Below, one piece after another: positions 1 to 64,000 of a DNA stretch of 64,000 bases. The DNA lies in contig JAOZFN010000007.1 in NCBI GenBank assembly GCA_027492205.1, positions 214,045-278,044 on the forward strand, given 5' to 3'. Each line of letters starts with the position of its first letter. The first letter of the stretch is position 1. The stretch comes from Thermoproteota archaeon. GTDB taxonomy: Archaea > Korarchaeota > Korarchaeia > Korarchaeales > Korarchaeaceae. The notes below the pieces were generated by a model. That model saw only the letters and a list, made by a program, of their open reading frames with translations. It was not told the origin of the DNA and did not search any database. The position numbers and the translations under genes were made by a program.

Positions 1-1
1 C

Positions 2-610
2 TTGGTTGATCGAGTGGATCCCGAGGAATTGGTGATCCTCGGAGATTTGAAACACGGCGTGGGTCCGCCAAGCAAGTCGACTCAGCTGGTCATAGAGGAA
101 CTCGTGTCAGACCTGCTCAAGCGGGGGGTGGAGCTCACACTGGTCAAGGGGAACCACGACGGAGGGATCGAGAACTACCTCCCCACGCGTGTGAAGATCG
201 TCGGGCCGCGTGGATTCAGGGTGGGGGAGGCTGGGCTCTTTCACGGGCATTCTTGGCCGGCGGAGGAGGTTCTAGCGGCCGAACTGATCCTGGCCGGTCA
301 CGTTCACCCGGCAGCCAGGGTTAGAGATCCGAACACGGGCAGAAAGAGGGTCGTCAGAGTCTGGGTCATCTCCTCCCCCGAGGAAGCCGAATCGGCTGAG
401 ACGCGAGATGTTGTCGGGGCCCGCTTGGTGCTTATGCCCGCCTATAACCAGTTCGTAGGCTTTGGACTGGTTGAGTTCCAGGGCTCAAAGAGGACCTTTG
501 GCCCTTTGTCGAGGCTCATCTCGGATCGAGGGGTCGCTCACGTACTGGCACTCGACGGCACGTACCTGGGAACTCTTAGAGACCAGAGAGGGAGCCGGGA
601 AAAAGGTTAA
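2..610 (+). CDS. Metallophosphoesterase, ICC-like (5' end outside window)
   Basis: Calcineurin-like metallophosphoesterase, probably a COG1407-type nuclease/phosphatase of unknown substrate. Visible metal-site motifs in order are GDLKH, GNHDGG, HGHSW and GHVH, spanning most of the fold. The first block of the family (DxHxG) is missing, so the true start lies upstream of the window and the TTG at base 2 is only the first in-frame start-like codon. It ends in TAA at 608-610. The next gene begins about 35 bases downstream on the same strand and may be co-transcribed. Family assignment is firm; substrate is unknown. Confidence 0.8.
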   Translation: MVDRVDPEELVILGDLKHGVGPPSKSTQLVIEELVSDLLKRGVELTLVKGNHDGGIENYLPTRVKIVGPRGFRVGEAGLFHGHSWPAEEVLAAELILAGHVHPAARVRDPNTGRKRVVRVWVISSPEEAESAETRDVVGARLVLMPAYNQFVGFGLVEFQGSKRTFGPLSRLISDRGVAHVLALDGTYLGTLRDQRGSREKG

Positions 611-645
611 TATCGCAGTGTCCAGTCTGGGCGGAAGGGATAGGG

Positions 646-2040
646 CTGGCTCCGGAGTACGACGTCGTCATTGTGGGAGCTGGTCCCACGGGACTCTTTG
701 CGGCCCACGAGATCAAAAGGAGGGCGCCAGAGTCCAGAGTGCTAGTGGTTGAGATGGGCCCCGACCTCGCCGGGCGCCGCTGCCCCGCCCAGTCCACAGG
801 CAAGTGTGTGCTCTGCCCAACCTGCGCCGTGGTGTCTGGCTTCGGAGGGGCCGGCGCCTTCAGCGACGGTAAGCTCAACCTAACTGAGAGAGTTGGCGGA
901 GAGCTCGCGGACTACCTTGACGGAGGTCAGGTGCGTGAACTCATCTCCTACGTGGACTCGGTCTACCTAGAGCTCGGGGCTCCTGACCGGGTCTACGGAA
1001 CGGACGATAAAGCCATAGCGGAACTCAAGAGGAAGGCCTACAGGCAGGGATTCCTCCTCATCCCGTTCAGGATAAGGCATATGGGAAGCGACGGCGGATA
1101 CAGGGTGCTTCAGAACTTCAGGAAGCTGCTGGAGGAGCTGGGCGTTGAGTTCAGGTTTGGAACCCCCGTAGAGAGAGTAGAGGTCGAGGACGGGAGGGTG
1201 AGGGGGGTCGCCCTGGCCGGGGGGGAGTTCCTCCCAAGCAGATACGTGGTTGTCGCCCCAGGAAGGGTGGGCGCGAACTGGCTCGTCTCGGAGGCCAGGA
1301 GGTTGGGCATGAGGGTGGAGTCCGGGAGGGTCGACATAGGCGTCAGGGTAGAGGTCCTGGCTGAGGTCATGAGGGAGTTCACCGACGTCCTCTACGAGCC
1401 CAAGCTAGTCTACTACACCAAGACCTTCGACGACAAGGTCCGCGTGTTCTGCGTCAACCCAGGGGGGTTCGTCGTCACGGAGTCCTACTGGGGGATCGTA
1501 ACGGTCAACGGGGCGGCCAGGGAGGACTCAAAGACCGACAACACGAACTTCGCGCTGCTAGTCTCGGTGAAGTTCACCGAGCCCTACAAGGATTCGATCT
1601 CCTACGCGCTCGACATAGCTAAGCTGGCTAACAACATCGCCGACAACCAGCCAATCATCCAGAGGCTGGGAGACCTCCTCAGGGGCAGGAGGTCTACCCC
1701 GGCGCGGATCTCCAGGAGCGTGGTGGAGCCCACCTTGGGAGGGGCGGTCCCGGGAGACCTGAGCTTCGTGTACCCCTACCGGTACCTAATTGACATTCTA
1801 GAGACCCTACAGGCCCTGAACAACGTGATGCCTGGGATATACTCGGATCACACGCTCCTGTACGGCGTCGAGATCAAGCTCCACACCGCCAAGCTGGACC
1901 TGAAGAGGAACCTGGAGAGCAAGACCATTCAGGGGCTCTACGCCGGGGGAGACGCCGCCGGAGTCTCTCGCGGTCTCATTCAGGCGTCCGCGTCCGGTGT
2001 GGTGATCGGAAGGGACGTGGCCCGACGCCTGGCGGGCTGA
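646..2040 (+). CDS. FAD-dependent dehydrogenase of the COG2509 type
   Basis: Flavoprotein oxidoreductase with an N-terminal dinucleotide-binding fold (DVVIVGAGPTG) and a C-terminal FAD-binding segment (GLYAGGDAAGVSRG). A cysteine-rich stretch (RRCPAQSTGKCVLCPTC) follows the first Rossmann unit, as in the COG2509 family; substrate and electron acceptor are unknown. The frame is open back to a stop at 577-579 but contains no ATG, GTG or TTG before the fold. The first such codon, GTG at 673, falls inside the FAD-binding loop. CTG at 646 (CTG-A-P-E-Y-D) gives a plausible N-terminus of 464 residues, with GGAAGGGA 6-13 bases upstream. Start assignment is therefore uncertain, function moderately sure. 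Confidence 0.75.
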   Translation: MAPEYDVVIVGAGPTGLFAAHEIKRRAPESRVLVVEMGPDLAGRRCPAQSTGKCVLCPTCAVVSGFGGAGAFSDGKLNLTERVGGELADYLDGGQVRELISYVDSVYLELGAPDRVYGTDDKAIAELKRKAYRQGFLLIPFRIRHMGSDGGYRVLQNFRKLLEELGVEFRFGTPVERVEVEDGRVRGVALAGGEFLPSRYVVVAPGRVGANWLVSEARRLGMRVESGRVDIGVRVEVLAEVMREFTDVLYEPKLVYYTKTFDDKVRVFCVNPGGFVVTESYWGIVTVNGAAREDSKTDNTNFALLVSVKFTEPYKDSISYALDIAKLANNIADNQPIIQRLGDLLRGRRSTPARISRSVVEPTLGGAVPGDLSFVYPYRYLIDILETLQALNNVMPGIYSDHTLLYGVEIKLHTAKLDLKRNLESKTIQGLYAGGDAAGVSRGLIQASASGVVIGRDVARRLAG

Positions 2041-2057
2041 CCGGAGGCTCGTTGAAC

Positions 2058-2067
2058 CTTTTTATAG
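2058..2067 (+). promoter_or_regulatory. TATA box of the uL14 ribosomal operon
   Basis: CTTTTTATAG lies 46 bases before the uL14 start in the short gap after the FAD protein. Archaeal spacing (about 25 bases) puts transcription start near 2088, giving a short leader that holds the GGAGGGG ribosome-binding site at 2101-2107. It implies that this ribosomal cluster starts its own transcript at uL14. Confidence 0.55.
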
Positions 2068-2112
2068 CCGACCCGGGCAGGGGCCCCGAGTTGACACTCT
2101 GGAGGGGTGTAA

Positions 2113-2541
2113 ATGGCCCGTAGAGCCGTGAGAAGGCGGAAGCTAAAGGGCGTAAAGCCGAAGGTATCGCGGGGCCTGCCCGTGATGGCTAAGCTCAAGT
2201 GCGCCGACAACACGGGCGCCAGGGTCCTTCAGATAATAGGCGTGATTGGTTACAAGGGGAGGAAGGGCAGGCTCCCCTCCGCGAGCGTCGGAGATATGGT
2301 TGTGGTGGTGGTCAAGCAGGGCAAGCACGACCTCCTCCACAAGCCGTTCAAGGCGGTCGTGGTCAGGCAGAGGAAGCCCTTCAGGAGGAAGAGCGGGCAG
2401 TGGGTCGTGTTCGAGGACAACGCCGCCATACTGGTGAACGACGACGGGACGCCAAAGGGAAGCGAGGTCAAGGGGCCAGTCGCCAAGGAGGCCCTCGAGA
2501 AGTGGCCGACCCTTAGCGCAGTCTCGATGACGGTGGTGTGA
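2113..2541 (+). CDS. rpl14: Ribosomal protein uL14
   Basis: Large-subunit protein uL14, which binds 23S rRNA at the subunit interface. The family core KCADNTGA is at residues 34-41, followed by the basic [11 protein letters not shown] stretch and the C-terminal GPVAKE segment. The 142-residue length is usual for archaea. ATG start with GGAGGGG upstream. It is the first gene of the cluster here, whereas in most archaea the genes for uS17, uL29 and uS3 precede it; upstream instead is an unrelated flavoprotein gene. Confidence 0.97.
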
Positions 2542-2544
2542 GGG

Positions 2545-2925
2545 ATGGCGCAGACCAGGGTTACCTCGTCCAAGCCTTCCAAGCAGCGGAAGTTCCTCTA
2601 CACGGCCCCGCTGCACGTCAGGGCCAAGATTATGGCTGCTACGCTCTCGCCCGAACTCAGGGCGAGATACGGGAGGAGATCCTTCCCCGTCAGGAAGGGA
2701 GACAAGGTCAGGGTCATGAGGGGGGACTACGCCGGGCGAGAGGGGAAGATAATCGGCGTCGACAGGGAGAAGTACAGGATACACATAGAGGGCCTGACCA
2801 GGAAGAAGGCCGACGGGACCGAGGTCCCCATCCCCATACACCCCTCCAAGGTCATGATAATCGAACTCGACCTCAGCGACGAGCGGCGGAAGGCCGCGCT
2901 CGAGAGGGGAAAGGAGGCTGAGTGA
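2545..2925 (+). CDS. rpl24: Ribosomal protein uL24
   Basis: Large-subunit protein uL24 (126 residues) with the KOW motif [16 protein letters not shown] in the middle and the archaeal N-terminal extension ending [10 protein letters not shown]. It follows uL14 after three bases and its stop overlaps the possible GTG start of eS4, so translation is probably coupled. Confidence 0.97.
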
Positions 2926-2927
2926 TC

Positions 2928-3647
2928 ATGACGAAGAAGGGCGGAGGAAGGCACCTCAAGAGGATGAAGGCTCCGGGCTACTGGCCCATCGCCAAGAGGG
3001 AGTTCAAGTGGACCGTCAAGCCCAGGCCTGGCCCGCACCCCATTGACAGGGGCATCCCGCTCCTGATCATAGTCAGGGACATGCTCAAGCTAGCCACGAC
3101 GGCGAGGGAGGCCAAGAGGATAATCCACCAGAAGGAGATCCTCGTGGACGGCAGGCCGGTCTACGACCACAAGTTCCAGGTTGGGCTCTTGGACACGATA
3201 GCAATCCCCAAGGCCGAGATGTACCTCCGCATGACCTCCGACCCCACCAAGTTCCTCAGGCTGATCGAGATACCGGAGGAGGAGGTGGAACTCAAGGTTG
3301 TGAGGATAAAGAGGAAGACCGCCGCCAAGGGTGGGAGGATCCAGCTCACGGGCCACGACGGCAGGAACTTCCTCACCGAGCCGGGCGCGGACCTGGCCAA
3401 GGTGAGGGTCGGCGACTCCCTCCTCATCAAGGTGCCCAGCCAAGAGGTCGTCGAGGTACTGCCCCTCCGAGAGGACGCGATCGCTTTGGTCATAAGTGGA
3501 AGGCGTGCGGGCCGAATTGGGAAGATAGAGCGCATCGCTGAGTTCGTGGAGGTGAGGGACCTCGAGGACCCGAACCTGACGTACAGGGCGCTGAAGGAGA
3601 GCCTGATCGTGGTGGGCAGGGAGGCCCCCGTCATCAAGGTGAGGTGA
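2928..3647 (+). CDS. rps4e: Ribosomal protein eS4
   Basis: Small-subunit protein eS4, 239 residues. It has the conserved N-terminus GGGRHLKRMKAP, a central S4-type RNA-binding segment (ILVDGRPVYDHKFQVGLLDT) and a C-terminal KOW-like region (ALVISGRRAGRIGKI). I chose ATG 2928, with GGAGG ending 10 bases upstream. A GTG at 2922 overlapping the uL24 stop is the alternative and would add two residues. Confidence 0.95.
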   Translation: MTKKGGGRHLKRMKAPGYWPIAKREFKWTVKPRPGPHPIDRGIPLLIIVRDMLKLATTAREAKRIIHQKEILVDGRPVYDHKFQVGLLDTIAIPKAEMYLRMTSDPTKFLRLIEIPEEEVELKVVRIKRKTAAKGGRIQLTGHDGRNFLTEPGADLAKVRVGDSLLIKVPSQEVVEVLPLREDAIALVISGRRAGRIGKIERIAEFVEVRDLEDPNLTYRALKESLIVVGREAPVIKVR

Positions 3648-3654
3648 CCAGCCC

Positions 3655-4221
3655 ATGGAGTCCAGCGCGGAGAGGGTCGAAGGGGGCTACGAGGAGAAGT
3701 GGAAGAGCAACCCAATGCTTGAGCCGAGGCTCCTGGCGGTCACGCTCAACATAGCGGTTGGGAGGAGTGGTGAGGTGCTGGAGAGGGCGGCCTCTGTGCT
3801 CGAGGAGCTCACGGGTCAGAAGCCGGTACAGAGGAGGGCCAAGAGAACCATCAAGGAGTTCGGGATCAGGAAGAAGGAGCCCATCGCCGTGTCTGTGACG
3901 GTCAGGGGCAAGAAGGCCTATGACCTGCTGGACAGGGTCGTGGAGGCAGTCGGCAGGAGAGTCAAGGCCTCGTCCTTCGACGAGTTCGGCAACTTCGCTT
4001 TCGGCATCAGGGAGCACATAGACATCCCGGGCATGAAGTACAAGGCGGAGGTGGGAGTGTTCGGTATGGACGTCATCGTCACCATGGGCAGGGCTGGCTA
4101 CAGGGTCGCGAGGAGGAGGCTCAAGAGGAGGAGGATCCCGAAGAGGCACAGGCTCACCAGGGAGGAGGCCATCGAGTACGTCAGGAAGCGCTTAAAGATC
4201 GAGGTGGTCGAGGAGGAGTGA
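3655..4221 (+). CDS. rpl5: Ribosomal protein uL5
   Basis: Large-subunit protein uL5, which contacts 5S rRNA and the P-site tRNA. Recognised by NIAVGRSGEVLERA, LTGQKPVQRRAKRTIKEFGIR and the DEFGNFAFGIREH block. Length is 188 residues, normal for archaea. ATG start seven bases after the eS4 stop; stop overlaps the GAGGTG that serves uS14. Confidence 0.97.
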   Translation: MESSAERVEGGYEEKWKSNPMLEPRLLAVTLNIAVGRSGEVLERAASVLEELTGQKPVQRRAKRTIKEFGIRKKEPIAVSVTVRGKKAYDLLDRVVEAVGRRVKASSFDEFGNFAFGIREHIDIPGMKYKAEVGVFGMDVIVTMGRAGYRVARRRLKRRRIPKRHRLTREEAIEYVRKRLKIEVVEEE

Positions 4222-4233
4222 GAGGTGTTGAGA

Positions 4234-4398
4234 TTGGCCAAGCCGAAGAAGAGGGTCAGGACGAGGGGAAAGGGCGCTTACGTGTGTAGGAGGTGCGGGA
4301 GGGTAGGCTACGGCATCATCAGGAAGTACGGGCTGTACCTCTGCCGGTCTTGCTTCAGGGAGGTCGCCCCCCTGATGGGGTGGAGGAAGTACGAGTAG
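4234..4398 (+). CDS. rps14: Ribosomal protein uS14 (zinc-binding type)
   Basis: Short small-subunit protein of 54 residues with the four zinc-ligand cysteines arranged as CRRCG and CRSC, flanking [12 protein letters not shown], and ending MGWRKYE. TTG 4234 is chosen as start because GAGGTG (4222-4227) sits six bases upstream and gives the usual N-terminus MAKPKKR. TTG 4228 and GTG 4225 are in-frame alternatives that would lack proper spacing. Confidence 0.93.
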
Positions 4399-4413
4399 TC
4401 GGGGGTGTTGCGC

Positions 4414-4806
4414 GTGACTCGGCTGGATCCACTGGCGGACGCCCTGAGCGCCCTCACAAACGCCTCCAGGCTGGGGAAGCGTGAGGTCGTAGTCCCAATA
4501 GCCTCGAAGCTCATCGGGCAGGTGCTGAGGGTCATGCAGGAGGAAGGCTACATAGGCGAGTTCGAGTACGTCGACGACGGCAGGGCCGGCAAGTACCGGG
4601 TTAAGCTCATCGGGCGGCTCAACAAGGCGGCCGCTATCAAGCCAAGGTTCTCGGTCAAGAAGGACGAGTTCGAGGACTTCGAGCGGAGGTTCCTGCCCGC
4701 ATATAACGTCGGCGCCATAGTTGTGTCCACCCCCAAGGGCGTCATGACCCACCGGAAGGCCAAGGAGCTGGGCATAGGGGGGGTGCTCCTGGCGTACTTC
4801 TACTGA
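4414..4806 (+). CDS. rps8: Ribosomal protein uS8
   Basis: Small-subunit protein uS8 that binds helix 21 of 16S rRNA. N-terminal [15 protein letters not shown] and C-terminal [19 protein letters not shown] blocks are both clear. GTG 4414 gives a 130-residue protein beginning MTRLDPLAD, with GGGGGTG seven bases upstream; GTG 4405 would add three residues. Confidence 0.95.
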
Positions 4807-4822
4807 TGGAGGGTGGTGCCCA

Positions 4823-5380
4823 ATGCCTCATCCAAAGGTCGCCGTGGAAGTGCTCGTCAAGGAGGTCCCGATAGTGGAGGGGGTGGAGGTCTCCGTAGAG
4901 GGGGGCGTTATCAGGGTTAAGGGCCCCCTCGGAGAGCTGAGCAGGGAGTACGACTCCCGGATGGTGGATGTTGAGGCAGACCAAGAGGAGAAGAAGGTTA
5001 TTCTCAGGACCTACAACCCGAGGAAGTTTCAGAGGGCGTACATCGGGACCGTTGCGGCCCACATCAAGAACATGATGAAGGGCGTCACGGAGGGCTTCAA
5101 GAAGGAGATGATCGTGGTCTACGCCCACTTCCCCATCAAGGTGGAGGTGGACGAGAAGAGGAGGCTCGTGCTCATCCACAACTTCCTGGGGGAGAGGAGC
5201 CCCCGAGTAGCCAAGATAGTGGGAGACGTCAAGGTCACGGTCGAGGGAGACAGGATTCGCATTGAGGGCATCTCCAAGGAGGACGTCGGTCAGACCGCTG
5301 CGAACATCAGGCAGGCCACGAGAATCAAGAGAAAGGACCCGAGAGTCTTCATGGACGGGATTTACGTGTTGGAGGAGTGA
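4823..5380 (+). CDS. rpl6: Ribosomal protein uL6
   Basis: Large-subunit protein uL6, 185 residues, with the two tandem alpha/beta domains typical of the family. Signature stretches are VKGPLGELSREYDSR in the first domain and GISKEDVGQTAANIRQAT in the second. ATG start after the uS8 stop with GGAGGGTGGTG upstream. Confidence 0.97.
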   Translation: MPHPKVAVEVLVKEVPIVEGVEVSVEGGVIRVKGPLGELSREYDSRMVDVEADQEEKKVILRTYNPRKFQRAYIGTVAAHIKNMMKGVTEGFKKEMIVVYAHFPIKVEVDEKRRLVLIHNFLGERSPRVAKIVGDVKVTVEGDRIRIEGISKEDVGQTAANIRQATRIKRKDPRVFMDGIYVLEE

Positions 5381-5394
5381 GGGGGGTGAGCAAT

Positions 5395-5796
5395 ATGTCC
5401 GAAGAGGCCGCTAAGGAGCTCAAGTCCCTCAGGGAGAGGCTGAGGAAGAAGAAGCCGAGGTTCCTGAACCTGGCCAGGTGGTGGCACGAGGGCAGCGTCA
5501 AGAGCTGGAGGCGCCCGAGGGGAATCGACAACAAGCAGAGGCTCAAGCTGAAGAGCAGGCCCAAGCACCCGACCGTGGGCTACAGGAACCCTGAGGAGAT
5601 CCGCGGCCTGCACCCGTCCGGGAGGAGGCCCGTGATAGTCCACAACGTGAGGGACCTCGAGGAGGCCGCGGCTTCTGGGGAGCCGGTGATAGTTTACATA
5701 GCCTCCTCCGTCGGCAGGAAGAAGAGGGTCCAGATAGAGAGCAGGGCGCGGGAGTTGAACATGCCCATAGCCAACCCAATGCCGGGAGGGGAGTGA
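5395..5796 (+). CDS. rpl32e: Ribosomal protein eL32
   Basis: Large-subunit protein eL32, 133 residues, with the family core FLNLARWWHEGSVKSWRRP and VGYRNPEEIRGLHPSG. ATG 5395 is chosen because GGGGGGTG precedes it at a normal distance. GTG codons at 5377 and 5386 are in frame but would add an unconserved tail overlapping uL6. Confidence 0.95.
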   Translation: MSEEAAKELKSLRERLRKKKPRFLNLARWWHEGSVKSWRRPRGIDNKQRLKLKSRPKHPTVGYRNPEEIRGLHPSGRRPVIVHNVRDLEEAAASGEPVIVYIASSVGRKKRVQIESRARELNMPIANPMPGGE

Positions 5797-5797
5797 T

Positions 5798-6259
5798 TTG
5801 GCTGAGGAAGAGATCAGGATAAAGAGCCTGAACTACCAGAAGAGGCTCGCCGCCAAGATAGCTGGCGTCGGCCTGGACAGGGTCAAGCTCGTCCCGGAGA
5901 GGGCCGATGAGATCGCCCAGGCCATCACCAGGAGGGACGTTGAGAGGCTCATCAGGTCCGGGGCCATCGTGATAAAGCCCGCCAGGGGAGTGAGCAGGGC
6001 CAGGGTCAGGGGGAAGAGGAAGAGGAAAGGGCCAGGCAGCAGGAAGGGCGGCAAGTACTCGACTCTGAGCAGGAAGCAGAGGTGGGTGAGGAAGGTCAGG
6101 GCCCTCAGGAGGGAGCTCAGGAGGCTCAGAAACTCCGGAGTGCTCTCCAGACGGGAGTATCGGGAGTTCTACAGGAGGCTGTCCATGTACTCCTCGGTGA
6201 GGCACCTCAGATCGGCCCTCGAGAAGGAGCTGAAGCTCTCAGAGAGGGAGGCGCATTAA
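5798..6259 (+). CDS. rpl19e: Ribosomal protein eL19
   Basis: Large-subunit protein eL19, 153 residues. The conserved start of the globular part (LNYQKRLAAKIAGVG) is followed by the long basic helix GKRKRKGPGSRKGGKYS and the WVRKVRALRRELRRLR segment. TTG start one base after the eL32 stop, with GGGAGGGGAG upstream in the eL32 coding end. Confidence 0.96.
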   Translation: MAEEEIRIKSLNYQKRLAAKIAGVGLDRVKLVPERADEIAQAITRRDVERLIRSGAIVIKPARGVSRARVRGKRKRKGPGSRKGGKYSTLSRKQRWVRKVRALRRELRRLRNSGVLSRREYREFYRRLSMYSSVRHLRSALEKELKLSEREAH

Positions 6260-6260
6260 G

Positions 6261-6899
6261 TTGGCCAGGTCTGGCAGGTACAGAGTCAAGTTCAGGCGGA
6301 GGCGCGAGGGCAAGACCGACTACAGGAGGAGGCTCGCCCTCCTGAAGGGCGGCCTCCCCCGGCTCGTAGTGAGGAGGACGAACAGGCACATCATAGTACA
6401 GCTAGTCGAGTACTCCCCTCACGGTGATAGAGTTCTAGCGCACGCCTTCTCGAAGGAGCTGAGGGAGTTTGGATGGAGGTACTCCCTCAAGAGTACGCCG
6501 GCCGCCTACCTCACCGGCTACCTGGCCGCCCTGAGGGCTAAGCGGGCTGGCGTGGGGGAGGCCGTGTTAGACATTGGCAGGCAGGCCTCCACCAGGGGCT
6601 CGAGAATCTACGCTGCCCTCAGGGGGGCGGTGGACGCGGGCCTCCGAATTCCGCATGGGGAAGGGATCCTGCCGGACGAGAGCAGGATAAGGGGCGAACA
6701 CATCGCCGAGTGGGCCGCTCAGCTCAAGGAAGAGGATCCGGAGTTCTATCAGAGGCAGTTCGCCGAGTACCTAAAGACGGGCGCTGATCCCGAGCAGATC
6801 CCAAGCGCTTTCGAGGAGGTGCTCGAGGCCATAAAGGCCTCCGCGGGAGCTGGCGATGAGGGACAGACATTAATTGAGGGTGGGGAGGAGAACTCCTGA
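6261..6899 (+). CDS. rpl18: Ribosomal protein uL18
   Basis: 5S-rRNA-binding large-subunit protein uL18, 212 residues, with RREGKTDYRRRLALLK, RLVVRRTNRHIIVQ and the family block YLTGYLAALRAKRAG. The acidic tail after residue 165 is the archaeal extension. TTG start; its final base is shared with the uS5 ATG (TGATG). Confidence 0.96.
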   Translation: MARSGRYRVKFRRRREGKTDYRRRLALLKGGLPRLVVRRTNRHIIVQLVEYSPHGDRVLAHAFSKELREFGWRYSLKSTPAAYLTGYLAALRAKRAGVGEAVLDIGRQASTRGSRIYAALRGAVDAGLRIPHGEGILPDESRIRGEHIAEWAAQLKEEDPEFYQRQFAEYLKTGADPEQIPSAFEEVLEAIKASAGAGDEGQTLIEGGEENS

Positions 6900-7555
6900 T
6901 GAGCGAGATCGAGGGAGAGTGGGTTCCAAGGACCAGGCTAGGCAGGCTGGTCGCGGAGGGGAAGATTCAGTCTATAGACGAGATCCTCCGCATGGGCGCG
7001 CCGGTAAAGGAGCCGGAGATCGTAGACGCGCTGCTGCCTGGGCTTAGAGAGGAGATAATCGAGGTGCGTAGGGTGCAGAGGCAGACTGACGCCGGCGAGC
7101 TCACTCAGCTGAGGATCGTCGTGGCGGTGGGGGACGGCATTGACTACGTGGGGGTCGGCAAGGGTAAGGGCAGGGAGTTCAGGGACGCGTTGTCTGACGC
7201 GGTCAGGGCGGCGAAGCTGAACGTAGTGAAGGTCAGGAAGGGGTGTGGCTCTCTGGAGTGCATGTGCGGCAGGCCGCACTCGATTCCCGCGAGGGTGGAG
7301 GGAAAGGCTGGCTCAGTCAGGGTGACCCTGATGCCTGCCCCCAGGGGCCTCGGCCTGGTGGCCAACGAGGTGGCGAAGGTAGTGCTCAGCCTGGGGGGCA
7401 TCAAGGACATCAGGGTGTTCTCGAGGGGAGAGACCCGGAACAGGATGAACTACGCCTATGCGATACACGACGCGCTCAGGCGGCTCCTACTGATGACCCT
7501 CCCAACTGACTGGCGGGAGGTCAGGCTGCGCCCGCCCGAGACGACTGCTTTATAA
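6899..7555 (+). CDS. rps5: Ribosomal protein uS5
   Basis: Small-subunit protein uS5, 218 residues, a decoding-fidelity protein. The N-terminal dsRBD-like part contains VVAVGDGIDYVGVGKGKGREF and the C-terminal part holds SLECMCGRPHSIPARVEGKAG. The stop TAA lies inside CTTTATAA, a possible TATA element for the next gene. Confidence 0.97.
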   Translation: MSEIEGEWVPRTRLGRLVAEGKIQSIDEILRMGAPVKEPEIVDALLPGLREEIIEVRRVQRQTDAGELTQLRIVVAVGDGIDYVGVGKGKGREFRDALSDAVRAAKLNVVKVRKGCGSLECMCGRPHSIPARVEGKAGSVRVTLMPAPRGLGLVANEVAKVVLSLGGIKDIRVFSRGETRNRMNYAYAIHDALRRLLLMTLPTDWREVRLRPPETTAL

Positions 7556-7635
7556 CCCACTACCGGTGGCGTCGTCGGCGGGCCACAGGCGCAGCCGGGC
7601 GCTCAATGAGGCCTTGCCACGAGAGGTGGGGTTAT
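7552..7635 (+). promoter_or_regulatory. Possible structured leader before uL30
   Basis: The uS5-uL30 gap is unusually long for this cluster (78 bases). ATAACCCAC at 7552-7560 can pair with GTGGGGTTAT at 7626-7635, which would cover the uL30 start codon, and GTGGC/GCCAC (7566-7570, 7582-7586) forms an inner hairpin. It could be a leader structure, a small RNA, or chance in GC-rich sequence. A TATA-like element (7546-7555) would start transcription inside it, which would exclude the outer stem. Confidence 0.25.
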
Positions 7636-8128
7636 GTCCGGCAACGTTGGAGATGTGGAACCCCTGATGGCCGTGGTCAGGATTAGGGGAAGGGTTGACG
7701 TGAGGCCCGAGATCAGGAGGACCATGGAGATGCTCCACGTCAAGAGGAAGTTCTGGGCTACCATCGTGCCGGCCACCGAGAGCTACATGGGCATGCTCAG
7801 AGTCGTGAAGGACTACACCACGTATGGTGAGGTAGACAAGGACACGCTCGTGGAGCTACTCAGGAGGAGGGGCGAGCTCAGGAGCGGTGGAAGAGTCACC
7901 GACGAGTGGCTCAGGGAGAACACCGAGTTCGATGGGGTGGATGACCTGGTCGAGGCCCTGATCTCCGGCAAGGCCAGGCTCCACAAGCTGGAATGGCTCA
8001 AGCCCTACTTCAGGCTACACCCTCCCAGCGGGGGATTTAAGAGGACGACCAAGCGGGGCTACAGGGACGGCGGAGAGCTGGGGTATAGGGGCCGCGACAT
8101 CAACGCGCTCCTGAGGAGGATGATGTGA
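7634..8128 (+). CDS. rpl30: Ribosomal protein uL30
   Basis: Large-subunit protein uL30 in the long archaeal form (164 residues). The ferredoxin-like core AVVRIRGRVDVRPEIRRTM and the C-terminal LHPPSGGFKRTTKRGY block identify it. ATG start; GAGAGGTGGGG lies immediately upstream. Confidence 0.96.
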   Translation: MSGNVGDVEPLMAVVRIRGRVDVRPEIRRTMEMLHVKRKFWATIVPATESYMGMLRVVKDYTTYGEVDKDTLVELLRRRGELRSGGRVTDEWLRENTEFDGVDDLVEALISGKARLHKLEWLKPYFRLHPPSGGFKRTTKRGYRDGGELGYRGRDINALLRRMM

Positions 8129-8129
8129 G

Positions 8130-8600
8130 ATGAGAAGCATACCCCGGAGGAAGAAGAAAACCAGGAAGTATAGGGGGAGCAGGCTCCACGGGTACGGCCT
8201 CCAGAGGCAGCACAGGAGAAGCGGCAGGGGAGGCGGCTTCGGAAAGGCCGGCGGTCACAAGCACTTCTGGACCTGGTACACTGCCTACTGGCCCGACTAC
8301 TTCGGCAGGGGCCGGAGGGGCATGAAGAGGCCTAGAGCCGTCGTCAGAGAGGTCAAAGGAATAAACGTCGGCGAACTTGAATCCAGGCTCCATGAGTTGG
8401 AAGGCATGGGGGCCGTCGCTAGGGGAGAAGACGGCACCATCGAGGTAGACCTCACTAAGACGCCCTACGGCAAGGTCCTCGGCAGGGGTGAGCTGAAGAC
8501 TCCGATGGTCGTGAAGGCAGCCCGATTCACCGAGAAGGCCGTCTCCAAGATCGAGGCGGCCGGAGGGAAAGCCGTCCCTGTGGAGGGGGTGGGTGAGTGA
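8130..8600 (+). CDS. rpl15: Ribosomal protein uL15
   Basis: Large-subunit protein uL15, 156 residues. N-terminal KKKTRKYRGSRLHGYG and GRGGGFGKAGGHKH are the rRNA-threading extension, and the C-terminal domain ends with AARFTEKAVSKIEAAGGK. Start one base after uL30 and stop overlapping the secY start by four bases, indicating tight coupling. Confidence 0.96.
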   Translation: MRSIPRRKKKTRKYRGSRLHGYGLQRQHRRSGRGGGFGKAGGHKHFWTWYTAYWPDYFGRGRRGMKRPRAVVREVKGINVGELESRLHELEGMGAVARGEDGTIEVDLTKTPYGKVLGRGELKTPMVVKAARFTEKAVSKIEAAGGKAVPVEGVGE

Positions 8601-10012
8601 GCCTCTTTAGGAGCCTGGTCGCCAGCATAAACCGAGTAATACCGGAGGTGGAGAAGCCCAAGCAGAGGCCGAGCCTCAAGGAGAGGCTGGGGTGGACAGC
8701 CGTCGTCCTGTTCATCTATTACATACTAACCGAGATTCCGATATACGGCGTCCAGACTCCCGCGACCGACATTCTGAGCGAGTTCCGGGTGATATTCGCT
8801 GGAGCCTCGGGCAGCATTGTGGAGCTCGGCATAGGCCCGGTGGTGACCGCGGGTATAGTGCTCGAGCTGCTCGTGGGCAGTAGAATCGTTCCGCTAGACC
8901 TCACGGATCCCGAGAACAGGATCTACTTCCAGCAGGCCCAGAGAGTTGCGGCACTCGCGTTCATCTTCCTGGAGAACGCGGCTTACGTCATGGGTGGGAG
9001 GTACGGGGCCGTCCCGGCCGAGGTCCCCTGGAACATGGCCGCCGTTGTGATAGGTCAGCTGGCCCTGGGCAGCTTCCTTCTGATGATGTTAGACGACTTG
9101 GTGAGCAAGTGGGGCATCGGGAGCGGTATAAGCCTCTTCATCCTTGCGGGGGTTGCTCAGAGGGTGATCTGGGGCGCCTTCTCACCGATCAAGTACCAAG
9201 ACAGGGTGGTGGGCGCCATTCCCGCGCTCATAGAGGAGGGCATCGACGCCTTCTACAGGGGAGGCGCCTTGCCGGACATGGCAGGGCTCATAGCCACGAT
9301 CATAGTGTTCCTAGTCGTCGTCTGGGCTTATGAGGTCCGGGTGGAGGTTCCAATAGCCTTCTCCAGGGTCGGCGGTCAGAGGATGAGGTACCCGCTGAGG
9401 CTGCTCTACGTCAGCAACATACCCATCATCTTCACCCAGGCCCTGTTTGGAGACGTCAGGATTGTGTCCTCAATCCTCTGGAACAAGTTCTCCACGTCGA
9501 GCAATGAAATCGTGCGGACTCTGGTCTCGCTCCTGGGAGAGTATCAAGTCAGCCCGGTCAGCGGGCAGACCATCCCGGTCGGCGGACTGATGTACTACAT
9601 GACGCCACCGAATGGACCCGGCGCCGTGGCGGCCTATCCGGGTAAGGCCCTGGCCTACCTGGGGCTGTACATCCTGCTGTCGGTCGTGTTCGCAAAGGTG
9701 TGGGTGATTACCTCAGGCATGGACGCCGAGAGCGTGGCCCGCCAGTTCGTCGCCCAGGGGATGGTGGTCCCGGGAAGGAGGTCGAGTCCTAGGGTGCTCG
9801 CCGAGACGATAAAGGGGTACATCGAAGCCGTCACCCTGCTGGGAGGCGCCCTGGTCGGCGCCCTCGCCGCTCTGGCCGACTTCAGCGGAGCCATAGGGAC
9901 TGGCAGCGGCATACTCCTAGCCGTCACGATAACGGCGTCCTTCTATGAGGTCATCGCCAAGGAGAGGGCCCTAGAGCTTTACCCGAGGCTCGCCAGGTTC
10001 CTGGGAGCGTGA
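8597..10012 (+). CDS. secY: Preprotein translocase subunit SecY
   Basis: Central channel subunit of the Sec translocon, 471 residues, about ten membrane segments. Recognised by the plug/TM2 region with GIGPVVTAGIVLELLVGS, WGIGSGISLFILAGV, and the cytosolic loop RVGGQRMRYPLRLLYVSNIP. A stretch rich in hydrophilic residues around 305-345 is the extracytoplasmic loop. Overlaps the uL15 stop (GTGA). Confidence 0.97.
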   Translation: MSLFRSLVASINRVIPEVEKPKQRPSLKERLGWTAVVLFIYYILTEIPIYGVQTPATDILSEFRVIFAGASGSIVELGIGPVVTAGIVLELLVGSRIVPLDLTDPENRIYFQQAQRVAALAFIFLENAAYVMGGRYGAVPAEVPWNMAAVVIGQLALGSFLLMMLDDLVSKWGIGSGISLFILAGVAQRVIWGAFSPIKYQDRVVGAIPALIEEGIDAFYRGGALPDMAGLIATIIVFLVVVWAYEVRVEVPIAFSRVGGQRMRYPLRLLYVSNIPIIFTQALFGDVRIVSSILWNKFSTSSNEIVRTLVSLLGEYQVSPVSGQTIPVGGLMYYMTPPNGPGAVAAYPGKALAYLGLYILLSVVFAKVWVITSGMDAESVARQFVAQGMVVPGRRSSPRVLAETIKGYIEAVTLLGGALVGALAALADFSGAIGTGSGILLAVTITASFYEVIAKERALELYPRLARFLGA

Positions 10013-10025
10013 GGTGAAAGGGGGG

Positions 10026-10532
10026 ATGTTCGAGAGCCTCATGGACAAGCTCGCCTTCCCCCCCTACTCAATCCTCTTTATCGTAGGGATCTCCTTCGTC
10101 ATCTCGGTCATCACGACGCTGGTGAGCAAGAAGACCATCGACTACGACAAGATGAGGTACTACCGCAGAGTCGTGTCCGAGTACACGAAGCTGCAGCGAG
10201 AATACGCGCTCTCTGGGGGTGACAAGAGGTTGGCCAAGAAGCTGGAGAAAATGAAGCCAGCGTACTCGGAGGCTCAGGCAGAGATGACGAAGATGAGCAT
10301 GAAGCCCATGGTGTACACCACCGTACCGCTCTTCGCGATATTCTGGGTGCTCAGGGGGTTCTACTATGAAATCCCCATCGTGAAGCTTCCCTTCGGAATT
10401 CCGATGATGGATCTGCTGCGGAGGGGGAGCTCTTTCGCCCCCGACGTGATCGGGTACGTCGGCCTCTACTTCCTGTCAAGCTTCATGTTCTCCATGATAC
10501 TCCAGCGGCTCCTCGGAATATCGCTCGACTAG
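10026..10532 (+). CDS. DUF106 / EMC3-TMCO1-type membrane protein insertase homologue
   Basis: Archaeal Oxa1-superfamily protein of 168 residues with three predicted membrane segments and a charged coiled-coil hairpin (residues about 35-80) between the first two. It probably helps insert membrane proteins together with SecY, its upstream neighbour. ATG 10026 is preferred because GAGGTG at 10011-10016 is nine bases upstream; GTG 10014 is the alternative. In many archaea adk lies between secY and this gene; here it does not. Confidence 0.85.
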   Translation: MFESLMDKLAFPPYSILFIVGISFVISVITTLVSKKTIDYDKMRYYRRVVSEYTKLQREYALSGGDKRLAKKLEKMKPAYSEAQAEMTKMSMKPMVYTTVPLFAIFWVLRGFYYEIPIVKLPFGIPMMDLLRRGSSFAPDVIGYVGLYFLSSFMFSMILQRLLGISLD

Positions 10533-10641
10533 GAGCAGAGGGACGGACCGGCCGACGGCTTGGGGGGCGGTCTCTACACTACCTCTAGGAGGGGGCCTCG
10601 AAAGCCTATGCTAGGGGGTGGATCGGCGGAAGCGATGCGCG

Positions 10642-10675
10642 GGGAGACGCCGGTGCAAGAGGGGCCGCGTCTCCC
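10642..10675 (+). other. Perfect 9-bp stem-loop before eL34
   Basis: GGGAGACGC (10642-10650) and GCGTCTCCC (10667-10675) form a perfect stem with a 16-base loop in the 205-base gap after the DUF106 gene. There is no U-run after it. It could be a terminator-like structure, a processing signal or part of a small RNA; the eL34 TATA box lies just downstream. The rest of the gap holds only a 27-codon open frame (from ATG 10610) with no recognisable features. Confidence 0.35.
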
Positions 10676-10685
10676 GAAACCCAAT

Positions 10686-10696
10686 CCTTAAATATC
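10686..10696 (+). promoter_or_regulatory. TATA box for the eL34-eL14-cbf5 transcript
   Basis: CCTTAAATATC lies about 45 bases before the eL34 ATG in an otherwise GC-rich gap. Expected transcription start is near 10717, leaving a short leader with GGCGGAGGG before the ATG. Confidence 0.5.
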
Positions 10697-10737
10697 CCCA
10701 AAGGACAGCCCTTAGGATCCCGGCGGAGGGCTGAGGA

Positions 10738-11052
10738 ATGCCTGAGGATCCATTCGGGCCCAGAAGAGGCTCAAAGAAGAGAAGAGTCGCCGTGAGAACT
10801 CCGGGAGGGAGGACCGTCTACCACTACAGGCACAAGATCCACGGGAGGGCCAGGTGCGCCCTCTGCGGGAGGCCCCTGACCGGGACCCGGACGGGGCCTA
10901 GATCTGTGATGGCGAAGCTGGCCAAGAGTGAGAAGAGGCCCAACAGACCGTACGGCGGATACCTATGCTCCAAGTGCCTGAGAGAGCTCATGGTGACTCG
11001 CGCGATAAGCCTCGGCTGGGCCAGGTTATCCCCCGCCGGGGGTCTCGCCTGA
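10738..11052 (+). CDS. rpl34e: Ribosomal protein eL34
   Basis: Large-subunit protein eL34, 104 residues, with RTPGGRTVYHYR and the zinc-site cysteines CALCG and CSKC. The tail after residue 90 is short and unconserved. ATG start with GGCGGAGGG upstream. In many archaea cmk follows; here eL14 follows after 51 bases. Confidence 0.94.
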   Translation: MPEDPFGPRRGSKKRRVAVRTPGGRTVYHYRHKIHGRARCALCGRPLTGTRTGPRSVMAKLAKSEKRPNRPYGGYLCSKCLRELMVTRAISLGWARLSPAGGLA

Positions 11053-11103
11053 GGCCCGCGCCGATGGGGGCGAGATCTGAAGCCTCGCGAGAGGTGACGG
11101 GTT

Positions 11104-11388
11104 ATGGGAGTTATCGAGGTTGGCAGGCTCTGTGTGAAGGTGGCTGGCCGTGAGGCTGGTAGGAAGTGCGTCGTCGTCCGGATCATAGACAAGAACTTCG
11201 TGGAGATCACGGGACCGAAAGAGCTGACGGGCGTGCGGCGCAGGAGGGCGAACGTCAAGCACCTCGTCCCGCTGCCCGTCAAGATCGACATCTCCGAGGG
11301 GGCTGACGACAGCGAGGTGCTCGAGGCCCTCAAGGCCACCGCCATCTACGAGGAGCTGGCGCAGGCTCGGGGAGGAGGGGGCTCTTGA
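11104..11388 (+). CDS. rpl14e: Ribosomal protein eL14
   Basis: Large-subunit protein eL14, 94 residues, a KOW-type SH3-like protein. Seen are EVGRLCVKVAGREAGRKCV, VEITGPKELTGVRRRRANV and the LEALK tail. ATG start with GAGAGGTG upstream. Its TGA overlaps the TTG start of cbf5 (TTGA), indicating translational coupling. Confidence 0.92.
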   Translation: MGVIEVGRLCVKVAGREAGRKCVVVRIIDKNFVEITGPKELTGVRRRRANVKHLVPLPVKIDISEGADDSEVLEALKATAIYEELAQARGGGGS

Positions 11389-12404
11389 TCTGCCCCCCCG
11401 GGGAGCCGGAGCCCGGGCGACTCCTCGTCAAGGAGGAGGCGGAGCCCGGACCCTACGGCTACCGACCCCGGGAGAGGCCCATCGACATGTACCTGGACTA
11501 CGGGGCCATCAACCTTGACAAGCCGTCTGGGCCGACGTCACACGAGGTCACTAAGTGGGTGAGGACCATCCTGGGGTTCCCGGGCAGGGTGGGGCACTGC
11601 GGGACCCTAGAGGCCGGTTGAGGCCGGGGAGACCCCAAGGTCACTGGCGTGCTTCCCATCCTGCTTGGGAAGGCCACCAGGCTCAGCAGAGTCGTCACCA
11701 GGGCTGGGAAGGAGTACGTCGGTGTGCTCTACCTGCACGGCGAGGTGGGGGACGAGGAACTCCGTAGGGCGCTGGAGATGTTCACGGGACCGATCTATCA
11801 GAGGCCCCCCGTCAAGGCGGCCGTCGCGAGGGACCTCAGGGTGAGGAGGGTCTGCGAGCTCGAGCTCTTAGAGCGGGAGGGAAGGTACGTCCTCCTCAGG
11901 GCGGTCGTCGAGGCGGGAACCTACATCAGGAGGCTCTTCTACGACATAGGGGAGGTCCTGGGCGTTGGGGGTAGCATGCGAGAACTCCGGAGGGTCAGAT
12001 CCGGGCCCATGCACGAGAGGGACTCGGTCACCCTCCAAGAACTCGAGGAGGCGTCGAGGGCTTGGCTAGAGGGGGACGAGGGACCTCTCAGAAGGGTGAT
12101 CCGGCCCATCGAGGAGGTTTTGAACTACGTTCCGAGGATCGTGGTCAAGGATACGGCCGTGGCGGCCATAACCCACGGCGACGCCGTCAAGGTGCCCGGA
12201 GTCGTCGCCGTCAGCGAGGGCCTGAGGAGGGGGAGGTTGGCCCTCGCCGTCACCCTCAAGGGTGAGATCATAGCGCTCGTGCGGCCCCTGATGGAGTCCT
12301 CGGAGATCCTGGAGGCCGACAGGGGGATCGCGGCCGAACTCGAGAGGGTGGTCATGCCGAGGGATCTCTACCCGCCCACTTGGAGGGGACGCAAATCGTT
12401 ATAA
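11385..12404 (+). CDS. cbf5: Cbf5 tRNA/rRNA pseudouridine synthase, interrupted by a probable 21-nt intron
   Basis: Catalytic subunit of H/ACA RNPs, also makes tRNA Psi55 (332 residues after removing 21 nt). N-terminal part runs LDKPSGPTSHEV to GHCGTL, and resumes as DPKVTGVLPILLGKAT, followed by GKEYVGVLYLHGEV and the C-terminal PUA domain with KDTAVAAITHGDAV. Between L (CTA 11607-11609) and the catalytic D (GAC 11631-11633) are 21 extra bases with an in-frame TGA at 11619. Removing exactly these restores the family motif GTLDPKVTG. Archaeal cbf5 is the best known protein gene with BHB introns. Alternatives are a frameless pseudogene or an assembly error. TTG start overlaps the eL14 stop. 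Confidence 0.9.
11610..11630 (+). other. Probable archaeal mini-intron in cbf5
   Basis: Twenty-one bases containing TGA split the codons for the catalytic Leu-Asp pair. Because AGA flanks both ends, four junctions give the same spliced product. A relaxed bulge-helix-bulge can be drawn: GACC (11603-11606) pairs with GGTC (11639-11642), GAGG (11610-11613) with CCCC (11633-11636, one A-C mismatch), and CC/GG inside, leaving CUA and AGA as bulges. The segment also holds two copies of GAGGCCGG ten bases apart. Not a textbook BHB, so moderate confidence. Confidence 0.55.
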
Positions 12405-12406
12405 CC
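12397..12406 (+). promoter_or_regulatory. TATA box of the tRNA-Ser/tRNA-Val unit
   Basis: CGTTATAACC overlaps the cbf5 stop codon and sits about 28 bases before the first base of tRNA-Ser, the expected distance for an archaeal promoter without leader. Confidence 0.5.
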
Positions 12407-12429
12407 GAGGTTAAAGAGATGCGCGGGGT

Positions 12430-12517
12430 GCCGGGGTGCCCTAGCCCGGTAGGGGGCGGGCCTGGAGAGCCCGTGGCCCATTGGGCCGCGTGGGTTCAAA
12501 TCCCACCCCCGGCGCCA
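12430..12517 (+). tRNA. tRNA-Ser (anticodon GGA)
   Basis: Class II tRNA of 88 bases including encoded CCA. Acceptor GCCGGGG pairs with CCCCGGC, discriminator G, CCA at 12515-12517. The anticodon arm is CGGGC-CTGGAGA-GCCCG giving anticodon GGA. The long variable arm (GGCCC-ATT-GGGCC) is typical for serine. The T arm GTGGG-TTCAAAT-CCCAC is perfect. No intron. Confidence 0.96.
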
Positions 12518-12527
12518 CTTCCCTCGT

Positions 12528-12603
12528 GGGCCGGTGGTCTAGCGGCCATGACGCCGCCCTTACGAGGCGGAGGTCGTGGGTTCGAGTCCCACCCGGCCCA
12601 CCA
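12528..12603 (+). tRNA. tRNA-Val (anticodon TAC)
   Basis: Acceptor GGGCCGG pairs with CCGGCCC, discriminator A and encoded CCA at 12601-12603. Anticodon arm CCGCC-CTTACGA-GGCGG gives TAC. T arm GTGGG-TTCGAGT-CCCAC. It begins ten bases after tRNA-Ser and is probably transcribed with it. Confidence 0.96.
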
Positions 12604-12627
12604 CAGCTGCTTTGGGTGCGCTAGCAA

Positions 12628-14175
12628 ATGCCGCGCGGGGTCCTAGAGGAGGGCGGCTTCTACGACAGAGATCCCAGAGACTACGGTCTCAGGGTGGCCG
12701 TCGTCTACCCGGGACCCTACGAGGCCGCCGTGAACTCGCTCGGTCACCAGATCGTCTACTACCTAGCTAACTCCGTGCCCGGGGTGATGGCCGAGAGGTT
12801 CACGTCGGACTCGGTGGGCTCGGTGGAGAGCGGGTTGAATTTAAGGGAGTTCAACGTGATCATGGCATCTCTGCACTTCGAGGGGCAGGTTCACACGCTC
12901 CTGTCCATGCTGAGGGAGGCGGGAATTCCCCTCCGCCGGGAGGGGAGAGACACGCCGGTGGTGGTGGGCGGCCCCGTGACCGCCAACCCGCTGCCCCTGG
13001 AGGGCTTTGCGGACGCCGTGGCTGTGGGAGACGGGGAGGAAACCGTCCAGGAGATTCTCCGGATCCTGCTCGAGGGCGGTGGGGTGGAGGGCCTGGGCTC
13101 CGTGGAGGGAGTCTACACTCCCGGCGGACGCGCCAGGTTCAGGCGATCTCCCCTCACCTACCTGCCCGAGGGGCAGATCAGGGCCAGGCTCCCCGACGGC
13201 AAACAGAACCCCTTTCTACTCGAACTATCCAGGGGGTGCTCTCACGGCTGCAGGTTCTGCCTCCTTGGGTGGACCCAGAGGCCGCGGAGGGATAGGCCCC
13301 TCGGCCAATTGATGAGTCAAGTAGAGCTGGCCAGGGAGCTCGGGTTTCGGAAGGTCTACATAATAGGAAGCGACGTCCTCGGACACCCCAAGGCGCTCGA
13401 CATCCTCCAGAGGGTGATTGATGAGGGGCTCGGGCTCTCGCTGCCCTCTCTCAGGGCCGACATGGTGACCGCGGAGATGGCCGAGGTTCTGAGGGCCTCG
13501 GGCTTGAGAAAGGTGTCCCTCGCTCCGGAGACGGGGAGCCCCAGGCTCGCGGCCGTCATCAACAAGCGGTCCGTTCTGGAGGAGATCCTGGAGGCCTCCG
13601 AGCTGCTGAAGGCGGCTGGGATTCGGGAGCTCAAACTCTACCTGATGGTCGGCCTCCCAGGGGAGGCGAAGGAGGATCTGAGCGCCACGGCAGAGCTGGC
13701 CCGACTCGTTAAGTCCGCCGGCGTGAGGGTCGAGCTATCCGTGAGTCAGTTTGTGCCGAAGCCCCACACTCCTTTCCAGCTGGCACCCATGGCGCGGCCA
13801 GACATCTACCGGAGCGGGGTCAGGTACCTCAGGGCGAGGGCCGGGGTCAGGGTTAAGGCCGTCCACCCGGGCCGGGCCGCCCTTCAGGGTCTCGTCTCCC
13901 TCGCCCCCCGGGGGTCTGGCGCGGCCGTACTGGAGGCTGCGGAGGGACCTTACAGGCTATCGAACTACTTCCGCGCGTTCGCCAGGTGGGGGCTCGATCC
14001 AGAGCGCATCTTGTACGGCTCGCGGGACGCCCCGTGGAGAGATGTTGTGGACACAGGCGTAAGGGACGAGGCTCTCCAAGCCGAGTCGGAGAGGGCCGAG
14101 GCGGGCGTCACCACCCCAAGCTGCGACGAGCTATGCTGGGGGTGTGGAGTGTGCCCCCTGAGTCCTCACCCTTAA
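12628..14175 (+). CDS. Radical SAM protein with B12-binding-like N-terminal domain
   Basis: 515-residue COG1032-type radical SAM enzyme of unknown substrate. Residues about 20-150 look like a cobalamin-binding Rossmann domain (RVAVVYPGPYEAAVNSLG; VVGGPVTANPLPLEGFADAV). The [4Fe-4S]-SAM motif is CSHGCRFC near residue 210, followed by the barrel (KVYIIGSDVLGHP; KVSLAPETGS; LYLMVGLPGE). The C-terminus carries a second cysteine set, CDELCWGCGVC, which could bind another cluster. ATG 25 bases after tRNA-Val. Confidence 0.85.
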   Translation: MPRGVLEEGGFYDRDPRDYGLRVAVVYPGPYEAAVNSLGHQIVYYLANSVPGVMAERFTSDSVGSVESGLNLREFNVIMASLHFEGQVHTLLSMLREAGIPLRREGRDTPVVVGGPVTANPLPLEGFADAVAVGDGEETVQEILRILLEGGGVEGLGSVEGVYTPGGRARFRRSPLTYLPEGQIRARLPDGKQNPFLLELSRGCSHGCRFCLLGWTQRPRRDRPLGQLMSQVELARELGFRKVYIIGSDVLGHPKALDILQRVIDEGLGLSLPSLRADMVTAEMAEVLRASGLRKVSLAPETGSPRLAAVINKRSVLEEILEASELLKAAGIRELKLYLMVGLPGEAKEDLSATAELARLVKSAGVRVELSVSQFVPKPHTPFQLAPMARPDIYRSGVRYLRARAGVRVKAVHPGRAALQGLVSLAPRGSGAAVLEAAEGPYRLSNYFRAFARWGLDPERILYGSRDAPWRDVVDTGVRDEALQAESERAEAGVTTPSCDELCWGCGVCPLSPHP

Positions 14176-14179
14176 TATG
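14171..14179 (+). promoter_or_regulatory. TATA box before the small alpha/beta protein gene
   Basis: CTTAATATG overlaps the stop codon of the radical SAM gene and lies 35 bases before the ATG at 14211. Confidence 0.4.
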
Positions 14180-14210
14180 AAGGGCTGTCAGCCCCGCTGG
14201 GTTGGAGACC

Positions 14211-14489
14211 ATGCCCACCTACGTCTACATAGTCTTCTACAAGCTCAAGGAGATGTCGGACGAGGAGGAGGAGAGGGCCAGGCGCGAGTGGGAGGAGATG
14301 ATGGCAGACTGGCCCCCTGAGGTGAGGCTGCTGGGCGTGTACGACCACGCCTGGGGGACCTCGTACAACGGCTTCCTGATGCTTGAGTGCGACAGCATGG
14401 ACGCCTACGTCAGGTTCTGGAGGTGGTTCCGCGACAAGGTCAGGTGGTACGTCGTGGAGACCCGAACAGTGATCGCGACGAAGAGATGA
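14211..14489 (+). CDS. Small hypothetical protein, possible dimeric alpha/beta-barrel fold
   Basis: 92 residues, not assigned to a family. The order beta (TYVYIVFYKL), charged helix, beta (VRLLGVYDHA), beta (YNGFLMLEC), helix (DAYVRFWRWFRD), beta (YVVETRTVIA) resembles ferredoxin-like dimeric alpha/beta-barrel proteins. ATG 14211 is chosen; a TTG at 14202 would add three residues. Its 3' end overlaps the convergent truA gene by about 50 bases. Confidence 0.65.
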   Translation: MPTYVYIVFYKLKEMSDEEEERARREWEEMMADWPPEVRLLGVYDHAWGTSYNGFLMLECDSMDAYVRFWRWFRDKVRWYVVETRTVIATKR

Positions 14490-15237
14490 TCGCGTCCACA
14501 TCTGGGACCCCCTGAGCCAAAGAGAGGAGGATCGCTTGACCTGCCCAAGCCGCCGCAAACTTGGATAACCTATCGGCCATCTTGCGCAGCTGACTCAAAT
14601 CCACCTTGAAGCGCGCCCCCTCGCACTCCGTTCTCAGGAGAAGGAGCCCGCCAGCCGGTGCGGGTCGCACGATCCTTCGGCCGCGCACGGAAAGCTCCAG
14701 CGCGAAGCCGACGATTCGCCTGATCATCTCCCAGCAGAATCTCTCCCCTCGGAAGATCAGAGCCCTAGAGAGTGGAAAGAGGTCCAGCAGGCCAATCTCC
14801 GGGAAGGGGGCGTCGCCCTGCCTGCAGAAGGCGCCCCCTCCCATTGATCTTGCCTCCCCAAGGGCCTGGACCAGTGAGCCTTTTGACGGGACTAGCAGGC
14901 TCGGCGAGGAGTACAAGTACACCTTCTCCAGGCACCTCAGGTCGCCTGGTCCGCTCAGGCTGCCCAGAGCCCAAGCAGACAAGTCTTCGGGGAGCCGATC
15001 GTTCAGCCTGCCTAGGATCGGGTCGCTGGCCGCCCTGAAGACGACCACGTTGTCGAGCGCCGACGCTCCCCTGTCGGTCCTGCTGGTGACCCTTATTCCA
15101 CCACGCGGGTCCAGGTACCCCAAGTCGAGAAGTGCGTCCTCGAGCTCACTCTGCACCGTCCTCAGACCTGGCTGTTTCGTGAAACCGAAGAACCCCGCGC
15201 CCAGGTAGGCTATCCGGAGCGCGACCCAGCCGGTCAC
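14440..15237 (-). CDS. truA: tRNA pseudouridine synthase TruA
   Basis: Makes pseudouridine at positions 38-40 of tRNA anticodon arms. The N-terminal ALRIAYLGAGFFGF, the catalytic motif RTDRGASALDN (Asp nucleophile) and the ERFCWEMIRRIVG segment identify it. GTG 15237 is preferred as start (265 residues): a TATA-like ATATTAT at 15266-15274 on this strand is about 30 bases upstream. ATG 15264 would overlap the start of the divergent CCA-adding enzyme gene. The last ~30 residues are poorly conserved. Confidence 0.85.
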   Translation of the reverse strand: MTGWVALRIAYLGAGFFGFTKQPGLRTVQSELEDALLDLGYLDPRGGIRVTSRTDRGASALDNVVVFRAASDPILGRLNDRLPEDLSAWALGSLSGPGDLRCLEKVYLYSSPSLLVPSKGSLVQALGEARSMGGGAFCRQGDAPFPEIGLLDLFPLSRALIFRGERFCWEMIRRIVGFALELSVRGRRIVRPAPAGGLLLLRTECEGARFKVDLSQLRKMADRLSKFAAAWAGQAILLSLAQGVPDVDAIISSSRSLFGSPRRTT

Positions 15238-15262
15238 CCTGACCCGCCGTCCCGTGGGGAGC

Positions 15263-16717
15263 ATGGATAATATTGCCGCGGGCGTGTATCGCGGCGACCC
15301 CGTCTTGAGCCCCGAGTCCGCGCTGAGGGAACTCGTGGAGGGGATGAAGGAGGAGCTGAGACCAACCCCCTCGGAGAGGGGGCGGGTCAGGGGGGCCATA
15401 AGTGAGTCAGTCGCGAGGTTAAGATCCGCCCTGCGGGATCTGGGCATCCCTGCGGAGCCGGTTCCTGTTGGCTCGGCCGTCAGGGACACCTGGCTCCCGG
15501 GCAAGGCGGACATCGACGTATTCCTCCTCTTTCCACTGGACTACCCCTACGAGGGGCTGGGGCCGGCGGCGCTGGCCGCGGCGGAGAGGGCCTTCGGGGA
15601 GTACCGCGTCCGGTATGCCAGTCACCCCTACGCCGTGGTGACCTTTAGAGGGTTCGAGATCGACGTGGTTCCTGCGTACGCCGTCTCTAGCTACGAGGAG
15701 ATCAGGTCCCCCGTGGACAGAACCGTTCTCCACAACAGGTTCCTCCAGAGGAAGCTCAACGATCGGCTACGGGACGAGATAAGGGTCCTTAAGGCGTTTA
15801 TGAGGGGCATAGAGGCGTACGGAGCGGAGCTGGCCATCTCGGGGTTCAGCGGATATCTGACGGAACTCCTGATACTGGCGTACGGCTCTTTCACCAGCCT
15901 GGTGGATGAGGCGGCCGGCTGGGGTTCGCGGGTCGTGCTGGCCCTGGAGGGGGGCGTGCCTGAATGGGTCAGGGAGTCCACGGACCCTCTGATAGTGATA
16001 GACCCGGTGGACCCAAGGAGGAACGTGGCCTCCGCCGTAAGCGAGACGCAGTTCAATAGGTTCAAGGCAGCGTGCAGGGCCCTCTTGAGGAGTCCGAGTA
16101 GAGAGTTCTTCGTGGAGAAGGGCCTGCCTCCGGTCGGCCTAGAGGATGTGAGGGGCGAGCTGAATCGGAGGGGCACTCACCTCCTCCTGATCCTCTTCGA
16201 CGGGCTTAGGGAAGCGCCGGACACCCTTTGGTCGCAGGCCATATCGGGGGCTCGGAGGCTCATGAGGTCCCTCGACGAGTGCGGATTCCTGCCTATCCAA
16301 GCAAAGGGGTGGACAGACGAGGAGGGGAGGGTGGCCCTGATAGCCGAGGTTGAGAGGACGGAGCTTTCGAGGATCGTCCGCAGGGTTGGGCCAGAGGTGG
16401 GTGGTCCTGGCGAGGGGGACTTCCTGGAGAAGCACCTGGGGGCGAGGGACACCCTCGGTGGTCCCTTCATCGAGGGATCTAGGTGGGTGGCTTACAAGCT
16501 CAGGAGTCCCGGCGACATCTGGGAGTTCACCAAGGAATTTCTGGGAGAGAGGGGGCCCCTCCCGAAGATCCTCAGGGCCTCGGCCAGGCGCGCCCGAGTG
16601 CTGACCGAGGCCGACCCGGAGTTCCCGGCGTGGGGGGACCTGCTCCCCGTCATCTGGGAGATGCTTCTCAGGCGCAGGGACTTCTTTGCCCGCTACCTAG
16701 CCTCTCCTGAAGGCTGA
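15263..16717 (+). CDS. cca: CCA-adding enzyme (archaeal class I tRNA nucleotidyltransferase)
   Basis: Adds or repairs the 3' CCA of tRNAs without a template. The nucleotidyltransferase core is visible as VGSAVRDTWLPGKADIDVFLLF, with the two metal-binding aspartates of DIDVF and a third in FEIDVVPAY. The central domain includes ISGFSGYLTELLILAYGSF, and the rest is the archaeal tail domain. 484 residues, normal size. ATG 15263 chosen; the 3' end overlaps the convergent enolase gene by 21 bases. The tRNA genes in this window encode CCA, so its main role here may be repair. Confidence 0.93.
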   Translation: MDNIAAGVYRGDPVLSPESALRELVEGMKEELRPTPSERGRVRGAISESVARLRSALRDLGIPAEPVPVGSAVRDTWLPGKADIDVFLLFPLDYPYEGLGPAALAAAERAFGEYRVRYASHPYAVVTFRGFEIDVVPAYAVSSYEEIRSPVDRTVLHNRFLQRKLNDRLRDEIRVLKAFMRGIEAYGAELAISGFSGYLTELLILAYGSFTSLVDEAAGWGSRVVLALEGGVPEWVRESTDPLIVIDPVDPRRNVASAVSETQFNRFKAACRALLRSPSREFFVEKGLPPVGLEDVRGELNRRGTHLLLILFDGLREAPDTLWSQAISGARRLMRSLDECGFLPIQAKGWTDEEGRVALIAEVERTELSRIVRRVGPEVGGPGEGDFLEKHLGARDTLGGPFIEGSRWVAYKLRSPGDIWEFTKEFLGERGPLPKILRASARRARVLTEADPEFPAWGDLLPVIWEMLLRRRDFFARYLASPEG

Positions 16718-17974
16718 GAGCCCGGGATAGACCGCGACCGACCCCAGGTCCTCCTCGATCTCCAAGAGCCTGTTGTACTTGGCCACTCGCTCTCCCCTCG
16801 CTGGGGCACCCGTCTTGATCTGCCCGGCGTTTATCGCGACCGCAAGGTCGGCTATGGCCGAGTCGGTCGTCTCCCCCGATCTGTGGCTCACGATCACCGA
16901 GTAGCCGTTGCTCTGAGCCAGTCTAGCCGCCTCCAGCGCCTCCGTGAGGGTTCCGACCTGGTTTATCTTCCACAGCAGAGAGTTAGCCGCCCCCTTGGAG
17001 ATCCCGATCTTGAGGCGGCTCACGTTGGTGGTGAAGTAGTCGTCCCCGACTATCTGGACACGGTCCCCCAGCTCCCTCGTCATCCTAGCCAGGGTCTCGA
17101 AGTCCTCCTCATAGAATGGATCCTCCACGCTTATGATGGGGTACTCCTCGAGCAGCCTCTCGTAGTAGTCCAGCAGGGCCTCGGTCGACAGCTCTCTGCC
17201 GTCTATGGAGTATGTGCCGTCCCTGTAGAAGCTGCTGGCGGCGGCGTCCAATGCCAAGAAGACCTTCCCGTCGTGGCCCGCCGCCTCTATGGCCGACATG
17301 AGGGCGTCAAGGGCCTCCCTGGTCTCCTTCATGGGTGGAGCGTATCCTCCCTCGTCTCCCAGGTTCTTCGCGCCCTTCCCGTACCGATCAACTAGGATTC
17401 GCCCCAGCTCCATGTACACCTCGACGGCCGCGTAGAGGGCATCGCGGAAGGACTCGAACGCCGCGGGGACTATCATGAACTCTTGGATAGCGAGGTCGTT
17501 ACCCGCGTGGAGTCCGCCGTTCAAGACGTTCAGCAGGGGAACTGGGAGAACGTGGGCGTTGGAACCTCCAACGTACCTGTAGAGGGGTACCCTCAGGCCA
17601 ACGGCCGCGGCCTTGGCGACCGCCACGGAGACGGAGAGTATCGCGTTCGCCCCGAACCTCGACTTGTCGGGGGTGCCGTCGGCCTCCACCATGGCCAGGT
17701 CTATCTCCCGCTGCATCCTCACGTCCCTGCCTATCACCACGGCCGCAAGCGGCCCCTCGACGTTGGCGACGGCCCTGAGGACCCCCTTCCCTCCCAACCT
17801 CTTCCCGCCGTCTCTCAGCTCAACGGCCTCGTGAACACCCTTTGAGGCTCCTGAGGGAACGGAAAACGAGCCAACAAAGCCTCCTGAGGTCCTAACCCAG
17901 GTCTTAACGGTTGGATTGCCCCTGGAGTCTAGGACCTCCATGGACCTCACGTCCTCGATGAGGAACTCTTTCAT
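16697..17974 (-). CDS. eno: Enolase
   Basis: Interconverts 2-phosphoglycerate and phosphoenolpyruvate in the cytoplasm. 425 residues with the N-terminal MEVLDSRGNPTVKTWVRT, the mobile loop PSGASKG, metal ligands in LALDAAAS, SVEDPF and VGDDYFTTN, and the signature LLWKINQVGTLTEALEA followed by SHRSGETTD. ATG 17974 fits family length. The frame stays open upstream to 18463, but that extension has no conserved sequence. Confidence 0.96.
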   Translation of the reverse strand: MKEFLIEDVRSMEVLDSRGNPTVKTWVRTSGGFVGSFSVPSGASKGVHEAVELRDGGKRLGGKGVLRAVANVEGPLAAVVIGRDVRMQREIDLAMVEADGTPDKSRFGANAILSVSVAVAKAAAVGLRVPLYRYVGGSNAHVLPVPLLNVLNGGLHAGNDLAIQEFMIVPAAFESFRDALYAAVEVYMELGRILVDRYGKGAKNLGDEGGYAPPMKETREALDALMSAIEAAGHDGKVFLALDAAASSFYRDGTYSIDGRELSTEALLDYYERLLEEYPIISVEDPFYEEDFETLARMTRELGDRVQIVGDDYFTTNVSRLKIGISKGAANSLLWKINQVGTLTEALEAARLAQSNGYSVIVSHRSGETTDSAIADLAVAINAGQIKTGAPARGERVAKYNRLLEIEEDLGSVAVYPGLSAFRRG

Positions 17975-18042
17975 CGCGACACACCCCCTGACCAGGCGGG
18001 CCGCCGGCCCGCTCCGGCCGGATCTCAGGTTCTGGCTGCGAT

Positions 18043-18053
18043 GCCTTATAGCT
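18043..18053 (-). promoter_or_regulatory. TATA box of enolase
   Basis: On the minus strand AGCTATAAGGC lies about 70 bases before the enolase ATG in the 240-base divergent gap shared with the M42 peptidase gene. No other feature was seen in that gap apart from the M42 TATA box. Confidence 0.45.
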
Positions 18054-18173
18054 CTTCTCAAACTCCACCGGAAGACGTTCCTCAGCCTTGAACGCGACCT
18101 CCTAATTACCCTGCTGATTTTCCGGTGGGGAGGGTGACGGTGAAGGTCCCTCTCTCGGATTGAACGTACCACT

Positions 18174-18183
18174 GGTTTTATTT
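18174..18183 (+). promoter_or_regulatory. TATA box of the M42 peptidase gene
   Basis: GGTTTTATTT lies 32 bases before ATG 18215, so the mRNA would have a very short leader. Confidence 0.5.
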
Positions 18184-18214
18184 CTGGGTCACCCAGGCCA
18201 ATCGGCGAGCGGCC

Positions 18215-19324
18215 ATGAGCGGGAAGGAGAGTGAGAAGAAGGAGGAAAAGATTGAGGTCCCCGAGGAGGAGAGGGCCCTCGCATCTCGCATGCTCGAGCG
18301 CCTGATCTCCACCCCCACGGTCACGGGGATGGAGCGGGCCGCCGAGGAGGTTGTTAGGGAGCTTCTGGGGCCCTACGTTGACGAGCTCCGCGTCACGGGG
18401 TGGGCCAACTACGTCGGCACAATAAACCCAGAGGGGAAAAGGTCCGTCATGCTGGTGGCCCACATTGACCAGATAGGCTTCATCGTCAGGGCAATCGATG
18501 ACAAGGGGTACCTGAAGTTCTCACCCGTCGGAGGCTGGGATCCAAAGGTCCCCTACGGCTGGAGGGTAAAGGTCCTTACCAAGAAGGGGGCCATCAAGGG
18601 AGTCATCGGAACGATCCCGCCTCACCTTATGAAGAAGGAGCAGAGAGACAAGCCGCCGGAGTTTGAGAACCTCGCCATAGACGTCGGAGCGGAGAGCAAG
18701 GAACAGGCGGAGGAGATGGGGGTGAGGATCGGAGACTACGTGGTCCTCGACGCGCCCTACGACGAGCTGACCAAGTACAGGGTCGTCGGGAGCGGGTTCG
18801 ACGACAAGTCAGGCGTGGCGACGATCTTCATGGCCGCCAAGAGGCTGTGGGAGAGGAAGGAAGAGCTGAGGGACGTGAGGGTCCACGTGGTGGCCACGGT
18901 CCAAGAGGAGATAGGGCTCAGGGGCGCCTACATGATGGGGTACGAGCTGAGGCCCGACGTGGCCCTCGTGGTCGACGTCACCTTCGCGACCTCGCCCGGC
19001 CTGCCGCCCGAGAAGGTCAGGGCCGAGCTGGGCAAGGGCCCGGTGATCTCCATAGGACCCATCTACCACCCGGAGGTGGTCGAGAGGCTCCTGAAGGTCG
19101 CGGAGGAGAGGGAGATACCCCACCAGAGGGAGGCCGACCCCAGGGGAATGGGGACGGACACCTGGGCCATACAGATAGCCCGGGGCGGCGTGAAGACGGC
19201 CCTCTCGTCCATCCCCAACAGGTACATGCACAGCGGTGTCGAGGTCGTGGACCTAAGGGACCTGGTGCTGAACAGCAGGCTCTTGGCCGAGTACGTGCTG
19301 GACTGGGCCAAGGAGGGGTCCTGA
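18215..19324 (+). CDS. M42-family aminopeptidase (TET/FrvX-like)
   Basis: Dinuclear zinc/cobalt aminopeptidase; relatives form TET dodecamers that degrade short peptides. 369 residues. Metal and catalytic positions are visible in LVAHIDQIGF (His, Asp), SGFDDKSGVA (Asp), VATVQEEIGLRGA (catalytic Glu pair), VVDVTFA (Asp) and the final IPNRYMHSGVEVVD (His). The insertion after residue 100 is the oligomerisation domain. A 20-residue charged N-terminal extension precedes the family start. Confidence 0.92.
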   Translation: MSGKESEKKEEKIEVPEEERALASRMLERLISTPTVTGMERAAEEVVRELLGPYVDELRVTGWANYVGTINPEGKRSVMLVAHIDQIGFIVRAIDDKGYLKFSPVGGWDPKVPYGWRVKVLTKKGAIKGVIGTIPPHLMKKEQRDKPPEFENLAIDVGAESKEQAEEMGVRIGDYVVLDAPYDELTKYRVVGSGFDDKSGVATIFMAAKRLWERKEELRDVRVHVVATVQEEIGLRGAYMMGYELRPDVALVVDVTFATSPGLPPEKVRAELGKGPVISIGPIYHPEVVERLLKVAEEREIPHQREADPRGMGTDTWAIQIARGGVKTALSSIPNRYMHSGVEVVDLRDLVLNSRLLAEYVLDWAKEGS

Positions 19325-19332
19325 GGGCTGTC

Positions 19333-19698
19333 TCAGCAGGTGACGTGGAAGAGGGCCGCCACCCTCCTCCCCTCTTTCACGAGCCTATTGTACTCCCGCA
19401 GAGCCTCACCCGTTCTCTTCGCGATCAGCTCCGCACCCAGCTTCCTGGCCGCCTCCTCGACGCCGACCAGTGGGAGCGCCCCGAACTGTCCGGTTCCCAC
19501 CACGATCACCTCGGGCCTGTAGTCCCTGAAGTAGGCGAGGATCTCGTCGCCCGTAAGCGGGGTGTGGCCGAACCTCGACCTGAGGGACTTGGAGAACTCC
19601 TTCCTCCTGGGGCGAACCTCGTCGGTCAGGACGACGTCGTGCCTGTACCGCTTGCCGTCTATCACTATGTAGCCGAAGCCCGTGGACTCCGCGCGCAT
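19333..19698 (-). CDS. Mth938-like domain protein (DUF498)
   Basis: 121-residue protein of the Mth938/NDUFAF3-like family; the biochemical role is not established. Seen are GFGYIVIDGKRYRHDVVL and the family signature PEVIVVGTGQFGALPL, then an acidic/basic helix and AALFHVTC. ATG 19698 is chosen: the TATA-like CTATTAAAGG (19723-19732, minus strand) is about 30 bases upstream, giving a leaderless transcript. Confidence 0.88.
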   Translation of the reverse strand: MRAESTGFGYIVIDGKRYRHDVVLTDEVRPRRKEFSKSLRSRFGHTPLTGDEILAYFRDYRPEVIVVGTGQFGALPLVGVEEAARKLGAELIAKRTGEALREYNRLVKEGRRVAALFHVTC

Positions 19699-19722
19699 TG
19701 TCCAAGATATTTTACACACGCA

Positions 19723-19732
19723 CCTTTAATAG
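19723..19732 (-). promoter_or_regulatory. TATA box of the Mth938-like gene
   Basis: CTATTAAAGG on the minus strand, about 30 bases before ATG 19698. Confidence 0.45.
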
Positions 19733-19749
19733 CAGCTTCGACTCGCCCC

Positions 19750-21232
19750 CTATCCCCCGCGGGCCGATCGCATCGCCCAGATGAGGAGGACAGCCACAGC
19801 TAACAGGGTCGCCATTAGTAAAGCGACCGATCGGGTGAGGCCACCCAGCATGGTACCGGATTTGGATCTCCACAAGGGACGAAGCCCCACTTCCGACAAG
19901 TTCTCCGGAGCCCAGAGGTAGTAGAGGTCCGATCGGGGGGAGAAGTACCTAAGTCTGGCTTCGCAGGGAAGACATCCAGCGAGACGGGGTGCAGGCCACT
20001 AGAGCAGAGGGCCGCGTCGCAGCCTAAAACAGCCTCGATTTCGGCCGAATCCCACGATATGATCCCTTCTGAGATTATCTTCGGCCTGCGTCCTGGGTGT
20101 GCAAACGCCACGGCGTGAACTCGGCCCTCATCGATGGAGACACCCAAAACGACGGCATCCTCTATAAGAAGCGACTTGAACCCTTTGAAACTGGTCGGCG
20201 TGGTTAGCATGCGGGTCTCGGCGGCCTCCGCGCTAGGAAGTTGAATGAACGCCGCCCTCTCCCGATGGATCGCCATCTCGATCATCGAGCCCGAAGGGCC
20301 CACCTGCGCCCGGAGGGGTCTCCCGGCCCTATCCAAGGCCAGGGCGAGGGATCTGGGGTCTCCTCCTGACAGCCAAGCGCTTCCCGCTGAGAGAACCAGT
20401 GAGTTCTCCGCGGCGGAGATGACCGACAAATTGACCGACCACTCGCCCTTGAGAATGCCTTCGGGAGCGGTGACCTCGTAACGTCCCCCGCCCGTGGAGC
20501 AGATCGCAGGCAGCACAAAGCATGTCACCTGAGCCTCCGGTAGACCAGCAGGCCACTCAGAGGTGGAGGAGTCAAACGATAGGACGAAGGAACTGACGAG
20601 GTCGTTGCCCCACTCCGAGGTGCCAGAGACGTATATTTTCCCCTGGGCAGAGCCGACCGAAGTCGCAGCGTCTCTCGCAGGGGTGTCAAAGGCCCACGCG
20701 CCTAAAACCCCCCGCCAGCGTCGACTAGGAGCACCAGCGCGCTTTCGTTGACCCCATAGCCACAGCTACCAGACACCACCAGAATACCATCTTAAAAGGT
20801 GGAAGACCGCAAATTCGCCTCAGATACTGCCTTAATCCATTTTAGGCTTCCATCCCATCCTAGATGAATTATTAAGGACTGATAAGTCTCGTAGGCGTTA
20901 CCAATAATGAATACGCCATCTGCGCTGAGGGACAGCGAGGTCGGGACGAGGCCTCCTCTGATGGATATCTGCCTAGACTACATCAATCGACCCTCAGAGT
21001 CAAAGCAAGCAACTACTGCCTCAGGACGAACTTCCACATACTCTTTCAAAAGAACACAGGTAGAACCTTGAAAGAACTCAGCCCCTACAGGGACAGTTCT
21101 TGCATCCAACTCCCGAGCCGTTTTTGACGAGACCGACATAGCCGCTGATCCGAGCAAAATGACGGATAGTATGATTGAAATCCTTAGTTTTCTTCCTGGA
21201 TTTCTCCCAAGGATTACTAACCTCTCCAGCAC
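19750..21232 (-). pseudogene. Decayed gene for a secreted, membrane-anchored beta-propeller-like protein
   Basis: Reading the minus strand from GTG 21232 gives a signal-peptide-like start (LRISIILSVILLGSAAMSVSS), then repeats of the type DGVFIIGNAY, DGSLKWIKAV, DGILVVSG and GKIYVSGTSEWG, and a C-terminal anchor (VALLMATLLAVAVLLIWAM) ending in TAG at 19750-19752. The frame is broken four times: TAG at 20978-20980 (probably from TGG), TAA at 20792-20794, a missing base in the run at 20704-20713, and a missing base in the G-run at 19935-19940. Sequence before and after each break fits one protein of about 490 residues. Homopolymer errors could explain the two frameshifts but not the stops. Confidence 0.6.
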
Positions 21233-21677
21233 CTACCGTTCCCCCATTCGCTCAATCTCTCACTAACCCTAGCCCTCGTTGTGACGTAAACAGAGTAGAA
21301 TGAAAGCTCAGCGTATGCGTGTCCTTCAACATAGACGATATTACCACTTACCAAATTGCGGTGATCTTTGGAAGTGACTACTTTCCAACCTGGTTTAATT
21401 ATTTGTACGCTATGTCGTGTGTCGTATCTGCTCATGAATCGATATCCTCCGGGAAATTCATAGCCCTCCACTTCAATTACAAGGGTTAGATAACCCACTT
21501 TATCCCAGTACTAGTATATTGGTGTTCTACATTGCAGCTGATAAGAGAAGGGATCCGGCACCAGATATTCGGGTTGTGTACTGTTTAAGTTGCTGTAGAC
21601 GCTTTGAGTGACGGAGAGGTGGATAAAGCAAGAAGGAATACTAGAAGTGCGAGTATCAAAATCTTGGTCCTATTCAT
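21217..21677 (-). pseudogene. Decayed gene for a small secreted protein
   Basis: ATG 21677 opens a clear signal peptide (MNRTKILILALLVFLLALS) that runs into a stop after 30 codons. In the next frame the sequence continues as SVYSNLNSTQPEYLVPDPF, is interrupted by TAG at 21511-21513, and goes on as YWDKVGYLTLVIEVEGYEF to GNIVYVEGHAYAELSFYSVY. The remaining intact piece (21217-21498) has a GTG start. It overlaps the start of the decayed propeller gene by 16 bases, so both were probably one operon. The region is AT-richer than its surroundings. The remaining 21678-21788 bases show nothing further. Confidence 0.5.
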
Positions 21678-21788
21678 CGAGTTTTGATTTCTAAGTGAAG
21701 TACTTTTAAGTTTAACGTCGCGCAGTGTATTTTTGGCACGACACGCGAGCAATCAAGTCTTGGTTTTTTACCATTGAATATTACACAT

Positions 21789-23444
21789 TTATAGTTTTGG
21801 AATTTTAAGTTCGAATGCGGCGACGGGCGTTTTGATCTTGTTCAGCTCCAGCACCTCCGGGTTGACCTCGCCCACAACCCCGGCGACCTCTCCTGATATG
21901 AGTATCTCAGCGGTCCTGCCCGGCAGGAGCGTCGGGTACCTAGCTGGCCTGACCTCGAACTCGACCGCCAGGTTCCTCAGGAGCGCGTAGAGGTCGGCCT
22001 GTATGTCCTCGAATCCCACCTCGCTGTCCGCTATGGCGGCGCAGACCCTCCTCTCGTCCCTCGCTCCCGTCTCGGCAGACTCGTCGGGTATCACCACGTC
22101 GCCCACCTCGAACACCTTCTGCGGGAGGGGCGCGCCCGTGTTCCTGGCGAGGAACGCGATCACGCCCGGCAGGAGCGAGTCCCTGAGAACTGAGTAGGAG
22201 GCCGTCACTGGATTCGCCACCTCGACCACCGGGGATTCCGGCCTGAGGACCCTCTCGAACAACGCCTCCCTGCTCGTCATCACGTAGTTCAGTATCTCCT
22301 GGTAGCCCAGCCCGATCATCAGCGTCCGCACGAGGGAGGAAGCCTTCTCGATTGGGTGTCTGCAGCCGAATGTGGATACCCAGGCGGGGAGTTCTGGCTC
22401 GAGCCTGTCATAGCCTACGGCCTGCGCGACCTCCTCTACCACATCGACCGGGTGGAGGAAGTCGAACCTGTAGGGAGGGATCAGCACCCTCACCGAGTCC
22501 CCCTTAACCTCCGCCCCCAGTCTGACCCTCCTCAGCAGGTCAGCGATCTCCTCCGGAGTCAGGTTGAGGCCCATCACGGAGTTCACGTACTTCACCTCCA
22601 CCGTCAGCTCCGACGTGGAGAGGTCGGGCGTGATCAGCTCCCCTGGCTCTCCCGGATATCTGACCACTACCGTCCCTATCCTGCCCCCCCTCTCGGCCAG
22701 CGCCGTGGTGATCAGCACGAGGGCCTGCGAGATGGCCCTCAGGTCGGGGCCCGTCACGTCGATGAACAGGTTCCGCGTGGACTCGGTCACCCTCGTCAGC
22801 TCCCCGTTCAGGATGGGCGGAACCGAGAGGACGTCGCCCTTCGAGTCGCGGAGCACGGGGACCACCGAGCCATCGCCAACCAGGTGAGTGTACTCCCTGC
22901 CCTTCTCGGTCCGGCTGAGCATCTCCCTCGCCGTCATCTCCTCCGCCTCTCCGAGAGGAACGAACCTCACTCGGTCCGAGGGCTCTGCACCGTAGGAGAT
23001 GGGGGGCTCGATCACGTCGGCGTTGTGGATCCCCATTGACATCTTTCGCCTGTCCCTCCCCAGCGTCTGGTGGAGCTTCTCCTGAGCCCTCATAAGCGCC
23101 ACCAGGGCATCCTCGTCGAGTTCCACACCCTCCACGACGGCGCCAACCACGTACGGCCTTACCCGCTCGACCGAGGGGTCCACGCGGACCTTCCATCCGG
23201 AGTCGAAGGTGTCGTACCTTGGGAGCCCCGCCTCCTTGCCCATGATGCCCTTCAGCGCCCTCGCAATCCCCTCCACGGTCACGAGGTCAAGCCTGTCGGG
23301 CGTCACCTCCAGTTCGAGCTCCCCCTCCTCCTCGCCCTCGAAGCCCACCTTCACCCGCGCCAGGAGGTCCCCGAGGGACTCCATCGGGATGGGTTCTCCC
23401 ACGAGCTTGCACAGGTCCGAGTAACTGACCGATATCACGGGCAT
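21789..23444 (-). CDS. pheT: Phenylalanine-tRNA ligase, beta subunit
   Basis: Beta subunit of archaeal PheRS, 551 residues. Seen are the N-terminal VTPDRLDLVTVEGIARALKG, the B5-like region with VRVLIPPYRFDFLHPVDVVEEVAQAVGYD and the C-terminal catalytic-like module (MIGLGYQEILNYVMTSREA). It follows pheS directly (one base gap) on the same strand. The 3' end runs into AT-rich sequence. Confidence 0.95.
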   Translation of the reverse strand: MPVISVSYSDLCKLVGEPIPMESLGDLLARVKVGFEGEEEGELELEVTPDRLDLVTVEGIARALKGIMGKEAGLPRYDTFDSGWKVRVDPSVERVRPYVVGAVVEGVELDEDALVALMRAQEKLHQTLGRDRRKMSMGIHNADVIEPPISYGAEPSDRVRFVPLGEAEEMTAREMLSRTEKGREYTHLVGDGSVVPVLRDSKGDVLSVPPILNGELTRVTESTRNLFIDVTGPDLRAISQALVLITTALAERGGRIGTVVVRYPGEPGELITPDLSTSELTVEVKYVNSVMGLNLTPEEIADLLRRVRLGAEVKGDSVRVLIPPYRFDFLHPVDVVEEVAQAVGYDRLEPELPAWVSTFGCRHPIEKASSLVRTLMIGLGYQEILNYVMTSREALFERVLRPESPVVEVANPVTASYSVLRDSLLPGVIAFLARNTGAPLPQKVFEVGDVVIPDESAETGARDERRVCAAIADSEVGFEDIQADLYALLRNLAVEFEVRPARYPTLLPGRTAEILISGEVAGVVGEVNPEVLELNKIKTPVAAFELKIPKL

Positions 23445-23445
23445 G

Positions 23446-24951
23446 CTACCACCTCGCCGGGAACTCCCTGAGGAACTGGAGATCCTGGCTGTGCAGGTCC
23501 CTGATGTCCTCTATGCCGAGCCTCACCATCGCCAGCCTACCTATCCCGATCCCCCAGGCCAGAGCCTGGACCCTCGGGTACTCGTAGCCCAGCGGGATGA
23601 GGACCTCCGGCCTGAACAGACCCGACCCCGCGATCTCTATCCACCCCAGCTCGGGGTGCTTGACGTAGGCCTCGACGCTCGGCTCCGTGAACGGGAAGTA
23701 GGCTGGCTTGAAGGCCACCTCGTCGAACCCCAGCTTGTTGGCGAACTCCCTCAGGTACCCGAGGAGGTGCCTCACGGTCAGCCCCTCGGCCAGAACCACA
23801 CCCTCGCACTGGTGGAACTCCATGGAGTGGGTCCTGTCGAGGGCCTCAGGTCGGAAGACCCGGTCGATGACGAATATCTTCAGCGGCAGCTCCTTCCTGC
23901 TTGCCAGCGTCCTTGCGGAGGCTGAGGTCGTCTGAGATCTGAGCATCAGCCTCATGGCCGTGTCGAAGCTCCACCGATACCTCCAGCCCGTGGAGCCGGT
24001 CCTCCACCCGTCCTCGTGGGTCCTCCTGACCCTCTCGACCAGGGACTCGTCCGGGGTCCTCGGGGCGCGTGAGGGATACGCCAGCGCGTAGGAGTCGTGG
24101 ACCTCCCTGGCAGGGTGATCTTGAGCCTGGAACAGGACGTCGAAGTTCCAGAACTCCATCTCCACGATGGGGCTCTTCACCTCCTCGAAGCCCATCCCTA
24201 TCAGGATCTCTCTGACCTCCTCCAGGAACTGGACGTACGGATGGGACTTGCCGGGGTACACGGTGGGGGGTGGGAGAGTCACGTCGTAGGACTTGAGCCT
24301 GACGTTCCTCCAGGCGCCGGTCTCGATCAGCTCCCTGGTGAGCTTCGCCACCTCTATCGCCACAGGCACCTCGCCGCGTGCCACGCGGAGGCCGTCCTCC
24401 GTCAGGCTGATCGTGAACTGCGCCTGCTCCTCCTCCCTCACGAGCCCCCTAGACCTCAGCCTCTTGACCACCTCCTCCGGCACGTGCTCCCCGGCGGCAG
24501 CGGCCCTCAGCGCCTCGGTCAGAGGAACCTCTTCCGGAGCCTTAGTCAGCCCGACGACGGTCTCACCGTCCACCTTCTGGAAGGAGATCCAGCCCGCCCT
24601 CTTGGCCTCGCCAAGGGCCGCGTCCAACTCCGCCTTGTCGGCGAAGAGGCCGGACTCCCTCACGACCCTGAGCGGGGCCGAGCCGCCTGACGATCTGAGC
24701 AGACTCAGGAGGCGCTCCTCCGGTAAACCATGATCCAGGGCCTCCCGACCTCTCTCGGTGAGCCTGAGAACCTTCTTCACGCGCCTCTTGACGCGGACAA
24801 GGCCCTTGTCCGAGAGCAGGGAGGCGAGGGCCAGGGCCGCGCTTCGGTCCATGGGCAGCCGGTCGACGTCCGACTCGCTCCCCAGGTCGGCTAGGAGCCT
24901 GAGCAGCCTGAGCTCTCCCTCCGTTAGCGGGACTTCGCTAACCAAGGACAT
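23446..24951 (-). CDS. pheS: Phenylalanine-tRNA ligase, alpha subunit
   Basis: Catalytic subunit charging tRNA-Phe, 501 residues in the archaeal/eukaryotic form. The first ~220 residues are the winged-helix-rich tRNA-binding region; class II motifs follow: motif 1 around HPYVQFLEEVREILIGMGF, motif 2 with KIFVIDRVFRPEALDRTHS and motif 3 in GIGIGRLAMVRLG. ATG 24951 chosen; GTG 24954 adjoins it. The 160-base gap upstream holds nothing recognisable. Confidence 0.95.
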   Translation of the reverse strand: MSLVSEVPLTEGELRLLRLLADLGSESDVDRLPMDRSAALALASLLSDKGLVRVKRRVKKVLRLTERGREALDHGLPEERLLSLLRSSGGSAPLRVVRESGLFADKAELDAALGEAKRAGWISFQKVDGETVVGLTKAPEEVPLTEALRAAAAGEHVPEEVVKRLRSRGLVREEEQAQFTISLTEDGLRVARGEVPVAIEVAKLTRELIETGAWRNVRLKSYDVTLPPPTVYPGKSHPYVQFLEEVREILIGMGFEEVKSPIVEMEFWNFDVLFQAQDHPAREVHDSYALAYPSRAPRTPDESLVERVRRTHEDGWRTGSTGWRYRWSFDTAMRLMLRSQTTSASARTLASRKELPLKIFVIDRVFRPEALDRTHSMEFHQCEGVVLAEGLTVRHLLGYLREFANKLGFDEVAFKPAYFPFTEPSVEAYVKHPELGWIEIAGSGLFRPEVLIPLGYEYPRVQALAWGIGIGRLAMVRLGIEDIRDLHSQDLQFLREFPARW

Positions 24952-25114
24952 CACCCCTGAAGACAGGCGTTCGCGACGCGGGAGGGGACGAGGGCGTTCC
25001 GCCCGCGATAGGAGAAGGACCGAACTCGGTCGGGTGGAGCGGGCCGATCAGGGCCGGGTAAATTGGCAGGACATCCCCTCCTCCCCAGCTCGGCGAGGTC
25101 TACCCCGGACCTAA

Positions 25115-26221
25115 TTAAGCCTTTGGGACGCGCCCTGCCAGCCTGCTCAGCCTCTCGAGCACCTTTCTCCTCTCGCCCTCGGGGAGGTCCGAACCCCTGA
25201 TCAGCTCGGTCAGGAATTCTATGGCACGGTCCATCCTCCTCACGTCTACCGGGAAGGGTACGCCGTCCTTCCCGCCGAACGCGAACGAGTACCTGATCGG
25301 ATCTTTCTTGCTCGGCTCGGCTCCCTCGATAAGCTCTGCCAGAAGCGCAAGGACCCTGATAGTTGCCGGTCCCACGCCGCGGACCTCGACGAGTTCCTCG
25401 TACGTGGAGACGGACCTCTCGTAGGCCCTCCTAAGGGCGGACCAATCGACTCTCCTCGGCATGACGAGGACGGGAACCCCCCTCTCCTCTCCCAGGTACC
25501 TCGAGAGGGGCCCGACCGCGGCCTCCCTAAGCATCCTAGAGAGTCTCTCCGGGCCCTCCATCACCAGGTCCACGGAGGCCCTCCTGGCCTCCTCGCTCTC
25601 CCTAGCGGTCATGTCGAGCACGGCCGGCTCTCTCCTCTCGCCGGCGATGCCCGAGTGCGGCTCCACGACGAAGCTGGAGACCCTCTCCCCGAGCCAGTGG
25701 TACCTCCTGGCCAGCCTCCTCTTCGGGTTCATCCCCTGCTGGATGACCGCCCACGACCCCTCCTCCGAGACCACGAGGGCGTGGTGGTAGATCCGGTAAC
25801 CGTCCTGCAGGACGCCGTTGTCCACCTTTGCCGACATCCTGCTGGCCCTCCCCAGGCTCTGAACGGTCGAGTCCGGGAGGTCAAGCCTCTCCGCCACCCT
25901 TCGAACCTCCTCGGGAACCCTCATGGAGGCCCTCCCCTTCCCGCCCAGCACCAGAACCCCGAGCTCACGCTCCTCAAGCGCCTCCCTGAGGGCGGCGGTC
26001 GCGACGGTGGTCACGCCGGAGGAGTGCCAGTCGTAGCCCAGAGCGCACCCGAATGCCTGAAACCACACCGGATCTGAGAGCCTCCTCAGGAGTTCGAGCC
26101 TGCCGTACTCGCGCACGATCGCCTCTGAGACCAATCCAGCCAGCCTCTTCATCCTCATGAAGAGCCAGCGAGGAGCCCTCCCAACGTGGAGTGGGAGTAC
26201 CGCCTCTCCCGTCCTCCTCAA
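25115..26221 (-). CDS. DUF763 protein
   Basis: 368-residue protein of the DUF763 family (COG1415), whose function is not established. Conserved segments are [39 protein letters not shown], the [19 protein letters not shown] block and a helix-hairpin-helix-like [18 protein letters not shown] near residue 275, which suggests contact with DNA. TTG start with no clear ribosome-binding site; a weak TATA-like GGTTAAGG lies near 26245-26253. Confidence 0.8.
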
Positions 26222-26262
26222 GCTACGCGATCAGACCCTCTGAGGAGCCTTAACCCCTTCGG

Positions 26263-27273
26263 TCAGGGGGCGGGCCTCAAGACGTACACGTTGTCCCTGT
26301 CCCTGAGCACGACGGCCCTGACCTCCGATCCCGTAGGATAGGCCTCCGCGTTGACCAGAGTCACCGCCCTCCCCCTCGCGACTCCGAGGGCCTCCCCCCT
26401 CCTCCAGCCGGGCCCGACGACCCTCACGGTCACCTTCTCGCCGACCCTCATGGTCTTCGGCAGGCTCCTGGAGGGCCTGATGTTGAAGTCCTCACGCGTC
26501 AGCACCAGCCTCACACCGTACTCCTCCTCCCACCTCCTCAGGGCGGCGTAGAACCTTGACCAGGGCATGGGCCTTACGCCCCTCGGCCGCCTGCCGTGCC
26601 TGTGGGCCTCGTACTTCTGTATCCCCAGCGGGGGCCACCTCTTCCCGGCACCGATGTCCAGGGCGAACTCTATGATCTCTGGAATGTCCTCGTCGTTGAG
26701 ACCGGGCACCCACACTGGAGCTATCAGCAGGTCCACCTCGCTCTCGGCGAGCCTCCTGGCGAACTCCTTCACCCTCTCCACATCGTATGCGGGGGTGCCC
26801 GAGAGAGCTCGGGCCTTCTCCGGGTTCAGGCTGTCTATGCTTAGGTTGACCCTGTCGAGGCCTGATTCCTCGAGCCTCGGAACGTCTTCCGGCCCCAGGA
26901 GGGCCCCGTGGGTCTGGACCGAGACCACCGAGACCTGGGGGTGCTCCTTGAGCCTCCGGAACAGCTCCGTGACCTTTGGGTAGACGAACGGATCGCCAAC
27001 GGTGTCCACGTGGGCCTCCAGGTCGCTAACGCCCTTGTAGACGGCCACCTCGTCAAACCACTGGAGCAGGTAATCCATGTCCACGAGATACTCCGCCAGT
27101 CTGGTCCTGCTGCGGGGCCCGGCGTCGGTGGAGCAGAAGACGCACGAGAGGACGCAGGCGCTGGAGGGCCTCACCTGAATCAGGGTCGTCCCCCTGTCTA
27201 TCAGGCCGAGGGCCACTGTCCCGATCAGGGGGACCGCCGCGTCCTGCGGAATCCTGACCAGCGCCCGGGGCAC
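26263..27273 (-). CDS. Radical SAM protein (COG2100-like) with C-terminal TRAM-like domain
   Basis: 336 residues. The [4Fe-4S]-SAM motif CVLSCVFC lies near residue 60; EAHVDTVGDPFVYPKV and RVNLSIDSLNPEKAR are barrel strands. The last ~65 residues (MRVGEKVTVRVVGPGWRRGEALGV) look like a small RNA-binding beta-barrel, suggesting an RNA substrate. GTG 27273 is preferred because the TATA element at 27295-27304 predicts transcription starting there; the open frame continues upstream to 27378 without conserved sequence. Confidence 0.82.
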   Translation of the reverse strand: MPRALVRIPQDAAVPLIGTVALGLIDRGTTLIQVRPSSACVLSCVFCSTDAGPRSRTRLAEYLVDMDYLLQWFDEVAVYKGVSDLEAHVDTVGDPFVYPKVTELFRRLKEHPQVSVVSVQTHGALLGPEDVPRLEESGLDRVNLSIDSLNPEKARALSGTPAYDVERVKEFARRLAESEVDLLIAPVWVPGLNDEDIPEIIEFALDIGAGKRWPPLGIQKYEAHRHGRRPRGVRPMPWSRFYAALRRWEEEYGVRLVLTREDFNIRPSRSLPKTMRVGEKVTVRVVGPGWRRGEALGVARGRAVTLVNAEAYPTGSEVRAVVLRDRDNVYVLRPAP

Positions 27274-27294
27274 CTGGTCGGAGGGCGGCGAGGA

Positions 27295-27304
27295 GAATAT
27301 ATCG
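27295..27304. promoter_or_regulatory. Shared TATA element for two divergent leaderless genes
   Basis: GAATATATCG lies about 25 bases from GTG 27273 on the minus strand and about 27 bases from ATG 27327 on the plus strand. It is the only AT-rich stretch in the 53-base gap, so it may direct transcription both ways, each mRNA starting at or near its start codon. Confidence 0.5.
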
Positions 27305-27326
27305 GCTCTCCGGCGCGGCACACCCG

Positions 27327-27995
27327 ATGGTCGGCACCCTCCGGATACTGGCGGCGGTGGACATACACGGGAGGCCACAGGCGATACTCTCGGCCCTGGC
27401 CGAGGAGAGCCCCGACCTCGTCCTGCTGTCCGGCGACCTGACGAATGCCGGGGACCTTCAGGACATCGAGGAGGTCCTCGAGTACTTCGAGGGGTTCCCC
27501 ACCCTGTTCGTGCCGGGAAACATGGATCCCCCCGAGCTCCTCAGCGTGGAGAGAATTGGCTCGGCGGAGAACGTCCATGGAAAGGCCGTGAGCGTTCACG
27601 GGATCTCGATCGGGGGCGTCGGTGGGGCGAACCCAGGACCCTTCTCCACGCCGATAGAGCTGGGCGAGGATCAGATCTGGGGCCTGCTCCGGGGCCTGGG
27701 GAGGGTAGACATCCTGCTGTCCCACGCGCCGCCCCACGGCACGACCCTCGACATCCCACGCGCCGGCGGCCACGCGGGGTCCAAGTCAGTCCGAAGGTAC
27801 ATAGAGGAGTTCCAGCCCCTCCTGTGCGTCTGCGGGCACATACACGAGTCTGCGGGCATGGAGAGGCTGGGGAGGACGCTTGCGGTGAACCCCGGACCGG
27901 CGAGTAGGGGGATGTACTGCTCGGTCAGGCTGAGGGAGGGCGAGATCGCAGAGGTCAAGGTGTCGAGGGCCGGGAGACCCGGGTTCACCTTCTGA
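27327..27995 (+). CDS. Metallophosphoesterase (COG2129-like)
   Basis: 222-residue calcineurin-like phosphoesterase. The metal-site motifs appear in order: AAVDIHG, LLSGDLTNAG, VPGNMD, LSHAPPHG and CGHIHES, with the first motif having V-D-I-H. Unlike the gene at the left window edge it is complete. ATG 27327 is probably leaderless. It is followed by the HAD gene after 15 bases on the same strand. Substrate unknown. Confidence 0.88.
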   Translation: MVGTLRILAAVDIHGRPQAILSALAEESPDLVLLSGDLTNAGDLQDIEEVLEYFEGFPTLFVPGNMDPPELLSVERIGSAENVHGKAVSVHGISIGGVGGANPGPFSTPIELGEDQIWGLLRGLGRVDILLSHAPPHGTTLDIPRAGGHAGSKSVRRYIEEFQPLLCVCGHIHESAGMERLGRTLAVNPGPASRGMYCSVRLREGEIAEVKVSRAGRPGFTF

Positions 27996-28010
27996 GCGGG
28001 TGATTAGGGA

Positions 28011-28715
28011 ATGAGTCGCGCCGTCCTTGTGGACATGTGGGGGACCATAATCGAGCCCGCGAGGCCCCGCAGAGACTTCAGGGTGGCTCGCGTCAGGGGC
28101 CTCCTGCTGGCCTCGGGCGTGGAGCCCACGTCTGAGGTCCTGGAGAGGGCGGTCGCCGAGTACGAGCGGCACTGGGACGCGCTTTGGGTAGAGCGAACAA
28201 CGAGGCTGGTGGAGATCCCGGCCGAGGAGGACATCCGCGCATTCCTCAGGACCGTCGGGGTCGACTCCGAGGTCACCGAGGCCCACCTGAGGGCCTACTC
28301 GGCGCCGTACCTGGAGTTCACGAGAATCAGGAGGGGAGTCGAGCGGGCCCTCAGGGAGCTGAGCGGGAGGTACGGGCTGGCCGTGGTCTCGAACGTGACC
28401 TACGGGCCGATGGTGGTCGAGAAGCTCGGGATGCACGGGCTCCTAGACTACTTCGACGAGGTGGTTACCTCCTACGACGTGGGCCTCAGGAAGCCGCACC
28501 CTGAGATATTCGGCCGCGCCTTGGAGTCCCTAGGCGCAGAGCCCTCGGAGGCCGTCATGGTCGGAGACGAGCTGGTCGACGACGTGATCGGGGCCAGGTC
28601 CGCGGGGGTGAGGGCCATACTGCTTGGGCCCCCAGGCTCGGATCACGGGGCCGCCGACGCGGTGATCCGAGAGTTCGGGGAGGTTCCCAGAGCCGTCCAG
28701 TCGGTGCTAGGCTAG
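28011..28715 (+). CDS. HAD-superfamily hydrolase with altered first motif
   Basis: 234 residues with a C1-type helical cap. Motif I reads VDMWGTI: the nucleophile Asp is present but the second Asp of DxD is Trp. Motif II is VVSNVTYG, the motif III Lys is in LRKPHPEIFGRAL and motif IV is VMVGDELVDDV. The missing acid/base Asp suggests altered or lost phosphatase activity. Probably co-transcribed with the phosphoesterase upstream. Confidence 0.82.
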   Translation: MSRAVLVDMWGTIIEPARPRRDFRVARVRGLLLASGVEPTSEVLERAVAEYERHWDALWVERTTRLVEIPAEEDIRAFLRTVGVDSEVTEAHLRAYSAPYLEFTRIRRGVERALRELSGRYGLAVVSNVTYGPMVVEKLGMHGLLDYFDEVVTSYDVGLRKPHPEIFGRALESLGAEPSEAVMVGDELVDDVIGARSAGVRAILLGPPGSDHGAADAVIREFGEVPRAVQSVLG

Positions 28716-28742
28716 CCGCGCGTGGCTCGAGGGCCGCGAGGG

Positions 28743-29645
28743 TCACAGGAAGGCGGCCAGGATCGACAGAGTGAGGGCGGACCCGAGGGTCGACAGGACT
28801 ATGGCCGACGCGACCGCCTCCACGTCCAGCCCGAACTTGTCGGCCACCACGAAGTTGGTGACGGCCAGCGGGGCGGCCGACAGGAGCAGGGTGCATCCCA
28901 GCTGAACTCCGCCCAAACCGAGGGCCCTCGCAGTCGCGTATGCGATGGCGGGAAGCGCGAGGAGTTTGTAGGCCGAGACTACCACCGGTCTGGAGAGTTC
29001 CTCTCCGATGCCCCGCGCCTGGAGGAAGGCCCCCAGGGCGAACAGGGCGGTGGGCGAGGCCGATCGACCCAGCGCCTGCAGGGGGTAGAGGACCAGCTCC
29101 GGCAAGCGCACGTTGAGCGTCGAGAGCGCGAGCCCCACGGCGGCCGCCCAGAACAGCGGAACTCTGGCCACCCTCGCCGCGGCGTCCCGCGCGTTCGCCT
29201 CCCCCGACGATGCTACCTGGGCCAGCGAGAGGCCCACCGAGAGCATGACGGCCAGGTGTGTGGAGGCTATCCCGGCGGCCAGGAACAGGCCCTCCTCTCC
29301 GAAGGCCCTCTCGGCCAGCGGGAATCCCATGTACACGACGTTTCCGAAGCTTCCAGAGAAGACCAGCGTGGCGGCCAGGGAGCCGTCTAGCCTGAGGGCC
29401 TTCGCGGCCAGTAGGGCCAGGATCATCGAGACCACAAGGTAGACCGCGTTCACGGCTATCATAGCCCCCAGACCTGAGAGGGGTCTAGTCGCCAGGCTAG
29501 CGAGCATGAGGGCCGGAAACGCCACGTAGTAGGCGTAGTCGTTCAGGGCAGAGACCCACGCGTCTCCGGCGAGTCCGATCCTTGAGAGTACCCAGCCGAC
29601 GGCTATGAGGGAGAACACCGGCACTACCAGCTCAATTGGGCTCAT
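28743..29645 (-). CDS. Auxin efflux carrier (AEC) family permease
   Basis: 300-residue integral membrane protein with about ten hydrophobic segments in the two-repeat AEC pattern; FSGSFGNVVYMGFPLAERAFG in the middle and SAAPLAVTNFVVADKFG near the end are typical. Substrate is probably an organic anion but cannot be told. ATG 29645; TATA-like AAAATAAAACTG at 29675-29686 on this strand. It is convergent with the HAD gene. Confidence 0.85.
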   Translation of the reverse strand: MSPIELVVPVFSLIAVGWVLSRIGLAGDAWVSALNDYAYYVAFPALMLASLATRPLSGLGAMIAVNAVYLVVSMILALLAAKALRLDGSLAATLVFSGSFGNVVYMGFPLAERAFGEEGLFLAAGIASTHLAVMLSVGLSLAQVASSGEANARDAAARVARVPLFWAAAVGLALSTLNVRLPELVLYPLQALGRSASPTALFALGAFLQARGIGEELSRPVVVSAYKLLALPAIAYATARALGLGGVQLGCTLLLSAAPLAVTNFVVADKFGLDVEAVASAIVLSTLGSALTLSILAAFL

Positions 29646-29674
29646 GGGAGGGCTCCGGATCCGCTAGCCCGGCA

Positions 29675-29686
29675 CAGTTTTATTTT
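29675..29686 (-). promoter_or_regulatory. TATA box of the AEC gene
   Basis: AAAATAAAACTG on the minus strand, about 35 bases before ATG 29645. Confidence 0.45.
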
Positions 29687-29717
29687 GAGGGGACTCGGGT
29701 GGGAATTTAGAGACGGC

Positions 29718-29735
29718 CAGACTGGGGCCAGTCTG
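29718..29735. repeat. Perfect 7-bp hairpin/palindrome between the AEC and vapB genes
   Basis: CAGACTG (29718-29724) and CAGTCTG (29729-29735) are separated by four bases in the 171-base divergent gap. It could be an operator or a hairpin in an unmapped transcript. Confidence 0.35.
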
Positions 29736-29785
29736 AGCATCCGCCGGCTCGGGGGCCTGGGTAACACCGTTAATCCGCCGCGCCT

Positions 29786-29795
29786 CTTTTATATT
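29786..29795 (+). promoter_or_regulatory. TATA box of the first vapBC pair
   Basis: CTTTTATATT lies 22-31 bases before ATG 29817, consistent with a leaderless toxin-antitoxin transcript. Confidence 0.55.
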
Positions 29796-29816
29796 AACAA
29801 ACTGAATAATTGCTCA

Positions 29817-30125
29817 ATGTCAACCATAACGGTGCCGGACGAGCTGAGGAGGCGCGTCAAGAGGCTCGCCTCCCTTCTGGACGTACCGCAGCACAAAGTC
29901 TTGGAGATGCTCCTAGACCTCTTTGAGCGGGACCTGATTGAAGAGCACGCCCCCGAGGTGAGCCCTGAGATCAGAGGGGAGCTGGAGAGGGCCAGGAACC
30001 TTGTAGAGTCTGAAGACCCAGCCTGGGCGGAGAGGTCGCGTAGGCTTGAGCAGGCCGCGGCCAGCGGGCTGACCCCGGCCCTCTTCAGGGGGAGGTGGGG
30101 GGTTGAGCTCGAGAGTAATGCTTGA
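29817..30125 (+). CDS. VapB-like antitoxin (ribbon-helix-helix type)
   Basis: 102 residues. The first ~45 (TITVPDELRRRVKRLASLL, then a helix) look like a ribbon-helix-helix DNA-binding domain; the rest is a charged toxin-neutralising tail ending in LTPALFRGRWGVELESNA. It overlaps the PIN toxin gene by 23 bases, the usual antitoxin-first arrangement. ATG 29817 is set by the TATA box; the frame is open further upstream without conserved sequence. Confidence 0.75.
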   Translation: MSTITVPDELRRRVKRLASLLDVPQHKVLEMLLDLFERDLIEEHAPEVSPEIRGELERARNLVESEDPAWAERSRRLEQAAASGLTPALFRGRWGVELESNA

Positions 30126-30516
30126 CAGCACCGCCTTCAGGGAGAGGTCCTTCCTAGCGTGGCTCAGGTTGAACTCTGAGCGAATCAGCGTCTACGTCAG
30201 CCCCCTGGTCTACGCTGAGACGGCCCTCTGGTACATCTACTCGGGGCTGAGCGCCGAGGATCTGGAGGAGGACCTCAAGGCGCTGAGGGCCGAGGTCCCG
30301 TCGATATCGAGGGAGGCGGCCAGGATGGCGGCGGAGGCGGCCTACGACAACAGGAGGAGGCTGCCCTTCAGGCACCACGCCAGGGACTACATCGTCGGGG
30401 CGCAGGCCGTCCTCCTCAAGGCTGACATAATCACGCACAACAGGGGGCACTTTGGTTGGGTAAAGGGAGTTAGAGTGTTGACACCCTGGGAGTTTGTAGA
30501 CATTTTCGTGAGCTGA
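30103..30516 (+). CDS. VapC-like PIN-domain ribonuclease toxin
   Basis: 137 residues. Candidate acidic metal ligands are the Asp in VMLDSTAF, the Glu in YAETALWY and the Asp in HHARDYIVGAQAV, followed by the typical ITHNRGHF and RVLTPWEFVDIF end. Probable RNA substrate. TTG 30103 gives MSSRVMLDS; ATG 30118 would cut off the first strand. It is intact, unlike the second VapC in this window. Confidence 0.8.
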   Translation: MSSRVMLDSTAFRERSFLAWLRLNSERISVYVSPLVYAETALWYIYSGLSAEDLEEDLKALRAEVPSISREAARMAAEAAYDNRRRLPFRHHARDYIVGAQAVLLKADIITHNRGHFGWVKGVRVLTPWEFVDIFVS

Positions 30517-30974
30517 GAGCCGCTGTTTGAAGTGACGCGCGTCGTGGGAGGTTCTGTCAGGTCAGGAGGGCGGTGTTCCAGTTCACAGAGGAGATCGTGA
30601 ACAGGAGTCCAGAGCCCTACGCTGGCGGCCCCTGAGCGTTCGCACCTCAGGACCAAATACGGGCGTTTTGGGAGGAGTCAGGGACCCTTCCCACATGACG
30701 GTCTGAGGCCACTCTCTGGTTAAGCTACCCTTGGAATCAAGTGTAGATTTGCGAGAGAGCGGTGTTGATCCAGCTCCCGGCCGCTCGAGCGCAAGAAGGA
30801 TGCCTCTTGCACTTTGAGAGGTTGGTAATGTGAATCGTGCGCGTCAGCTCAACCGGGCTCATGGGGGGCTCCGGGTCCACCGGCTCGACTCATCCTCATG
30901 CAGGATGGTCTCCGATGATAGCCTCGAGCAGGCCGAGTTGAGTTGAGCGAGTGTTGGATTTCCAGACCCGAAGC
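30517..30974. other. 458-base gap with a remnant of the AEC gene start
   Basis: No intact gene seen. Bases 30845-30882 repeat, with few changes, the start of the AEC gene and its upstream sequence (29628-29665): CAGCTCAA-NN-GGGCTCATGGG and GGGCTCCGG-N-TCC are shared. The rest looks like decayed sequence without clear promoters. Confidence 0.4.
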
Positions 30975-31751
30975 TCACACCCTTCTGAGAACTGCGATCA
31001 CTCTTCCCCTCTCCGGTGGCGAGTTCACCTCGTCCTCGGGATCAAAGGACAGGTACCACGCGACCGGTTCCAGCCCAAACCTCCCTGGCAACTCTGACAG
31101 ATCGGCTGGGGACATCCTCCGAGACGGCGACTCGTCGAGGAGTTCGAACGACTTCCCTCGCTCTCTGACGACCAGCCTAAGCCTGTCCAGCACGCGCCCT
31201 CTTGGGAGCAGGTTCACGACCTCCCACTCTGCCCTCACAGTGATCCCGTCTCTCTCCTCTTCCCACTCCTCCCGGTCTCCGGGCGACGGGTTCAGGGCCG
31301 CGTCTATCACGTAGACTCCCCCTGCTCTCAGCGCCTTGGAAACGCAAGAGTAGTGCAACTCTAGCTTCTCGTCTGTGAGCAATGCGGATACCGTGTTGAT
31401 GGCCGAGTATGCCGCGTCGAATCCTGATATGTGGAAGTCGGTCATATCTGCTCTGAGAACCACAACTGGTACCCCAAGGCGCCGGGCCTTCCTCGCGCAG
31501 AATTTCGCCATCTCGGGGCTTATATCGAGTCCAACGCAGTAGAAACCCCTCTTGGCCAGCTCGATTAATATCCTCCCAGTGCCGCATCCCAGCTCCAACA
31601 CTCTCCGCACGCTTCCTGCGTGTCTCTTGAATACCTCACAGTAAAAGTCGGCTTCTCGAGTCGGATCACACCCGAAGGCTATGTCATAGTAGAGCGGGTG
31701 ACTGTACACTCCACTCAAGCTCTGCGGTAGTTCTTTAGATACTCGCGCCAC
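30975..31751 (-). CDS. SAM-dependent methyltransferase, copy 1
   Basis: 258-residue class I methyltransferase. SAM-binding motif I is VLELGCGTGR, then GLDISPEMAKF, RADMTDF and the post-motif VSALLTDEKL. The C-terminal RFGLEPVAWYLSFDPEDEV is shared with copy 2 at 35716-36468; the two proteins are about two-thirds identical by eye over their whole length. Its GTG start overlaps the preceding membrane protein gene by 17 bases, so it is the last gene of the ABC-transporter operon. Substrate unknown. Confidence 0.85.
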   Translation of the reverse strand: MARVSKELPQSLSGVYSHPLYYDIAFGCDPTREADFYCEVFKRHAGSVRRVLELGCGTGRILIELAKRGFYCVGLDISPEMAKFCARKARRLGVPVVVLRADMTDFHISGFDAAYSAINTVSALLTDEKLELHYSCVSKALRAGGVYVIDAALNPSPGDREEWEEERDGITVRAEWEVVNLLPRGRVLDRLRLVVRERGKSFELLDESPSRRMSPADLSELPGRFGLEPVAWYLSFDPEDEVNSPPERGRVIAVLRRV

Positions 31752-32238
31752 CCCCGTGGTACCTCGAACGTCGATCTGACCAAAGTCTAAAGAGAACTAG
31801 GAGAAGAGCTGACATAGCCAAGGATACGACTGGCCTCTCTAGGGAGGAATGTGGGAGACCCGGCTGAACCTCAACTTCTAGGGAGTACGCCTCGTCGCGA
31901 TCAGAGGAACTTTTCAGGGCAATGACGTAGCCTCCTCTCCTTTCAGGGGAAAAACTCAAGATAGTCGGGCCAGCCACAGAGCATGATTTAAGTTCATTAC
32001 CATTTAAATCGAGGACTGCGAGTGTTCCCGTCAGCGTGGACTCTGCAAATAGTCTGATTCGCACCTGCCTCTCGACGGGGAGGTATATCAGCGAGTACTC
32101 CACGCCGTTAGGCCACACCCTAAAGCTTCCCCGCTCCATCGGGTAAAAAGGCTGAATTGACGACGCCAAGAGCGCTATAAGCCACGCCGCAGACGCTACC
32201 GCCCAAATCGTGATAGCTCTACGCGCGAGAGGCTCCAC
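31735..32238 (-). CDS. Membrane-anchored protein with external beta-rich domain
   Basis: 167 residues, no family recognised. A membrane segment at residues 9-28 (TIWAVASAAWLIALLASSI) is followed by a ~100-residue domain (RVWPNGVEYSLIYLPVERQV; GNELKSCSVAGPTILSFSP) with beta-strand character and a second membrane segment near residues 137-153. It sits two bases after the ABC permease gene and overlaps the methyltransferase gene, so it is part of the transporter module. GTG start. Confidence 0.6.
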   Translation of the reverse strand: MEPLARRAITIWAVASAAWLIALLASSIQPFYPMERGSFRVWPNGVEYSLIYLPVERQVRIRLFAESTLTGTLAVLDLNGNELKSCSVAGPTILSFSPERRGGYVIALKSSSDRDEAYSLEVEVQPGLPHSSLERPVVSLAMSALLLVLFRLWSDRRSRYHGGGASI

Positions 32239-32239
32239 A

Positions 32240-33052
32240 CTAGGTCACCTCGAGCACTCTGGAGAAGTAGCTGTAGGCTGCAACAATCATAGGGCTCGCT
32301 AGGGCCATAGAGAGCGCTAAGGACCGATAGGTCATCTGCTCAAATAGGAGAGCTGCTGGAGAATCTGGCTTGACTGTCATAGCCGCGGCAGCTAACGCGG
32401 CTCCGGATCCCAGCAGGGAGGTGGTAGGATTTGATGCGGCTAACAGGAGAGAGATAGTCCGAATCGCGTGATCTAGGAGCATTGTTGAGACTATTGTCAC
32501 GATGGAGTTCCTTGAGACCACAGCCACTAGGGTCGCTATGGCCGTGGGAACTGCTAAGGAGGCCAAAAACCCGGCGACGAGCAGGGGAAAGTTCCTCAGG
32601 ATAAAGGCGGTGGAGGAAGGCGCGTAAGATGGGCAGGACGCCAGCAGCGAGAAGAGCACTGAGATCAAGTGAGCCAGCACCAAAAGTGCTGACATGGCTA
32701 AGAACTTCACCCCAAATAGACATCCCCTGCTCAAGGGCAGGGAGAGCGAGTATCTGAGGTACCCTCCCTCACACTCTCGGGCGAAGACTATGGCGGCAGC
32801 GGATGAAACTAGCGTTGCATTGAGGATTCCCCAGGTCAGCGATCCGTAGAGGGCGGCACACGCGCAAGCCCGGACTAGCGATGACTCGAAGATCTCCCTC
32901 AGGAAGACCTGTGAAGATAGTCCAATGCGTATCCCTCCTGTCATGGCATGCCAACAAGATGCAAGAGTTAGTATCGCGACGTAAGCCTCAAGTATCGGAA
33001 ACCTGAGGAGACCTCTCAATTCCCACATCAGCTGACTGAGAGAGCCCTTCAT
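32240..33052 (-). CDS. ABC-2-type transporter permease
   Basis: 270 residues with six predicted membrane segments, the ABC-2 exporter layout (AAIVFARECEGGYLRYSLSLPLSRG is the usual loop after TM2). It overlaps the ATPase gene by four bases (ATGA) and is certainly translated with it. Likely exports or inserts a peptide or other small product; the neighbouring small secreted protein is a candidate. Confidence 0.8.
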   Translation of the reverse strand: MKGSLSQLMWELRGLLRFPILEAYVAILTLASCWHAMTGGIRIGLSSQVFLREIFESSLVRACACAALYGSLTWGILNATLVSSAAAIVFARECEGGYLRYSLSLPLSRGCLFGVKFLAMSALLVLAHLISVLFSLLASCPSYAPSSTAFILRNFPLLVAGFLASLAVPTAIATLVAVVSRNSIVTIVSTMLLDHAIRTISLLLAASNPTTSLLGSGAALAAAAMTVKPDSPAALLFEQMTYRSLALSMALASPMIVAAYSYFSRVLEVT

Positions 33053-33966
33053 GATTTATCCCCCTTCACTACTACTTCAAAAAGCTCATCCAGCGACAAT
33101 TCTCTCAGCTCAACCCCCGCTGGGACTTCTCCTCTCTCGGCCCGTGCGCATAGCCAAGACAGAAGTTCCACAATCTCGCTTGAGATCACTCCGTACCTCC
33201 CGGGCCTCGAGACTGCAAGCCTAGCTGAGAAACCAACTTCAAGCTCCTGGCGGGCAGATTCGCTTACCAAAAGCACCCACCTGCCCAAGCTCTCCTTCAA
33301 CTCGTCGAACCTACCGCTGAGTATTAGTCGCCCCTCTCTAAGGAAGAGGATTTCTGTAATAATGGGCTCTAACCCGCTCAGTGCGTGAGTCGATATTATG
33401 AAGTTAACCCCCGAACTCCTGTGAAGCCTGGAAATCAGTCTCAAGACACGTGAGCGACCAATTGGATCGAGATTAGAGGTTGGTTCATCCATCAAAACAA
33501 GTTCGGGGTCTCCGATGAGCGCGAGAGCTATCTCGAGCCTCTGCTTCATTCCGGCCGAGTACTCTCCCGTCTTCCTACCTATGTATTCTGAGCATCCGGT
33601 CAGTTCAGCGACCCTCTTGACCTCTCCTACTACGTCAGAGACTCCCTTCATCTTGGCGGCCCTCTCCAACAGCGACCTTCCAGTAGCCCAAAGCGGGAAG
33701 GAAGGATTCTCGTGAACGATTCCAACTCTCCGCATTAGCGAGACCCTCTCTCCTTCGTGCGTGGGATCTAACCCCAGTACCCTGACCTCTCCACGATTCG
33801 GCCTCAATAGGCCAGCCAGGATTCTGAGGAGCGTCGTCTTGCCTGCGCCGTTCGGCCCAATTAGGCTGTGAATCCCGCGATCGAGCGCAAAACTCACGGA
33901 CTTCAAGGCCCTTGTGCGGCCGAAGGACTTCGTCAGGTTGCTTGCAACTACTAACCTGTCAGCCAA
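33049..33966 (-). CDS. ABC transporter ATP-binding protein
   Basis: 305 residues. Walker A LIGPNGAGKTTL, Q-loop IVHENPSFP, signature YSAGMKQRLEIALAL, Walker B ELVLMDEPTSNLD and switch His in STHALSG are all present. The first ~220 residues are the nucleotide-binding domain, the last ~85 an accessory tail as in ABC-2/CcmA-like exporters. It pairs with the permease gene downstream. Confidence 0.92.
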   Translation of the reverse strand: MADRLVVASNLTKSFGRTRALKSVSFALDRGIHSLIGPNGAGKTTLLRILAGLLRPNRGEVRVLGLDPTHEGERVSLMRRVGIVHENPSFPLWATGRSLLERAAKMKGVSDVVGEVKRVAELTGCSEYIGRKTGEYSAGMKQRLEIALALIGDPELVLMDEPTSNLDPIGRSRVLRLISRLHRSSGVNFIISTHALSGLEPIITEILFLREGRLILSGRFDELKESLGRWVLLVSESARQELEVGFSARLAVSRPGRYGVISSEIVELLSWLCARAERGEVPAGVELRELSLDELFEVVVKGDKS

Positions 33967-34984
33967 TCCTCATCGACCGCCCAGCCGCTAAGAGAAGGCA
34001 TATAGCCGCGATCACCGCGATGGCAGCCAAGGCGGCCTGGCGGAGTAGCCAGGGGTCAAGGTAAGTGCTCGTTCTCTCCACCTGTGGTTGGGATACAACC
34101 TCGATCGCTCTTATCCCGAAAGTCCTTTGCTGCCCCTCTCCTCCTAGGTTAACGCACAGCAGGAGCACCACGCCAGCTTTCTGAGTTAGGAAGTCGTCCG
34201 CATAAGCGGCTGGCGCGCCCAAGAAGGCTCCTGTCTCCTCATCATACACGGCGTCTAGGGAGGATATGTATGCCCCAGCTACTGGATGCTCGAAGCCTAT
34301 CTCCGCTGTGGCTTGAATAACTCGCGACGCTGCGAGGCCAAGCACATCGATGGGCTCGGGAAGAGTCTCCCTGCTCACGTTCCACTCCAAGGTCTCATTT
34401 CCAAGCCACCTCACTATGGCGACCTCACGAATTGAACCGCTAAATGGAACTCTGGCCGGATTTATCCAAAGGAGAAACCTTCCCCACGGCTCTCCCGTAG
34501 AATCGACTAGCATATTGGTTGCAGGGTCCAGCAGCACCTCCTCTTCATGAAAGATCGAGAAGTTTCCCTCCATCCTCACGGTATTTCCGCGTGCCGAGAG
34601 GTATTTGAGGGAGCTAATCTTTACCCTCTTGACAAAAGAGAGATCCCCGCTCCTGGCCCTCTCGCTGAACTCCCTTCCCTTGTACTCCATTCTAGTTGCA
34701 TTGACGCTCAGCCAGACCCTCAGCCTCGCAAACCGACCCTCGTATCCGAGCAGCTCCCAGCCGTAAGTGCCAAGGACAGATCCACCGAAGGCCGTGCTGA
34801 CAACGCCCCCGTCATCCAACACTAGCTGGCAGAACGACCCTGCTCCCCCAAATGCTACCTTGATCTCCTGTATCGGGAGGGGCTCTTGAGCGAGCGCGTG
34901 TGAGGCTGCGAACCCACTTATGATCACCGCTAAGAGAAAAGGAAGAGGTGGGGTAAAGGGTCTCTTCTTGTTCTCAAGATCCAT
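33959..34984 (-). CDS. Exported protein with N-terminal signal and C-terminal membrane anchor
   Basis: 341 residues, no family recognised. A signal peptide (PPLPFLLAVIISGFAASHALA) ends near residue 32; the C-terminus has a membrane segment (LLRQAALAAIAVIAAICLLLAA) followed by a short basic tail. The external part is beta-rich, with several N-x-S/T sites (for example VNAT, NETL). The gene overlaps the ATPase gene by eight bases. Probably displayed on the cell surface as part of the transporter module. Confidence 0.6.
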   Translation of the reverse strand: MDLENKKRPFTPPLPFLLAVIISGFAASHALAQEPLPIQEIKVAFGGAGSFCQLVLDDGGVVSTAFGGSVLGTYGWELLGYEGRFARLRVWLSVNATRMEYKGREFSERARSGDLSFVKRVKISSLKYLSARGNTVRMEGNFSIFHEEEVLLDPATNMLVDSTGEPWGRFLLWINPARVPFSGSIREVAIVRWLGNETLEWNVSRETLPEPIDVLGLAASRVIQATAEIGFEHPVAGAYISSLDAVYDEETGAFLGAPAAYADDFLTQKAGVVLLLCVNLGGEGQQRTFGIRAIEVVSQPQVERTSTYLDPWLLRQAALAAIAVIAAICLLLAAGRSMRIG

Positions 34985-35000
34985 GTCCAGCCCCCGCGCG

Positions 35001-35387
35001 TCAAGGAGAACCTATTTCTGCGTACGCGCACGCATCGTTATACCTCACGCTTCCATCAGGCAAGACTGCGTTCGTGCATATTAGCGTGAATCCCCCGTAT
35101 GGAGAATCCCCTGTCTGATAGATTCCTCTTTGAGCTGTCACCCAGCTAACTACACTACCATAATCATAGTCGTGGAACCAATTCGAGTAAGTGTTCGTGC
35201 GTGGATTGTAGCTAGCCGACACATAGGCCCACGCCCAAGTGAAGTATCCGACATCGGTGTTCTCGTCCGACACGGGTATAGATAGTGGCTGAAACGACGA
35301 GGGTACCGCTAATAGCAGCGATACCGAAGTTATGAGAACGGACAGGATGATGCATTTACAGACTTTGCGGATACTCTTTCGCCGCAT
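35001..35387 (-). CDS. Small secreted protein, first gene of the ABC module
   Basis: 128 residues, no family recognised. Basic start then a hydrophobic signal (CIILSVLITSVSLLLAVPS) with likely cleavage near residue 35. The mature part of ~90 residues is rich in Tyr, Trp, Asn and Ser (VGYFTWAWAYVSASYNPRT) and has two Cys (ICT, ACA) that could pair. It ends YNDACAYAEIGSP. It stands at the head of the operon behind its own TATA box, so it may be the exported product. It shares VGYxT and a Y-x-x-x-A-Y-A-E motif with the decayed gene at 21217-21677. Confidence 0.6.
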   Translation of the reverse strand: MRRKSIRKVCKCIILSVLITSVSLLLAVPSSFQPLSIPVSDENTDVGYFTWAWAYVSASYNPRTNTYSNWFHDYDYGSVVSWVTAQRGIYQTGDSPYGGFTLICTNAVLPDGSVRYNDACAYAEIGSP

Positions 35388-35411
35388 CTCGGAGTCTTAG
35401 GCAGAGTTTGT

Positions 35412-35422
35412 AGTATATAAGG
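35412..35422 (-). promoter_or_regulatory. TATA box of the ABC/secreted-protein operon
   Basis: CCTTATATACT on the minus strand, 25-35 bases before ATG 35387, fits a leaderless transcript covering the six genes down to 30975. Confidence 0.55.
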
Positions 35423-35480
35423 CTTTTTTCGAGAATTTTCTAGTCTTTATATAGTCTGATTAAATTTCAAATAGCCCAAG

Positions 35481-35639
35481 ATGCTCCGGCCCCGTTCCGA
35501 TTATTTTGTTCTTACGCACCCAATCCAGGTTCACTCTCTTTTTATGTCCAGTAGCCAAGACGCGCGCGAGTGTTCTGACCCCTGGGAACTCGTCGAAGCC
35601 CTCCTGGGGCCTTCAGAATCCAGCCCGCCTGGCGATTGA
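35481..35639 (+). pseudogene. Fragment resembling the C-terminus of a VapC PIN toxin
   Basis: A 52-codon open frame from ATG 35481 reads DYFVLTHPIQVHSLF, then CSDPWELVEALLG, matching the end of PIN toxins (compare ITHN...LTPWEFVDIF in the toxin at 30103). The catalytic N-terminal part is absent. A TATA-like TCTTTATATAG at 35443-35453 lies about 30 bases before the ATG, so the fragment may still be transcribed. Either a remnant or a small gene; the rest of the 35388-35715 gap shows nothing clear. Confidence 0.4.
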
Positions 35640-35715
35640 ACTCCGACACCGCGGAGGGAGAGTTTACCTTGGGGTGGGCCCAACTCGAACTATGACGTCC
35701 GCCTAAGGGAACCAC

Positions 35716-36468
35716 CTACACCTTCTTGAGAACGGCGATCACCCTCCCCCTCGCCGGTGGAGCGCCCACCTCAGCCTCGGGATCAAAAGACAGGTACCAC
35801 GCAACCGGCTCTAGTCCGAACCTCCTTGGCAACTCTGACAGGTCTCCCAAGGATAGCCTGCGGGACGGCGACTCGTCCACGAGCTCGAACACCCTCTCAC
35901 GCTCGTTCACGACGAGCTTCAGCCTGTCCAGCACCTGCCTCTCGGTGACGACGTCTAAGACCTCCCACACGGCCCTCACCGACAGTCCGTCCCTCTCCTC
36001 CTCCCACTCCTCCCGGTCCCCGGGCGAGGGATTCAGCGACGCGTCAACCACGTACACCCCTCCCCTCCTCAGGGCTCTCGAGACGGAGAGATAGTGGGAC
36101 ATCAGCGCTTCGTCGGTGAGCAGAGCGGAGATCGTGTTGACGGCCGAGAAGGCGGCATCGATTCCGGTGAGGCTGAACTCGGTCATGTCAGCCCTCACCA
36201 CGTCAGCCGGCGCCCCCGACTGGCGGATCCTCCCCGCGGCGAATCTCGCCATCTCGGGGTTGATGTCGAGGCCCACGGAGTAGGGACCCCTCCTAGCGAC
36301 TTCGGTCAAGAGGCGTCCGGTGCCGCACCCAAGCTCCAGCACCGTCCTAACGCCCCCCGCGTGTCTCTCAAAGACCTCCAGATAAAACTCGACCTCTAGC
36401 GTCGGATCCCAGCCAAAGGCGACGTCGTAGTAGAGGGGGTGACTGTACACCTCGCTGTGACCGCGCAC
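35716..36468 (-). CDS. SAM-dependent methyltransferase, copy 2
   Basis: 250 residues, closely related to copy 1: VLELGCGTGR, GLDINPEMARF, RADMTEF, VSRALRRGGVYVVDASLNPS and RFGLEPVAWYLSFDPEAEV. GC content is like the chromosome, unlike the module between the two copies. GTG 36468 start; the TATA-like TCATAAAAAG at 36499-36508 on this strand is 30-40 bases upstream and may serve the divergent MFS gene too. Confidence 0.85.
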   Translation of the reverse strand: MRGHSEVYSHPLYYDVAFGWDPTLEVEFYLEVFERHAGGVRTVLELGCGTGRLLTEVARRGPYSVGLDINPEMARFAAGRIRQSGAPADVVRADMTEFSLTGIDAAFSAVNTISALLTDEALMSHYLSVSRALRRGGVYVVDASLNPSPGDREEWEEERDGLSVRAVWEVLDVVTERQVLDRLKLVVNERERVFELVDESPSRRLSLGDLSELPRRFGLEPVAWYLSFDPEAEVGAPPARGRVIAVLKKV

Positions 36469-36498
36469 TGGACTCCCGGGGGGTGGGGGCCCTCTCTC

Positions 36499-36508
36499 CT
36501 TTTTATGA
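36499..36508. promoter_or_regulatory. Shared TATA element of methyltransferase copy 2 and MFS gene 1
   Basis: CTTTTTATGA is the only AT-rich stretch between the divergent genes, about 35 bases from GTG 36468 (minus) and from TTG 36540 (plus). Confidence 0.4.
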
Positions 36509-36539
36509 TCGGCTCGCTCGGGGCGTCGAGGGCGGTCTC

Positions 36540-37709
36540 TTGGCCGACAGGTGGAAGGTGCTCATCGCGGCCTTCCTCAGGGACCTGAGCTGGAGCATGA
36601 CCTTCCTCTACGTGGCGTTTGAGACCTACGAGAGGGGCTCGGTCCTGGAGTACGCGCTCATCAGGGGGGTCCCCGCCCTCGCCTACTTCCTCGGGACGAG
36701 GATATATGGGTCGCTGAGCGATCAGATGGGAGCCAGGAAGCCGCTTATGCTCGCGGCCGCGGCGCTGAACCCCCTCTTCCCCCTAGCGATCGCGCTGACC
36801 GGACCGTCCGCCTGGCTGCCGATAGTGGTGGCCTGGTACTTCTTCCTCTCGGAGGAGCCCGTGATCATAGCGTTCCTAGCCGACAGGAGCCCGGGAGGCG
36901 CGGCCGCCGGCGACTACTTCATGGCCATGGAGGTGGGCTTCACGGTTGGCGTGCTGATCGGGGGATTCATGACAGAGTACTTAGGCCTTAAGACGACCCT
37001 CCTGAGCGCTTCAGCCCTGTCGAGCCTCGCCGTCATGGCGCTAGCCGCAGTTCGAGAGGGGGTAAAGCCTAGGAGGCCCGACTTTGTAGGCGCGGTCAAG
37101 TCGGCGCTGGGGATGAGGTGGCCTGGAGACACGGGAAGGATCGTGCCCTCTCTCCTACTCGCAAGCTCCGCCATCTCCACGTTCTACGTCGCCTTCTCCC
37201 TCAAGGTGTTCGAGGCCTCCGGCAGGTCGAACGCGGTCATGGGGGTATTGGTGTCCGCGGCCGGCCTCACCGGCGCTGTCATGGGGCCCATCTACGGGAG
37301 GATCGTGGATAGAATCGGTGGGAGGAGGGCCTTCACGGCCTCATGCCTCCTATACGCGCTCTACTTCGTTGTTGGAGCCGTGACGAGAGACTTCAAAGTC
37401 CTGGCCGCCCTGATGGTGATCCCCTTCTTCGCCCTCCACTACTCGGCCAGGAACGCGCTGGCGATCTCGCTAGCCCCGGGTGAGAAGGCGGCGGCCAGCT
37501 CCGTGACCTCGGCGGTGGGTTCCATATCCGAGGCGCTCGGAAATGGGTTGGGGGGCATCATAATGGGATCCCTGGGGATGAACGCGGCCATGTGGATCGC
37601 CGCCGCGCTCAGCGCGGCGGCCGCCCCCGTCCTCGAGGTGGCCTGCCTCAGGAAGTCCGGCGGCCTTGAGCGTGAGCGCAGGGGCAGCGGCGAGCGACTG
37701 AAGCTTTGA
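36540..37709 (+). CDS. Major facilitator superfamily transporter 1
   Basis: 389 residues, about twelve membrane segments in two halves. The MFS loop-2/3 signature appears as GSLSDQMGARKPL in the first half and GRIVDRIGGRRAF in the second. TTG 36540 (MADRWKVLIAAFLRD) is preferred because the TATA box at 36499 predicts transcription starting near 36530; an in-frame GTG at 36483 would place the TATA box inside the gene. Substrate unknown. Confidence 0.8.
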   Translation: MADRWKVLIAAFLRDLSWSMTFLYVAFETYERGSVLEYALIRGVPALAYFLGTRIYGSLSDQMGARKPLMLAAAALNPLFPLAIALTGPSAWLPIVVAWYFFLSEEPVIIAFLADRSPGGAAAGDYFMAMEVGFTVGVLIGGFMTEYLGLKTTLLSASALSSLAVMALAAVREGVKPRRPDFVGAVKSALGMRWPGDTGRIVPSLLLASSAISTFYVAFSLKVFEASGRSNAVMGVLVSAAGLTGAVMGPIYGRIVDRIGGRRAFTASCLLYALYFVVGAVTRDFKVLAALMVIPFFALHYSARNALAISLAPGEKAAASSVTSAVGSISEALGNGLGGIIMGSLGMNAAMWIAAALSAAAAPVLEVACLRKSGGLERERRGSGERLKL

Positions 37710-38008
37710 TAGGGGCACCTCGAAGAGACGGTTGGGGGGATCAGCAGGCCAACAGACCTCATCTCCTTAAGATCAGCGGAGTAACTCCACTTCACGCCCC
37801 TCGGCGGCTTGCCGTCGAGTCCTAAAATAGGCTCACCTGATGCTGAGGGAGGGGGCCCAAGTAAATCCCGGCCCCGCAGAAAAATGGACGCGGCTGAGAG
37901 GGTGAAGGCTGCCGAGGATCTCTGCGGTTATCGCCCCCGGTTCGGGCATCCAGAGGATCTGGTCCCGGGGGCGCCCGCCATGGTTGCGCTGTCAGGCCGC
38001 AACACGAG
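37710..38008. other. 300-base gap with a possible gene remnant on the minus strand
   Basis: Between the MFS gene and the broken VapC gene. On the minus strand, bases ~37870-37725 read SGEPILGLDGKPPRGVKW then SYSADLKEMRSVGLLIPP, which looks like protein sequence but has no start or family match. Nothing else recognised. Confidence 0.25.
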
Positions 38009-38455
38009 CTACTGCTTGAGGTACTCGTCCAAGAATACCACATCAACGCCGAACGGCTCTCTCTTAAGTTCCCTCTCGAGTTCCCTCTCACGCTTGGCGA
38101 AAACGGCCGCCCCTTGGATGAGTTCGGCCAGGGCTATGACATAGCAGTCTGCCAGAGAGATGGATCTCTCGCACTTGATGCCCCCAGCCCTTAAGTCTAG
38201 CGAGCAGTCTTCGGCCACCTCCACGGCCCCGCCCTCCCTGAGGGACGTCACAAGGTCGCTGGCGACGTCCCTTCCTCGGAGCCTGCACACCACATAGTAA
38301 GTCTACGACAGGACTATTCTGGGGACGTAGACCTCCCTGCGGGAGAACAGGACGCACTCCTCCACAAGGTCGGCCAAATCCTCCCCCAGCAGGTACGCCA
38401 GGAGCACGCTGGTATCAATCGAGAGCCTCTCGGGCAGATCTCCGCAGACGTCCAA
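38009..38455 (-). pseudogene. VapC-like PIN toxin inactivated by a nonsense codon
   Basis: From TTG 38455 the frame reads RLSIDTSVLLAYLLGEDLAD, VYVPRIVLS, then TAG at 38303-38305, then TYYVVCRLRGRDVAS, CERSISLADCYVIALAE and FLDEYLKQ. PIN proteins have Glu at exactly the position of the stop (E-T-Y-Y), one of the catalytic acids, so GAG has probably become TAG. The other acids (Asp in SIDTS, Asp in LADC) remain. The frame is otherwise intact over 149 codons. It overlaps the antitoxin gene by 41 bases. Confidence 0.7.
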
Positions 38456-38699
38456 GTCTCCCCACCTCTTGAGCTCTCAGTTCTGATATCAGAGCCTCCA
38501 CGGCCTCTTTCTTCCCTCTCAGGATCCCCTTCATGGATCTCAGCCTCTCTCTCGCCACCTTAACGCGCCTCCTATCCTCGAGAAGGGTCATTATAGCCTC
38601 ATCAAAGCTGACCCTCCTGCCGAGCCTTGCCTGCAGCTCAGATGCAAACTTCAGAAGCTCCCTCTTGGTTTTCTCGCTGACCTGGATGGTGGTGGGCAT
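38415..38699 (-). CDS. VapB-like antitoxin of the broken VapC
   Basis: 94 residues. TTIQVSEKTKRELLKFASEL, then SFDEAIMTLL, is a ribbon-helix-helix DNA-binding domain; the rest is a basic/charged tail. Intact although its toxin gene carries a stop. ATG 38699 is probably leaderless (TATA at 38723-38732), and palindromic repeats between TATA and start codon look like its own operator. Confidence 0.75.
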   Translation of the reverse strand: MPTTIQVSEKTKRELLKFASELQARLGRRVSFDEAIMTLLEDRRRVKVARERLRSMKGILRGKKEAVEALISELRAQEVGRLGRLRRSAREALD

Positions 38700-38716
38700 C
38701 TATAGAATCTATAGAT
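38699..38716. promoter_or_regulatory. Palindromic operator repeats before vapB 2
   Basis: TCTATAGA (38699-38706) and ATCTATAGAT (38707-38716) are both perfect palindromes, in tandem, between the TATA box and the start codon. This is where an antitoxin would repress its own operon. Confidence 0.5.
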
Positions 38717-38722
38717 CTTACA

Positions 38723-38732
38723 GCTTTTATAG
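38723..38732 (-). promoter_or_regulatory. TATA box of vapB 2
   Basis: CTATAAAAGC on the minus strand, about 25-33 bases before ATG 38699. Confidence 0.55.
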
Positions 38733-38780
38733 ATTGAAGCCGCGCCGGGCTCATCCCCGGCTCCGGCCAGGGGCCGCGAG

Positions 38781-40016
38781 TCACTCGCCCCCGCCCCCGC
38801 GCTCACGCTCGAGGCCGCCGAACATCAGGTAAAACGCGGTAACGTAGATTGCGTAGATGCCGGAGGTAGCGTACAGCGGCGCGTCCAAGGAGAGGGTGTC
38901 CATGACAAACCCGCCGATCTGCTGGGCCACGGAGTTGGGCAGGTTCCAGGAGAGCTGAGAGATCGAGGCCACAGTCCCCCTCTCCGCCTCTGGGGTCAGC
39001 TCCATCACCAAGGCGCTGATCAGGGGGTTGGCCATGTTCATGAGGACCGACCTCGGGATGTAGAGGGCGGAAGCCGCGGCGAAGCTCGGTGCGAGGGGTA
39101 TCAGGGCCAAGAGGGGGATCGAAGCGGCCTGAAGCGCCGCGGCGCCCCTCACGGTGCCCAGCCTGGCCGACACCTCAGCGGCCAGGAGAAAGGCGGGAGC
39201 TGCGGCCACGTTTGTCACGGCGAACAGCGTCCCTATCGGGCCGGACTCGATTCCGAACTTCACGCTGAAGTAGTACCCCAGGAGGGGGATCGAGAGACCC
39301 GCTCCAAAGCCTATTAGGGAATAGGTGACCACCACCGCCGAGATCAGCCTCTTTGAGGACATCCCCAACTTCATCAGGCCCCCTGAACCCCGCGCCCGTG
39401 GGCGGAACCTCTCCGAGACTAGGATGACCGGGAGGATAGAGGAGGCCTCTATGGCCACCACGAGCCACATGAACCACCTGTAGGCCTCGAAGTACCCCAG
39501 TCCCAGGGATCGCACGAGGAGCTCGGGAATCCAACCCATCAGGTTTCCGACGGAGGTGGCCGCGCTGCTGACGAAGGCCGAGACGCTGAAACCGAGGTCC
39601 ATTCCCGCGTCTTCGACACTCTCTGCAAACAGGGCGCTCCAGGCCGGTCCCCCCAGCCCCCACCCCACCCCGCCGACGGCCGCCGAGAGTATTAGCGCCC
39701 CCTCGGACACCGAGAGCGCCACCACGGCTCCCGACAGGGCCGCAGCCGCGAAGCTGACGGCCGCGATCCACTTCCTCCTGAACCTGTCCGCCAGGAGGCC
39801 AGCGGGGAGCTTTAGAATGGTGGCCACGACGGTGCCGACCAGGGCGTAGGTGCCTATCCAAGTGCCCCCGTAGCCCGCGGACTTGAGGTAGAGCTGCCAA
39901 ACCGAGAAGTAGGCCCCCTGAGTGAGTCCAGAAACTGCGGTCGCCGTGAGCAGGAGCTTGGCGTTTCTTCCAAACTTTCCCACGCTTGACAGCGCCCTTC
40001 CGAGGCCGGGCCTCAC
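38781..40016 (-). CDS. Major facilitator superfamily transporter 2
   Basis: 411 residues, about twelve membrane segments. The loop signature is GLLADRFRRKWIAAV in the first half; the second half begins near KRLISAVVVTYSLIGFGAG and carries TPEAERGTVASISQLSWNLP. It resembles multidrug-type carriers but the substrate is unknown. ATG 40016; TATA-like AAGTAAATAC at 40039-40048 on this strand. Confidence 0.82.
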   Translation of the reverse strand: MRPGLGRALSSVGKFGRNAKLLLTATAVSGLTQGAYFSVWQLYLKSAGYGGTWIGTYALVGTVVATILKLPAGLLADRFRRKWIAAVSFAAAALSGAVVALSVSEGALILSAAVGGVGWGLGGPAWSALFAESVEDAGMDLGFSVSAFVSSAATSVGNLMGWIPELLVRSLGLGYFEAYRWFMWLVVAIEASSILPVILVSERFRPRARGSGGLMKLGMSSKRLISAVVVTYSLIGFGAGLSIPLLGYYFSVKFGIESGPIGTLFAVTNVAAAPAFLLAAEVSARLGTVRGAAALQAASIPLLALIPLAPSFAAASALYIPRSVLMNMANPLISALVMELTPEAERGTVASISQLSWNLPNSVAQQIGGFVMDTLSLDAPLYATSGIYAIYVTAFYLMFGGLERERGGGGE

Positions 40017-40295
40017 CGGACGGCGCGCGGCGGATCTGGTATTTACTTATGACCGCGAACTTGGTAAGAAAGACGCCCGCGGGTGGAAACTTCGTCGAGG
40101 CGGAGGCGGCCCGACGCAGGCGCCAGAGACGTTCACCCCCATGCCCATCCCGTCCCGTGCCAATTCTCGTCGAAGCTCCCCCGCTGGGGGAGGGATTGGC
40201 CGACTATCCTCGCAGGGGCCGCGTCGGCGGAGCCGAGGCCCCGCCGGCGGTGGGGTTTATGGTCTCTAGGGTGAGGGGCGCAGCGGTGTGGATTC
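40017..40295. other. 279-base divergent gap with two promoters
   Basis: Holds the minus-strand TATA of MFS 2 (40039-40048) and a plus-strand TATA-like GGGGTTTATGG (40252-40262) about 35 bases before the nitrilase ATG. Between them is very GC-rich sequence without recognised genes or strong hairpins. Confidence 0.4.
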
Positions 40296-41111
40296 ATGGG
40301 CGAGCTGGTCATCGGATACGTTCAGACCCGGCCCAAGTTCGGCGAGGTGGAGGAGAACGTTAAGAGAGCCCTCGATCTGGCCTCGAAGGTCGAGGCCGAC
40401 CTGCTAGTCCTCCCGGAACTCTTCAACACCGGCTACCTGTTCGAGTCGAGGGAGGAGGCCCTGAAGCTTTCCGAGCCGGTAGAAGGGCCCACCGTGAAGG
40501 CCCTGACGAGGTTCGCCGCCGAGACCTCCACTGCCCTGATAGCCGGGTTCGCAGAACTCGACTCGGGCGTCCCGTACAACTCTGCTGTGGTCGTGGACGA
40601 GACGGGCGACGTCAGGGGGGTCTACAGGAAGGTCCACCTGTTCAACGAGGAGAAGGTCTGGTTCGACCCCGGGAACCTGGGGTTCCGGGTCTTCGAGGTG
40701 GCCGGCGCCAGGGTTGGTGTTATGATCTGCTTCGACTGGTTCTTCCCCGAGTCCGCCCGCGTCCTGGCGCTCAGCGGGGCACAGATCATAGCGCACCCTG
40801 CGAACCTGGTCCTCCCCTACGCCCAGACCGCCATGCTCGCCAGGTCCATAGAGAACAGGGTGTTCACCGTCACCGCCAACCGCGTGGGCGAGGACGTGAG
40901 GCCCAGCGGAAAGCGCATTGGATTCACCGGTCAGAGCCAGGTGACCTCGCCAAAGATGGAGGTCTTGGTCAGGGGGCCGAGGGATAGGGAGCACGTCGCG
41001 GTCGTGACCGTGGACCCAGGCGAGGCCGACAACAAGAGGATAACCGAGAGGAACGACCTGTTCCAGGACAGGAGGCCGGAGTTCTACGGGAAGCTGGTGG
41101 AGGGTCGGTGA
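40296..41111 (+). CDS. Carbon-nitrogen hydrolase (nitrilase superfamily)
   Basis: 271 residues. The catalytic triad is visible: Glu in LLVLPELFNTGYLF, Lys in GVYRKVHLFNE and Cys in VGVMICFDWFFPESAR. Such enzymes cleave amides or carbamoyl groups; the exact substrate (for example an omega-amide or N-carbamoyl compound) cannot be told. ATG start, leader short. It is convergent with the AbrB-PhoU gene. Confidence 0.88.
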   Translation: MGELVIGYVQTRPKFGEVEENVKRALDLASKVEADLLVLPELFNTGYLFESREEALKLSEPVEGPTVKALTRFAAETSTALIAGFAELDSGVPYNSAVVVDETGDVRGVYRKVHLFNEEKVWFDPGNLGFRVFEVAGARVGVMICFDWFFPESARVLALSGAQIIAHPANLVLPYAQTAMLARSIENRVFTVTANRVGEDVRPSGKRIGFTGQSQVTSPKMEVLVRGPRDREHVAVVTVDPGEADNKRITERNDLFQDRRPEFYGKLVEGR

Positions 41112-41143
41112 GCGCTCGCCGGCCGCGGACCCATGGGAACGGC

Positions 41144-42091
41144 TCAAGTCAGGGCCTGGTGCCCGGCGCCTGGGGAGACGAGGTCGCACACGTCTATCAG
41201 CCGGTCTAGTACGTCTCCAAGGTAGTCGGCCGACCTCGCGGCTGGGCCCTCATATCCGGCGAGTTCTCTCTCCAACGACCGGGCGGAGGACTGCGCCTCC
41301 ACAGCGGAGGGGACATCCCTCTCGAGGAGGGCCTGGAGGCATCTCCTCACCAGGTCGGCCGCCGATCCGGCGACCCTCGCCAGCTCGGGCTCAGGCGCGC
41401 CGAAGACTCGATAGGACCTCGCGAGCAGGACCAGGCTGTCGGCGGCCGACTCGAGGAGGAGGGCGGCGACCCTGTAGTCTATCAGCTCCGCCGGGGATAG
41501 GCCCGACTTCGAGGCCAGCGAGGGATCCATGGCCGACTTCCTAACGAGCCTTACCAGCAGGAAGTAGAGCCTGTCCACCTCGTCGTCCCTCTCGGCCACG
41601 AGTTCCGCCAGATCTGCGCCTCCAGACTCCATCGCTCGGGAGAGGTCCCTGAGCATCCCGGCAACCAAGTCCCCCAGCCTGGTCATCAGCTCCCTCGGGT
41701 TGAGGAGGCTCGGGTCCAGGACGCACCTGAGGGATATCTTGGACGCCTCCTCCCCAAGGACCTCGAGGCCGGGGAGCGCCGAGGCCGCCCTCTTGATGAC
41801 CGACCTGTCTTCAGAGGGTATGAACCCCTCTGAGACCACGTCTATGACGTCGTACCCGTCCAGATATGCGGCGAACAGCTTCCTAACGGTCCCTCGAACG
41901 TCTCCGGGGGAGTGGGAAATAGTCGTCACGGCCTCCCTCGGCTCAGCCGGCACGACCGTTAGGGCCCCCGTTGGGGACTCCTCGACGACAACGAGGCTCC
42001 CCTTGCCGAGCCCCTGCCTCTTCGCCCAACCCCTCGGCAGCGTGATTGAGAGGGACCCTCCCCCCACCTCCTGGACCCTCCTGACGGGCAT
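41144..42091 (-). CDS. AbrB-PhoU-type phosphate uptake regulator
   Basis: 315 residues. Residues 1-50 form a SpoVT/AbrB-like DNA-binding domain (RRVQEVGGGSLSITLPRGWA); the rest is a PhoU-like helical region (GLSPAELIDYRVAALLLESAADS; RSADYLGDVLDRLIDVCD). Archaeal members are thought to regulate phosphate uptake, but no Pst genes are nearby. ATG start behind repeats of TATAGA (42103-42123) that include its probable TATA box. Confidence 0.82.
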   Translation of the reverse strand: MPVRRVQEVGGGSLSITLPRGWAKRQGLGKGSLVVVEESPTGALTVVPAEPREAVTTISHSPGDVRGTVRKLFAAYLDGYDVIDVVSEGFIPSEDRSVIKRAASALPGLEVLGEEASKISLRCVLDPSLLNPRELMTRLGDLVAGMLRDLSRAMESGGADLAELVAERDDEVDRLYFLLVRLVRKSAMDPSLASKSGLSPAELIDYRVAALLLESAADSLVLLARSYRVFGAPEPELARVAGSAADLVRRCLQALLERDVPSAVEAQSSARSLERELAGYEGPAARSADYLGDVLDRLIDVCDLVSPGAGHQALT

Positions 42092-42102
42092 GATCCCACC
42101 CG

Positions 42103-42123
42103 GAATCTATATACCTCTATAGA
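42103..42123 (-). promoter_or_regulatory. Promoter/operator of the AbrB-PhoU gene
   Basis: The minus strand reads TCTATAGAGGTATATAGATT, with TATAGA twice ten bases apart, 12-32 bases before ATG 42091. It can serve as TATA box and as a binding site. The half-site resembles that of the vapB 2 operator. Confidence 0.4.
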
Positions 42124-42177
42124 AGAAATACCCTTCATTAAATAGGTTAAAATTTCTGACGCTTCCTGGCGCGGACG

Positions 42178-42789
42178 GTGGGGGGCGTGGGAAGGGGGAG
42201 GTTCGGCACCTTCGAGGCCGTCGTAACCGGGATAGGCGCCGCCCTATACGCTGGGGTGGGTTACCTCACGTGGCTCGGCGTCCTCGGGCTCAACTTCATG
42301 GGGGTCAGGTTCTGGCCCGCCGTGGTGATACCGTCGACCCTCGCGACCCTCTTCGGGCCCTGGGTGGGCGGGGCCTCGGCGGCCATAGGCATCTTCCTGT
42401 CGGACATGGCATCCCACGGGATGGCGCTCCTCAGCCTGACGGTCGGAGTGCCGGCCAACTTCCTCGCCTTCTACATCATAGGCGCGCTCACCGACAGAGA
42501 GTCGAGCGTGAAGAGGCTCGTGCTGGCCAACACCCTCGGCCTCGCGGTGGGGTCCATCTGGATAGGGTTGGGCCTCACCATCTGGAGCCGGTTCTTCCTC
42601 CTACCGTTCCACTCCGAGATGACTCCCCTCAGCCTAGCGGCGGGGGCGAGCGTGGCCGCCTGGACCTTCGTCACCGAGGCCCCCTTCCTGTACCTGGTGG
42701 TTCCTCCTCTGGTCAGGGCGGTTGGGAGGGCAATGGGGAAGAGGGCAAGGGCCGACGCGCAGGACTTGGCACGGATCTCGGCGGGGTGA
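42178..42789 (+). CDS. ECF-transporter S-component-like membrane protein
   Basis: 203 residues with about six membrane segments. GVRFWPAVVIPSTLATLFG and WVGGASAAIGIFLSDM resemble substrate-binding (S) subunits of ECF vitamin transporters. It is one base away from the downstream kinase gene, so the two probably act in one pathway: uptake followed by phosphorylation. GTG start. No ECF T or A subunits are adjacent. Confidence 0.65.
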   Translation: MGGVGRGRFGTFEAVVTGIGAALYAGVGYLTWLGVLGLNFMGVRFWPAVVIPSTLATLFGPWVGGASAAIGIFLSDMASHGMALLSLTVGVPANFLAFYIIGALTDRESSVKRLVLANTLGLAVGSIWIGLGLTIWSRFFLLPFHSEMTPLSLAAGASVAAWTFVTEAPFLYLVVPPLVRAVGRAMGKRARADAQDLARISAG

Positions 42790-42790
42790 G

Positions 42791-43657
42791 GTGAACGACT
42801 TGCTCATAGCGGGCCTCGATGTGGGTGGGACGGCCACCAAGGCCGTCCTGGTCACCGAGAGTGAGATCAAGGGCTTCGCCGACGTCTCCGCCTCGGACTC
42901 GGTCTCATCGGCAATGGGGGCGCTGGGCAAGCTGATCCTCGAGTCAGGTGTAGGGGTGGATGAGCTGGCCAGCATCGCCCTCACCGGCGGAGGCGCAAAC
43001 AGGCTCCCCAACAGGCTGCTCGGGGTCAGGGCCGAGAAGATCGATGAGATAGAGGCGATCGGCGTGGGTGGATGCTACCTCTCAGGGAGGGACAGGGCCG
43101 CGGTAGTGAGCATAGGAACGGGAACCGCGGTCGTGGGCGCCTGGGGAGAGGGAGCGTGCATGCGCGTCGAGCACCTCGGCGGAACCGCCGTGGGAGGCGG
43201 CACTCTGGCCGGACTTGGGAGGCTCATCCTGGGGAAGAGCAGCGTCGACAGCGTGCTGGAGATGGCGAGGGAGGGGGACCTCACCCGCGTAGACCTAACA
43301 GTAGGCGACATAGTCGGCAGGGGGGTTGGAATGCTCCCACCCGACGCCACGGCGTCCAACTTCGGTAAGGTCGGGGACTGGACTAGGCCGGTCGACGTGG
43401 CCGCCGGGATCGTCAACCTCGTCGGACAGGTCGTCGGGACGGTGGCGGTCCTCGCGGCCAGGGCCGCCGGGCTGGAGGACAGCATCGTGCTCGTCGGTAG
43501 ACTTGCCGAGGAGGAGCTGGTCGCAAAGACTGTGATCCACACCGTGGAGCTGTTTGGGGGGCGCGCGGTAGTCCCTGAGAACGCAACCTACGCCACGGCG
43601 ATAGGGGCTGCGAGGAGGTTGCTAGCCCGCGTGACGTTCCCATCGGGCCGTGGGTAG
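42791..43657 (+). CDS. Type II pantothenate-kinase-like / BadF-type sugar-kinase-fold protein
   Basis: 288 residues with the ASKHA (actin-like) ATPase fold: phosphate-1 motif [15 protein letters not shown], phosphate-2 [14 protein letters not shown], then [17 protein letters not shown], and adenosine motif [14 protein letters not shown]. The SIGTGT...GGTxxGGGT spacing resembles type II pantothenate kinases (CoaW/PanK), though BadF/GlcNAc-kinase-like relatives cannot be excluded. GTG 42791 follows directly on the S-component gene. Archaea usually make 4'-phosphopantothenate from pantoate, so a salvage role is an inference. Confidence 0.7.
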
Positions 43658-43698
43658 CCGCCAGATTTTTGCGAAAGAGGGGTGCGGGAGGGGGCGGG

Positions 43699-44463
43699 TT
43701 GGAGTTCAGAGAATACCCCCCGACCCCCGTAGTCGGCGTCGGGGGAGTTCTGCTCAGGGAAGAGAAGGTCCTGCTGGTGAGGAGAAAGAGGGAGCCGGGA
43801 GCCGGCCTGTGGTCCATACCGGGCGGGCACGTGAGACTAGGGGAGACCCTGAAGGAGGCCTGCGTGAGGGAGATGCTGGAGGAGACCGGTCTGGAGGTCG
43901 AGCCCGTCAGGCCAATCTACGCCTTCGACTACATAGAGAGGGACGGCGAGGGGAACGTGAGGTACCACTACGTCGTAGTGGACTTCCTGTGCAGGCAGGT
44001 CGGAGGATCCCTCAAGCCTGGGGGCGACGCGAAGGAGGTCAGGTGGGTCCCCCTGGACCACGCGCTCAGGCTCAGGCTGACGTCTTCGACCAGGAAGCTC
44101 TTGGAGGAGCTCAAGAGGCCGCTCACGATTGTCGTTAGGAACAGGGACGTGGAGAGGGTGCTCTTTGGGGTCCCCGCGGGGCACAGGCACGCCAGGACGC
44201 TGTTCATCCTCCGGGACGGCTCCAAGCTCGTGTTCCATGAGGCCACGATGGAGAACGTGGCGCGGGCGGTGGTGAGCGTGGAGATGCACCCGAGCAGGAG
44301 GGCAATCGCCCTGAGGCGGGTGGAACTCCCACGAGACGTTAGAAAGCCGGACTACGACTCAAACCAGCTCTTGGAGGAGGACCTGGACGAGGAGGAGATC
44401 GTGGCGGAGATTACCAGGGAACTCGGAATAAACACCGCAGAGGGGGAGGTCCGGGGGAAGTAG
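43699..44463 (+). CDS. Nudix hydrolase with C-terminal extension
   Basis: 254 residues. Residues ~10-135 are a Nudix domain with the box [24 protein letters not shown] (written in full spacing: G-x5-E-x7-R-E-x2-E-E-x-G). The next ~110 residues ([36 protein letters not shown]; an acidic end) are not known to me. TTG 43699 gives the natural start of the domain; a TTG at 43669 would add ten residues. It overlaps the convergent membrane-protein gene by about 110 bases. Confidence 0.82.
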
Positions 44464-45077
44464 CCCCGACCGACCGCTGGGAAGCTGAGCCGCTCACCCA
44501 GGTTATCGATCGGCGGTCGGCTCACCCGCCGGACGGGAAATCCGTTGATCTCCAGGGCCTTCAGGGCGTTTTCTGGTCTAGTAGTCGAGATGAGGATCTC
44601 CTCAACCTCCCCTACCGGTGTTCGCGTGGGCTCAACCAACCTGAGCCTGATGGCGGGCCCGCCCCTCATCACGAAGGTCAGGGTCCTGCCAAACGGCCTC
44701 GTGAAGAACATGGATACCCTGAGCGCGCTCACCCTCACAACCCGGGCGGCCTCGACGGCGCCGGCCGGTATCCTGAGCTCTCCCCCGGCGTACGACACCC
44801 TGACGACCCCCCCAGAGATCCTGAGCGTCATGACCCCGTACCTGTTGAGAAGAAAGAGGACGCTCGCCTGGAGGAAGAAGTAGAAGAAGAGCATGGGGAT
44901 CAGCGCGTCCCTCACGCCCAGGGAGATGGCTGCGTACGCGGCCGACAGCAGGAGCGCGATCGGGGGTCCATTGAGGGCCAGCGCGACCCATCGGCTGATG
45001 GAGATCCTCTCGACGTGCTCGCGAGATTCTTCAGGGGGTCCCACAGGGGCTCTCACCAAAAACCAGCTCCGCCGCAC
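44352..45077 (-). CDS. Membrane protein with PH-like cytosolic domain
   Basis: 241 residues, no family recognised. Two membrane segments ([20 protein letters not shown] and [20 protein letters not shown]) are followed by a beta-rich domain ([34 protein letters not shown]) of PH-like type. The last ~37 residues lie opposite the Nudix gene and have poor composition, so the true end may be nearer 44470 after an undetected change. Its start overlaps the M20 gene by 25 bases in another frame. Confidence 0.6.
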
Positions 45078-46345
45078 TCACTTAAAGTGGTCGGGTCCTC
45101 CCCGCTCGACTCAGGATCCGGGCTCAGCTCCAAGATCGGCAGAATGGCAAACACCTTCGCGTCCCCGACCAGGTTTTCGATCCTGCAGTACTCGTTGGGC
45201 TGGTGGGCGGTCTCGTCGGTTGTCATCCAGACGGCCGCCTGGAGCCCAGCGGCCCGGAACGCCGCCGCGCACGTGCCCCCGCCTATCCCCATGGGCTTGG
45301 CCTCGACACCCCTGGCCAGCCTTATGGCCTCCCTCAACCTCCTCACGACCTCGGAGTCCGGGTCGGTTGGTGGGGCCGCATCCATCCTAGCGACCGCCTC
45401 CACATCTATCCGAGCGCCGTAGGCCGACTCGAAGGCCTTAGCCACGCTCTTAGCCAGCCTGATCACCTCGTCCAGGTCGTACCTCGGGAGCACGCGGCAG
45501 TCGAAGTAGAGGACATCCCTGTCCGGTATCGTGTTCACGCTCTCGACGTTGGGCTCCCTCTTGGTGGGCTCGAAGGTCGAGGAGGGCGGATCGAATAGGG
45601 GGTCGAACTCTCCGAAGACCGCGTGGAGGACCCTGTCCAGCTGAAGGGCGAGCTCCATCCCTATCCTGTGGGCGTTGAGCCCGCGATTCGGCGTGCTCGC
45701 GTGGGTCTGCCTCCCCCTGACCGTGGTCCTGAGCCAGAGTATCCCCTTCTCGGCCACCTCGATCATGGTCCCGTCAGAGTTGCCAGCGTCGGGTACGACC
45801 ACCAGGTCGTCCTCGCCAAACAGGCCCTGGGAGATCAGGTGTTCGATCCCGTACTTGTTCCCCGTCTCCTCGTCCGACACGATCGCAAGACCTAGCGCGA
45901 GGTTGGGCTCTATCCCCTCGTCTATTATCGCTTTAGCGGCGAACAGGGAGGAGACGATCCCCTGTCCATCGTCCTCCGTCCCCCTGCCGTAGACCTTGCC
46001 GTCCCTCACGACCGGCTCGAACGGATCCGTGTCCCACTGGGAGAGGTCTCCCGGGGGAACCACGTCCATGTGGCTCACGATCCAGAGGGTCTTGTCGGCT
46101 TTTCCCGGGATCTTGGCGATCAGGTTCGGCCTGATCCCTGAGGGGACCCTGTCGTCCCGAGCGTCGAATCTCTCTATCTCGGGGATTCCTATGTCCCTGA
46201 GGAGGCGTTCGACGCGATTAGCCTTCTCCAGCTCCCCCTCTCCGCCATTCTCCGGACCGATGGCTTCCACTGAGCACAGCTCGACCAGCGCGTCAATCAT
46301 TGCCCCCCTCATGCGCTCTACCCGTCGCAGGAGGCTCTCAATCAC
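45053..46345 (-). CDS. M20-family metallopeptidase (ArgE/DapE-like)
   Basis: 430 residues. Metal ligands and catalytic residues are visible: WIVSHMDVVPPGD (His and Asp), YGRGTEDDGQG (bridging Asp), VSDEETGNKYG (catalytic Glu then Glu ligand), VVPDAGNSDG (Asp) and TDETAHQPNEYC (His). The central lid contains the substrate His in GRQTHASTPNRG. Substrate is an acylated amino acid or dipeptide. GTG start is probably leaderless behind the palindrome-embedded TATA at 46361-46383. Confidence 0.9.
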   Translation of the reverse strand: MIESLLRRVERMRGAMIDALVELCSVEAIGPENGGEGELEKANRVERLLRDIGIPEIERFDARDDRVPSGIRPNLIAKIPGKADKTLWIVSHMDVVPPGDLSQWDTDPFEPVVRDGKVYGRGTEDDGQGIVSSLFAAKAIIDEGIEPNLALGLAIVSDEETGNKYGIEHLISQGLFGEDDLVVVPDAGNSDGTMIEVAEKGILWLRTTVRGRQTHASTPNRGLNAHRIGMELALQLDRVLHAVFGEFDPLFDPPSSTFEPTKREPNVESVNTIPDRDVLYFDCRVLPRYDLDEVIRLAKSVAKAFESAYGARIDVEAVARMDAAPPTDPDSEVVRRLREAIRLARGVEAKPMGIGGGTCAAAFRAAGLQAAVWMTTDETAHQPNEYCRIENLVGDAKVFAILPILELSPDPESSGEDPTTLSECGGAGFW

Positions 46346-46360
46346 GTGTGGGACAGGGGC

Positions 46361-46383
46361 GGTGAACTATAACAAAGTTCACC
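46361..46383. promoter_or_regulatory. Palindrome around the M20 gene TATA box
   Basis: GGTGAACT (46361-46368) and AGTTCACC (46376-46383) are perfect inverted arms around a seven-base AT-rich centre. On the minus strand the centre reads TTGTTATAGTT, a TATA box 20-30 bases before GTG 46345. A bound regulator would block it. It also lies just after the fdhE stop and could act as a terminator hairpin there. Confidence 0.5.
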
Positions 46384-46402
46384 CTCAAAGCCCTCGATGC
46401 CC

Positions 46403-47269
46403 CTACCTCAGACCCTTCCGCTTGGCGATCGCGTCGAGGTGCGAAGTCCAGACGTCGTACAGCTCGGCGGGAATCTGGCCCCCGGCCTCCTCCTCATCGA
46501 CCACCTTCCAGTACCTCCCGCACCGCTCGCAGAAGTACAGCCTGAACCTCCTGTCCTCTCCTAGTGTGTAGAAACCGAGCGTCTGACCGTCCTCATTACC
46601 GCAAAATGGGCACTTGATCCTCTGGAATGGCCACTCCGTCCCGCACACCGAACACTTCAGGTACAGTTTCCTACCCTCGCCCCTCATGTAGCCTACCCTA
46701 GTATGGCTCCCGCACACGGGACATCTTCCCTCCCGCCACCCCTCAAAGCCTATTTCACCCGCGATGGCGGAGGAGAGTGATCTAAGGAGCGTCTGGGCCA
46801 GCCAGAGGGAGAGAGTCTCCATTAGGGGGGCCTCAACACCCAGCCTCTCAGATTCCCTCTCCACCAGCTCGCCGCCTCCTGAGAGGAGACTCTCGGCGAG
46901 ACCTCGGATGTCAAGCCTCTTGGATTTGATCGCCCCCTCTACTATGGCTACATGAGACTCTAGGTCCCTTCTATGCCTCCTGATAACCTCCAGGATCTTG
47001 AGGGCAATCATCTCCCATGCTGAAGGAGGCAGCTCTGGCAAATCCACTAGGTCAAGTAGGGACCTTCCCCCTCCGACCCTTCGGGCGGCCTCCCTCACCC
47101 TCGGCAAAGTGGGTTCCAGGGCCGGTGAGACCACCTCCCGGGCCAACTCCCTCTGAACTGCCAGTATATCGACTAGGAAATCGAGCGCCTCCCTGAGGCG
47201 CGGCCTCTCAATTGCTATCCTGTCCGCGGCATATTTCACACCCATGTCACGCTTGGACGAGTCGGTCAA
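46403..47269 (-). CDS. fdhE: FdhE, formate dehydrogenase accessory protein
   Basis: 288 residues. The C-terminal rubredoxin-like zinc region has paired cysteines: GRCPVCGS, LKCSVCGTEW, IKCPFCGNED and YFCERCGRYW, the hallmark of FdhE. The first ~175 residues are helical. FdhE binds formate dehydrogenase catalytic subunits before export. Last gene of the fdh cluster. TTG 47269 adjoins GGAGG. A TATA-like CACTTTTTAAC at 47311-47322 (minus) could give it a separate promoter. Confidence 0.9.
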   Translation of the reverse strand: MTDSSKRDMGVKYAADRIAIERPRLREALDFLVDILAVQRELAREVVSPALEPTLPRVREAARRVGGGRSLLDLVDLPELPPSAWEMIALKILEVIRRHRRDLESHVAIVEGAIKSKRLDIRGLAESLLSGGGELVERESERLGVEAPLMETLSLWLAQTLLRSLSSAIAGEIGFEGWREGRCPVCGSHTRVGYMRGEGRKLYLKCSVCGTEWPFQRIKCPFCGNEDGQTLGFYTLGEDRRFRLYFCERCGRYWKVVDEEEAGGQIPAELYDVWTSHLDAIAKRKGLR

Positions 47270-47336
47270 CCTCCATTCCCCCGGCGAGGAACTCTGGGCC
47301 TAGGCGGGGGCGAGTTAAAAAGTGGGGAGGGGGGCT

Positions 47337-48206
47337 TTATGCCACCTGGCCTGCATAGAGCACTGCATATCTGAGGATGTAGCCCCCAATCAGCACTAGG
47401 GCCGCGGTTGTCAGTACCAGCGCTGGGCTGGGGGCCTTTTCTGGCGTCCTGAGCGAGATTGCCGGGAGGAGTATCTCTCCGATGATCAGACCTACTGCCA
47501 CGAATCCCAGCCAGAACAGGACCCCGTTCACGCTGGTTAGAGACGCTATTGCCCCCCTAGCAGGCGTCGGGATTGTCGCGACGTAGAGCAGTGCGACCAA
47601 GAGCTCTATCACCCCGACGATCAACTCCACCTTGGACAGGCCTGCCGGGCTCAGCCCGACATCCTCGCCAGTACGGTGTACCAGGTACATGAGGACGGCG
47701 TATCCCGTCGCGATCCCCGACACGGTGAAGAGAACGGGGAGGGCCCAAGGCCTCCAGAGAGATTGCCTGGAGAACCCCAAGAGTATTCCCGTGTAGGCCG
47801 CCGTCATCAGGCCGAACATGGATCCTAGAGCTCCCAAGAGGTCCTTGATTCGGTTGAGGGCGGACCTAAGGGGTTTAAGTGGCTCTCCTCCAAAGTCGGA
47901 GAGTCCGAGCCAGTAGGCCAGCCCCAGCACCGTGAATATCACTATTACCCAGGCGCCCCAGGCCATGGGAGACTCCATGTGAGGCGCCAGCATTATCCTG
48001 AAGGCGTGTTCAGGCCTCCCCAGGTCGGCCAGAAGGAGGATGAGTCCGATAGCCATTGAGACCCAAGAGACCAGCGCGCCGAGCTTTGATGTGCGCCTGA
48101 TCCCTCCGCGAGTGATCGCGTCAAGGGCTGCGGTCGAAGCGAAGAGGCCGCCAGCGAGCCCCCCGAGGAACAGGTACGTCGCTATCAGTATTCCCCACTC
48201 TACCAT
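47337..48206 (-). CDS. NrfD/PsrC-like membrane subunit of formate dehydrogenase
   Basis: 289 residues with eight predicted membrane segments in the NrfD pattern (ILIATYLFLGGLAGGLFAST; LADLGRPEHAFRIMLAPHME). It would pass electrons from the ferredoxin subunit to quinone without haem. ATG 48206 is preferred over GTG 48215 because GAGGTG is six bases upstream. It overlaps the end of fdhB. Confidence 0.88.
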   Translation of the reverse strand: MVEWGILIATYLFLGGLAGGLFASTAALDAITRGGIRRTSKLGALVSWVSMAIGLILLLADLGRPEHAFRIMLAPHMESPMAWGAWVIVIFTVLGLAYWLGLSDFGGEPLKPLRSALNRIKDLLGALGSMFGLMTAAYTGILLGFSRQSLWRPWALPVLFTVSGIATGYAVLMYLVHRTGEDVGLSPAGLSKVELIVGVIELLVALLYVATIPTPARGAIASLTSVNGVLFWLGFVAVGLIIGEILLPAISLRTPEKAPSPALVLTTAALVLIGGYILRYAVLYAGQVA

Positions 48207-48211
48207 CGCAG

Positions 48212-48967
48212 TCACCTCACCTTGACTTCCTGGGCTGCCGGGGCAGCCTTACCCCTCGAGACCCCCCAAGCGGCCAGTCCGGCCACAGCAGCCATGGCCA
48301 GAGCCAAGAGGCCCTTGTCTATCCTCTCCCGCGGAGTCTCGGGCCCAAGCCTCGGTAGGCCGGCGTCGGACGGTGCAGTCTCCTTCGGGAAGACGTAGAT
48401 CCAGGAGGTCCCTCCTCCCTCCTCGAGCCCGTAGACCGGATGCCCCTTCGCCCTGTACTCCTCCGCCCTGGCCCTGATCTCGTCCAGGCTTCCGAAGATT
48501 AAGGCATCCGTGGGGCAGGCGGCGACGCACGCCGGCTCGAGGCCCTCCCTGACCCTGTCCGCGCAGAAGGTGCACTTCCTTATCGTCTTGTCCAGCGGGT
48601 CAAAGTGGGGGACGCCGTACGGACACGCCTCGACGCAGTATCTGCACCCAATGCACTTCTTGGAGTCCCAGAGCACTATTCCGTCCTTATCTTTGTGGAG
48701 CGCCCCCGTGGGGCAGGCGGCGACGCACGCCGGCTCGACGCAGTGCATGCACTGCCTCTTCACAAAGTACCATCTGAGGCCATCGCCCTCTCCCATCTCG
48801 ACGAACCTGACCACAGTCCAGACGTTTGAGGTGAGGTCTGGCGGGTTTGTGTAGTCTGGAGAGAACTCTGTCGACTCAGCCTCGGTACCATTCCAGACGT
48901 GACAGGCTACCTGACAGGCCCGACACCCTATGCACCTGTCTACGACTACGAGGACCCCGTATTCCAT
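48212..48967 (-). CDS. fdhB: Four-cluster ferredoxin subunit of formate dehydrogenase
   Basis: 251 residues with four [4Fe-4S] cysteine sets: CIGCRACQVACHVW, CMHCVEPACVAACPTG, CIGCRYCVEACPYG and CTFCADRVREGLEPACVAACP. A C-terminal hydrophobic segment (LLALAMAAVAGLAAWGV) anchors it. No signal of its own, so it is probably carried out by the Tat signal of FdhA, as in FdnG/H. ATG 48967 with GGAGGTG six bases upstream. Functional symbol by role; NrfC/HybA-like by sequence. Confidence 0.9.
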   Translation of the reverse strand: MEYGVLVVVDRCIGCRACQVACHVWNGTEAESTEFSPDYTNPPDLTSNVWTVVRFVEMGEGDGLRWYFVKRQCMHCVEPACVAACPTGALHKDKDGIVLWDSKKCIGCRYCVEACPYGVPHFDPLDKTIRKCTFCADRVREGLEPACVAACPTDALIFGSLDEIRARAEEYRAKGHPVYGLEEGGGTSWIYVFPKETAPSDAGLPRLGPETPRERIDKGLLALAMAAVAGLAAWGVSRGKAAPAAQEVKVR

Positions 48968-48972
48968 CACGA

Positions 48973-51900
48973 TCACCTCCTCCTGCTCGGAGCAGCCCAG
49001 GAGGTCGGCTCTCCCTCCGCCCTGTAGTCGTAGTCTGCCGGAGATGCCTTGCGGATGTACGCCAGGAACGTCTTTGTCTCCTGCATTGTGGTCACGGTGT
49101 CCATGTAGATCCCGGAGACCGTGTTGACGACGGCGAAGGTGCTGTGAGCTCCGGCCCAGCCCCAGTGCCAGGGCAGGTTCACGACGTAGCACTCCCTGCC
49201 ATCAGGGCCGATCGCCATCTTGGGAACTCTATTGGTCACCATGGCCCTGAGGAAGATCCTGTTCCTGTTGTTTCCCACCTCCACTATGTCCCCGCTCTTT
49301 ATCCCCAGGGAATCTGCCAGGGGCTTGGGAATCTCTACAAAGGGCTCTGGGAAGAGTTCTGCCAGCAGGGGAAGGTTTCTAGTCAGTTGACCCGTGTGGA
49401 AGTGCTCGGTGAGCCTGTTCGTGGTCGCGGTCACCACGACCGCGCCCTCGGGGACGTGCATCTCCTCGGGAGTGAGGTTCACCGTGTCCGCCAGCTCTCT
49501 GAAGTCCTCCTTGGGCGGACTGATCAGGTTGAAGTTCTCGCCCCTTCTCCAGGCCATAGACGGATACTTCACGGCGAGTTCCTTGCATATGGACTCGGCT
49601 GGCTCATAGTGGATAGGGTACCTCATGTCCCACGCCCAGATCTCGCTTGGGTTGTCCGGGCTGGGATATGCGTACCACTCCCCGTACCTCCTCTTCATCT
49701 CGATAATGGCCCCCTTGAGGCCCATCTGATCGGCCAGCTGAGCCAATTCACTAGTGAATGCGTCTCTAACCCTCCTCCAGTCGTAGAATCCGACGTACTT
49801 AACCACCCTGCCGTCGCCGAGGTCCTTGGTTCCCTTGAAGTAGGGCTTCTTGTAGTTCGCCTTCCCGGCCATGACGACCTCCTGGTCGTAGTAGAAGCTC
49901 TCACAGAGCGGACAGACGATGCCCAGCTCGTCAGCCGTCTTGATCTCGTAGCCCCCGTCCTCGTGGAAGAAGACGAACTTTCCAACCACCCTCCCGCTGA
50001 GCAGAGACCTCGGGTCAACCGCCCCGGTGAAGACGTCGGCCACCCCGCTCCAGGCTCTCTTGTAGAACTTCCCTACCACGAAGTTGTGACCGGGTATGAA
50101 GGCTGGGCGCCACTCGCCGGAAACGGCATCCCTGATCTCCCCGGTCTCCCCCGTCACCTCTACGGTCTTTCCATCCAGCTCCGGCCCAACAGCGTACTTA
50201 CCCGATGGGAACTCATAGGTGACCCTTCTACCGAGGGTCTTCGAGAGGGTCCAGAGGTTATAGAGGATCCTCACGTTCTTGGGCCAGCTCCACCCCCAAT
50301 CCTTGTGCATGAGATATGTCCTGTCCAGGATTCCGTCGATGTCAGATTCTCCCCTCAGGAAGGCGATCCTCCTCTTGGCAAGCGGCCTGCGGTCCACCCA
50401 GTCGTACATCCCGTTGTAGAGGTCGACGGCCAAGTCTATCTCCCGGTAGACGAGCTCAGGATCGACCTCTGAGTAGTCCTCGTCCGGCAGCCTGCCGGTG
50501 TAGTAGTCCATGAACGGAGATATCTTCCTCTCGTACAGCTGGACGAACTCGCCCTCTCTGTAGGGGTTTCGAATGAGGACCCTCTCCCTGTACTTTCCGT
50601 AGACCTGACTCGGTAGTCTCACCGCCCCCTCAGCCTTCAGGGCCTCCCAGAGCCTCGTCATTATCCAGAGGTCCGGCTTAGCATCACCCGGCGGGCTTGC
50701 GACCCTGTCCTGCCACTGTATCCACCTACTGCTGTTTGTAATGCTGCCGTACTTCTCGTATTGAACCGCGCCGGGCAGAAGGACGTCTGCAAACGTGGCG
50801 GTCTCGGTCTCCCAGAGGTCCACCACTACCAGCAGCTTCAGGGAGGCCAGGGCCATGTACTCGGTCAGGGTGTCCGCGTTGCTCACGGCCGGGTTCTCGG
50901 CCATGATTATGGCGGCCTTGATCACGTCGTCGAACAGGGCGCCCTGCCACCATGTGTTCTCGGTGTAGCCGGCGCCGAACGGGAAGTCGCTTATCACCGT
51001 GCCATTTTGCGGGTCATCCTCCGGATCAGTCCCGACGAAGATGCCCCAGGTCAGCTCGAACCTCCTCCAGTTGTGGAACCACCAGCTCCAGAGGATCTTC
51101 GTGGAGTTTACCTTCCCCCTCTCGTTGGGACCGAACGCCGAGCCGGCCCACTCGGGTATCTCCCAGTTCCAGGCGTCCGGGAACCCCTGGTTCTTCCAGT
51201 CCTGGTACACCCGGATTTGGAGGGTACTGGACGGCTGCTTGATGTAGCCGGGGAGGATGTGCGACAGAATACAGAGGTCTGTGGTCCCTTGGACGTTGCT
51301 GTGCCCCCTGTACGGGTTCAGCCCTCCACCTGGGAATCCCATGTTTCCAAGTGTGAGCTGGATCAGCGCACTCATCCTCGTTATCTGCGTTCCTATGTGA
51401 TGCTGAGTCTGCCCCATGGCCCATTGGATTGAAGCGAACTTCTGGAAGTTCGTTGTCACCCCGGAGTTCTCGACATAAGTCTGCGCGATCAGCCTGAGCT
51501 TGTCAGGGGGGATCCCTGTTATTTTGGAGACCTCCTCGGCCGTGTAGTCTTTGGCTATCTCCTTGAACTCCGCGATCTCATCGATGTCAACATTGAACCT
51601 CTCGACGAACTCTCTGAACGTGTTCAGCTGATCAACCGGTGGATTTCTCTCCCAAAAGGCATAGTGGAGGATGTAGAGGAGGAAGGCCAGGTCACTCCCT
51701 GGCCGGAAGAACGCGAATATGTCAGACTTGCTGGCCGTCCTGTTGTACCTCGGGTCCACCACAACCAGCTTCAGGCCCCTCTCCTCCCTTCCCCTCAGCG
51801 TGTGCCTCATGCTAACAGGGTGGTTCTCCGCCGGGTTCCCCCCGAATATCAGGTAAACCGCGGGAAACTGCGTGTCAATGAAATGCTGGGTCTGGGCGCC

Positions 51901-52620
51901 GAACCCCACGGTCCCCGCCAGGCCCGCCACGGTAGTCGAGTGGCATCTCCTAGCGTCGTGGTCTATGTTGTAACTCCCCATCATAGTGGCCATCTTCTTG
52001 ATCAGATAGGCCTCTTCGTTGGTCAATTTGGCCCCAGCTTCTATCATAACGGGAAATTGCTTCCCGTTGTAGTAGAAGCCATCCTCCTGCCGCGGATCCA
52101 ATCCAGCCTCGTCTATTATCTCCTTGATCTTCCTAGCAACAAAGGAGATGGCTTCATCCCAGGTTACTGGCTTCCAGACTGGCTTGTATTTCTCAATAAT
52201 CTTCCTCAGATCGGCCTGGTTCCTAACAGCCTTCAGCTCATCGACCGTCGGCTTAGGGTTGACCCTTATCATAGGAGTCTTGATGCGCCTGGGGTTGTAC
52301 TCCCCAAATAGCTGGATTGATGCCTTACCTTTGGGGCACAGCTTGCCCTCGTTGATGGGGTTATCAGGGTCTCCCTCTACGTAGACGACGCTGTCTCCGA
52401 CCTTGTAGAATATGATGCCGCATCCAACCGCGCAGTAGGCGCACACCCCCCTGACGGTCCTCGTCAGGCGAAGGTCCTTTTCCATGGCCCTTATCTCTTC
52501 CTGGCTTGGAGAGGCGATCGCCAGGACCAGCTTGGAGGAGTCGCCAAGCAGCAGGGGAACCGAAGAGAGGCCAAGCACCTTAAGGAAGTCTCTCCTCTTG
52601 ACGACAACGGACTCTGTCAA
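48973..52620 (-). CDS. fdhA: Formate dehydrogenase catalytic subunit, Cys-containing, Tat-exported
   Basis: 1215-residue molybdopterin (Mo or W) oxidoreductase. N-terminal Tat signal KRRDFLKVLGLSSVPLLL, then the [4Fe-4S] site CAYCAVGCGIIF...CPKGKA. The active site reads DARRCHSTTVAGLAG, matching the Sec-His pair of FDH-N with Cys in place of Sec; GGNPAENHPVSMRH and VVDPRYNRTASKSD follow as in FDH-N. The C-terminal cofactor domain ends with TNRLTEHFHTGQ and VSGIYMD. It is about 200 residues longer than typical FDH-N, with extra sequence around 900-1010 including a CPLC pair. TTG start behind AGGTGGTG. Confidence 0.9.
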   Translation of the reverse strand: MTESVVVKRRDFLKVLGLSSVPLLLGDSSKLVLAIASPSQEEIRAMEKDLRLTRTVRGVCAYCAVGCGIIFYKVGDSVVYVEGDPDNPINEGKLCPKGKASIQLFGEYNPRRIKTPMIRVNPKPTVDELKAVRNQADLRKIIEKYKPVWKPVTWDEAISFVARKIKEIIDEAGLDPRQEDGFYYNGKQFPVMIEAGAKLTNEEAYLIKKMATMMGSYNIDHDARRCHSTTVAGLAGTVGFGAQTQHFIDTQFPAVYLIFGGNPAENHPVSMRHTLRGREERGLKLVVVDPRYNRTASKSDIFAFFRPGSDLAFLLYILHYAFWERNPPVDQLNTFREFVERFNVDIDEIAEFKEIAKDYTAEEVSKITGIPPDKLRLIAQTYVENSGVTTNFQKFASIQWAMGQTQHHIGTQITRMSALIQLTLGNMGFPGGGLNPYRGHSNVQGTTDLCILSHILPGYIKQPSSTLQIRVYQDWKNQGFPDAWNWEIPEWAGSAFGPNERGKVNSTKILWSWWFHNWRRFELTWGIFVGTDPEDDPQNGTVISDFPFGAGYTENTWWQGALFDDVIKAAIIMAENPAVSNADTLTEYMALASLKLLVVVDLWETETATFADVLLPGAVQYEKYGSITNSSRWIQWQDRVASPPGDAKPDLWIMTRLWEALKAEGAVRLPSQVYGKYRERVLIRNPYREGEFVQLYERKISPFMDYYTGRLPDEDYSEVDPELVYREIDLAVDLYNGMYDWVDRRPLAKRRIAFLRGESDIDGILDRTYLMHKDWGWSWPKNVRILYNLWTLSKTLGRRVTYEFPSGKYAVGPELDGKTVEVTGETGEIRDAVSGEWRPAFIPGHNFVVGKFYKRAWSGVADVFTGAVDPRSLLSGRVVGKFVFFHEDGGYEIKTADELGIVCPLCESFYYDQEVVMAGKANYKKPYFKGTKDLGDGRVVKYVGFYDWRRVRDAFTSELAQLADQMGLKGAIIEMKRRYGEWYAYPSPDNPSEIWAWDMRYPIHYEPAESICKELAVKYPSMAWRRGENFNLISPPKEDFRELADTVNLTPEEMHVPEGAVVVTATTNRLTEHFHTGQLTRNLPLLAELFPEPFVEIPKPLADSLGIKSGDIVEVGNNRNRIFLRAMVTNRVPKMAIGPDGRECYVVNLPWHWGWAGAHSTFAVVNTVSGIYMDTVTTMQETKTFLAYIRKASPADYDYRAEGEPTSWAAPSRRR

Positions 52621-52911
52621 GAGACACCACCACCTATTTCCCGATGGGTGTATGCCACACCCCTGGCATCAAGATAAGCTTTGCCGAAAAACGGAGTTAA
52701 TTACAAATTTCTGCACGTATACGGGAAGTATCATCATAAAATAAAAAAAATAAACGCCAGATGAAAGCGATTAAGTCAAAAATTATTGTAATACATCTAA
52801 AAGATATATTGTATACAATTTTTCAGATGAAGAGAATGTAGAATTATTAATCCCACTAAGCCAGTCAATTGAGGGTTTTATAGTTACCCATGCCCACGCC
52901 TACGCTAGAAT
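52621..52911. promoter_or_regulatory. AT-rich divergent regulatory region of fdhA and a small gene
   Basis: A ~230-base AT-rich stretch in GC-rich DNA. It holds a possible minus-strand TATA (52671-52681) for fdhA, a plus-strand TATA (GTTTTATAGT, 52875-52884) for the small gene, a perfect 12-bp palindrome ATTGTATACAAT (52808-52819) and a related box ATTGTAATACAT (52785-52796). Probably the control region of formate dehydrogenase. Confidence 0.45.
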
Positions 52912-53052
52912 ATGAGCGAAGAGGCGAACTTTGCCGAGGAGGTCCCGGAGGACCTCTTTGCCCTAGAGGAGATGCTGTATCCGGAAATATCCAAATGTAG
53001 GGGGAAGGGTAGGAAGAAAAGGGACAAGTTCAGCGTCAGAGGGAAGGAGTGA
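52912..53052 (+). CDS. Small acidic-basic hypothetical protein
   Basis: 46 codons from ATG 52912: an acidic first half (EEVPEDLFALEEMLYPEISK) and a very basic second half (CRGKGRKKRDKF). A good TATA box lies 28-37 bases before the ATG, consistent with a leaderless transcript. It is divergent from fdhA and its 3' end overlaps the convergent fdhD by 17 bases. No family recognised; could be a small regulator or partner. Confidence 0.5.
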   Translation: MSEEANFAEEVPEDLFALEEMLYPEISKCRGKGRKKRDKFSVRGKE

Positions 53053-53809
53053 GTCTCTCGGGGGCGCTGTAGACATTGAACCTGTTCCCCCTGGCGAAGC
53101 CTATGAGGGTCAGGTTGAACCTCCTGGCTACCTCGACGGCAGCCAGAGTCGGCGCCGACTTCGACACCAGGACTCTCACCCCGGACCTGAGGGCCTTCAG
53201 CGTCATCTCCAAGGTCAGCCGTCCAGATACGGCGAGGACCAGATCTCCGATGGGTGTTCTGGTCATCACAGCCCTCCCTACAACTTTGTCCACCGCGTTG
53301 TGCCTGCCGACATCTTCGTACACGAACAGCGGATCTCCGAGGGGGTTGAAGGCCCCCGCCACGTGCGTGGCGCCGGTTCCCCTGTGAAGCTCGGTTCCCC
53401 TCGTTATGATCTGAGACACCCTCACCACGGCTTCAGGGAATATGATCGGGCCTTCGGAGGGGTCAAAAGGCCCGACCCCCTCCGGAAAGGCCGCGGAGGC
53501 GGCTCCTCCGCTCGAGACCGTAGTCGACTGGGAGCCGGGTGCATGTCTGGCCTGAGCCTGGACCTCCACCCTGGCGCCGCGGCTTCTCCACGCCATCACC
53601 CCCTCCGGAGCCGAGAACCCCCCTGAGACCACGTATCCAACTCCCAACTCTGTGAGGTCGCTGGGGAGCGCCTGGAGCCTCGCGAGAAACTCGCCGTTGA
53701 GGTAGATCTCGACCGGGACCTCCACCACGACCACATCCTCGACCTCAGAGAACTCTCCCCGAGACCAGCGGAGTATCTCGACGCCTTCCACGCAGCAGAG
53801 GAGTGACAC
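53036..53809 (-). CDS. fdhD: FdhD-type sulfur carrier/formate dehydrogenase maturation protein lacking the usual cysteines
   Basis: 257 residues. FdhD features are EVPVEIYLNGEFLARLQALP, the TTVSSGGAAS loop, FVYEDVGRHNAVDKVVGRA, LAVSGRLTLEMTLKA and VLVSKSAPT. The loop normally carries a CxxC or single Cys that transfers sulfur to the Mo cofactor; here it is Ser-Ser-Gly-Gly. Only cysteines are at residues 5-6. GTG start is probably leaderless behind TATA 53830-53838. Confidence 0.85.
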   Translation of the reverse strand: MSLLCCVEGVEILRWSRGEFSEVEDVVVVEVPVEIYLNGEFLARLQALPSDLTELGVGYVVSGGFSAPEGVMAWRSRGARVEVQAQARHAPGSQSTTVSSGGAASAAFPEGVGPFDPSEGPIIFPEAVVRVSQIITRGTELHRGTGATHVAGAFNPLGDPLFVYEDVGRHNAVDKVVGRAVMTRTPIGDLVLAVSGRLTLEMTLKALRSGVRVLVSKSAPTLAAVEVARRFNLTLIGFARGNRFNVYSAPERLTPSL

Positions 53810-53829
53810 GGAGGACCGGCCTCGGTGGG

Positions 53830-53851
53830 GGAAATAAGGGAATCGATTCCC
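53830..53851 (-). promoter_or_regulatory. fdhD promoter with perfect 14-bp palindrome
   Basis: GGGAATCGATTCCC (53838-53851) is a perfect palindrome immediately upstream of a minus-strand TATA (CTTATTTC, 53830-53837). The TATA is about 25 bases before GTG 53809. It sits in the 44-base gap after hypE, so fdhD may be controlled separately from the hyp genes. Confidence 0.45.
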
Positions 53852-53853
53852 CC

Positions 53854-54894
53854 TCAGCAGATGCGTGGAACCGGAACGCCCGAGGGGGGCTCCAGTATCC
53901 TGAGGCCGCCCGCTACGGTCTTGATCAGCACCAGACCGCCGTACCTCTCGGATGATCGCGCCTCGCCTATTATCTGGGCGTCCCGCTCACCGAGATCCCG
54001 GATGAACTCCAGTATCTCGTCCGCCGACTCCGGGTCGACCGCGAGCAGGGCCCTACCCTCGCACGCCAGGGAGAGTGGGTCGACCCCCAAGAGCTCCGTG
54101 TAAGCCCGGACCTCCTCCCTAACCGGAATGCTCGCCTCGTCGACCACCAGCACGAGGCCGGTCTTGGAGGCCCACTCGTTCAGGGACTGGGACAGACCTC
54201 CCCTGGTCGGGTCCTGGGCCGCCCGAATGCGGTCTCCGTACTCCCGCAAGAGGGGGATCATCAGGCTTGTCAGCGGCCTCGAGTCGCTCGAAAGCCCCTG
54301 GGACTCCACGTCTACCCCCCGCTGGGCGGCGAGTATGGCCGCGCCGTGCTCGCCAACGCTCCCCGTCACGATCAACTTGTCTCCCGGCTTGATCCGCGAA
54401 TCGACGATCAGCCTCTCCGCCACCCCGACGCCGGCCGTGGTCATGACGACGCCGTCGACGTTCCCGCGCGGCATGACCTTGAAGTCACCCCCGACCAGCT
54501 TGACGCCCTCGCCCCTGAGGGTGGAAACCAGCGAGCCCACGATCCTCCTCAGGTCTTCCATGGGGAAGCCCTCCTCCACGACGATCGCGTCGAGCATCGC
54601 GATCGGCCTGGCCCCCATCATAAGCAGGTCGTTGATCGTCCCCGCCGCCGCGAGCTCGCCTATGTTTCCTCCCGGGAAGAAGGGTGGCTTGACCGTGTAG
54701 GAGTCGGCGGTGAAGACCAGGTGCCTCCCGTCCGGCAGAGGGATGGAGGCCCCGTCGTCCAGCTCGTCCGTGCCCACGCCGCCCTCGACCCTCTTCATGT
54801 CCTCCTCGAGGAGGGAGACGATGACCTCCCGGATTAGAGCAGAGGTCTCCCGCCCTCCGGCCCCGTGAGCGAGCTTGACTGCCTCCCCAGTCAA
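53854..54894 (-). CDS. hypE: HypE, hydrogenase cyanide-ligand synthesis
   Basis: 346 residues of the PurM-like ATPase fold. HGAGGRET near the start, DDGASIPL, NDLLMMGARP, GDFKVMPRG and RAAQDPTRGGLSQSLNE are typical. The C-terminus ends PVPRIC, the conserved Cys that is carbamoylated and dehydrated to thiocyanate to supply CN. It overlaps hypC by four bases (ATGA). Confidence 0.95.
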   Translation of the reverse strand: MTGEAVKLAHGAGGRETSALIREVIVSLLEEDMKRVEGGVGTDELDDGASIPLPDGRHLVFTADSYTVKPPFFPGGNIGELAAAGTINDLLMMGARPIAMLDAIVVEEGFPMEDLRRIVGSLVSTLRGEGVKLVGGDFKVMPRGNVDGVVMTTAGVGVAERLIVDSRIKPGDKLIVTGSVGEHGAAILAAQRGVDVESQGLSSDSRPLTSLMIPLLREYGDRIRAAQDPTRGGLSQSLNEWASKTGLVLVVDEASIPVREEVRAYTELLGVDPLSLACEGRALLAVDPESADEILEFIRDLGERDAQIIGEARSSERYGGLVLIKTVAGGLRILEPPSGVPVPRIC

Positions 54895-55127
54895 CTGAAC
54901 ACCCCCTGCTCCTCCATCGCCTGTAGGATCTCGTTCCAGATCCTTATCGTCTCCTCCGCCTCCTCCTGACTTATCTTGGATATCACTATCCCAGCGTGGA
55001 CCAGCACGTAGTCTCCGGGAGAGACGTCCTCCAGGGAAGCGTCCACCTCCCTCTTGACCCCGCCAAAGTCCACCACGGCCACCCTGCCCCTAACCTCTAC
55101 GACTCTCCCCGGTATCCCCAGGCACAA
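54891..55127 (-). CDS. hypC: HypC, hydrogenase maturation chaperone
   Basis: 78 residues. TTG 55127 is set by the essential N-terminus M-C-L-G-I-P-G, in which Cys2 carries the Fe(CN)2CO unit to the large subunit. Further family sequence is DFGGVKREVDASLEDVSPGDYVLVHAG. Starts six bases after the ATPase gene and overlaps hypE. Confidence 0.94.
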   Translation of the reverse strand: MCLGIPGRVVEVRGRVAVVDFGGVKREVDASLEDVSPGDYVLVHAGIVISKISQEEAEETIRIWNEILQAMEEQGVFS

Positions 55128-55132
55128 CCCGA

Positions 55133-55945
55133 TCAGCCTCCCATCCTGGACACGACGCCCCTCACGAGATCGTCGACCGCCCTCGAGATCTCCTCCGAGC
55201 ACCTGTGCACCGGGCCGCCGGCCTCGATGGCCTCCTCCACCCTGGGGTCCATCGGGAACCTGGCCAGAACGGGGATGCCGAACTCCTCGGCCAGCCCGTC
55301 GACCCCTCCCTCGCCGAAGGGCTTCACAACCCCTCCCCCTGGGCAGGGGACGTAGCTCATGTTCTCCACGAGGCCCAGCACCCTCACGCGCTCGTCTCTG
55401 AGGAGGCTCAAGAGCCTCCTCACGACCCTCCGCGCAACGAGGGATGGGGTGGCCACCACCAGGGCTCCAAACCCAGCCTCCCCCCTGCCCCTGGCGACCC
55501 TCAGGGCGGAGATGATCTCGTCTCCGGTTCCCGGTGGGAGGTCGACCACCAAGTAGTCGAGGCTGGGCCAGTTCGTGAGGGCCATCATGGTCACCACGAG
55601 CGACCTCTCGACCTCCCCGAGGGCTGGCAGGGGAGAGTCCCCCACGAGGAGGCTGACCGACATCAGGTGGATCCCCCGGGTCAAGGTGGGCTCGATGCCC
55701 TTCCTCCCAGCCACCACGGGCCCGCTGGCCCCCAGGATATGTGAAAGGGCTGACCCGTGGACGTCGACGTCCATCAGGCCAACCCTCTTTCCCTCGTCGA
55801 CCAGCGCCAGGGCCAGGAGGGCAGAGATCAGGCTCTTTCCAACGCCGCCCTTGCCGGCTCCCACAAAGATCACGTTCTCCGCCCTTGAGAGCCTCCGGGC
55901 CGCCTCCTCCCGAATGAAGTCCGGGGCGCCCGGTGAGTCGCTCAT
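55133..55945 (-). CDS. Mrp/MinD-family ATPase in the HypB position
   Basis: 270 residues. Deviant Walker A VGAGKGGVGKSLISALLA, switch LMDVDVHGSALSHILG and YLVVDLPPGTGDEI are those of the Mrp/NBP35 family. In Thermococcus an ATPase of this family replaces the GTPase HypB and hands Ni via HypA; its place between hypA and hypC supports the same role here. The CxxC of Mrp is reduced to CPGG. ATG 55945 overlaps hypA by four bases. Confidence 0.85.
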   Translation of the reverse strand: MSDSPGAPDFIREEAARRLSRAENVIFVGAGKGGVGKSLISALLALALVDEGKRVGLMDVDVHGSALSHILGASGPVVAGRKGIEPTLTRGIHLMSVSLLVGDSPLPALGEVERSLVVTMMALTNWPSLDYLVVDLPPGTGDEIISALRVARGRGEAGFGALVVATPSLVARRVVRRLLSLLRDERVRVLGLVENMSYVPCPGGGVVKPFGEGGVDGLAEEFGIPVLARFPMDPRVEEAIEAGGPVHRCSEEISRAVDDLVRGVVSRMGG

Positions 55946-56379
55946 CTCTCCACCACCACCCTCTCCACCCTGAGGTCCCCGCCGCGCTCGAGGGTGAAGT
56001 CCCGACTGCCGCAGGCCGGACACCTGATCAGGGCCGTGGCCAGGCCGGGCATCAGGTGGAGTGGGCTCTCTAGCCCGCCGCCATCCTCGACGATCCTGGG
56101 GCCGCCGGAGTCCACCTGCCGCTCGGCCTCCTTAAAGTCCCAGACGTGGCCGCACGAGTTGCAGATGAACTTCGCCTCCTCCTCCCTCAATACGAGCTTG
56201 GAGCCTTCGAGGGGGGTCCCCTTGACCATGGAGGCGAAGGCCTGCTCGAATATCTCGGTGTCGAGCTCCATCAGCTCTCCGTAGGCCACATCCACTTCCA
56301 CTATCCTCGAGATCCCCTCCCGCTCCGCGTACCTAGAGAGGGAGGTCACTAGGGCCTCGGCCAGCGACCACTCGTGCAT
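55942..56379 (-). CDS. hypA: HypA, nickel metallochaperone
   Basis: 145 residues. The N-terminus M-H-E-W-S-L-A supplies the Ni-binding His2, so ATG 56379 is chosen over ATG 56388. The zinc site has CNSCGHVW and CPACGS, separated by an ~40-residue insertion typical of archaeal HypA. It interacts with the ATPase encoded next, with which it overlaps by four bases. Confidence 0.94.
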   Translation of the reverse strand: MHEWSLAEALVTSLSRYAEREGISRIVEVDVAYGELMELDTEIFEQAFASMVKGTPLEGSKLVLREEEAKFICNSCGHVWDFKEAERQVDSGGPRIVEDGGGLESPLHLMPGLATALIRCPACGSRDFTLERGGDLRVERVVVER

Positions 56380-56439
56380 CTCGCCCATCGACCTCCGGAT
56401 TGCTTCCGCCGCGTCGTTGGCTAAGGCCGGATCGGTCGA

Positions 56440-56459
56440 ATAAAAAAAGAGGGGAGTGG
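56440..56459 (-). terminator. T-run after the hydrogenase membrane-subunit gene
   Basis: On the minus strand CCCCTCTTTTTTTATTC follows the stop codon at once; archaeal transcription often ends at such T-runs. The TTTTTATT could also act as TATA for hypA, whose start is 60-70 bases further. The 80-base gap holds nothing else. Confidence 0.4.
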
Positions 56460-57332
56460 TCAGATGGACTGGCCGAGGAAGACGACGACGTACCTCAGCG
56501 CGAGGCCGCCCAGAAGGGTCAGGAACGCCGACAAGAACAGCGTGGCAGATCCTCCGGTCTTCATCTCCAGCAGCGGCAGCACTATCTCGCCGAAGATCAC
56601 TCCGGCGAGCAGGAAGACGAGGAGGAATATGAGGCCGTAGGGGTTGGACGCGCTGAGGAGGGCGGCTCGCGCCTCGGCCGGGAGCAGGGCCACGTAGGCC
56701 CCCGCTGCGGCTAGCTCCAGCACCCCGAGCACCGCCTCGTACATCGGGATCTTTTCGGCCAGCCCCGCGCCGTGCACCTCGCCGGTCCTCTCCACTATGA
56801 CCGAGAAGAGGGCGTACCCCGTGGCCAGGGCCGAGGCCAGGAAGAGCGCCGGTAGGGCTGCCGAGGCCCACATGGAGTGCCTGGCGTACGTGAGCAGTAT
56901 GCCGGTGTAGGCCCCCGTCATGAAGGCGAACATGCCTCCCAAGATCCCTATTATCGTCTTCAGCCTGACGAGGAGGTTCCATAGGGGCTTCAGCAGCCTC
57001 TTCACTATCACGCCTGTGTGAGCGAGCCAGTAGGCAAGCGCGAGGACCATGAAGATCACTATCACCATGGATCCCCAGCTCATCGGCGACACTGGGTGGG
57101 GATGAAGCATGGTGTTGAAGGCCCTCTCGGGCCTCCCCAGGTCGAGTATCAGCATGCATATGCCCAGCGCTATTATGACCCAGGACCAGTAGGCCCCCCA
57201 CTCGACGGTCCGCTTGAACCTCTTCCCGCCCACGAAGTCCAGCCCAGCGGTGGCCGCGAAGAGGCCGGCGCTCAGCCCACCGAGGAAGAGGTACAGAGTT
57301 ACGAGCCAGCCCCACACGAACACATCACTCAC
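56460..57332 (-). CDS. NrfD/HybB-like membrane subunit of the hydrogenase
   Basis: 290 residues, eight predicted membrane segments, same family and plan as the subunit at 47337-48206 (LVTLYLFLGGLSAGLFAAT; LDLGRPERAFNTMLHPHP). It should link the hydrogenase ferredoxin subunit to quinone. GTG start overlaps the preceding gene by eight bases. Confidence 0.88.
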   Translation of the reverse strand: MSDVFVWGWLVTLYLFLGGLSAGLFAATAGLDFVGGKRFKRTVEWGAYWSWVIIALGICMLILDLGRPERAFNTMLHPHPVSPMSWGSMVIVIFMVLALAYWLAHTGVIVKRLLKPLWNLLVRLKTIIGILGGMFAFMTGAYTGILLTYARHSMWASAALPALFLASALATGYALFSVIVERTGEVHGAGLAEKIPMYEAVLGVLELAAAGAYVALLPAEARAALLSASNPYGLIFLLVFLLAGVIFGEIVLPLLEMKTGGSATLFLSAFLTLLGGLALRYVVVFLGQSI

Positions 57333-58203
57333 CTCCCTCGCCGCGCGCCTTGGCCTTGACGGCGCCCATCAGCGCCAGGCCTCCCACGGCAGCCAGCCCC
57401 AGCGCAATGGGCCCCCTGCTGACCGACGGGCGGTACCCCTCGGACGGCTCCGGGAACACTCCCTCCCTGACGGGATCGAAGCCCTTCGGGAAGATGTAGA
57501 TGACGCCGAGCCCTCCGAACTCGTTGAGGCCGTAGATCCAGAGGTTCGGGTTCTCCGAGACGCGCCTTTGCGCCTCGGCGACCATCTCATCCCTGGTCCC
57601 GAACCTAAGGGCGTCGGCCGGGCAGACCTCGACGCACGCCGGTATCTTGCCCTCCTGCACGAAGGCGTAGCAGCCGTCGCACTTCCTGCTGACGCCGTGA
57701 GGCGCCCAGTCCCCCCAGCTGGGCCCCTCGTTCTTCCTGGGCACGCCGTAGGGGCAGGCCTCAACGCAGTAGGCGCACCCAATGCACCTGCTCTGGTCTA
57801 TGTAGACGAGGCCGTTCCACTTCCTGATGGCCTCCACGGGGCAGACCAGCTGGCACATGGCGTCGCCGCAGTGCATGCAGGAGTGCCTCACGAAGGGCGG
57901 AGTCTGGAGCTGACCCCCGGAGGGGGCTCTGGATACGAAGACCCAGTTGACAGGGGACAGCTCCCTCTCCACCATCCCGCGGATCGGGAACCCGCGCCTC
58001 GTCTTGCAGGCCACGTGGCAGGCGTTGCACCCTATGCAGGCGGCCGAGTCGTAGAGGATGGAGTACCTGACTCCCCCCTCTCCCGACGAGGTGGACCCTT
58101 TGACCTCCTTGGCCTTGAGGAGGGGGAGGGCCGCCGCTAGGGCGGCCGCGGCCTTGAGGAACGTCCTCCTGTTGGTGATCGGGGGACTCTCGCGCTCAGT
58201 CAA
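57325..58203 (-). CDS. Four-cluster ferredoxin subunit of the hydrogenase (HybA/NrfC-like)
   Basis: 292 residues. Tat signal NRRTFLKAAAALAAALPLL, then four cysteine sets: CIGCNACHVACKTRRG, CMHCGDAMCQLVCPVE, CIGCAYCVEACPYG and CDGCYAFVQEGKIPACVEVCP; a C-terminal hydrophobic anchor (IALGLAAVGGLALMGAV). TTG 58203 is preferred: GGGAGGTG at 58212-58219 is eight bases upstream, and it gives MTERESPP. Earlier GTG 58212 and TTG 58209 are possible. Confidence 0.9.
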   Translation of the reverse strand: MTERESPPITNRRTFLKAAAALAAALPLLKAKEVKGSTSSGEGGVRYSILYDSAACIGCNACHVACKTRRGFPIRGMVERELSPVNWVFVSRAPSGGQLQTPPFVRHSCMHCGDAMCQLVCPVEAIRKWNGLVYIDQSRCIGCAYCVEACPYGVPRKNEGPSWGDWAPHGVSRKCDGCYAFVQEGKIPACVEVCPADALRFGTRDEMVAEAQRRVSENPNLWIYGLNEFGGLGVIYIFPKGFDPVREGVFPEPSEGYRPSVSRGPIALGLAAVGGLALMGAVKAKARGEGGE

Positions 58204-58240
58204 GTTCAACACACCTCCCTGGTGTGGTGGACCCTCCCCC

Positions 58241-60025
58241 TCACCCGAGGGTGCACCCGATCGGGTTGTGGTCGACCTTCCTCAGCAGCCTCTTGCCCAA
58301 GTACAGGTGCACCGTGCAGGCGAGGCAGGGGTCGTAGCTCCTGACCACCCTCATCGGGTCGACTCCGACCCAGTTGTCGGGAGTGCCGTGGTCCTCAGTT
58401 ACGGGCGTGTCCACTGCAGCCTCCTCCACGGGGCCATGGTCGCCGTCTGCGTCCATCGGGGAGATGTTCCAAGCGGTGGGCGTGATTATCTGGTACCTGT
58501 GTATCTTGCCGTTCTTGACCACTATCCAGTGTCCGAGGGCTCCCCTGGCGGCCTCGTTCATGCCCACTCCCATGGAGAACTCGGGCCTCTCGAACTCGGT
58601 CCAGACGCTGGTCTTGCCCTCGCCGAGGTACTTGATCATGTGGAGCACGTCGAGCAGGGCCGAGGCGGCGTAGTAGGCGTGGTTGTAAGCCCTGGCCTTG
58701 AGCCTCTCTATGGTGTTGATGTACGGCACGCCGCCGTAGCTCAGGTCGGGCACCCTCCACTCGAATTCCATAGCCTCCCAGAGGCTCGGCGGGAGCAGCT
58801 CGCTCTTGGTCTCAGGAAGGGAGATCGTGACCCGACCTCCGCCGGTGTGGATGGCGGAGTACGGGCTGTCGAAGTTGGTCAGGCCAGCCAGGGCTGAGAC
58901 GTAGATCCTCGAGATGGGTCCTGCCTCGACGACGTACTTCCTGCCGGACCTGTCGTACCACCTCGGAGCCGTGCCCCAGGAGTACTTGCCGTTCCAGTCC
59001 CTCTCTTGGGGCTTGGGTATCGTCTCCTTGTTCCACGGGTGCCTCGCGTCAAGCGGGTTGCCCTCGGGATCTTTGTCGAACTCCTGGGACCACTCCTCGT
59101 AGTAGCTGTGGGTTACGAACTGCCTGACGCCCAGGTTGATCTCCTTGAGGTCGTGGGTCACGAGCTCGCCGTGGTAGACCACGCCGGGCGGAAACATCTT
59201 CTTGTCGCCCCACTTGGACATGTTCTCGTACTTCCCGTCGTACTCTTCCGGGTCCTCGATGGTGCCGTAGGCTATCATGTTCGCGGGCCTGGCGCCGGCC
59301 CACTCGTAGCCGACCTCGTAGAGGAACCGGGCTATGTCGTCCCAGACCCTGACGACCAGCTTGGAGAAGCCCGCGAGCGCCATGACCATGCTGAGGGCCT
59401 TGGTGGCCTCGTTGGCCGTCCAGGTCCTCGCCACGCCGCCCGGGACGAACGTGTTGACGTGTGGGTGCTTGGCCCCCAGCAGGGAGGCGAGCTTCCTGGC
59501 GTGCCTCTCCATCTTCAGCGTGTACAGGTAGATGTCGCCCTCGAACGGGTTGAGGGCGGCCATCAGCTCCGCCATGGTGCTCTTGCCGTGCACGTCCCGG
59601 TGCTCGCACGTGAAGTCCTTGGCGGCCTCCCACCAGGCCCTGTTGAACTTGGACACTATCGCCGCGCTGTACTCGGGTCCGGCCAGCTGGAACAGGTGGA
59701 TCGGGTGATCGTACAGGATCTCGGCGGCGTCGGTCAGGTTCCTCAGGACTATCGCGAGCGGGGGTGGGCTGGCTCCGAGGGCCATGTCCTCGGCCATCGC
59801 GGCGGCGTAGGCGTGGGGGACGGGGCAGACCCCGCAGATCCTCTGGTTGATGAATATGGCGTCCGGCGGGTCCCTGCCCTTCAGTATGATCTCGAACCCC
59901 CTGAACATGGTGGCGTAGCTGTGGGCCTCCACAACCTTCCGGGAGTCGGAGTCCATCACCGCGTGGATGGCCATGTGGCCCTCAATCCTGGTGATCGGGT
60001 CCAGGATTACCTCGATCTTCCCCAT
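58241..60025 (-). CDS. [NiFe] hydrogenase large subunit
   Basis: 594 residues carrying the Ni-Fe site. L1 motif RICGVCPVPH and L2 motif DPCLACTVH supply the four cysteines. After the L2 His a further 21 residues (LYLGKRLL...GCTLG) form the C-terminal peptide removed by the maturation protease. The sequence is of the membrane-bound uptake type (group 1), possibly the archaeal subgroup. ATG 60025 chosen (MGKIEVILDPITRIEGH). No own export signal; it travels with the small subunit. Confidence 0.95.
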   Translation of the reverse strand: MGKIEVILDPITRIEGHMAIHAVMDSDSRKVVEAHSYATMFRGFEIILKGRDPPDAIFINQRICGVCPVPHAYAAAMAEDMALGASPPPLAIVLRNLTDAAEILYDHPIHLFQLAGPEYSAAIVSKFNRAWWEAAKDFTCEHRDVHGKSTMAELMAALNPFEGDIYLYTLKMERHARKLASLLGAKHPHVNTFVPGGVARTWTANEATKALSMVMALAGFSKLVVRVWDDIARFLYEVGYEWAGARPANMIAYGTIEDPEEYDGKYENMSKWGDKKMFPPGVVYHGELVTHDLKEINLGVRQFVTHSYYEEWSQEFDKDPEGNPLDARHPWNKETIPKPQERDWNGKYSWGTAPRWYDRSGRKYVVEAGPISRIYVSALAGLTNFDSPYSAIHTGGGRVTISLPETKSELLPPSLWEAMEFEWRVPDLSYGGVPYINTIERLKARAYNHAYYAASALLDVLHMIKYLGEGKTSVWTEFERPEFSMGVGMNEAARGALGHWIVVKNGKIHRYQIITPTAWNISPMDADGDHGPVEEAAVDTPVTEDHGTPDNWVGVDPMRVVRSYDPCLACTVHLYLGKRLLRKVDHNPIGCTLG

Positions 60026-60038
60026 GACCACTCACCCC

Positions 60039-61241
60039 TCACTCCGAGGTCTCGCCCTCCCCCGAGGAGCCCTTCTTGGTGGCGGCGTAGACGAGGCTCC
60101 CTGCGGCTATCGCCCCGACGACAGCTCCGGCCACGGCGGCTCCCTTGGAGGCCGGGGCGGCCACGGGAGTGGGAGTCTCAGGAGGCAGCAGGAAGGTCGG
60201 CAACTCCTTCAGGAAGGGCGCCAGGGGCTCGTCCGGGAAGTCGGGCTCTGTGCATCCTATGCACGGGGATCCATACTCGGTGCACATGCCGACGCCCTCC
60301 ACATAACCCGTCTTGTTGAGCGGGCAGTGGACTATCGGCCCCTTGCAGCCTAGGGCGTACATGCAGAACGGGGCGCCGTACTCCTTGGAGAACTCTCCAA
60401 GGCCGAAGTACACTCCCCTGGAGCATGTCTCGTGGACGGTCTCTCCGTACAGGAAGGTTGGCCTGTTGAACTCGTCCAGCTCAGGCGGCGGGAGGAGGCC
60501 CTTCACCGTCAGGAGGAGGTGGGCTATGGTCTTCACCTGCCAGTCTCCCGCCGCGGGGCAGCCCGGGACGTTTATGACCGGCAAGCCCAGGGCGCTCTTC
60601 CAGTCCCTCCCCAAGACGTCGTAGACCCCCCTGGACCCGGTCGGGTTGGGGGTTCCCGCGGGGATGCCGCCGTAGGTCGCGCAGGTTCCTATGGCGACGA
60701 CCGCGGCCGCCCTCTGGGCCAGCTTCTTCAGCCAGTCCTCGAAGTAGTACTCCTCTCCATCCTTCTCGCCGACCGTGCAGAAGAACCCTCCGGCAGCCTT
60801 GGCCTGATCCTCCGTGGGGACGGACCCCTCCACTATGAGAACGAAGGGATCATACGCTCCCCGTGCGGCTTCCTCCAGTATCCGGTTGGCGTCCCACGCC
60901 TGAGCGGTGGGCCCCTCGGGGCCCTCGAGGTGGTCGACACCCCACTGGGCCATCAGGGTGGGGTGATAGTTGAGCTCGACCGGCGGGACCCCCTTGACCT
61001 GGCCTATCAGGACATCCACGATGCTGGGCTCCACCGCATTGAGCAGGGCGACGCTATCTCCGCTGCACGTCTGGCCCTGGATCCAGATCACGTGTATTGG
61101 CTGTTCCTGGCCCTGCAGAATCCTCTCAACGAGTTTAGAAGCCTTTCTGACGGTCGCGTTAGCCTCAGCCGTCTTGGACATGGCCAAGATGGCGGCATAC
61201 ATCAAGGAGGTCGTCAGGAACTTCCTCCTGTTGAGTTCCAA
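60039..61241 (-). CDS. [NiFe] hydrogenase small subunit, Tat-exported
   Basis: 400 residues. Tat signal LNRRKFLTTSLMYAAILAM; proximal-cluster ligands in WIQGQTCSGD, GTCATYGG and VPGCPAAGD; distal and medial ligands in HETCSRG, CMYALGCKGP, HCPLNK and CTEYGSPCIGCTEPDFPD; C-terminal membrane anchor (VAGAVVGAIAAGSLVYAA). TTG 61241 is preferred over GTG 61250 because GGAGGTG is six bases upstream. First gene of the hydrogenase operon. Confidence 0.95.
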   Translation of the reverse strand: MELNRRKFLTTSLMYAAILAMSKTAEANATVRKASKLVERILQGQEQPIHVIWIQGQTCSGDSVALLNAVEPSIVDVLIGQVKGVPPVELNYHPTLMAQWGVDHLEGPEGPTAQAWDANRILEEAARGAYDPFVLIVEGSVPTEDQAKAAGGFFCTVGEKDGEEYYFEDWLKKLAQRAAAVVAIGTCATYGGIPAGTPNPTGSRGVYDVLGRDWKSALGLPVINVPGCPAAGDWQVKTIAHLLLTVKGLLPPPELDEFNRPTFLYGETVHETCSRGVYFGLGEFSKEYGAPFCMYALGCKGPIVHCPLNKTGYVEGVGMCTEYGSPCIGCTEPDFPDEPLAPFLKELPTFLLPPETPTPVAAPASKGAAVAGAVVGAIAAGSLVYAATKKGSSGEGETSE

Positions 61242-61270
61242 CGGGGTCACCTCCTATCTAGGGGTTAACA

Positions 61271-61287
61271 GTTGTCGACTTGACAAC
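61271..61287. promoter_or_regulatory. Inverted repeat between TATA and start of the hydrogenase operon
   Basis: GTTGTC (61271-61276) and GACAAC (61282-61287) flank five bases, just downstream of the minus-strand TATA and upstream of the expected transcription start near 61265: a repressor-like position. Confidence 0.45.
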
Positions 61288-61298
61288 ATATAAATTGG
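61288..61298 (-). promoter_or_regulatory. TATA box of the hydrogenase operon
   Basis: CAATTTATAT on the minus strand in an AT-rich 250-base gap, about 50 bases before TTG 61241. Leader would be ~25 bases with GGAGGTG. Confidence 0.55.
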
Positions 61299-61300
61299 TC

Positions 61301-61335
61301 TGGTGTTACATTCATCCAAATTTGGTGTTACCAAA
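61301..61335. promoter_or_regulatory. Direct repeats and palindrome upstream of the hydrogenase TATA box
   Basis: TGGTGTTAC occurs at 61301-61309 and 61323-61331, 22 bases apart (about two helix turns). The second copy is part of the perfect palindrome TTTGGT-GTT-ACCAAA (61321-61335). The position just upstream of the TATA/BRE suits an activator. The rest of the gap (61336-61497) is AT-rich without other features. Confidence 0.4.
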
Positions 61336-61497
61336 CCGTTTCTCGTATTGCGATTGTTCTACTAAAAAAGATTCTATCTAATCTATTGTAATTTTTATAT
61401 TTGAAGGATCTTACAACTGTAAAAGGTTAGAGAAGGGCCCGCCCGGGACAGCCCACCAGATCTCCATCGATGTGTCAATGATTTGAACTCATTCGAG

Positions 61498-61992
61498 TCA
61501 GGAGTCCGCTCCCTCGGTGAGTTCCGCCACAAGCCGCTTTATCGACTCTATAGCCTTTGGAAGGGACTCTCGTGCAGTTTCAGACAAATCCAAGCTCAGC
61601 TCCACCCGGGCAGGGTGAACACCGACCAAGAAGACCCTCTTGGGAAGGATCCCCAGCTCCTTGGCCATCGAAAGGACTGAGTCAAGGTCCGCCTCGTGGT
61701 AGCTTAGAGTCATCATGCTGGCCGCCTCGGCCTTATCGACGCCAGCCAGATCCTCGGGCGTGATCCTGAGGACCCTGACCTCTCCGGGCTCTCCGCCCAG
61801 GTCTAACGCGTCTATCACTATGAGGGCGTCGTACTCAGGCAGATCGTGAAGGAGGCTCATGAGGGAGGTGCCGTAGTCGACGGCGTCTACCCCATCAGGC
61901 AGCCTCCCGTTGTTTAGTTCCTCGATGATCGCCGGTCCTATGCCGTCATCGCCCATGAGCCTGTCTCCCACGCCAGCGACGAGGATCTTCAT
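61498..61992 (-). CDS. Hydrogenase maturation protease (HybD/HycI family)
   Basis: 164 residues. Metal-binding carboxylates are in VGDRLMGDDGIGPAII and VIDALDLGG, and the His in MTLSYHEADL, as in Ni-dependent endopeptidases that trim the large subunit C-terminus. ATG 61992; the frame extends upstream without conserved sequence. Divergent from hypD, and downstream of nothing on its strand. Confidence 0.92.
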   Translation of the reverse strand: MKILVAGVGDRLMGDDGIGPAIIEELNNGRLPDGVDAVDYGTSLMSLLHDLPEYDALIVIDALDLGGEPGEVRVLRITPEDLAGVDKAEAASMMTLSYHEADLDSVLSMAKELGILPKRVFLVGVHPARVELSLDLSETARESLPKAIESIKRLVAELTEGADS

Positions 61993-62079
61993 GTCCTCCT
62001 GAACCCACCGAGTCCCGCTGAAAAGCTTGCCCCGCGCGACGGCGAGGTTATCAATTCCACCATCACCCACCAGGCCGCG

Positions 62080-63258
62080 ATGGCCGAGGATCGGGGAGAT
62101 CTCGCAGAGCTCGTTCAGAAATTCAGGAAGAGAGATCTGGCCGACAGGATAGCCTCGGCGATATCCAAGGCCGCCGACGGCATCTCGGAGACGGTCAAGA
62201 TCATGGACTTCTGCGGCACCCACGAATGGACGATCACCCACTACGGCCTGAGGTCCCTCATGCCCCCGAACGTCGAGCTGGTCGCTGGCCCCGGCTGCCC
62301 GGTCTGCATAACCCCGGGCTACTACGTGGAGGCTGCGGTTAGGCTGGCAATGGACGGGGTGCGGGTCTTCACCTACGGAGACTCGTACCGGCTCCAGGGA
62401 CCCCCGAGGACGGACCTCCCCAAGAGCCTCGAGGAGGCCAAGCTGCGGGGCGGGAAGGTGGAGGTGGTGTACAGCGTGCTGGACGCGGTCAGGATAGCCC
62501 GAGAGGATGGCGAGGAATCCGTGTTCCTGGCGGTCGGGTTCGAGACCACCGCGCCGGCGACTCTCGTGCCGATACGGTCCGGAGACGCTCCGGACAGCCT
62601 GAGGTTCATCAACGTGCACAGGCTGACCCCGCCGATAACGAGATACGTGCTCGAGACGCACCCCGAGGCTCCGATAAGGGGTATAATAGCGCCGGGGCAC
62701 GTGTCCGCCATCACGGGGGCGAAGGCCTGGGCGTTCATACCGGAGGAGTACGGGATCCCCACCGTGGTCGCCGGCTTTGAGCCGATAGACGTCCTCTTAG
62801 CTATCTTAGAGATCTTGAGGCAGATCAAGAAGGGAGAGGCCAGTCTGGTCAACGAGTACTCGAGGGTGGTGAGCTGGGAGGGGAACCTCGAGGCCCAGAA
62901 GCTCATGGGGGAGACGTGTGACGTGGTGGACGCCGGCTGGAGGGGGATAGGGTTCGTCCCGGACAGCGGCCTGGCCTTCAAGGGCGAGTTTCGAAGGTAC
63001 GACGCGCTTGAGGCCTACGGGATACCGGAGCTCACGCCGGAGGCGTGGGAGAGGGACCTCCCCCCGGGCTGCAGGTGCGCCGAGGTCACCCTCGGCATGG
63101 CGAGGCCCACAGACTGCTCCATGTTCCTCAGGGCGTGCACCCCGGAGAGCCCCTACGGACCGTGCATGGTGTCATCTGAGGGGACCTGCGCCATATGGGC
63201 GAAGTTCGGCGGAGGGGGGCTTGCGGAAGAAGTTGGCAGGGAACTCGGGGTCATCTGA
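62080..63258 (+). CDS. hypD: HypD, Fe(CN)2CO assembly scaffold
   Basis: 392 residues. KIMDFCGTHEWT supplies the first conserved Cys; PGCPVCITP, GFETTAPATL, GPGHVS-like APGHVSAITG, and DAGWRGIGFVPDSGL are family blocks. Cluster ligands follow at GCRCAEVTLGMARPTDCSMF and ACTPESPYGPCMVSSEGTCAIW. ATG 62080; a possible TATA (GTTATCAAT, 62045-62053) lies about 30 bases upstream. Confidence 0.95.
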   Translation: MAEDRGDLAELVQKFRKRDLADRIASAISKAADGISETVKIMDFCGTHEWTITHYGLRSLMPPNVELVAGPGCPVCITPGYYVEAAVRLAMDGVRVFTYGDSYRLQGPPRTDLPKSLEEAKLRGGKVEVVYSVLDAVRIAREDGEESVFLAVGFETTAPATLVPIRSGDAPDSLRFINVHRLTPPITRYVLETHPEAPIRGIIAPGHVSAITGAKAWAFIPEEYGIPTVVAGFEPIDVLLAILEILRQIKKGEASLVNEYSRVVSWEGNLEAQKLMGETCDVVDAGWRGIGFVPDSGLAFKGEFRRYDALEAYGIPELTPEAWERDLPPGCRCAEVTLGMARPTDCSMFLRACTPESPYGPCMVSSEGTCAIWAKFGGGGLAEEVGRELGVI

Positions 63259-63317
63259 TTGATCCCGGCGATCCAGGTTTGCGGGCCTAGTCCACCGCCC
63301 AGCGTTGGCGGGGGAAC

Positions 63318-64000
63318 TCAGCCGCGGTGAGGCCGTCCGCTGAGACGCCTGAGGAGTTCCTGGGTGAGTTCACCCAGCCTCACCGGCGCCCTACCGGGAG
63401 AGTGGGGGAACAGGGCCCTGAACACTCTAACGGCCGTGGGGGGCTCCACTCCAACGGATTCTAGCTCATCACCATCAGAGAGGACCTCTTCAGGCCGACC
63501 TGAGGAACGGATGCGTCCCTCCACCATCAGATACACCCTGTCGGCGAACTCGGCCGCCAAGTCTGAACTCTGCGTGGCCACGACCACGATCTTCTTCCTC
63601 AGCCTGGCGTCTAGAAGGATCCCCTCCAGAGCCCGGCGGCCCTCTAGATCCAGAGAGGCCGTGGGTTCGTCCAAGAGGATTATCATAGGATCGTGAGCCA
63701 GCAGTCCGGCGAGGGCGACCCTGGCCGCCTGGCCGCTGCTCAGGCGGTGCGGAGACCGCCGAGCGAGGTGGGAGATCCCCAGGGCCGACAGGGCAGACTC
63801 AACCCGAGACCTCAGCTCCTCGCCCCTCAGGCCAAGCTGACTCGGGCCCAGCGCCACATCCTCCCAAACGGTGGGCGCCAGGAGCTGATCCCTCGGGTTC
63901 TGAAAGAGCACCCCACAGATCCTTCTGTACCCGTCTCGGAGGGCCGAAATGGGCCTGCCGCCGAGCAGGACCTCTCCAGATGTCGGCTCCAGCAGATCGG
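63318..64000 (-). CDS. CbiO/NikO-like ABC transporter ATPase (5' end outside window)
   Basis: Energy-coupling ATPase of an ECF-type transporter, cut by the window edge. Visible are the Q-loop with VLFQNPRDQLLAPTVWEDVA, signature RLSSGQAARVALA, Walker B MIILLDEPTASLD and the switch region VVATQSSDL (Gln where His is usual). Walker A lies outside. The frame is open to base 64000. Its neighbours suggest Ni or Co uptake for the hydrogenase, but other substrates are possible. Convergent with hypD, 59 bases apart. Confidence 0.85.
   Translation of the reverse strand, partial: DLLEPTSGEVLLGGRPISALRDGYRRICGVLFQNPRDQLLAPTVWEDVALGPSQLGLRGEELRSRVESALSALGISHLARRSPHRLSSGQAARVALAGLLAHDPMIILLDEPTASLDLEGRRALEGILLDARLRKKIVVVATQSSDLAAEFADRVYLMVEGRIRSSGRPEEVLSDGDELESVGVEPPTAVRVFRALFPHSPGRAPVRLGELTQELLRRLSGRPHRG

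Follow-up and report, generated by a model that had tools for sequence, protein, structure and literature searches.

The cbf5 gene and its insert

The window, the whole 64,000-nt stretch of DNA that was analysed, lies in contig C9 of a korarchaeal draft genome (1.94 Mb, 17 contigs) and holds the only cbf5 match in that genome. The gene is on the plus strand and is interrupted inside the Cbf5 catalytic motif (GTL|DPKVTG), while the rest of it is intact. Positions 11607-11633 read CTA gaggccggttgaggccgggga GAC, and the insert was first read as the 21 nt at 11610-11630. A TGA in the coding frame at 11619-11621 stops the first cbf5 ORF, and downstream of this codon the gene is open through to 12404. 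Removal of the insert gives GHCGTLDPKVTG and a single open frame of about 332 aa (11385-12404, spliced), with DKCLD, TruB_N, TruB_C_2, and PUA matched in the flanks. The first-pass annotation had reported a 21-nt insertion with an in-frame TGA, whose removal restores conserved Cbf5 with nothing else broken, and the sequence and domain matches bear this out.

That annotation had also placed the intron between the Leu and Asp codons. The location held, and the exact boundary moved by one base, into the Asp codon, on the evidence of relatives. Four boundary registers give an identical spliced product because of local repeats in CTAGA..GGGGAGAC. In relatives (L030, L038-L042), the next codon of the unspliced sequence is AAT or TAT and, therefore, only the register CTAG^...^AY gives GAY, which shifts the boundary by +1. 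This register fits 48/48 loci. Exon 1 (11385-11610, plus strand) is predicted to run from a putative TTG start codon at 11385, assigned by the ORF caller, to G11610; it carries DKCLD and the start of TruB_N and ends in ...GHCGTL plus the G that is base 1 of the catalytic Asp codon. The intron in this register, aggccggttgaggccggggag, occupies 21 nt in phase 1 at 11611-11631 (plus strand). Exon 2 would start at A11632 and continue on the same strand to 12404 with the remainder of the Asp codon, TruB_N, TruB_C_2, and PUA. The catalytic Asp codon would be split as G^AC, and the crenarchaeal cbf5 intron also interrupts this codon (PMC2738675).

A further MAG from the same genus (JAOZFH010000028.1, Thermoproteota archaeon isolate Aegir_M25_B147; L003 = L032) carries an identical insert. 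The cbf5 regions of the two MAGs are 98.1% identical over 1,030 nt, with 20 differing positions around the insert. Between the spliced coding sequences there are 16 synonymous and 3 nonsynonymous codon differences, with the intron unchanged, and the cbf5 of this genus is under purifying selection.

Elsewhere in the window, an ORF on the minus strand (14440-15288) has TruA-like motifs (SRTDRG) and matches PseudoU_synth_1 with an E value of 0.0013, below the Pfam cut-off. It is probably a diverged tRNA pseudouridine synthase.

Predicted bulge-helix-bulge structure

Fold prediction and comparative pairing place a bulge-helix-bulge (BHB) motif at 11600-11636 on the plus strand. Its central helix pairs CCCU (11605-11608) with GGGG (11626-11629) over 4 bp and lies between two bulges of 3 nt, both AG^A: A11609 G11610^A11611 on the 5' side and A11630 G11631^A11632 on the 3' side. 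The inner hairpin is formed by GGCC (11612-11615) and GGCC (11622-11625), also 4 bp, and the outer helix by GGG (11601-11603) and CCC, with A11604 bulged or mismatched. The core has two 3-nt bulges, 4 bp between them, and predicted cuts after the second bulge nucleotide, and cutting AG^A in both bulges would yield exactly the spliced frame. Compared with the canonical hBHBh', the inner 4 bp are complete, and the outer GGG/CCC has an A/C mismatch or a bulged A beside the core. The earlier description spoke of a relaxed BHB fold; the core is near canonical, and the imperfection is confined to the outer exon helix.

The insert does contain the two GAGGCCGG copies noticed previously (11610-11617 and 11620-11627). 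They arise because the two inner-hairpin arms are palindromic GGCC, each with GA before it and GG after it. The suggestion that this repeat shows how the intron was born was rejected: the repeat is absent from other introns at the site, and the palindromic arms account for it here.

When 11598-11640 (43 nt) was folded with RNAfold, the BHB was the MFE structure and made up 54% of the ensemble; this fold was barely more stable than shuffled sequences (z -1.0). In a 67-nt segment, the MFE structure differs from the BHB. Because fold energy by itself gave no information, the analysis turned to comparative pairing. In 48/48 loci (192/192 cells), the four exon-1 bases that precede the 5' bulge form pairs with the four that precede the 3' bulge; two central-helix pairs alternate between CG and UA, both sides having changed, and a third between UG and UA. 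Among 47 distinct rows, all 47 were fully paired compared to a mean of 39.8 after permutation, and 0 of 20,000 permutations reached 47, counts that overstate the significance because related sequences are not independent. Shifting the partner by 1-4 nt left just 0-3 rows paired. Within Korarchaeota only, the central helix is 100% paired, and two pairs show double changes. The same-site inserts and this paired helix in 48 loci agree with the initial proposal of a BHB-type intron at the catalytic motif of cbf5.

Same-site inserts among relatives

The cbf5 genes of relatives were aligned for intron position, as had been proposed, and each was cut between GTL and DP to delimit its insert. The GTDB phylum of the host was represented by 29 genomes, and a Thermoproteota survey was added. 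Counting the window, 48 loci carry an insert of 13-76 nt in phase 1 within the catalytic Asp codon; the 47 others, at exactly the same site, are 8 in Korarchaeota and 39 in Thermoproteota. Korarchaeal lengths are 21 nt in both members of the window's genus, 33 nt in G002, 16 nt in G004 (same family, L030), 20 nt in G024, 22 nt in G025, 23 nt in G026, and 15 nt in both G027 and G028; the Thermoproteota member G053 has 22 nt. In G006, cbf5 ends at a contig edge, and the initial portion of an intron with a long perfect hairpin is visible. The cbf5 introns of genus g2 (L045 1-40, minus strand; L018) are near-perfect long hairpins, GACCTCTTAA.. / ..TTAAGAGGTC, whose loops differ. No insert was present in the cbf5 copies spanning the site from genera g3, which we take to be the genus of Ca. 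Korarchaeum cryptofilum, and g5, or at the site in the sampled families outside Korarchaeota and Thermoproteota. An exact DNA motif pattern matched 50 of 398 Thermoproteota genomes and its reversed control 1.

The window intron had been thought to be near the lower size limit. This did not stand, as relatives have introns of 13-20 nt at the same site and the published minimum is 16 nt. Introns of 13-15 nt and 76 nt exceed the published range of 16-44 nt at both ends. The 76-nt and 13-nt introns are among L085 (G107), L093, L096, L100, and L102.

The exon codons around the site differ between loci with and without the intron, in counts that ignore kinship. The Thr codon is ACY in 48/48 loci with the intron vs 28/59 without it, the Leu codon CTA in 37/48 vs 8/60, the Gly codon GGG in 34/48 vs 12/60, and the Pro codon CCC in 38/48 vs 18/58. 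This bias holds in AT-rich genomes too, and the exon codons appear to be constrained where the intron is present.

A coding-frame stop occurs in 16/16 distinct cbf5 introns with a length that is a multiple of three (3n; L018, L041, L042, L106-L117, and window 11611-11631), compared to a shuffled mean of 5.0 and to 4 and 2 in the other frames, in a sample that is biased because 12 of its introns came from rows flagged for stops. In a pattern-based sample, selected regardless of stops, 4/4 of the 3n introns have a stop (shuffled mean 0.9), three of the four being in the 16-intron set as well. The 3n lengths are rare in that sample (4/47), and 18 of its 43 non-3n introns carry coding-frame stops, where 6.4 were expected. 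The TGA of the window intron fits the stop-in-3n pattern. These data hint that selection may act to end translation of unspliced mRNA. Stop-free 3n introns are counter-selected in eukaryotes, and the pattern, if it holds, would parallel this in cells without a spliceosome.

Splicing machinery, alternative readings, and evolution

The host genome encodes the splicing endonuclease EndA as one chain of 366 aa (L066 901-2001, minus strand). Its N half is beta-like, and its C half has a match to A. pernix alpha (3p1z_B) with an E value of 5e-39. The loop, which is of the crenarchaea-specific kind, keeps its conserved Lys, and the Y/H/K residues are retained as well. In the alignment, VEKPR is the counterpart of the loop in which Lys44 is required for broad specificity. 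Across the korarchaeal EndA loci (L126-L153), every phylum member with a detected EndA has both of its PF01974 domains on one chain, and 27 of these members, when aligned, show the loop region. An EndA type with a specific loop was described as Korarchaeota-specific (PMC4033280; Fujishima), and the host enzyme, with one chain, beta-like and alpha-like halves, and the loop Lys, fits this korarchaeal alpha2-type. The occurrence of this type throughout the phylum members with a detected EndA is the ground on which we take the phylum to be Korarchaeota. An RtcB gene is also present. By gene presence, the host has a predicted EndA capable of acting on relaxed BHBs and a putative ligase. Introns interrupt its tRNA genes (46, 23, and 29 nt, with a probable further one of 11 nt), and BHB splicing is therefore something the cell has to perform in any case. 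The 23-nt intron is in tRNA-Ser(CGA), at the noncanonical position 31/32 according to ARAGORN. One host tRNA that ARAGORN could not assign is probably an Arg tRNA with an intron (L189 and L188 for both).

Other readings of the insert were weighed. It could be retained, with the TGA recoded or suppressed, as a 7-residue insertion beside the catalytic Asp; a length that is a multiple of three and a stop that is a single TGA would suit this. However, inserts at the same site shift the frame in 31 of the 48 loci, where their length is not a multiple of three, including G004 (16 nt) and G024, G025, and G026 (20, 22, and 23 nt). Removal is, therefore, needed in those species, and readthrough or an insert peptide was rejected on this evidence. 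The in-frame inserts contain stops of all three kinds, and a retained insert would disrupt the nearly invariant GTLDP active-site motif. Retention in the host is very improbable.

It is also highly unlikely that cbf5 is a pseudogene or encodes a split protein of 78 aa and 251 aa, the latter from GTG 11649. The two ORFs do exist mechanically, but the downstream one would begin past the catalytic Asp and DPKVTG, and this loss, together with the substitution pattern of 16 synonymous vs 3 nonsynonymous differences between the two genus members, led us to discard this reading. Further, the gene is single copy in the genome and near-universal in archaea, and same-site introns are spliced in Crenarchaeota. 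An assembly or sequencing error might be suspected in a draft of 17 contigs, but the same insert in the second MAG, which differs at 20/1,030 positions, argues against one, and different inserts lie at the same site in 46 other loci. We consider such an error extremely unlikely.

The 21-nt insert is almost certainly a BHB intron of the cbf5 pre-mRNA, homologous in position and structure to the crenarchaeal one, given the site, the register, the co-varying structure, the presence of both enzymes, and purifying selection documented here. We infer that it would be cleaved and ligated in the cell. In the proposed mechanism, the exon-1 CCCU of the transcript would pair with the GGGG at the 3' end of the intron, with two 3-nt AG^A bulges flanking. 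The splicing endonuclease, predicted to be a fused beta-alpha homodimer with a broad-specificity loop, would cleave both bulges, and RtcB would ligate the exons and restore the Asp codon G|AC. In unspliced mRNA, the TGA would halt translation ahead of the catalytic domain.

The crenarchaeal cbf5 intron (Watanabe 2002; Yoshinari 2006; Yokobori 2009, PMC2738675) shares with the present one the gene, the interrupted catalytic Asp codon, the short length, and a BHB or relaxed BHB at the boundary, cut between bulge residues 2 and 3. Published cbf5 introns come from Desulfurococcales and Sulfolobales only and measure 16-44 nt; Korarchaeum was studied and is not among the intron bearers listed (PMC2738675). 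The window intron falls inside that length range. Its korarchaeal host lies outside those orders, which concerns range and not mechanism. The present intron, in contrast to the crenarchaeal one, is found in a korarchaeal genus other than Korarchaeum, with same-site relatives of 13 to 76 nt. Archaeal tRNA introns, which occur in the same genome, share the motif and the enzymes (EndA for cutting, RtcB for joining), whereas the cbf5 transcript is protein-coding, so that the exon side of the BHB doubles as codons. The Haloferax HVO_1309 intron is likewise an EndA-processed BHB in an mRNA, but it lies in the 5' UTR and not in coding sequence, and the gene is unrelated (PMC7714728). In that paper, from 2020, cbf5 introns are still listed for Crenarchaeota alone. 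Our search of the openly available literature found no earlier report of a korarchaeal cbf5 intron and none of korarchaeal EndA being used on an mRNA intron. The cbf5 mRNA intron itself is of a known archaeal kind; relative to the papers found, its occurrence in Korarchaeota and the lengths of 13-15 and 76 nt are new.

In a quick Cbf5 tree, the Korarchaeota of the window's class that bear the intron fall within a korarchaeal group, and two state changes suffice within Korarchaeota. The tree does not separate the phyla cleanly, and the f4 and f5 Korarchaeota rows are placed elsewhere. Because the intron is present in the phylum's deeper members, its loss twice, in g3 and g5 (Korarchaeum and one other genus), is the simplest account, and loss in these two genera is moderately supported. 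The gain was previously assigned to the ancestor of Desulfurococcales and Sulfolobales (PMC2738675). The intron would be either older than published or repeatedly gained at, or transferred to, the same base. From the tree, we infer that the intron-bearing Thermoproteota families may reach beyond the published orders. A tentative history, which we would place just short of probable, is that the intron was present in the ancestor of Korarchaeota and most Thermoproteota, was repeatedly lost, and has been selected to stop translation of unspliced mRNA.

These findings would extend a rare archaeal mRNA intron to another phylum and call into question the origin proposed in 2009 (ancestor of Desulfurococcales and Sulfolobales). 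In many archaeal genomes, cbf5 will come out broken from automatic annotation. The 48 natural variants, down to 13 nt, may serve for testing what EndA requires.

Follow-up and report, generated by a model that had tools for sequence, protein, structure and literature searches.

The window, a stretch of 64,000 nucleotides from a korarchaeal contig numbered from its first letter, carries two broken genes on its minus strand, flanked by intact neighbors. Upstream lies pheT (21789–23444) and downstream, at 19333–19698, a gene that we take to belong to the Mth938-like family, both also on the minus strand. The broken gene next to the latter, gene B (19753–21232), encodes a secreted, C-terminally anchored protein of propeller type, as judged from its frames, its codon usage and a profile match. 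Its coding signal is spread over five pieces of translated frame that run from 21232 to 19753, beginning with a GTG whose frame is read from 21232 and ending with a TAG at 19755–19753. In between, the sequence holds an in-frame TAG at 20978–20980, an in-frame TAA at 20792–20794 and two changes of frame, one at 20704–20713, at a C6/A4 stretch (letters of the plus strand) with a run of six, and one at 19935–19940, at a G6 run (again plus-strand letters). The first-pass annotation had read one coding signal through all four sites and had placed both frame changes at six-base runs of G or C, and both statements were borne out. Two stops occur in the 175 codons of 20708–21232, against a mean of 9.0 when the same bases are shuffled (P 0.0045), and none in the 257 codons of 19941–20711, where shuffling gives a mean of 7.6 (P 0.0001). 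The codon-usage scan agrees, as it ranks the predicted frame above the other two forward frames along most of the length; the scan is ambiguous at about 21240–21120, 20820–20760 and 20040–19980, which lie near the starts or ends of pieces. Reading the translations by eye, we also found a signal-peptide-like segment at the N-terminus and a hydrophobic segment at the C-terminus, in line with the signal peptide and anchor proposed earlier. With two stops and two frame changes, gene B has the several independent disabling lesions expected of a pseudogene.

Directly upstream, at 21217–21677, lies gene A, a second broken gene for a secreted protein, recognized from its frames, its codon usage and its stop counts against shuffles. 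It opens with an ATG at 21677 and a signal-peptide-like start, and this open reading frame stops at a TAA at 21587–21585. The coding signal then resumes in another frame, is interrupted by a TAG at 21513–21511 and ends at 21217; across the 122 codons of this second frame there is a single stop, where shuffled sequences average 7.5 (P 0.0035). No long run marks the frame change of gene A, which together with the stops gives this gene, too, several independent disabling lesions. About 30 bases upstream of the ATG, at 21702–21710 on the same strand, we read by eye a stretch that we take to be TATA-like. The 3′ end of gene A shares 16 bases with the start of gene B, an arrangement suggestive of a former operon. 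By sequence comparison, no convincing relative of gene A is detectable in a scan of GTDB contigs or in 24 genomes of the family, where the single match besides gene A itself was weak (E 0.11).

Both genes fall within a block that is missing from the genome of the sister species (G001), the sole other genome of the genus that was compared. The flanks of the block are 96.9% identical to G001 over 10.9 kb and 97.4% identical over 9.1 kb by BLAST, and homology ends at 21808 and restarts at 19690, so the block is missing there. From BLAST of both loci and from the sequences at the edges, we delimited the absent segment at 19699–21808, with a left edge between about 21808, where BLAST homology ends, and about 21730, and a right edge at about 19690–19698; its size is thus some 2.0–2.1 kb. 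The uncertainty on the left comes from the spacer of G001, which by eye has a short similarity to 21730–21790. In G001, the pheT and Mth938-like open reading frames are 18 bp apart, and the latter is 90% identical to its ortholog in the window. The Mth938-like gene also follows closely behind pheT in five further genomes of the family (G002, G004, G006, G008, and G010), of which G006 matched only with the end of that gene. In the remaining 17 of the 24 genomes with pheT (the window's own genome aside), a peptidase gene was matched in the fetched flank in nine and neither gene in eight. Within 19500–22000, terminal inverted repeats were looked for and not found, nor did any direct repeat of at least 12 bases join the block edges, as a target duplication would; the edges thus lack the marks of a transposon-type insertion. 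The simplest reading of these alignments is that the block was gained in the lineage of the window. The stretch singled out by the first-pass annotation is real, while the view was incomplete, in that the second broken gene directly upstream, the edges of the surrounding insertion and its absence from the sister had been overlooked. Likewise, calling the pseudogene young holds in the sense that, with flanks about 97% identical, the insertion would postdate the divergence from the sister, unless the block was lost there; the age is bounded rather than fixed.

The base composition of the block is uneven. The GC content is 0.44 in gene A and 0.57 in gene B, compared with 0.62 in the window, which makes the gene A end of the block AT-rich. 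GC3 rises from 0.42–0.52 at the 5′ side to 0.64–0.72 toward the Mth938-like gene, against 0.81 in 14 open reading frames of the window. Two of these 14 have a GC3 near 0.6 themselves, and low GC3 or composition alone is therefore no proof of a foreign source.

The first-pass annotation had proposed searching the repaired protein of gene B for intact relatives, and these were found for its N-terminal third. Pieces 2 and 3 match a 444-aa secreted protein in another genome of the family, G023 (E 5.8e-4; E 3e-5 as a single comparison). When that protein was used as the query, 17 of 101 genomes gave a match at E ≤ 0.01, including the block described here (E 0.0019). From four of these 17 genomes, chosen for length and for a C-terminal segment, we built a profile, A1, of intact secreted and anchored propeller-type proteins of about 450 aa found in this archaeal family (open frames of 444 aa in G023:C100, 455 in G016:C1, 453 in G013:C96, and 453 in G017:C33, the G017 row starting 10 codons inside its open frame). 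Profile A1 matches the N-terminal third of gene B across both stops, at model positions 6–164 of 453, with an E of 2.4e-6 over the whole genome; this match is partly circular, and neither it nor the match of the G023 protein to the block is fully independent, since the first member of A1 was found with pieces 2 and 3. Against A1, these two pieces score 16.6 bits, and 500 shuffles reach at most 4.6, while pieces 1, 4, and 5 do not rise above the shuffle level. Through its N-terminal third, gene B is thus distantly related to the anchored propeller group. In a set of 29 genomes of the phylum, a read-through of pieces 1–3 gave weak matches in two apart from its own genome.

The C-terminal half, by these searches, is without a convincing relative in GTDB contigs, in 61 genomes or in viral contigs. 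For piece 4, the longest piece at 257 aa, the GTDB scan gave 29 pattern hits of which none was confirmed, the 61 genomes returned only piece 4 itself, the viral contigs returned nothing, and matches at E ≤ 10 in 24 family genomes were short or weak, none of them convincing. NCBIfam gave no convincing match, and solved structures gave at most weak kelch and unrelated ones. A structure modeled from the single sequence of piece 4 is all-beta, with a mean pLDDT of 33, too low to mean a fold.

That gene B was either a young pseudogene or a real gene damaged by sequencing had been left undecided, and the comparison with G001 favors the former: intact flanks, stable runs and the empty site in G001 all speak against error. 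Under the second reading, both genes would be real and working, and the lesions would be mistakes in the consensus of the assembly. In its favor, gene B changes frame twice at six-base runs of G or C, a usual place for sequencing error, and of 20 G/C runs (six bases or longer) set against their G001 counterparts, one is likewise the shorter in the window. The other 19 are of equal length, and 18 runs of six or more lie within 14 intact open reading frames of the window. Moreover, the frame change of gene A is away from long runs, and homopolymer error does not give in-frame stops in two adjacent genes, whereas here there are three (TAG, TAA, and TAG) besides the TAA that follows the signal peptide of gene A. 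Over 26.6 kb of flank, we counted 14 indels relative to G001, most of them intergenic when set against the list of open reading frames; one of 9 bases, close to the end of a ribosomal-protein-like open reading frame, leaves that frame unshifted, one shortens the G001 copy inside the open reading frame at 30975–31751, and the only one that shortens the copy in the window falls within the last five codons of the open reading frame at 33049–33966. With flanking genes intact and 19 of 20 runs equal, sequencing error is unlikely as the full explanation. Decay is favored, with error possible at one site or another.

We made several other observations elsewhere in the window. The open reading frame at 30975–31751 and one at 35716–36468 (both on the minus strand) are similar to each other, with about 75% DNA identity by G001 cross matches. 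At 37694–38733, the G001 match is reversed relative to its neighbors, at 81–84% identity, as the inversion of a small segment would produce, and over 46743–63775 identity drops from about 97% to 65–88% in separated matches, a sharp divergence toward that end. At 11490–11720 (plus strand), a gene that we take to be Cbf5/TruB-like is interrupted within its conserved GTL-DPKVTG motif by about 21 extra bases, among them a TGA. The comparison with G001 lists no indel at this site, so the sister seems to share the extra bases. They may perhaps be a very short mRNA intron of the kind reported for archaeal Cbf5 (PMC2738675); folding gave no support (z 0.0).

Taken together, the locus is very probably a cluster of two pseudogenes in a lineage-specific insertion of about 2 kb between pheT and the Mth938-like gene, first gained and then decayed. 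It is quite unlikely that the block is instead ancestral and was cleanly lost from G001, with old pseudogenes in it. Such a history gains some room from a genus comparison that rests on one other genome; against it, the two neighbors are close together in the five further family genomes, a convincing relative of piece 4 is missing from all 24 genomes, and repeated clean losses would be needed if a pseudogene had long resided between flanks that are 97% identical. Even more remote, to the point of being very hard to credit, is the notion of expression piece by piece, or through recoding, or through phase variation at the runs. A surface-type protein whose frame changes where homopolymer runs occur would suit it, as would another propeller gene in the genome that is similarly interrupted (see below); yet gene B is interrupted by both a TAG and a TAA, and runs of six are short for such switching. 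Nor was there any sign of TAG reassignment at PheT of three relatives (G009, G011, and G022), where the TAG that had seemed to lie inside the gene is its ordinary end.

Under the preferred reading of gain and decay, the block would have been acquired once the lineage had separated from the sister species, by gain rather than loss, and would be foreign in origin. Gene A would have encoded a small exported protein, and gene B an exported one, anchored in the membrane at its C-terminus, with a presumed former role at the surface and an N-terminal third that belongs with propeller-type surface proteins, of which intact members of about 450 aa occur in a sister genus. Both genes would then have decayed through stops and small indels, the two frame changes of gene B lying at homopolymer runs, and the decay may have preceded or followed the insertion. 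Ordinary translation would give no full-length product of either gene, and both have probably lost their function. For annotation, neither gene A nor gene B should be called an intact protein or several short ones.

At E < 1e-3, profile A1 finds three propeller loci in the genome, of which gene B and one on contig C3 are broken and one on C17 (738 aa) is open. The C3 gene, a secreted propeller-type gene on the minus strand of L093 (G000:C3:40001–50000) at about 4781–6425 (L053/L093), has several frame changes and a stop; its consecutive pieces, in three frames, match an uninterrupted frame of 624 aa in G018 with 61% identity over 191 aa, and the stop lies inside one of the matching pieces. In the sister genome, neither the pieces of this gene nor those of gene B have a match; at the C3 locus, 811 bases of flank match and a different gene follows there. 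It is possible, if rather doubtful, that in this lineage secreted propeller-type surface genes are acquired again and again and then inactivated, a pattern that, if true, would be in keeping with surface proteins being under selection, from viruses for instance. Two of three loci is a small number, so we claim no trend; two broken propeller genes in one genome are a modest lead on the turnover of archaeal surface proteins.

The acquisition and decay seen here look like the ordinary kind, and their value lies in a small and well-bounded archaeal case in which the sister genome displays the empty site. Among known systems, the likeness of piece 4 to Kelch repeats is weak, with a match to Pfam Kelch_2 at residues 17–53 (E 0.0047) whose 17.3 bits are under the curated cut-off of 21.3. 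The C3 gene resembles gene B in being a secreted propeller type and interrupted, and differs in protein class, in place and in its GC of 0.68. A further parallel is with the anchored propeller proteins of about 450 aa. These are intact, whereas gene B is broken, its C-terminal half is unmatched, and the NPC motif, invariant in the four members of A1, is absent from its piece 5; they share with gene B a signal-peptide-like start, DG...W and V.G repeats, a C-terminal hydrophobic segment and a similar total length.
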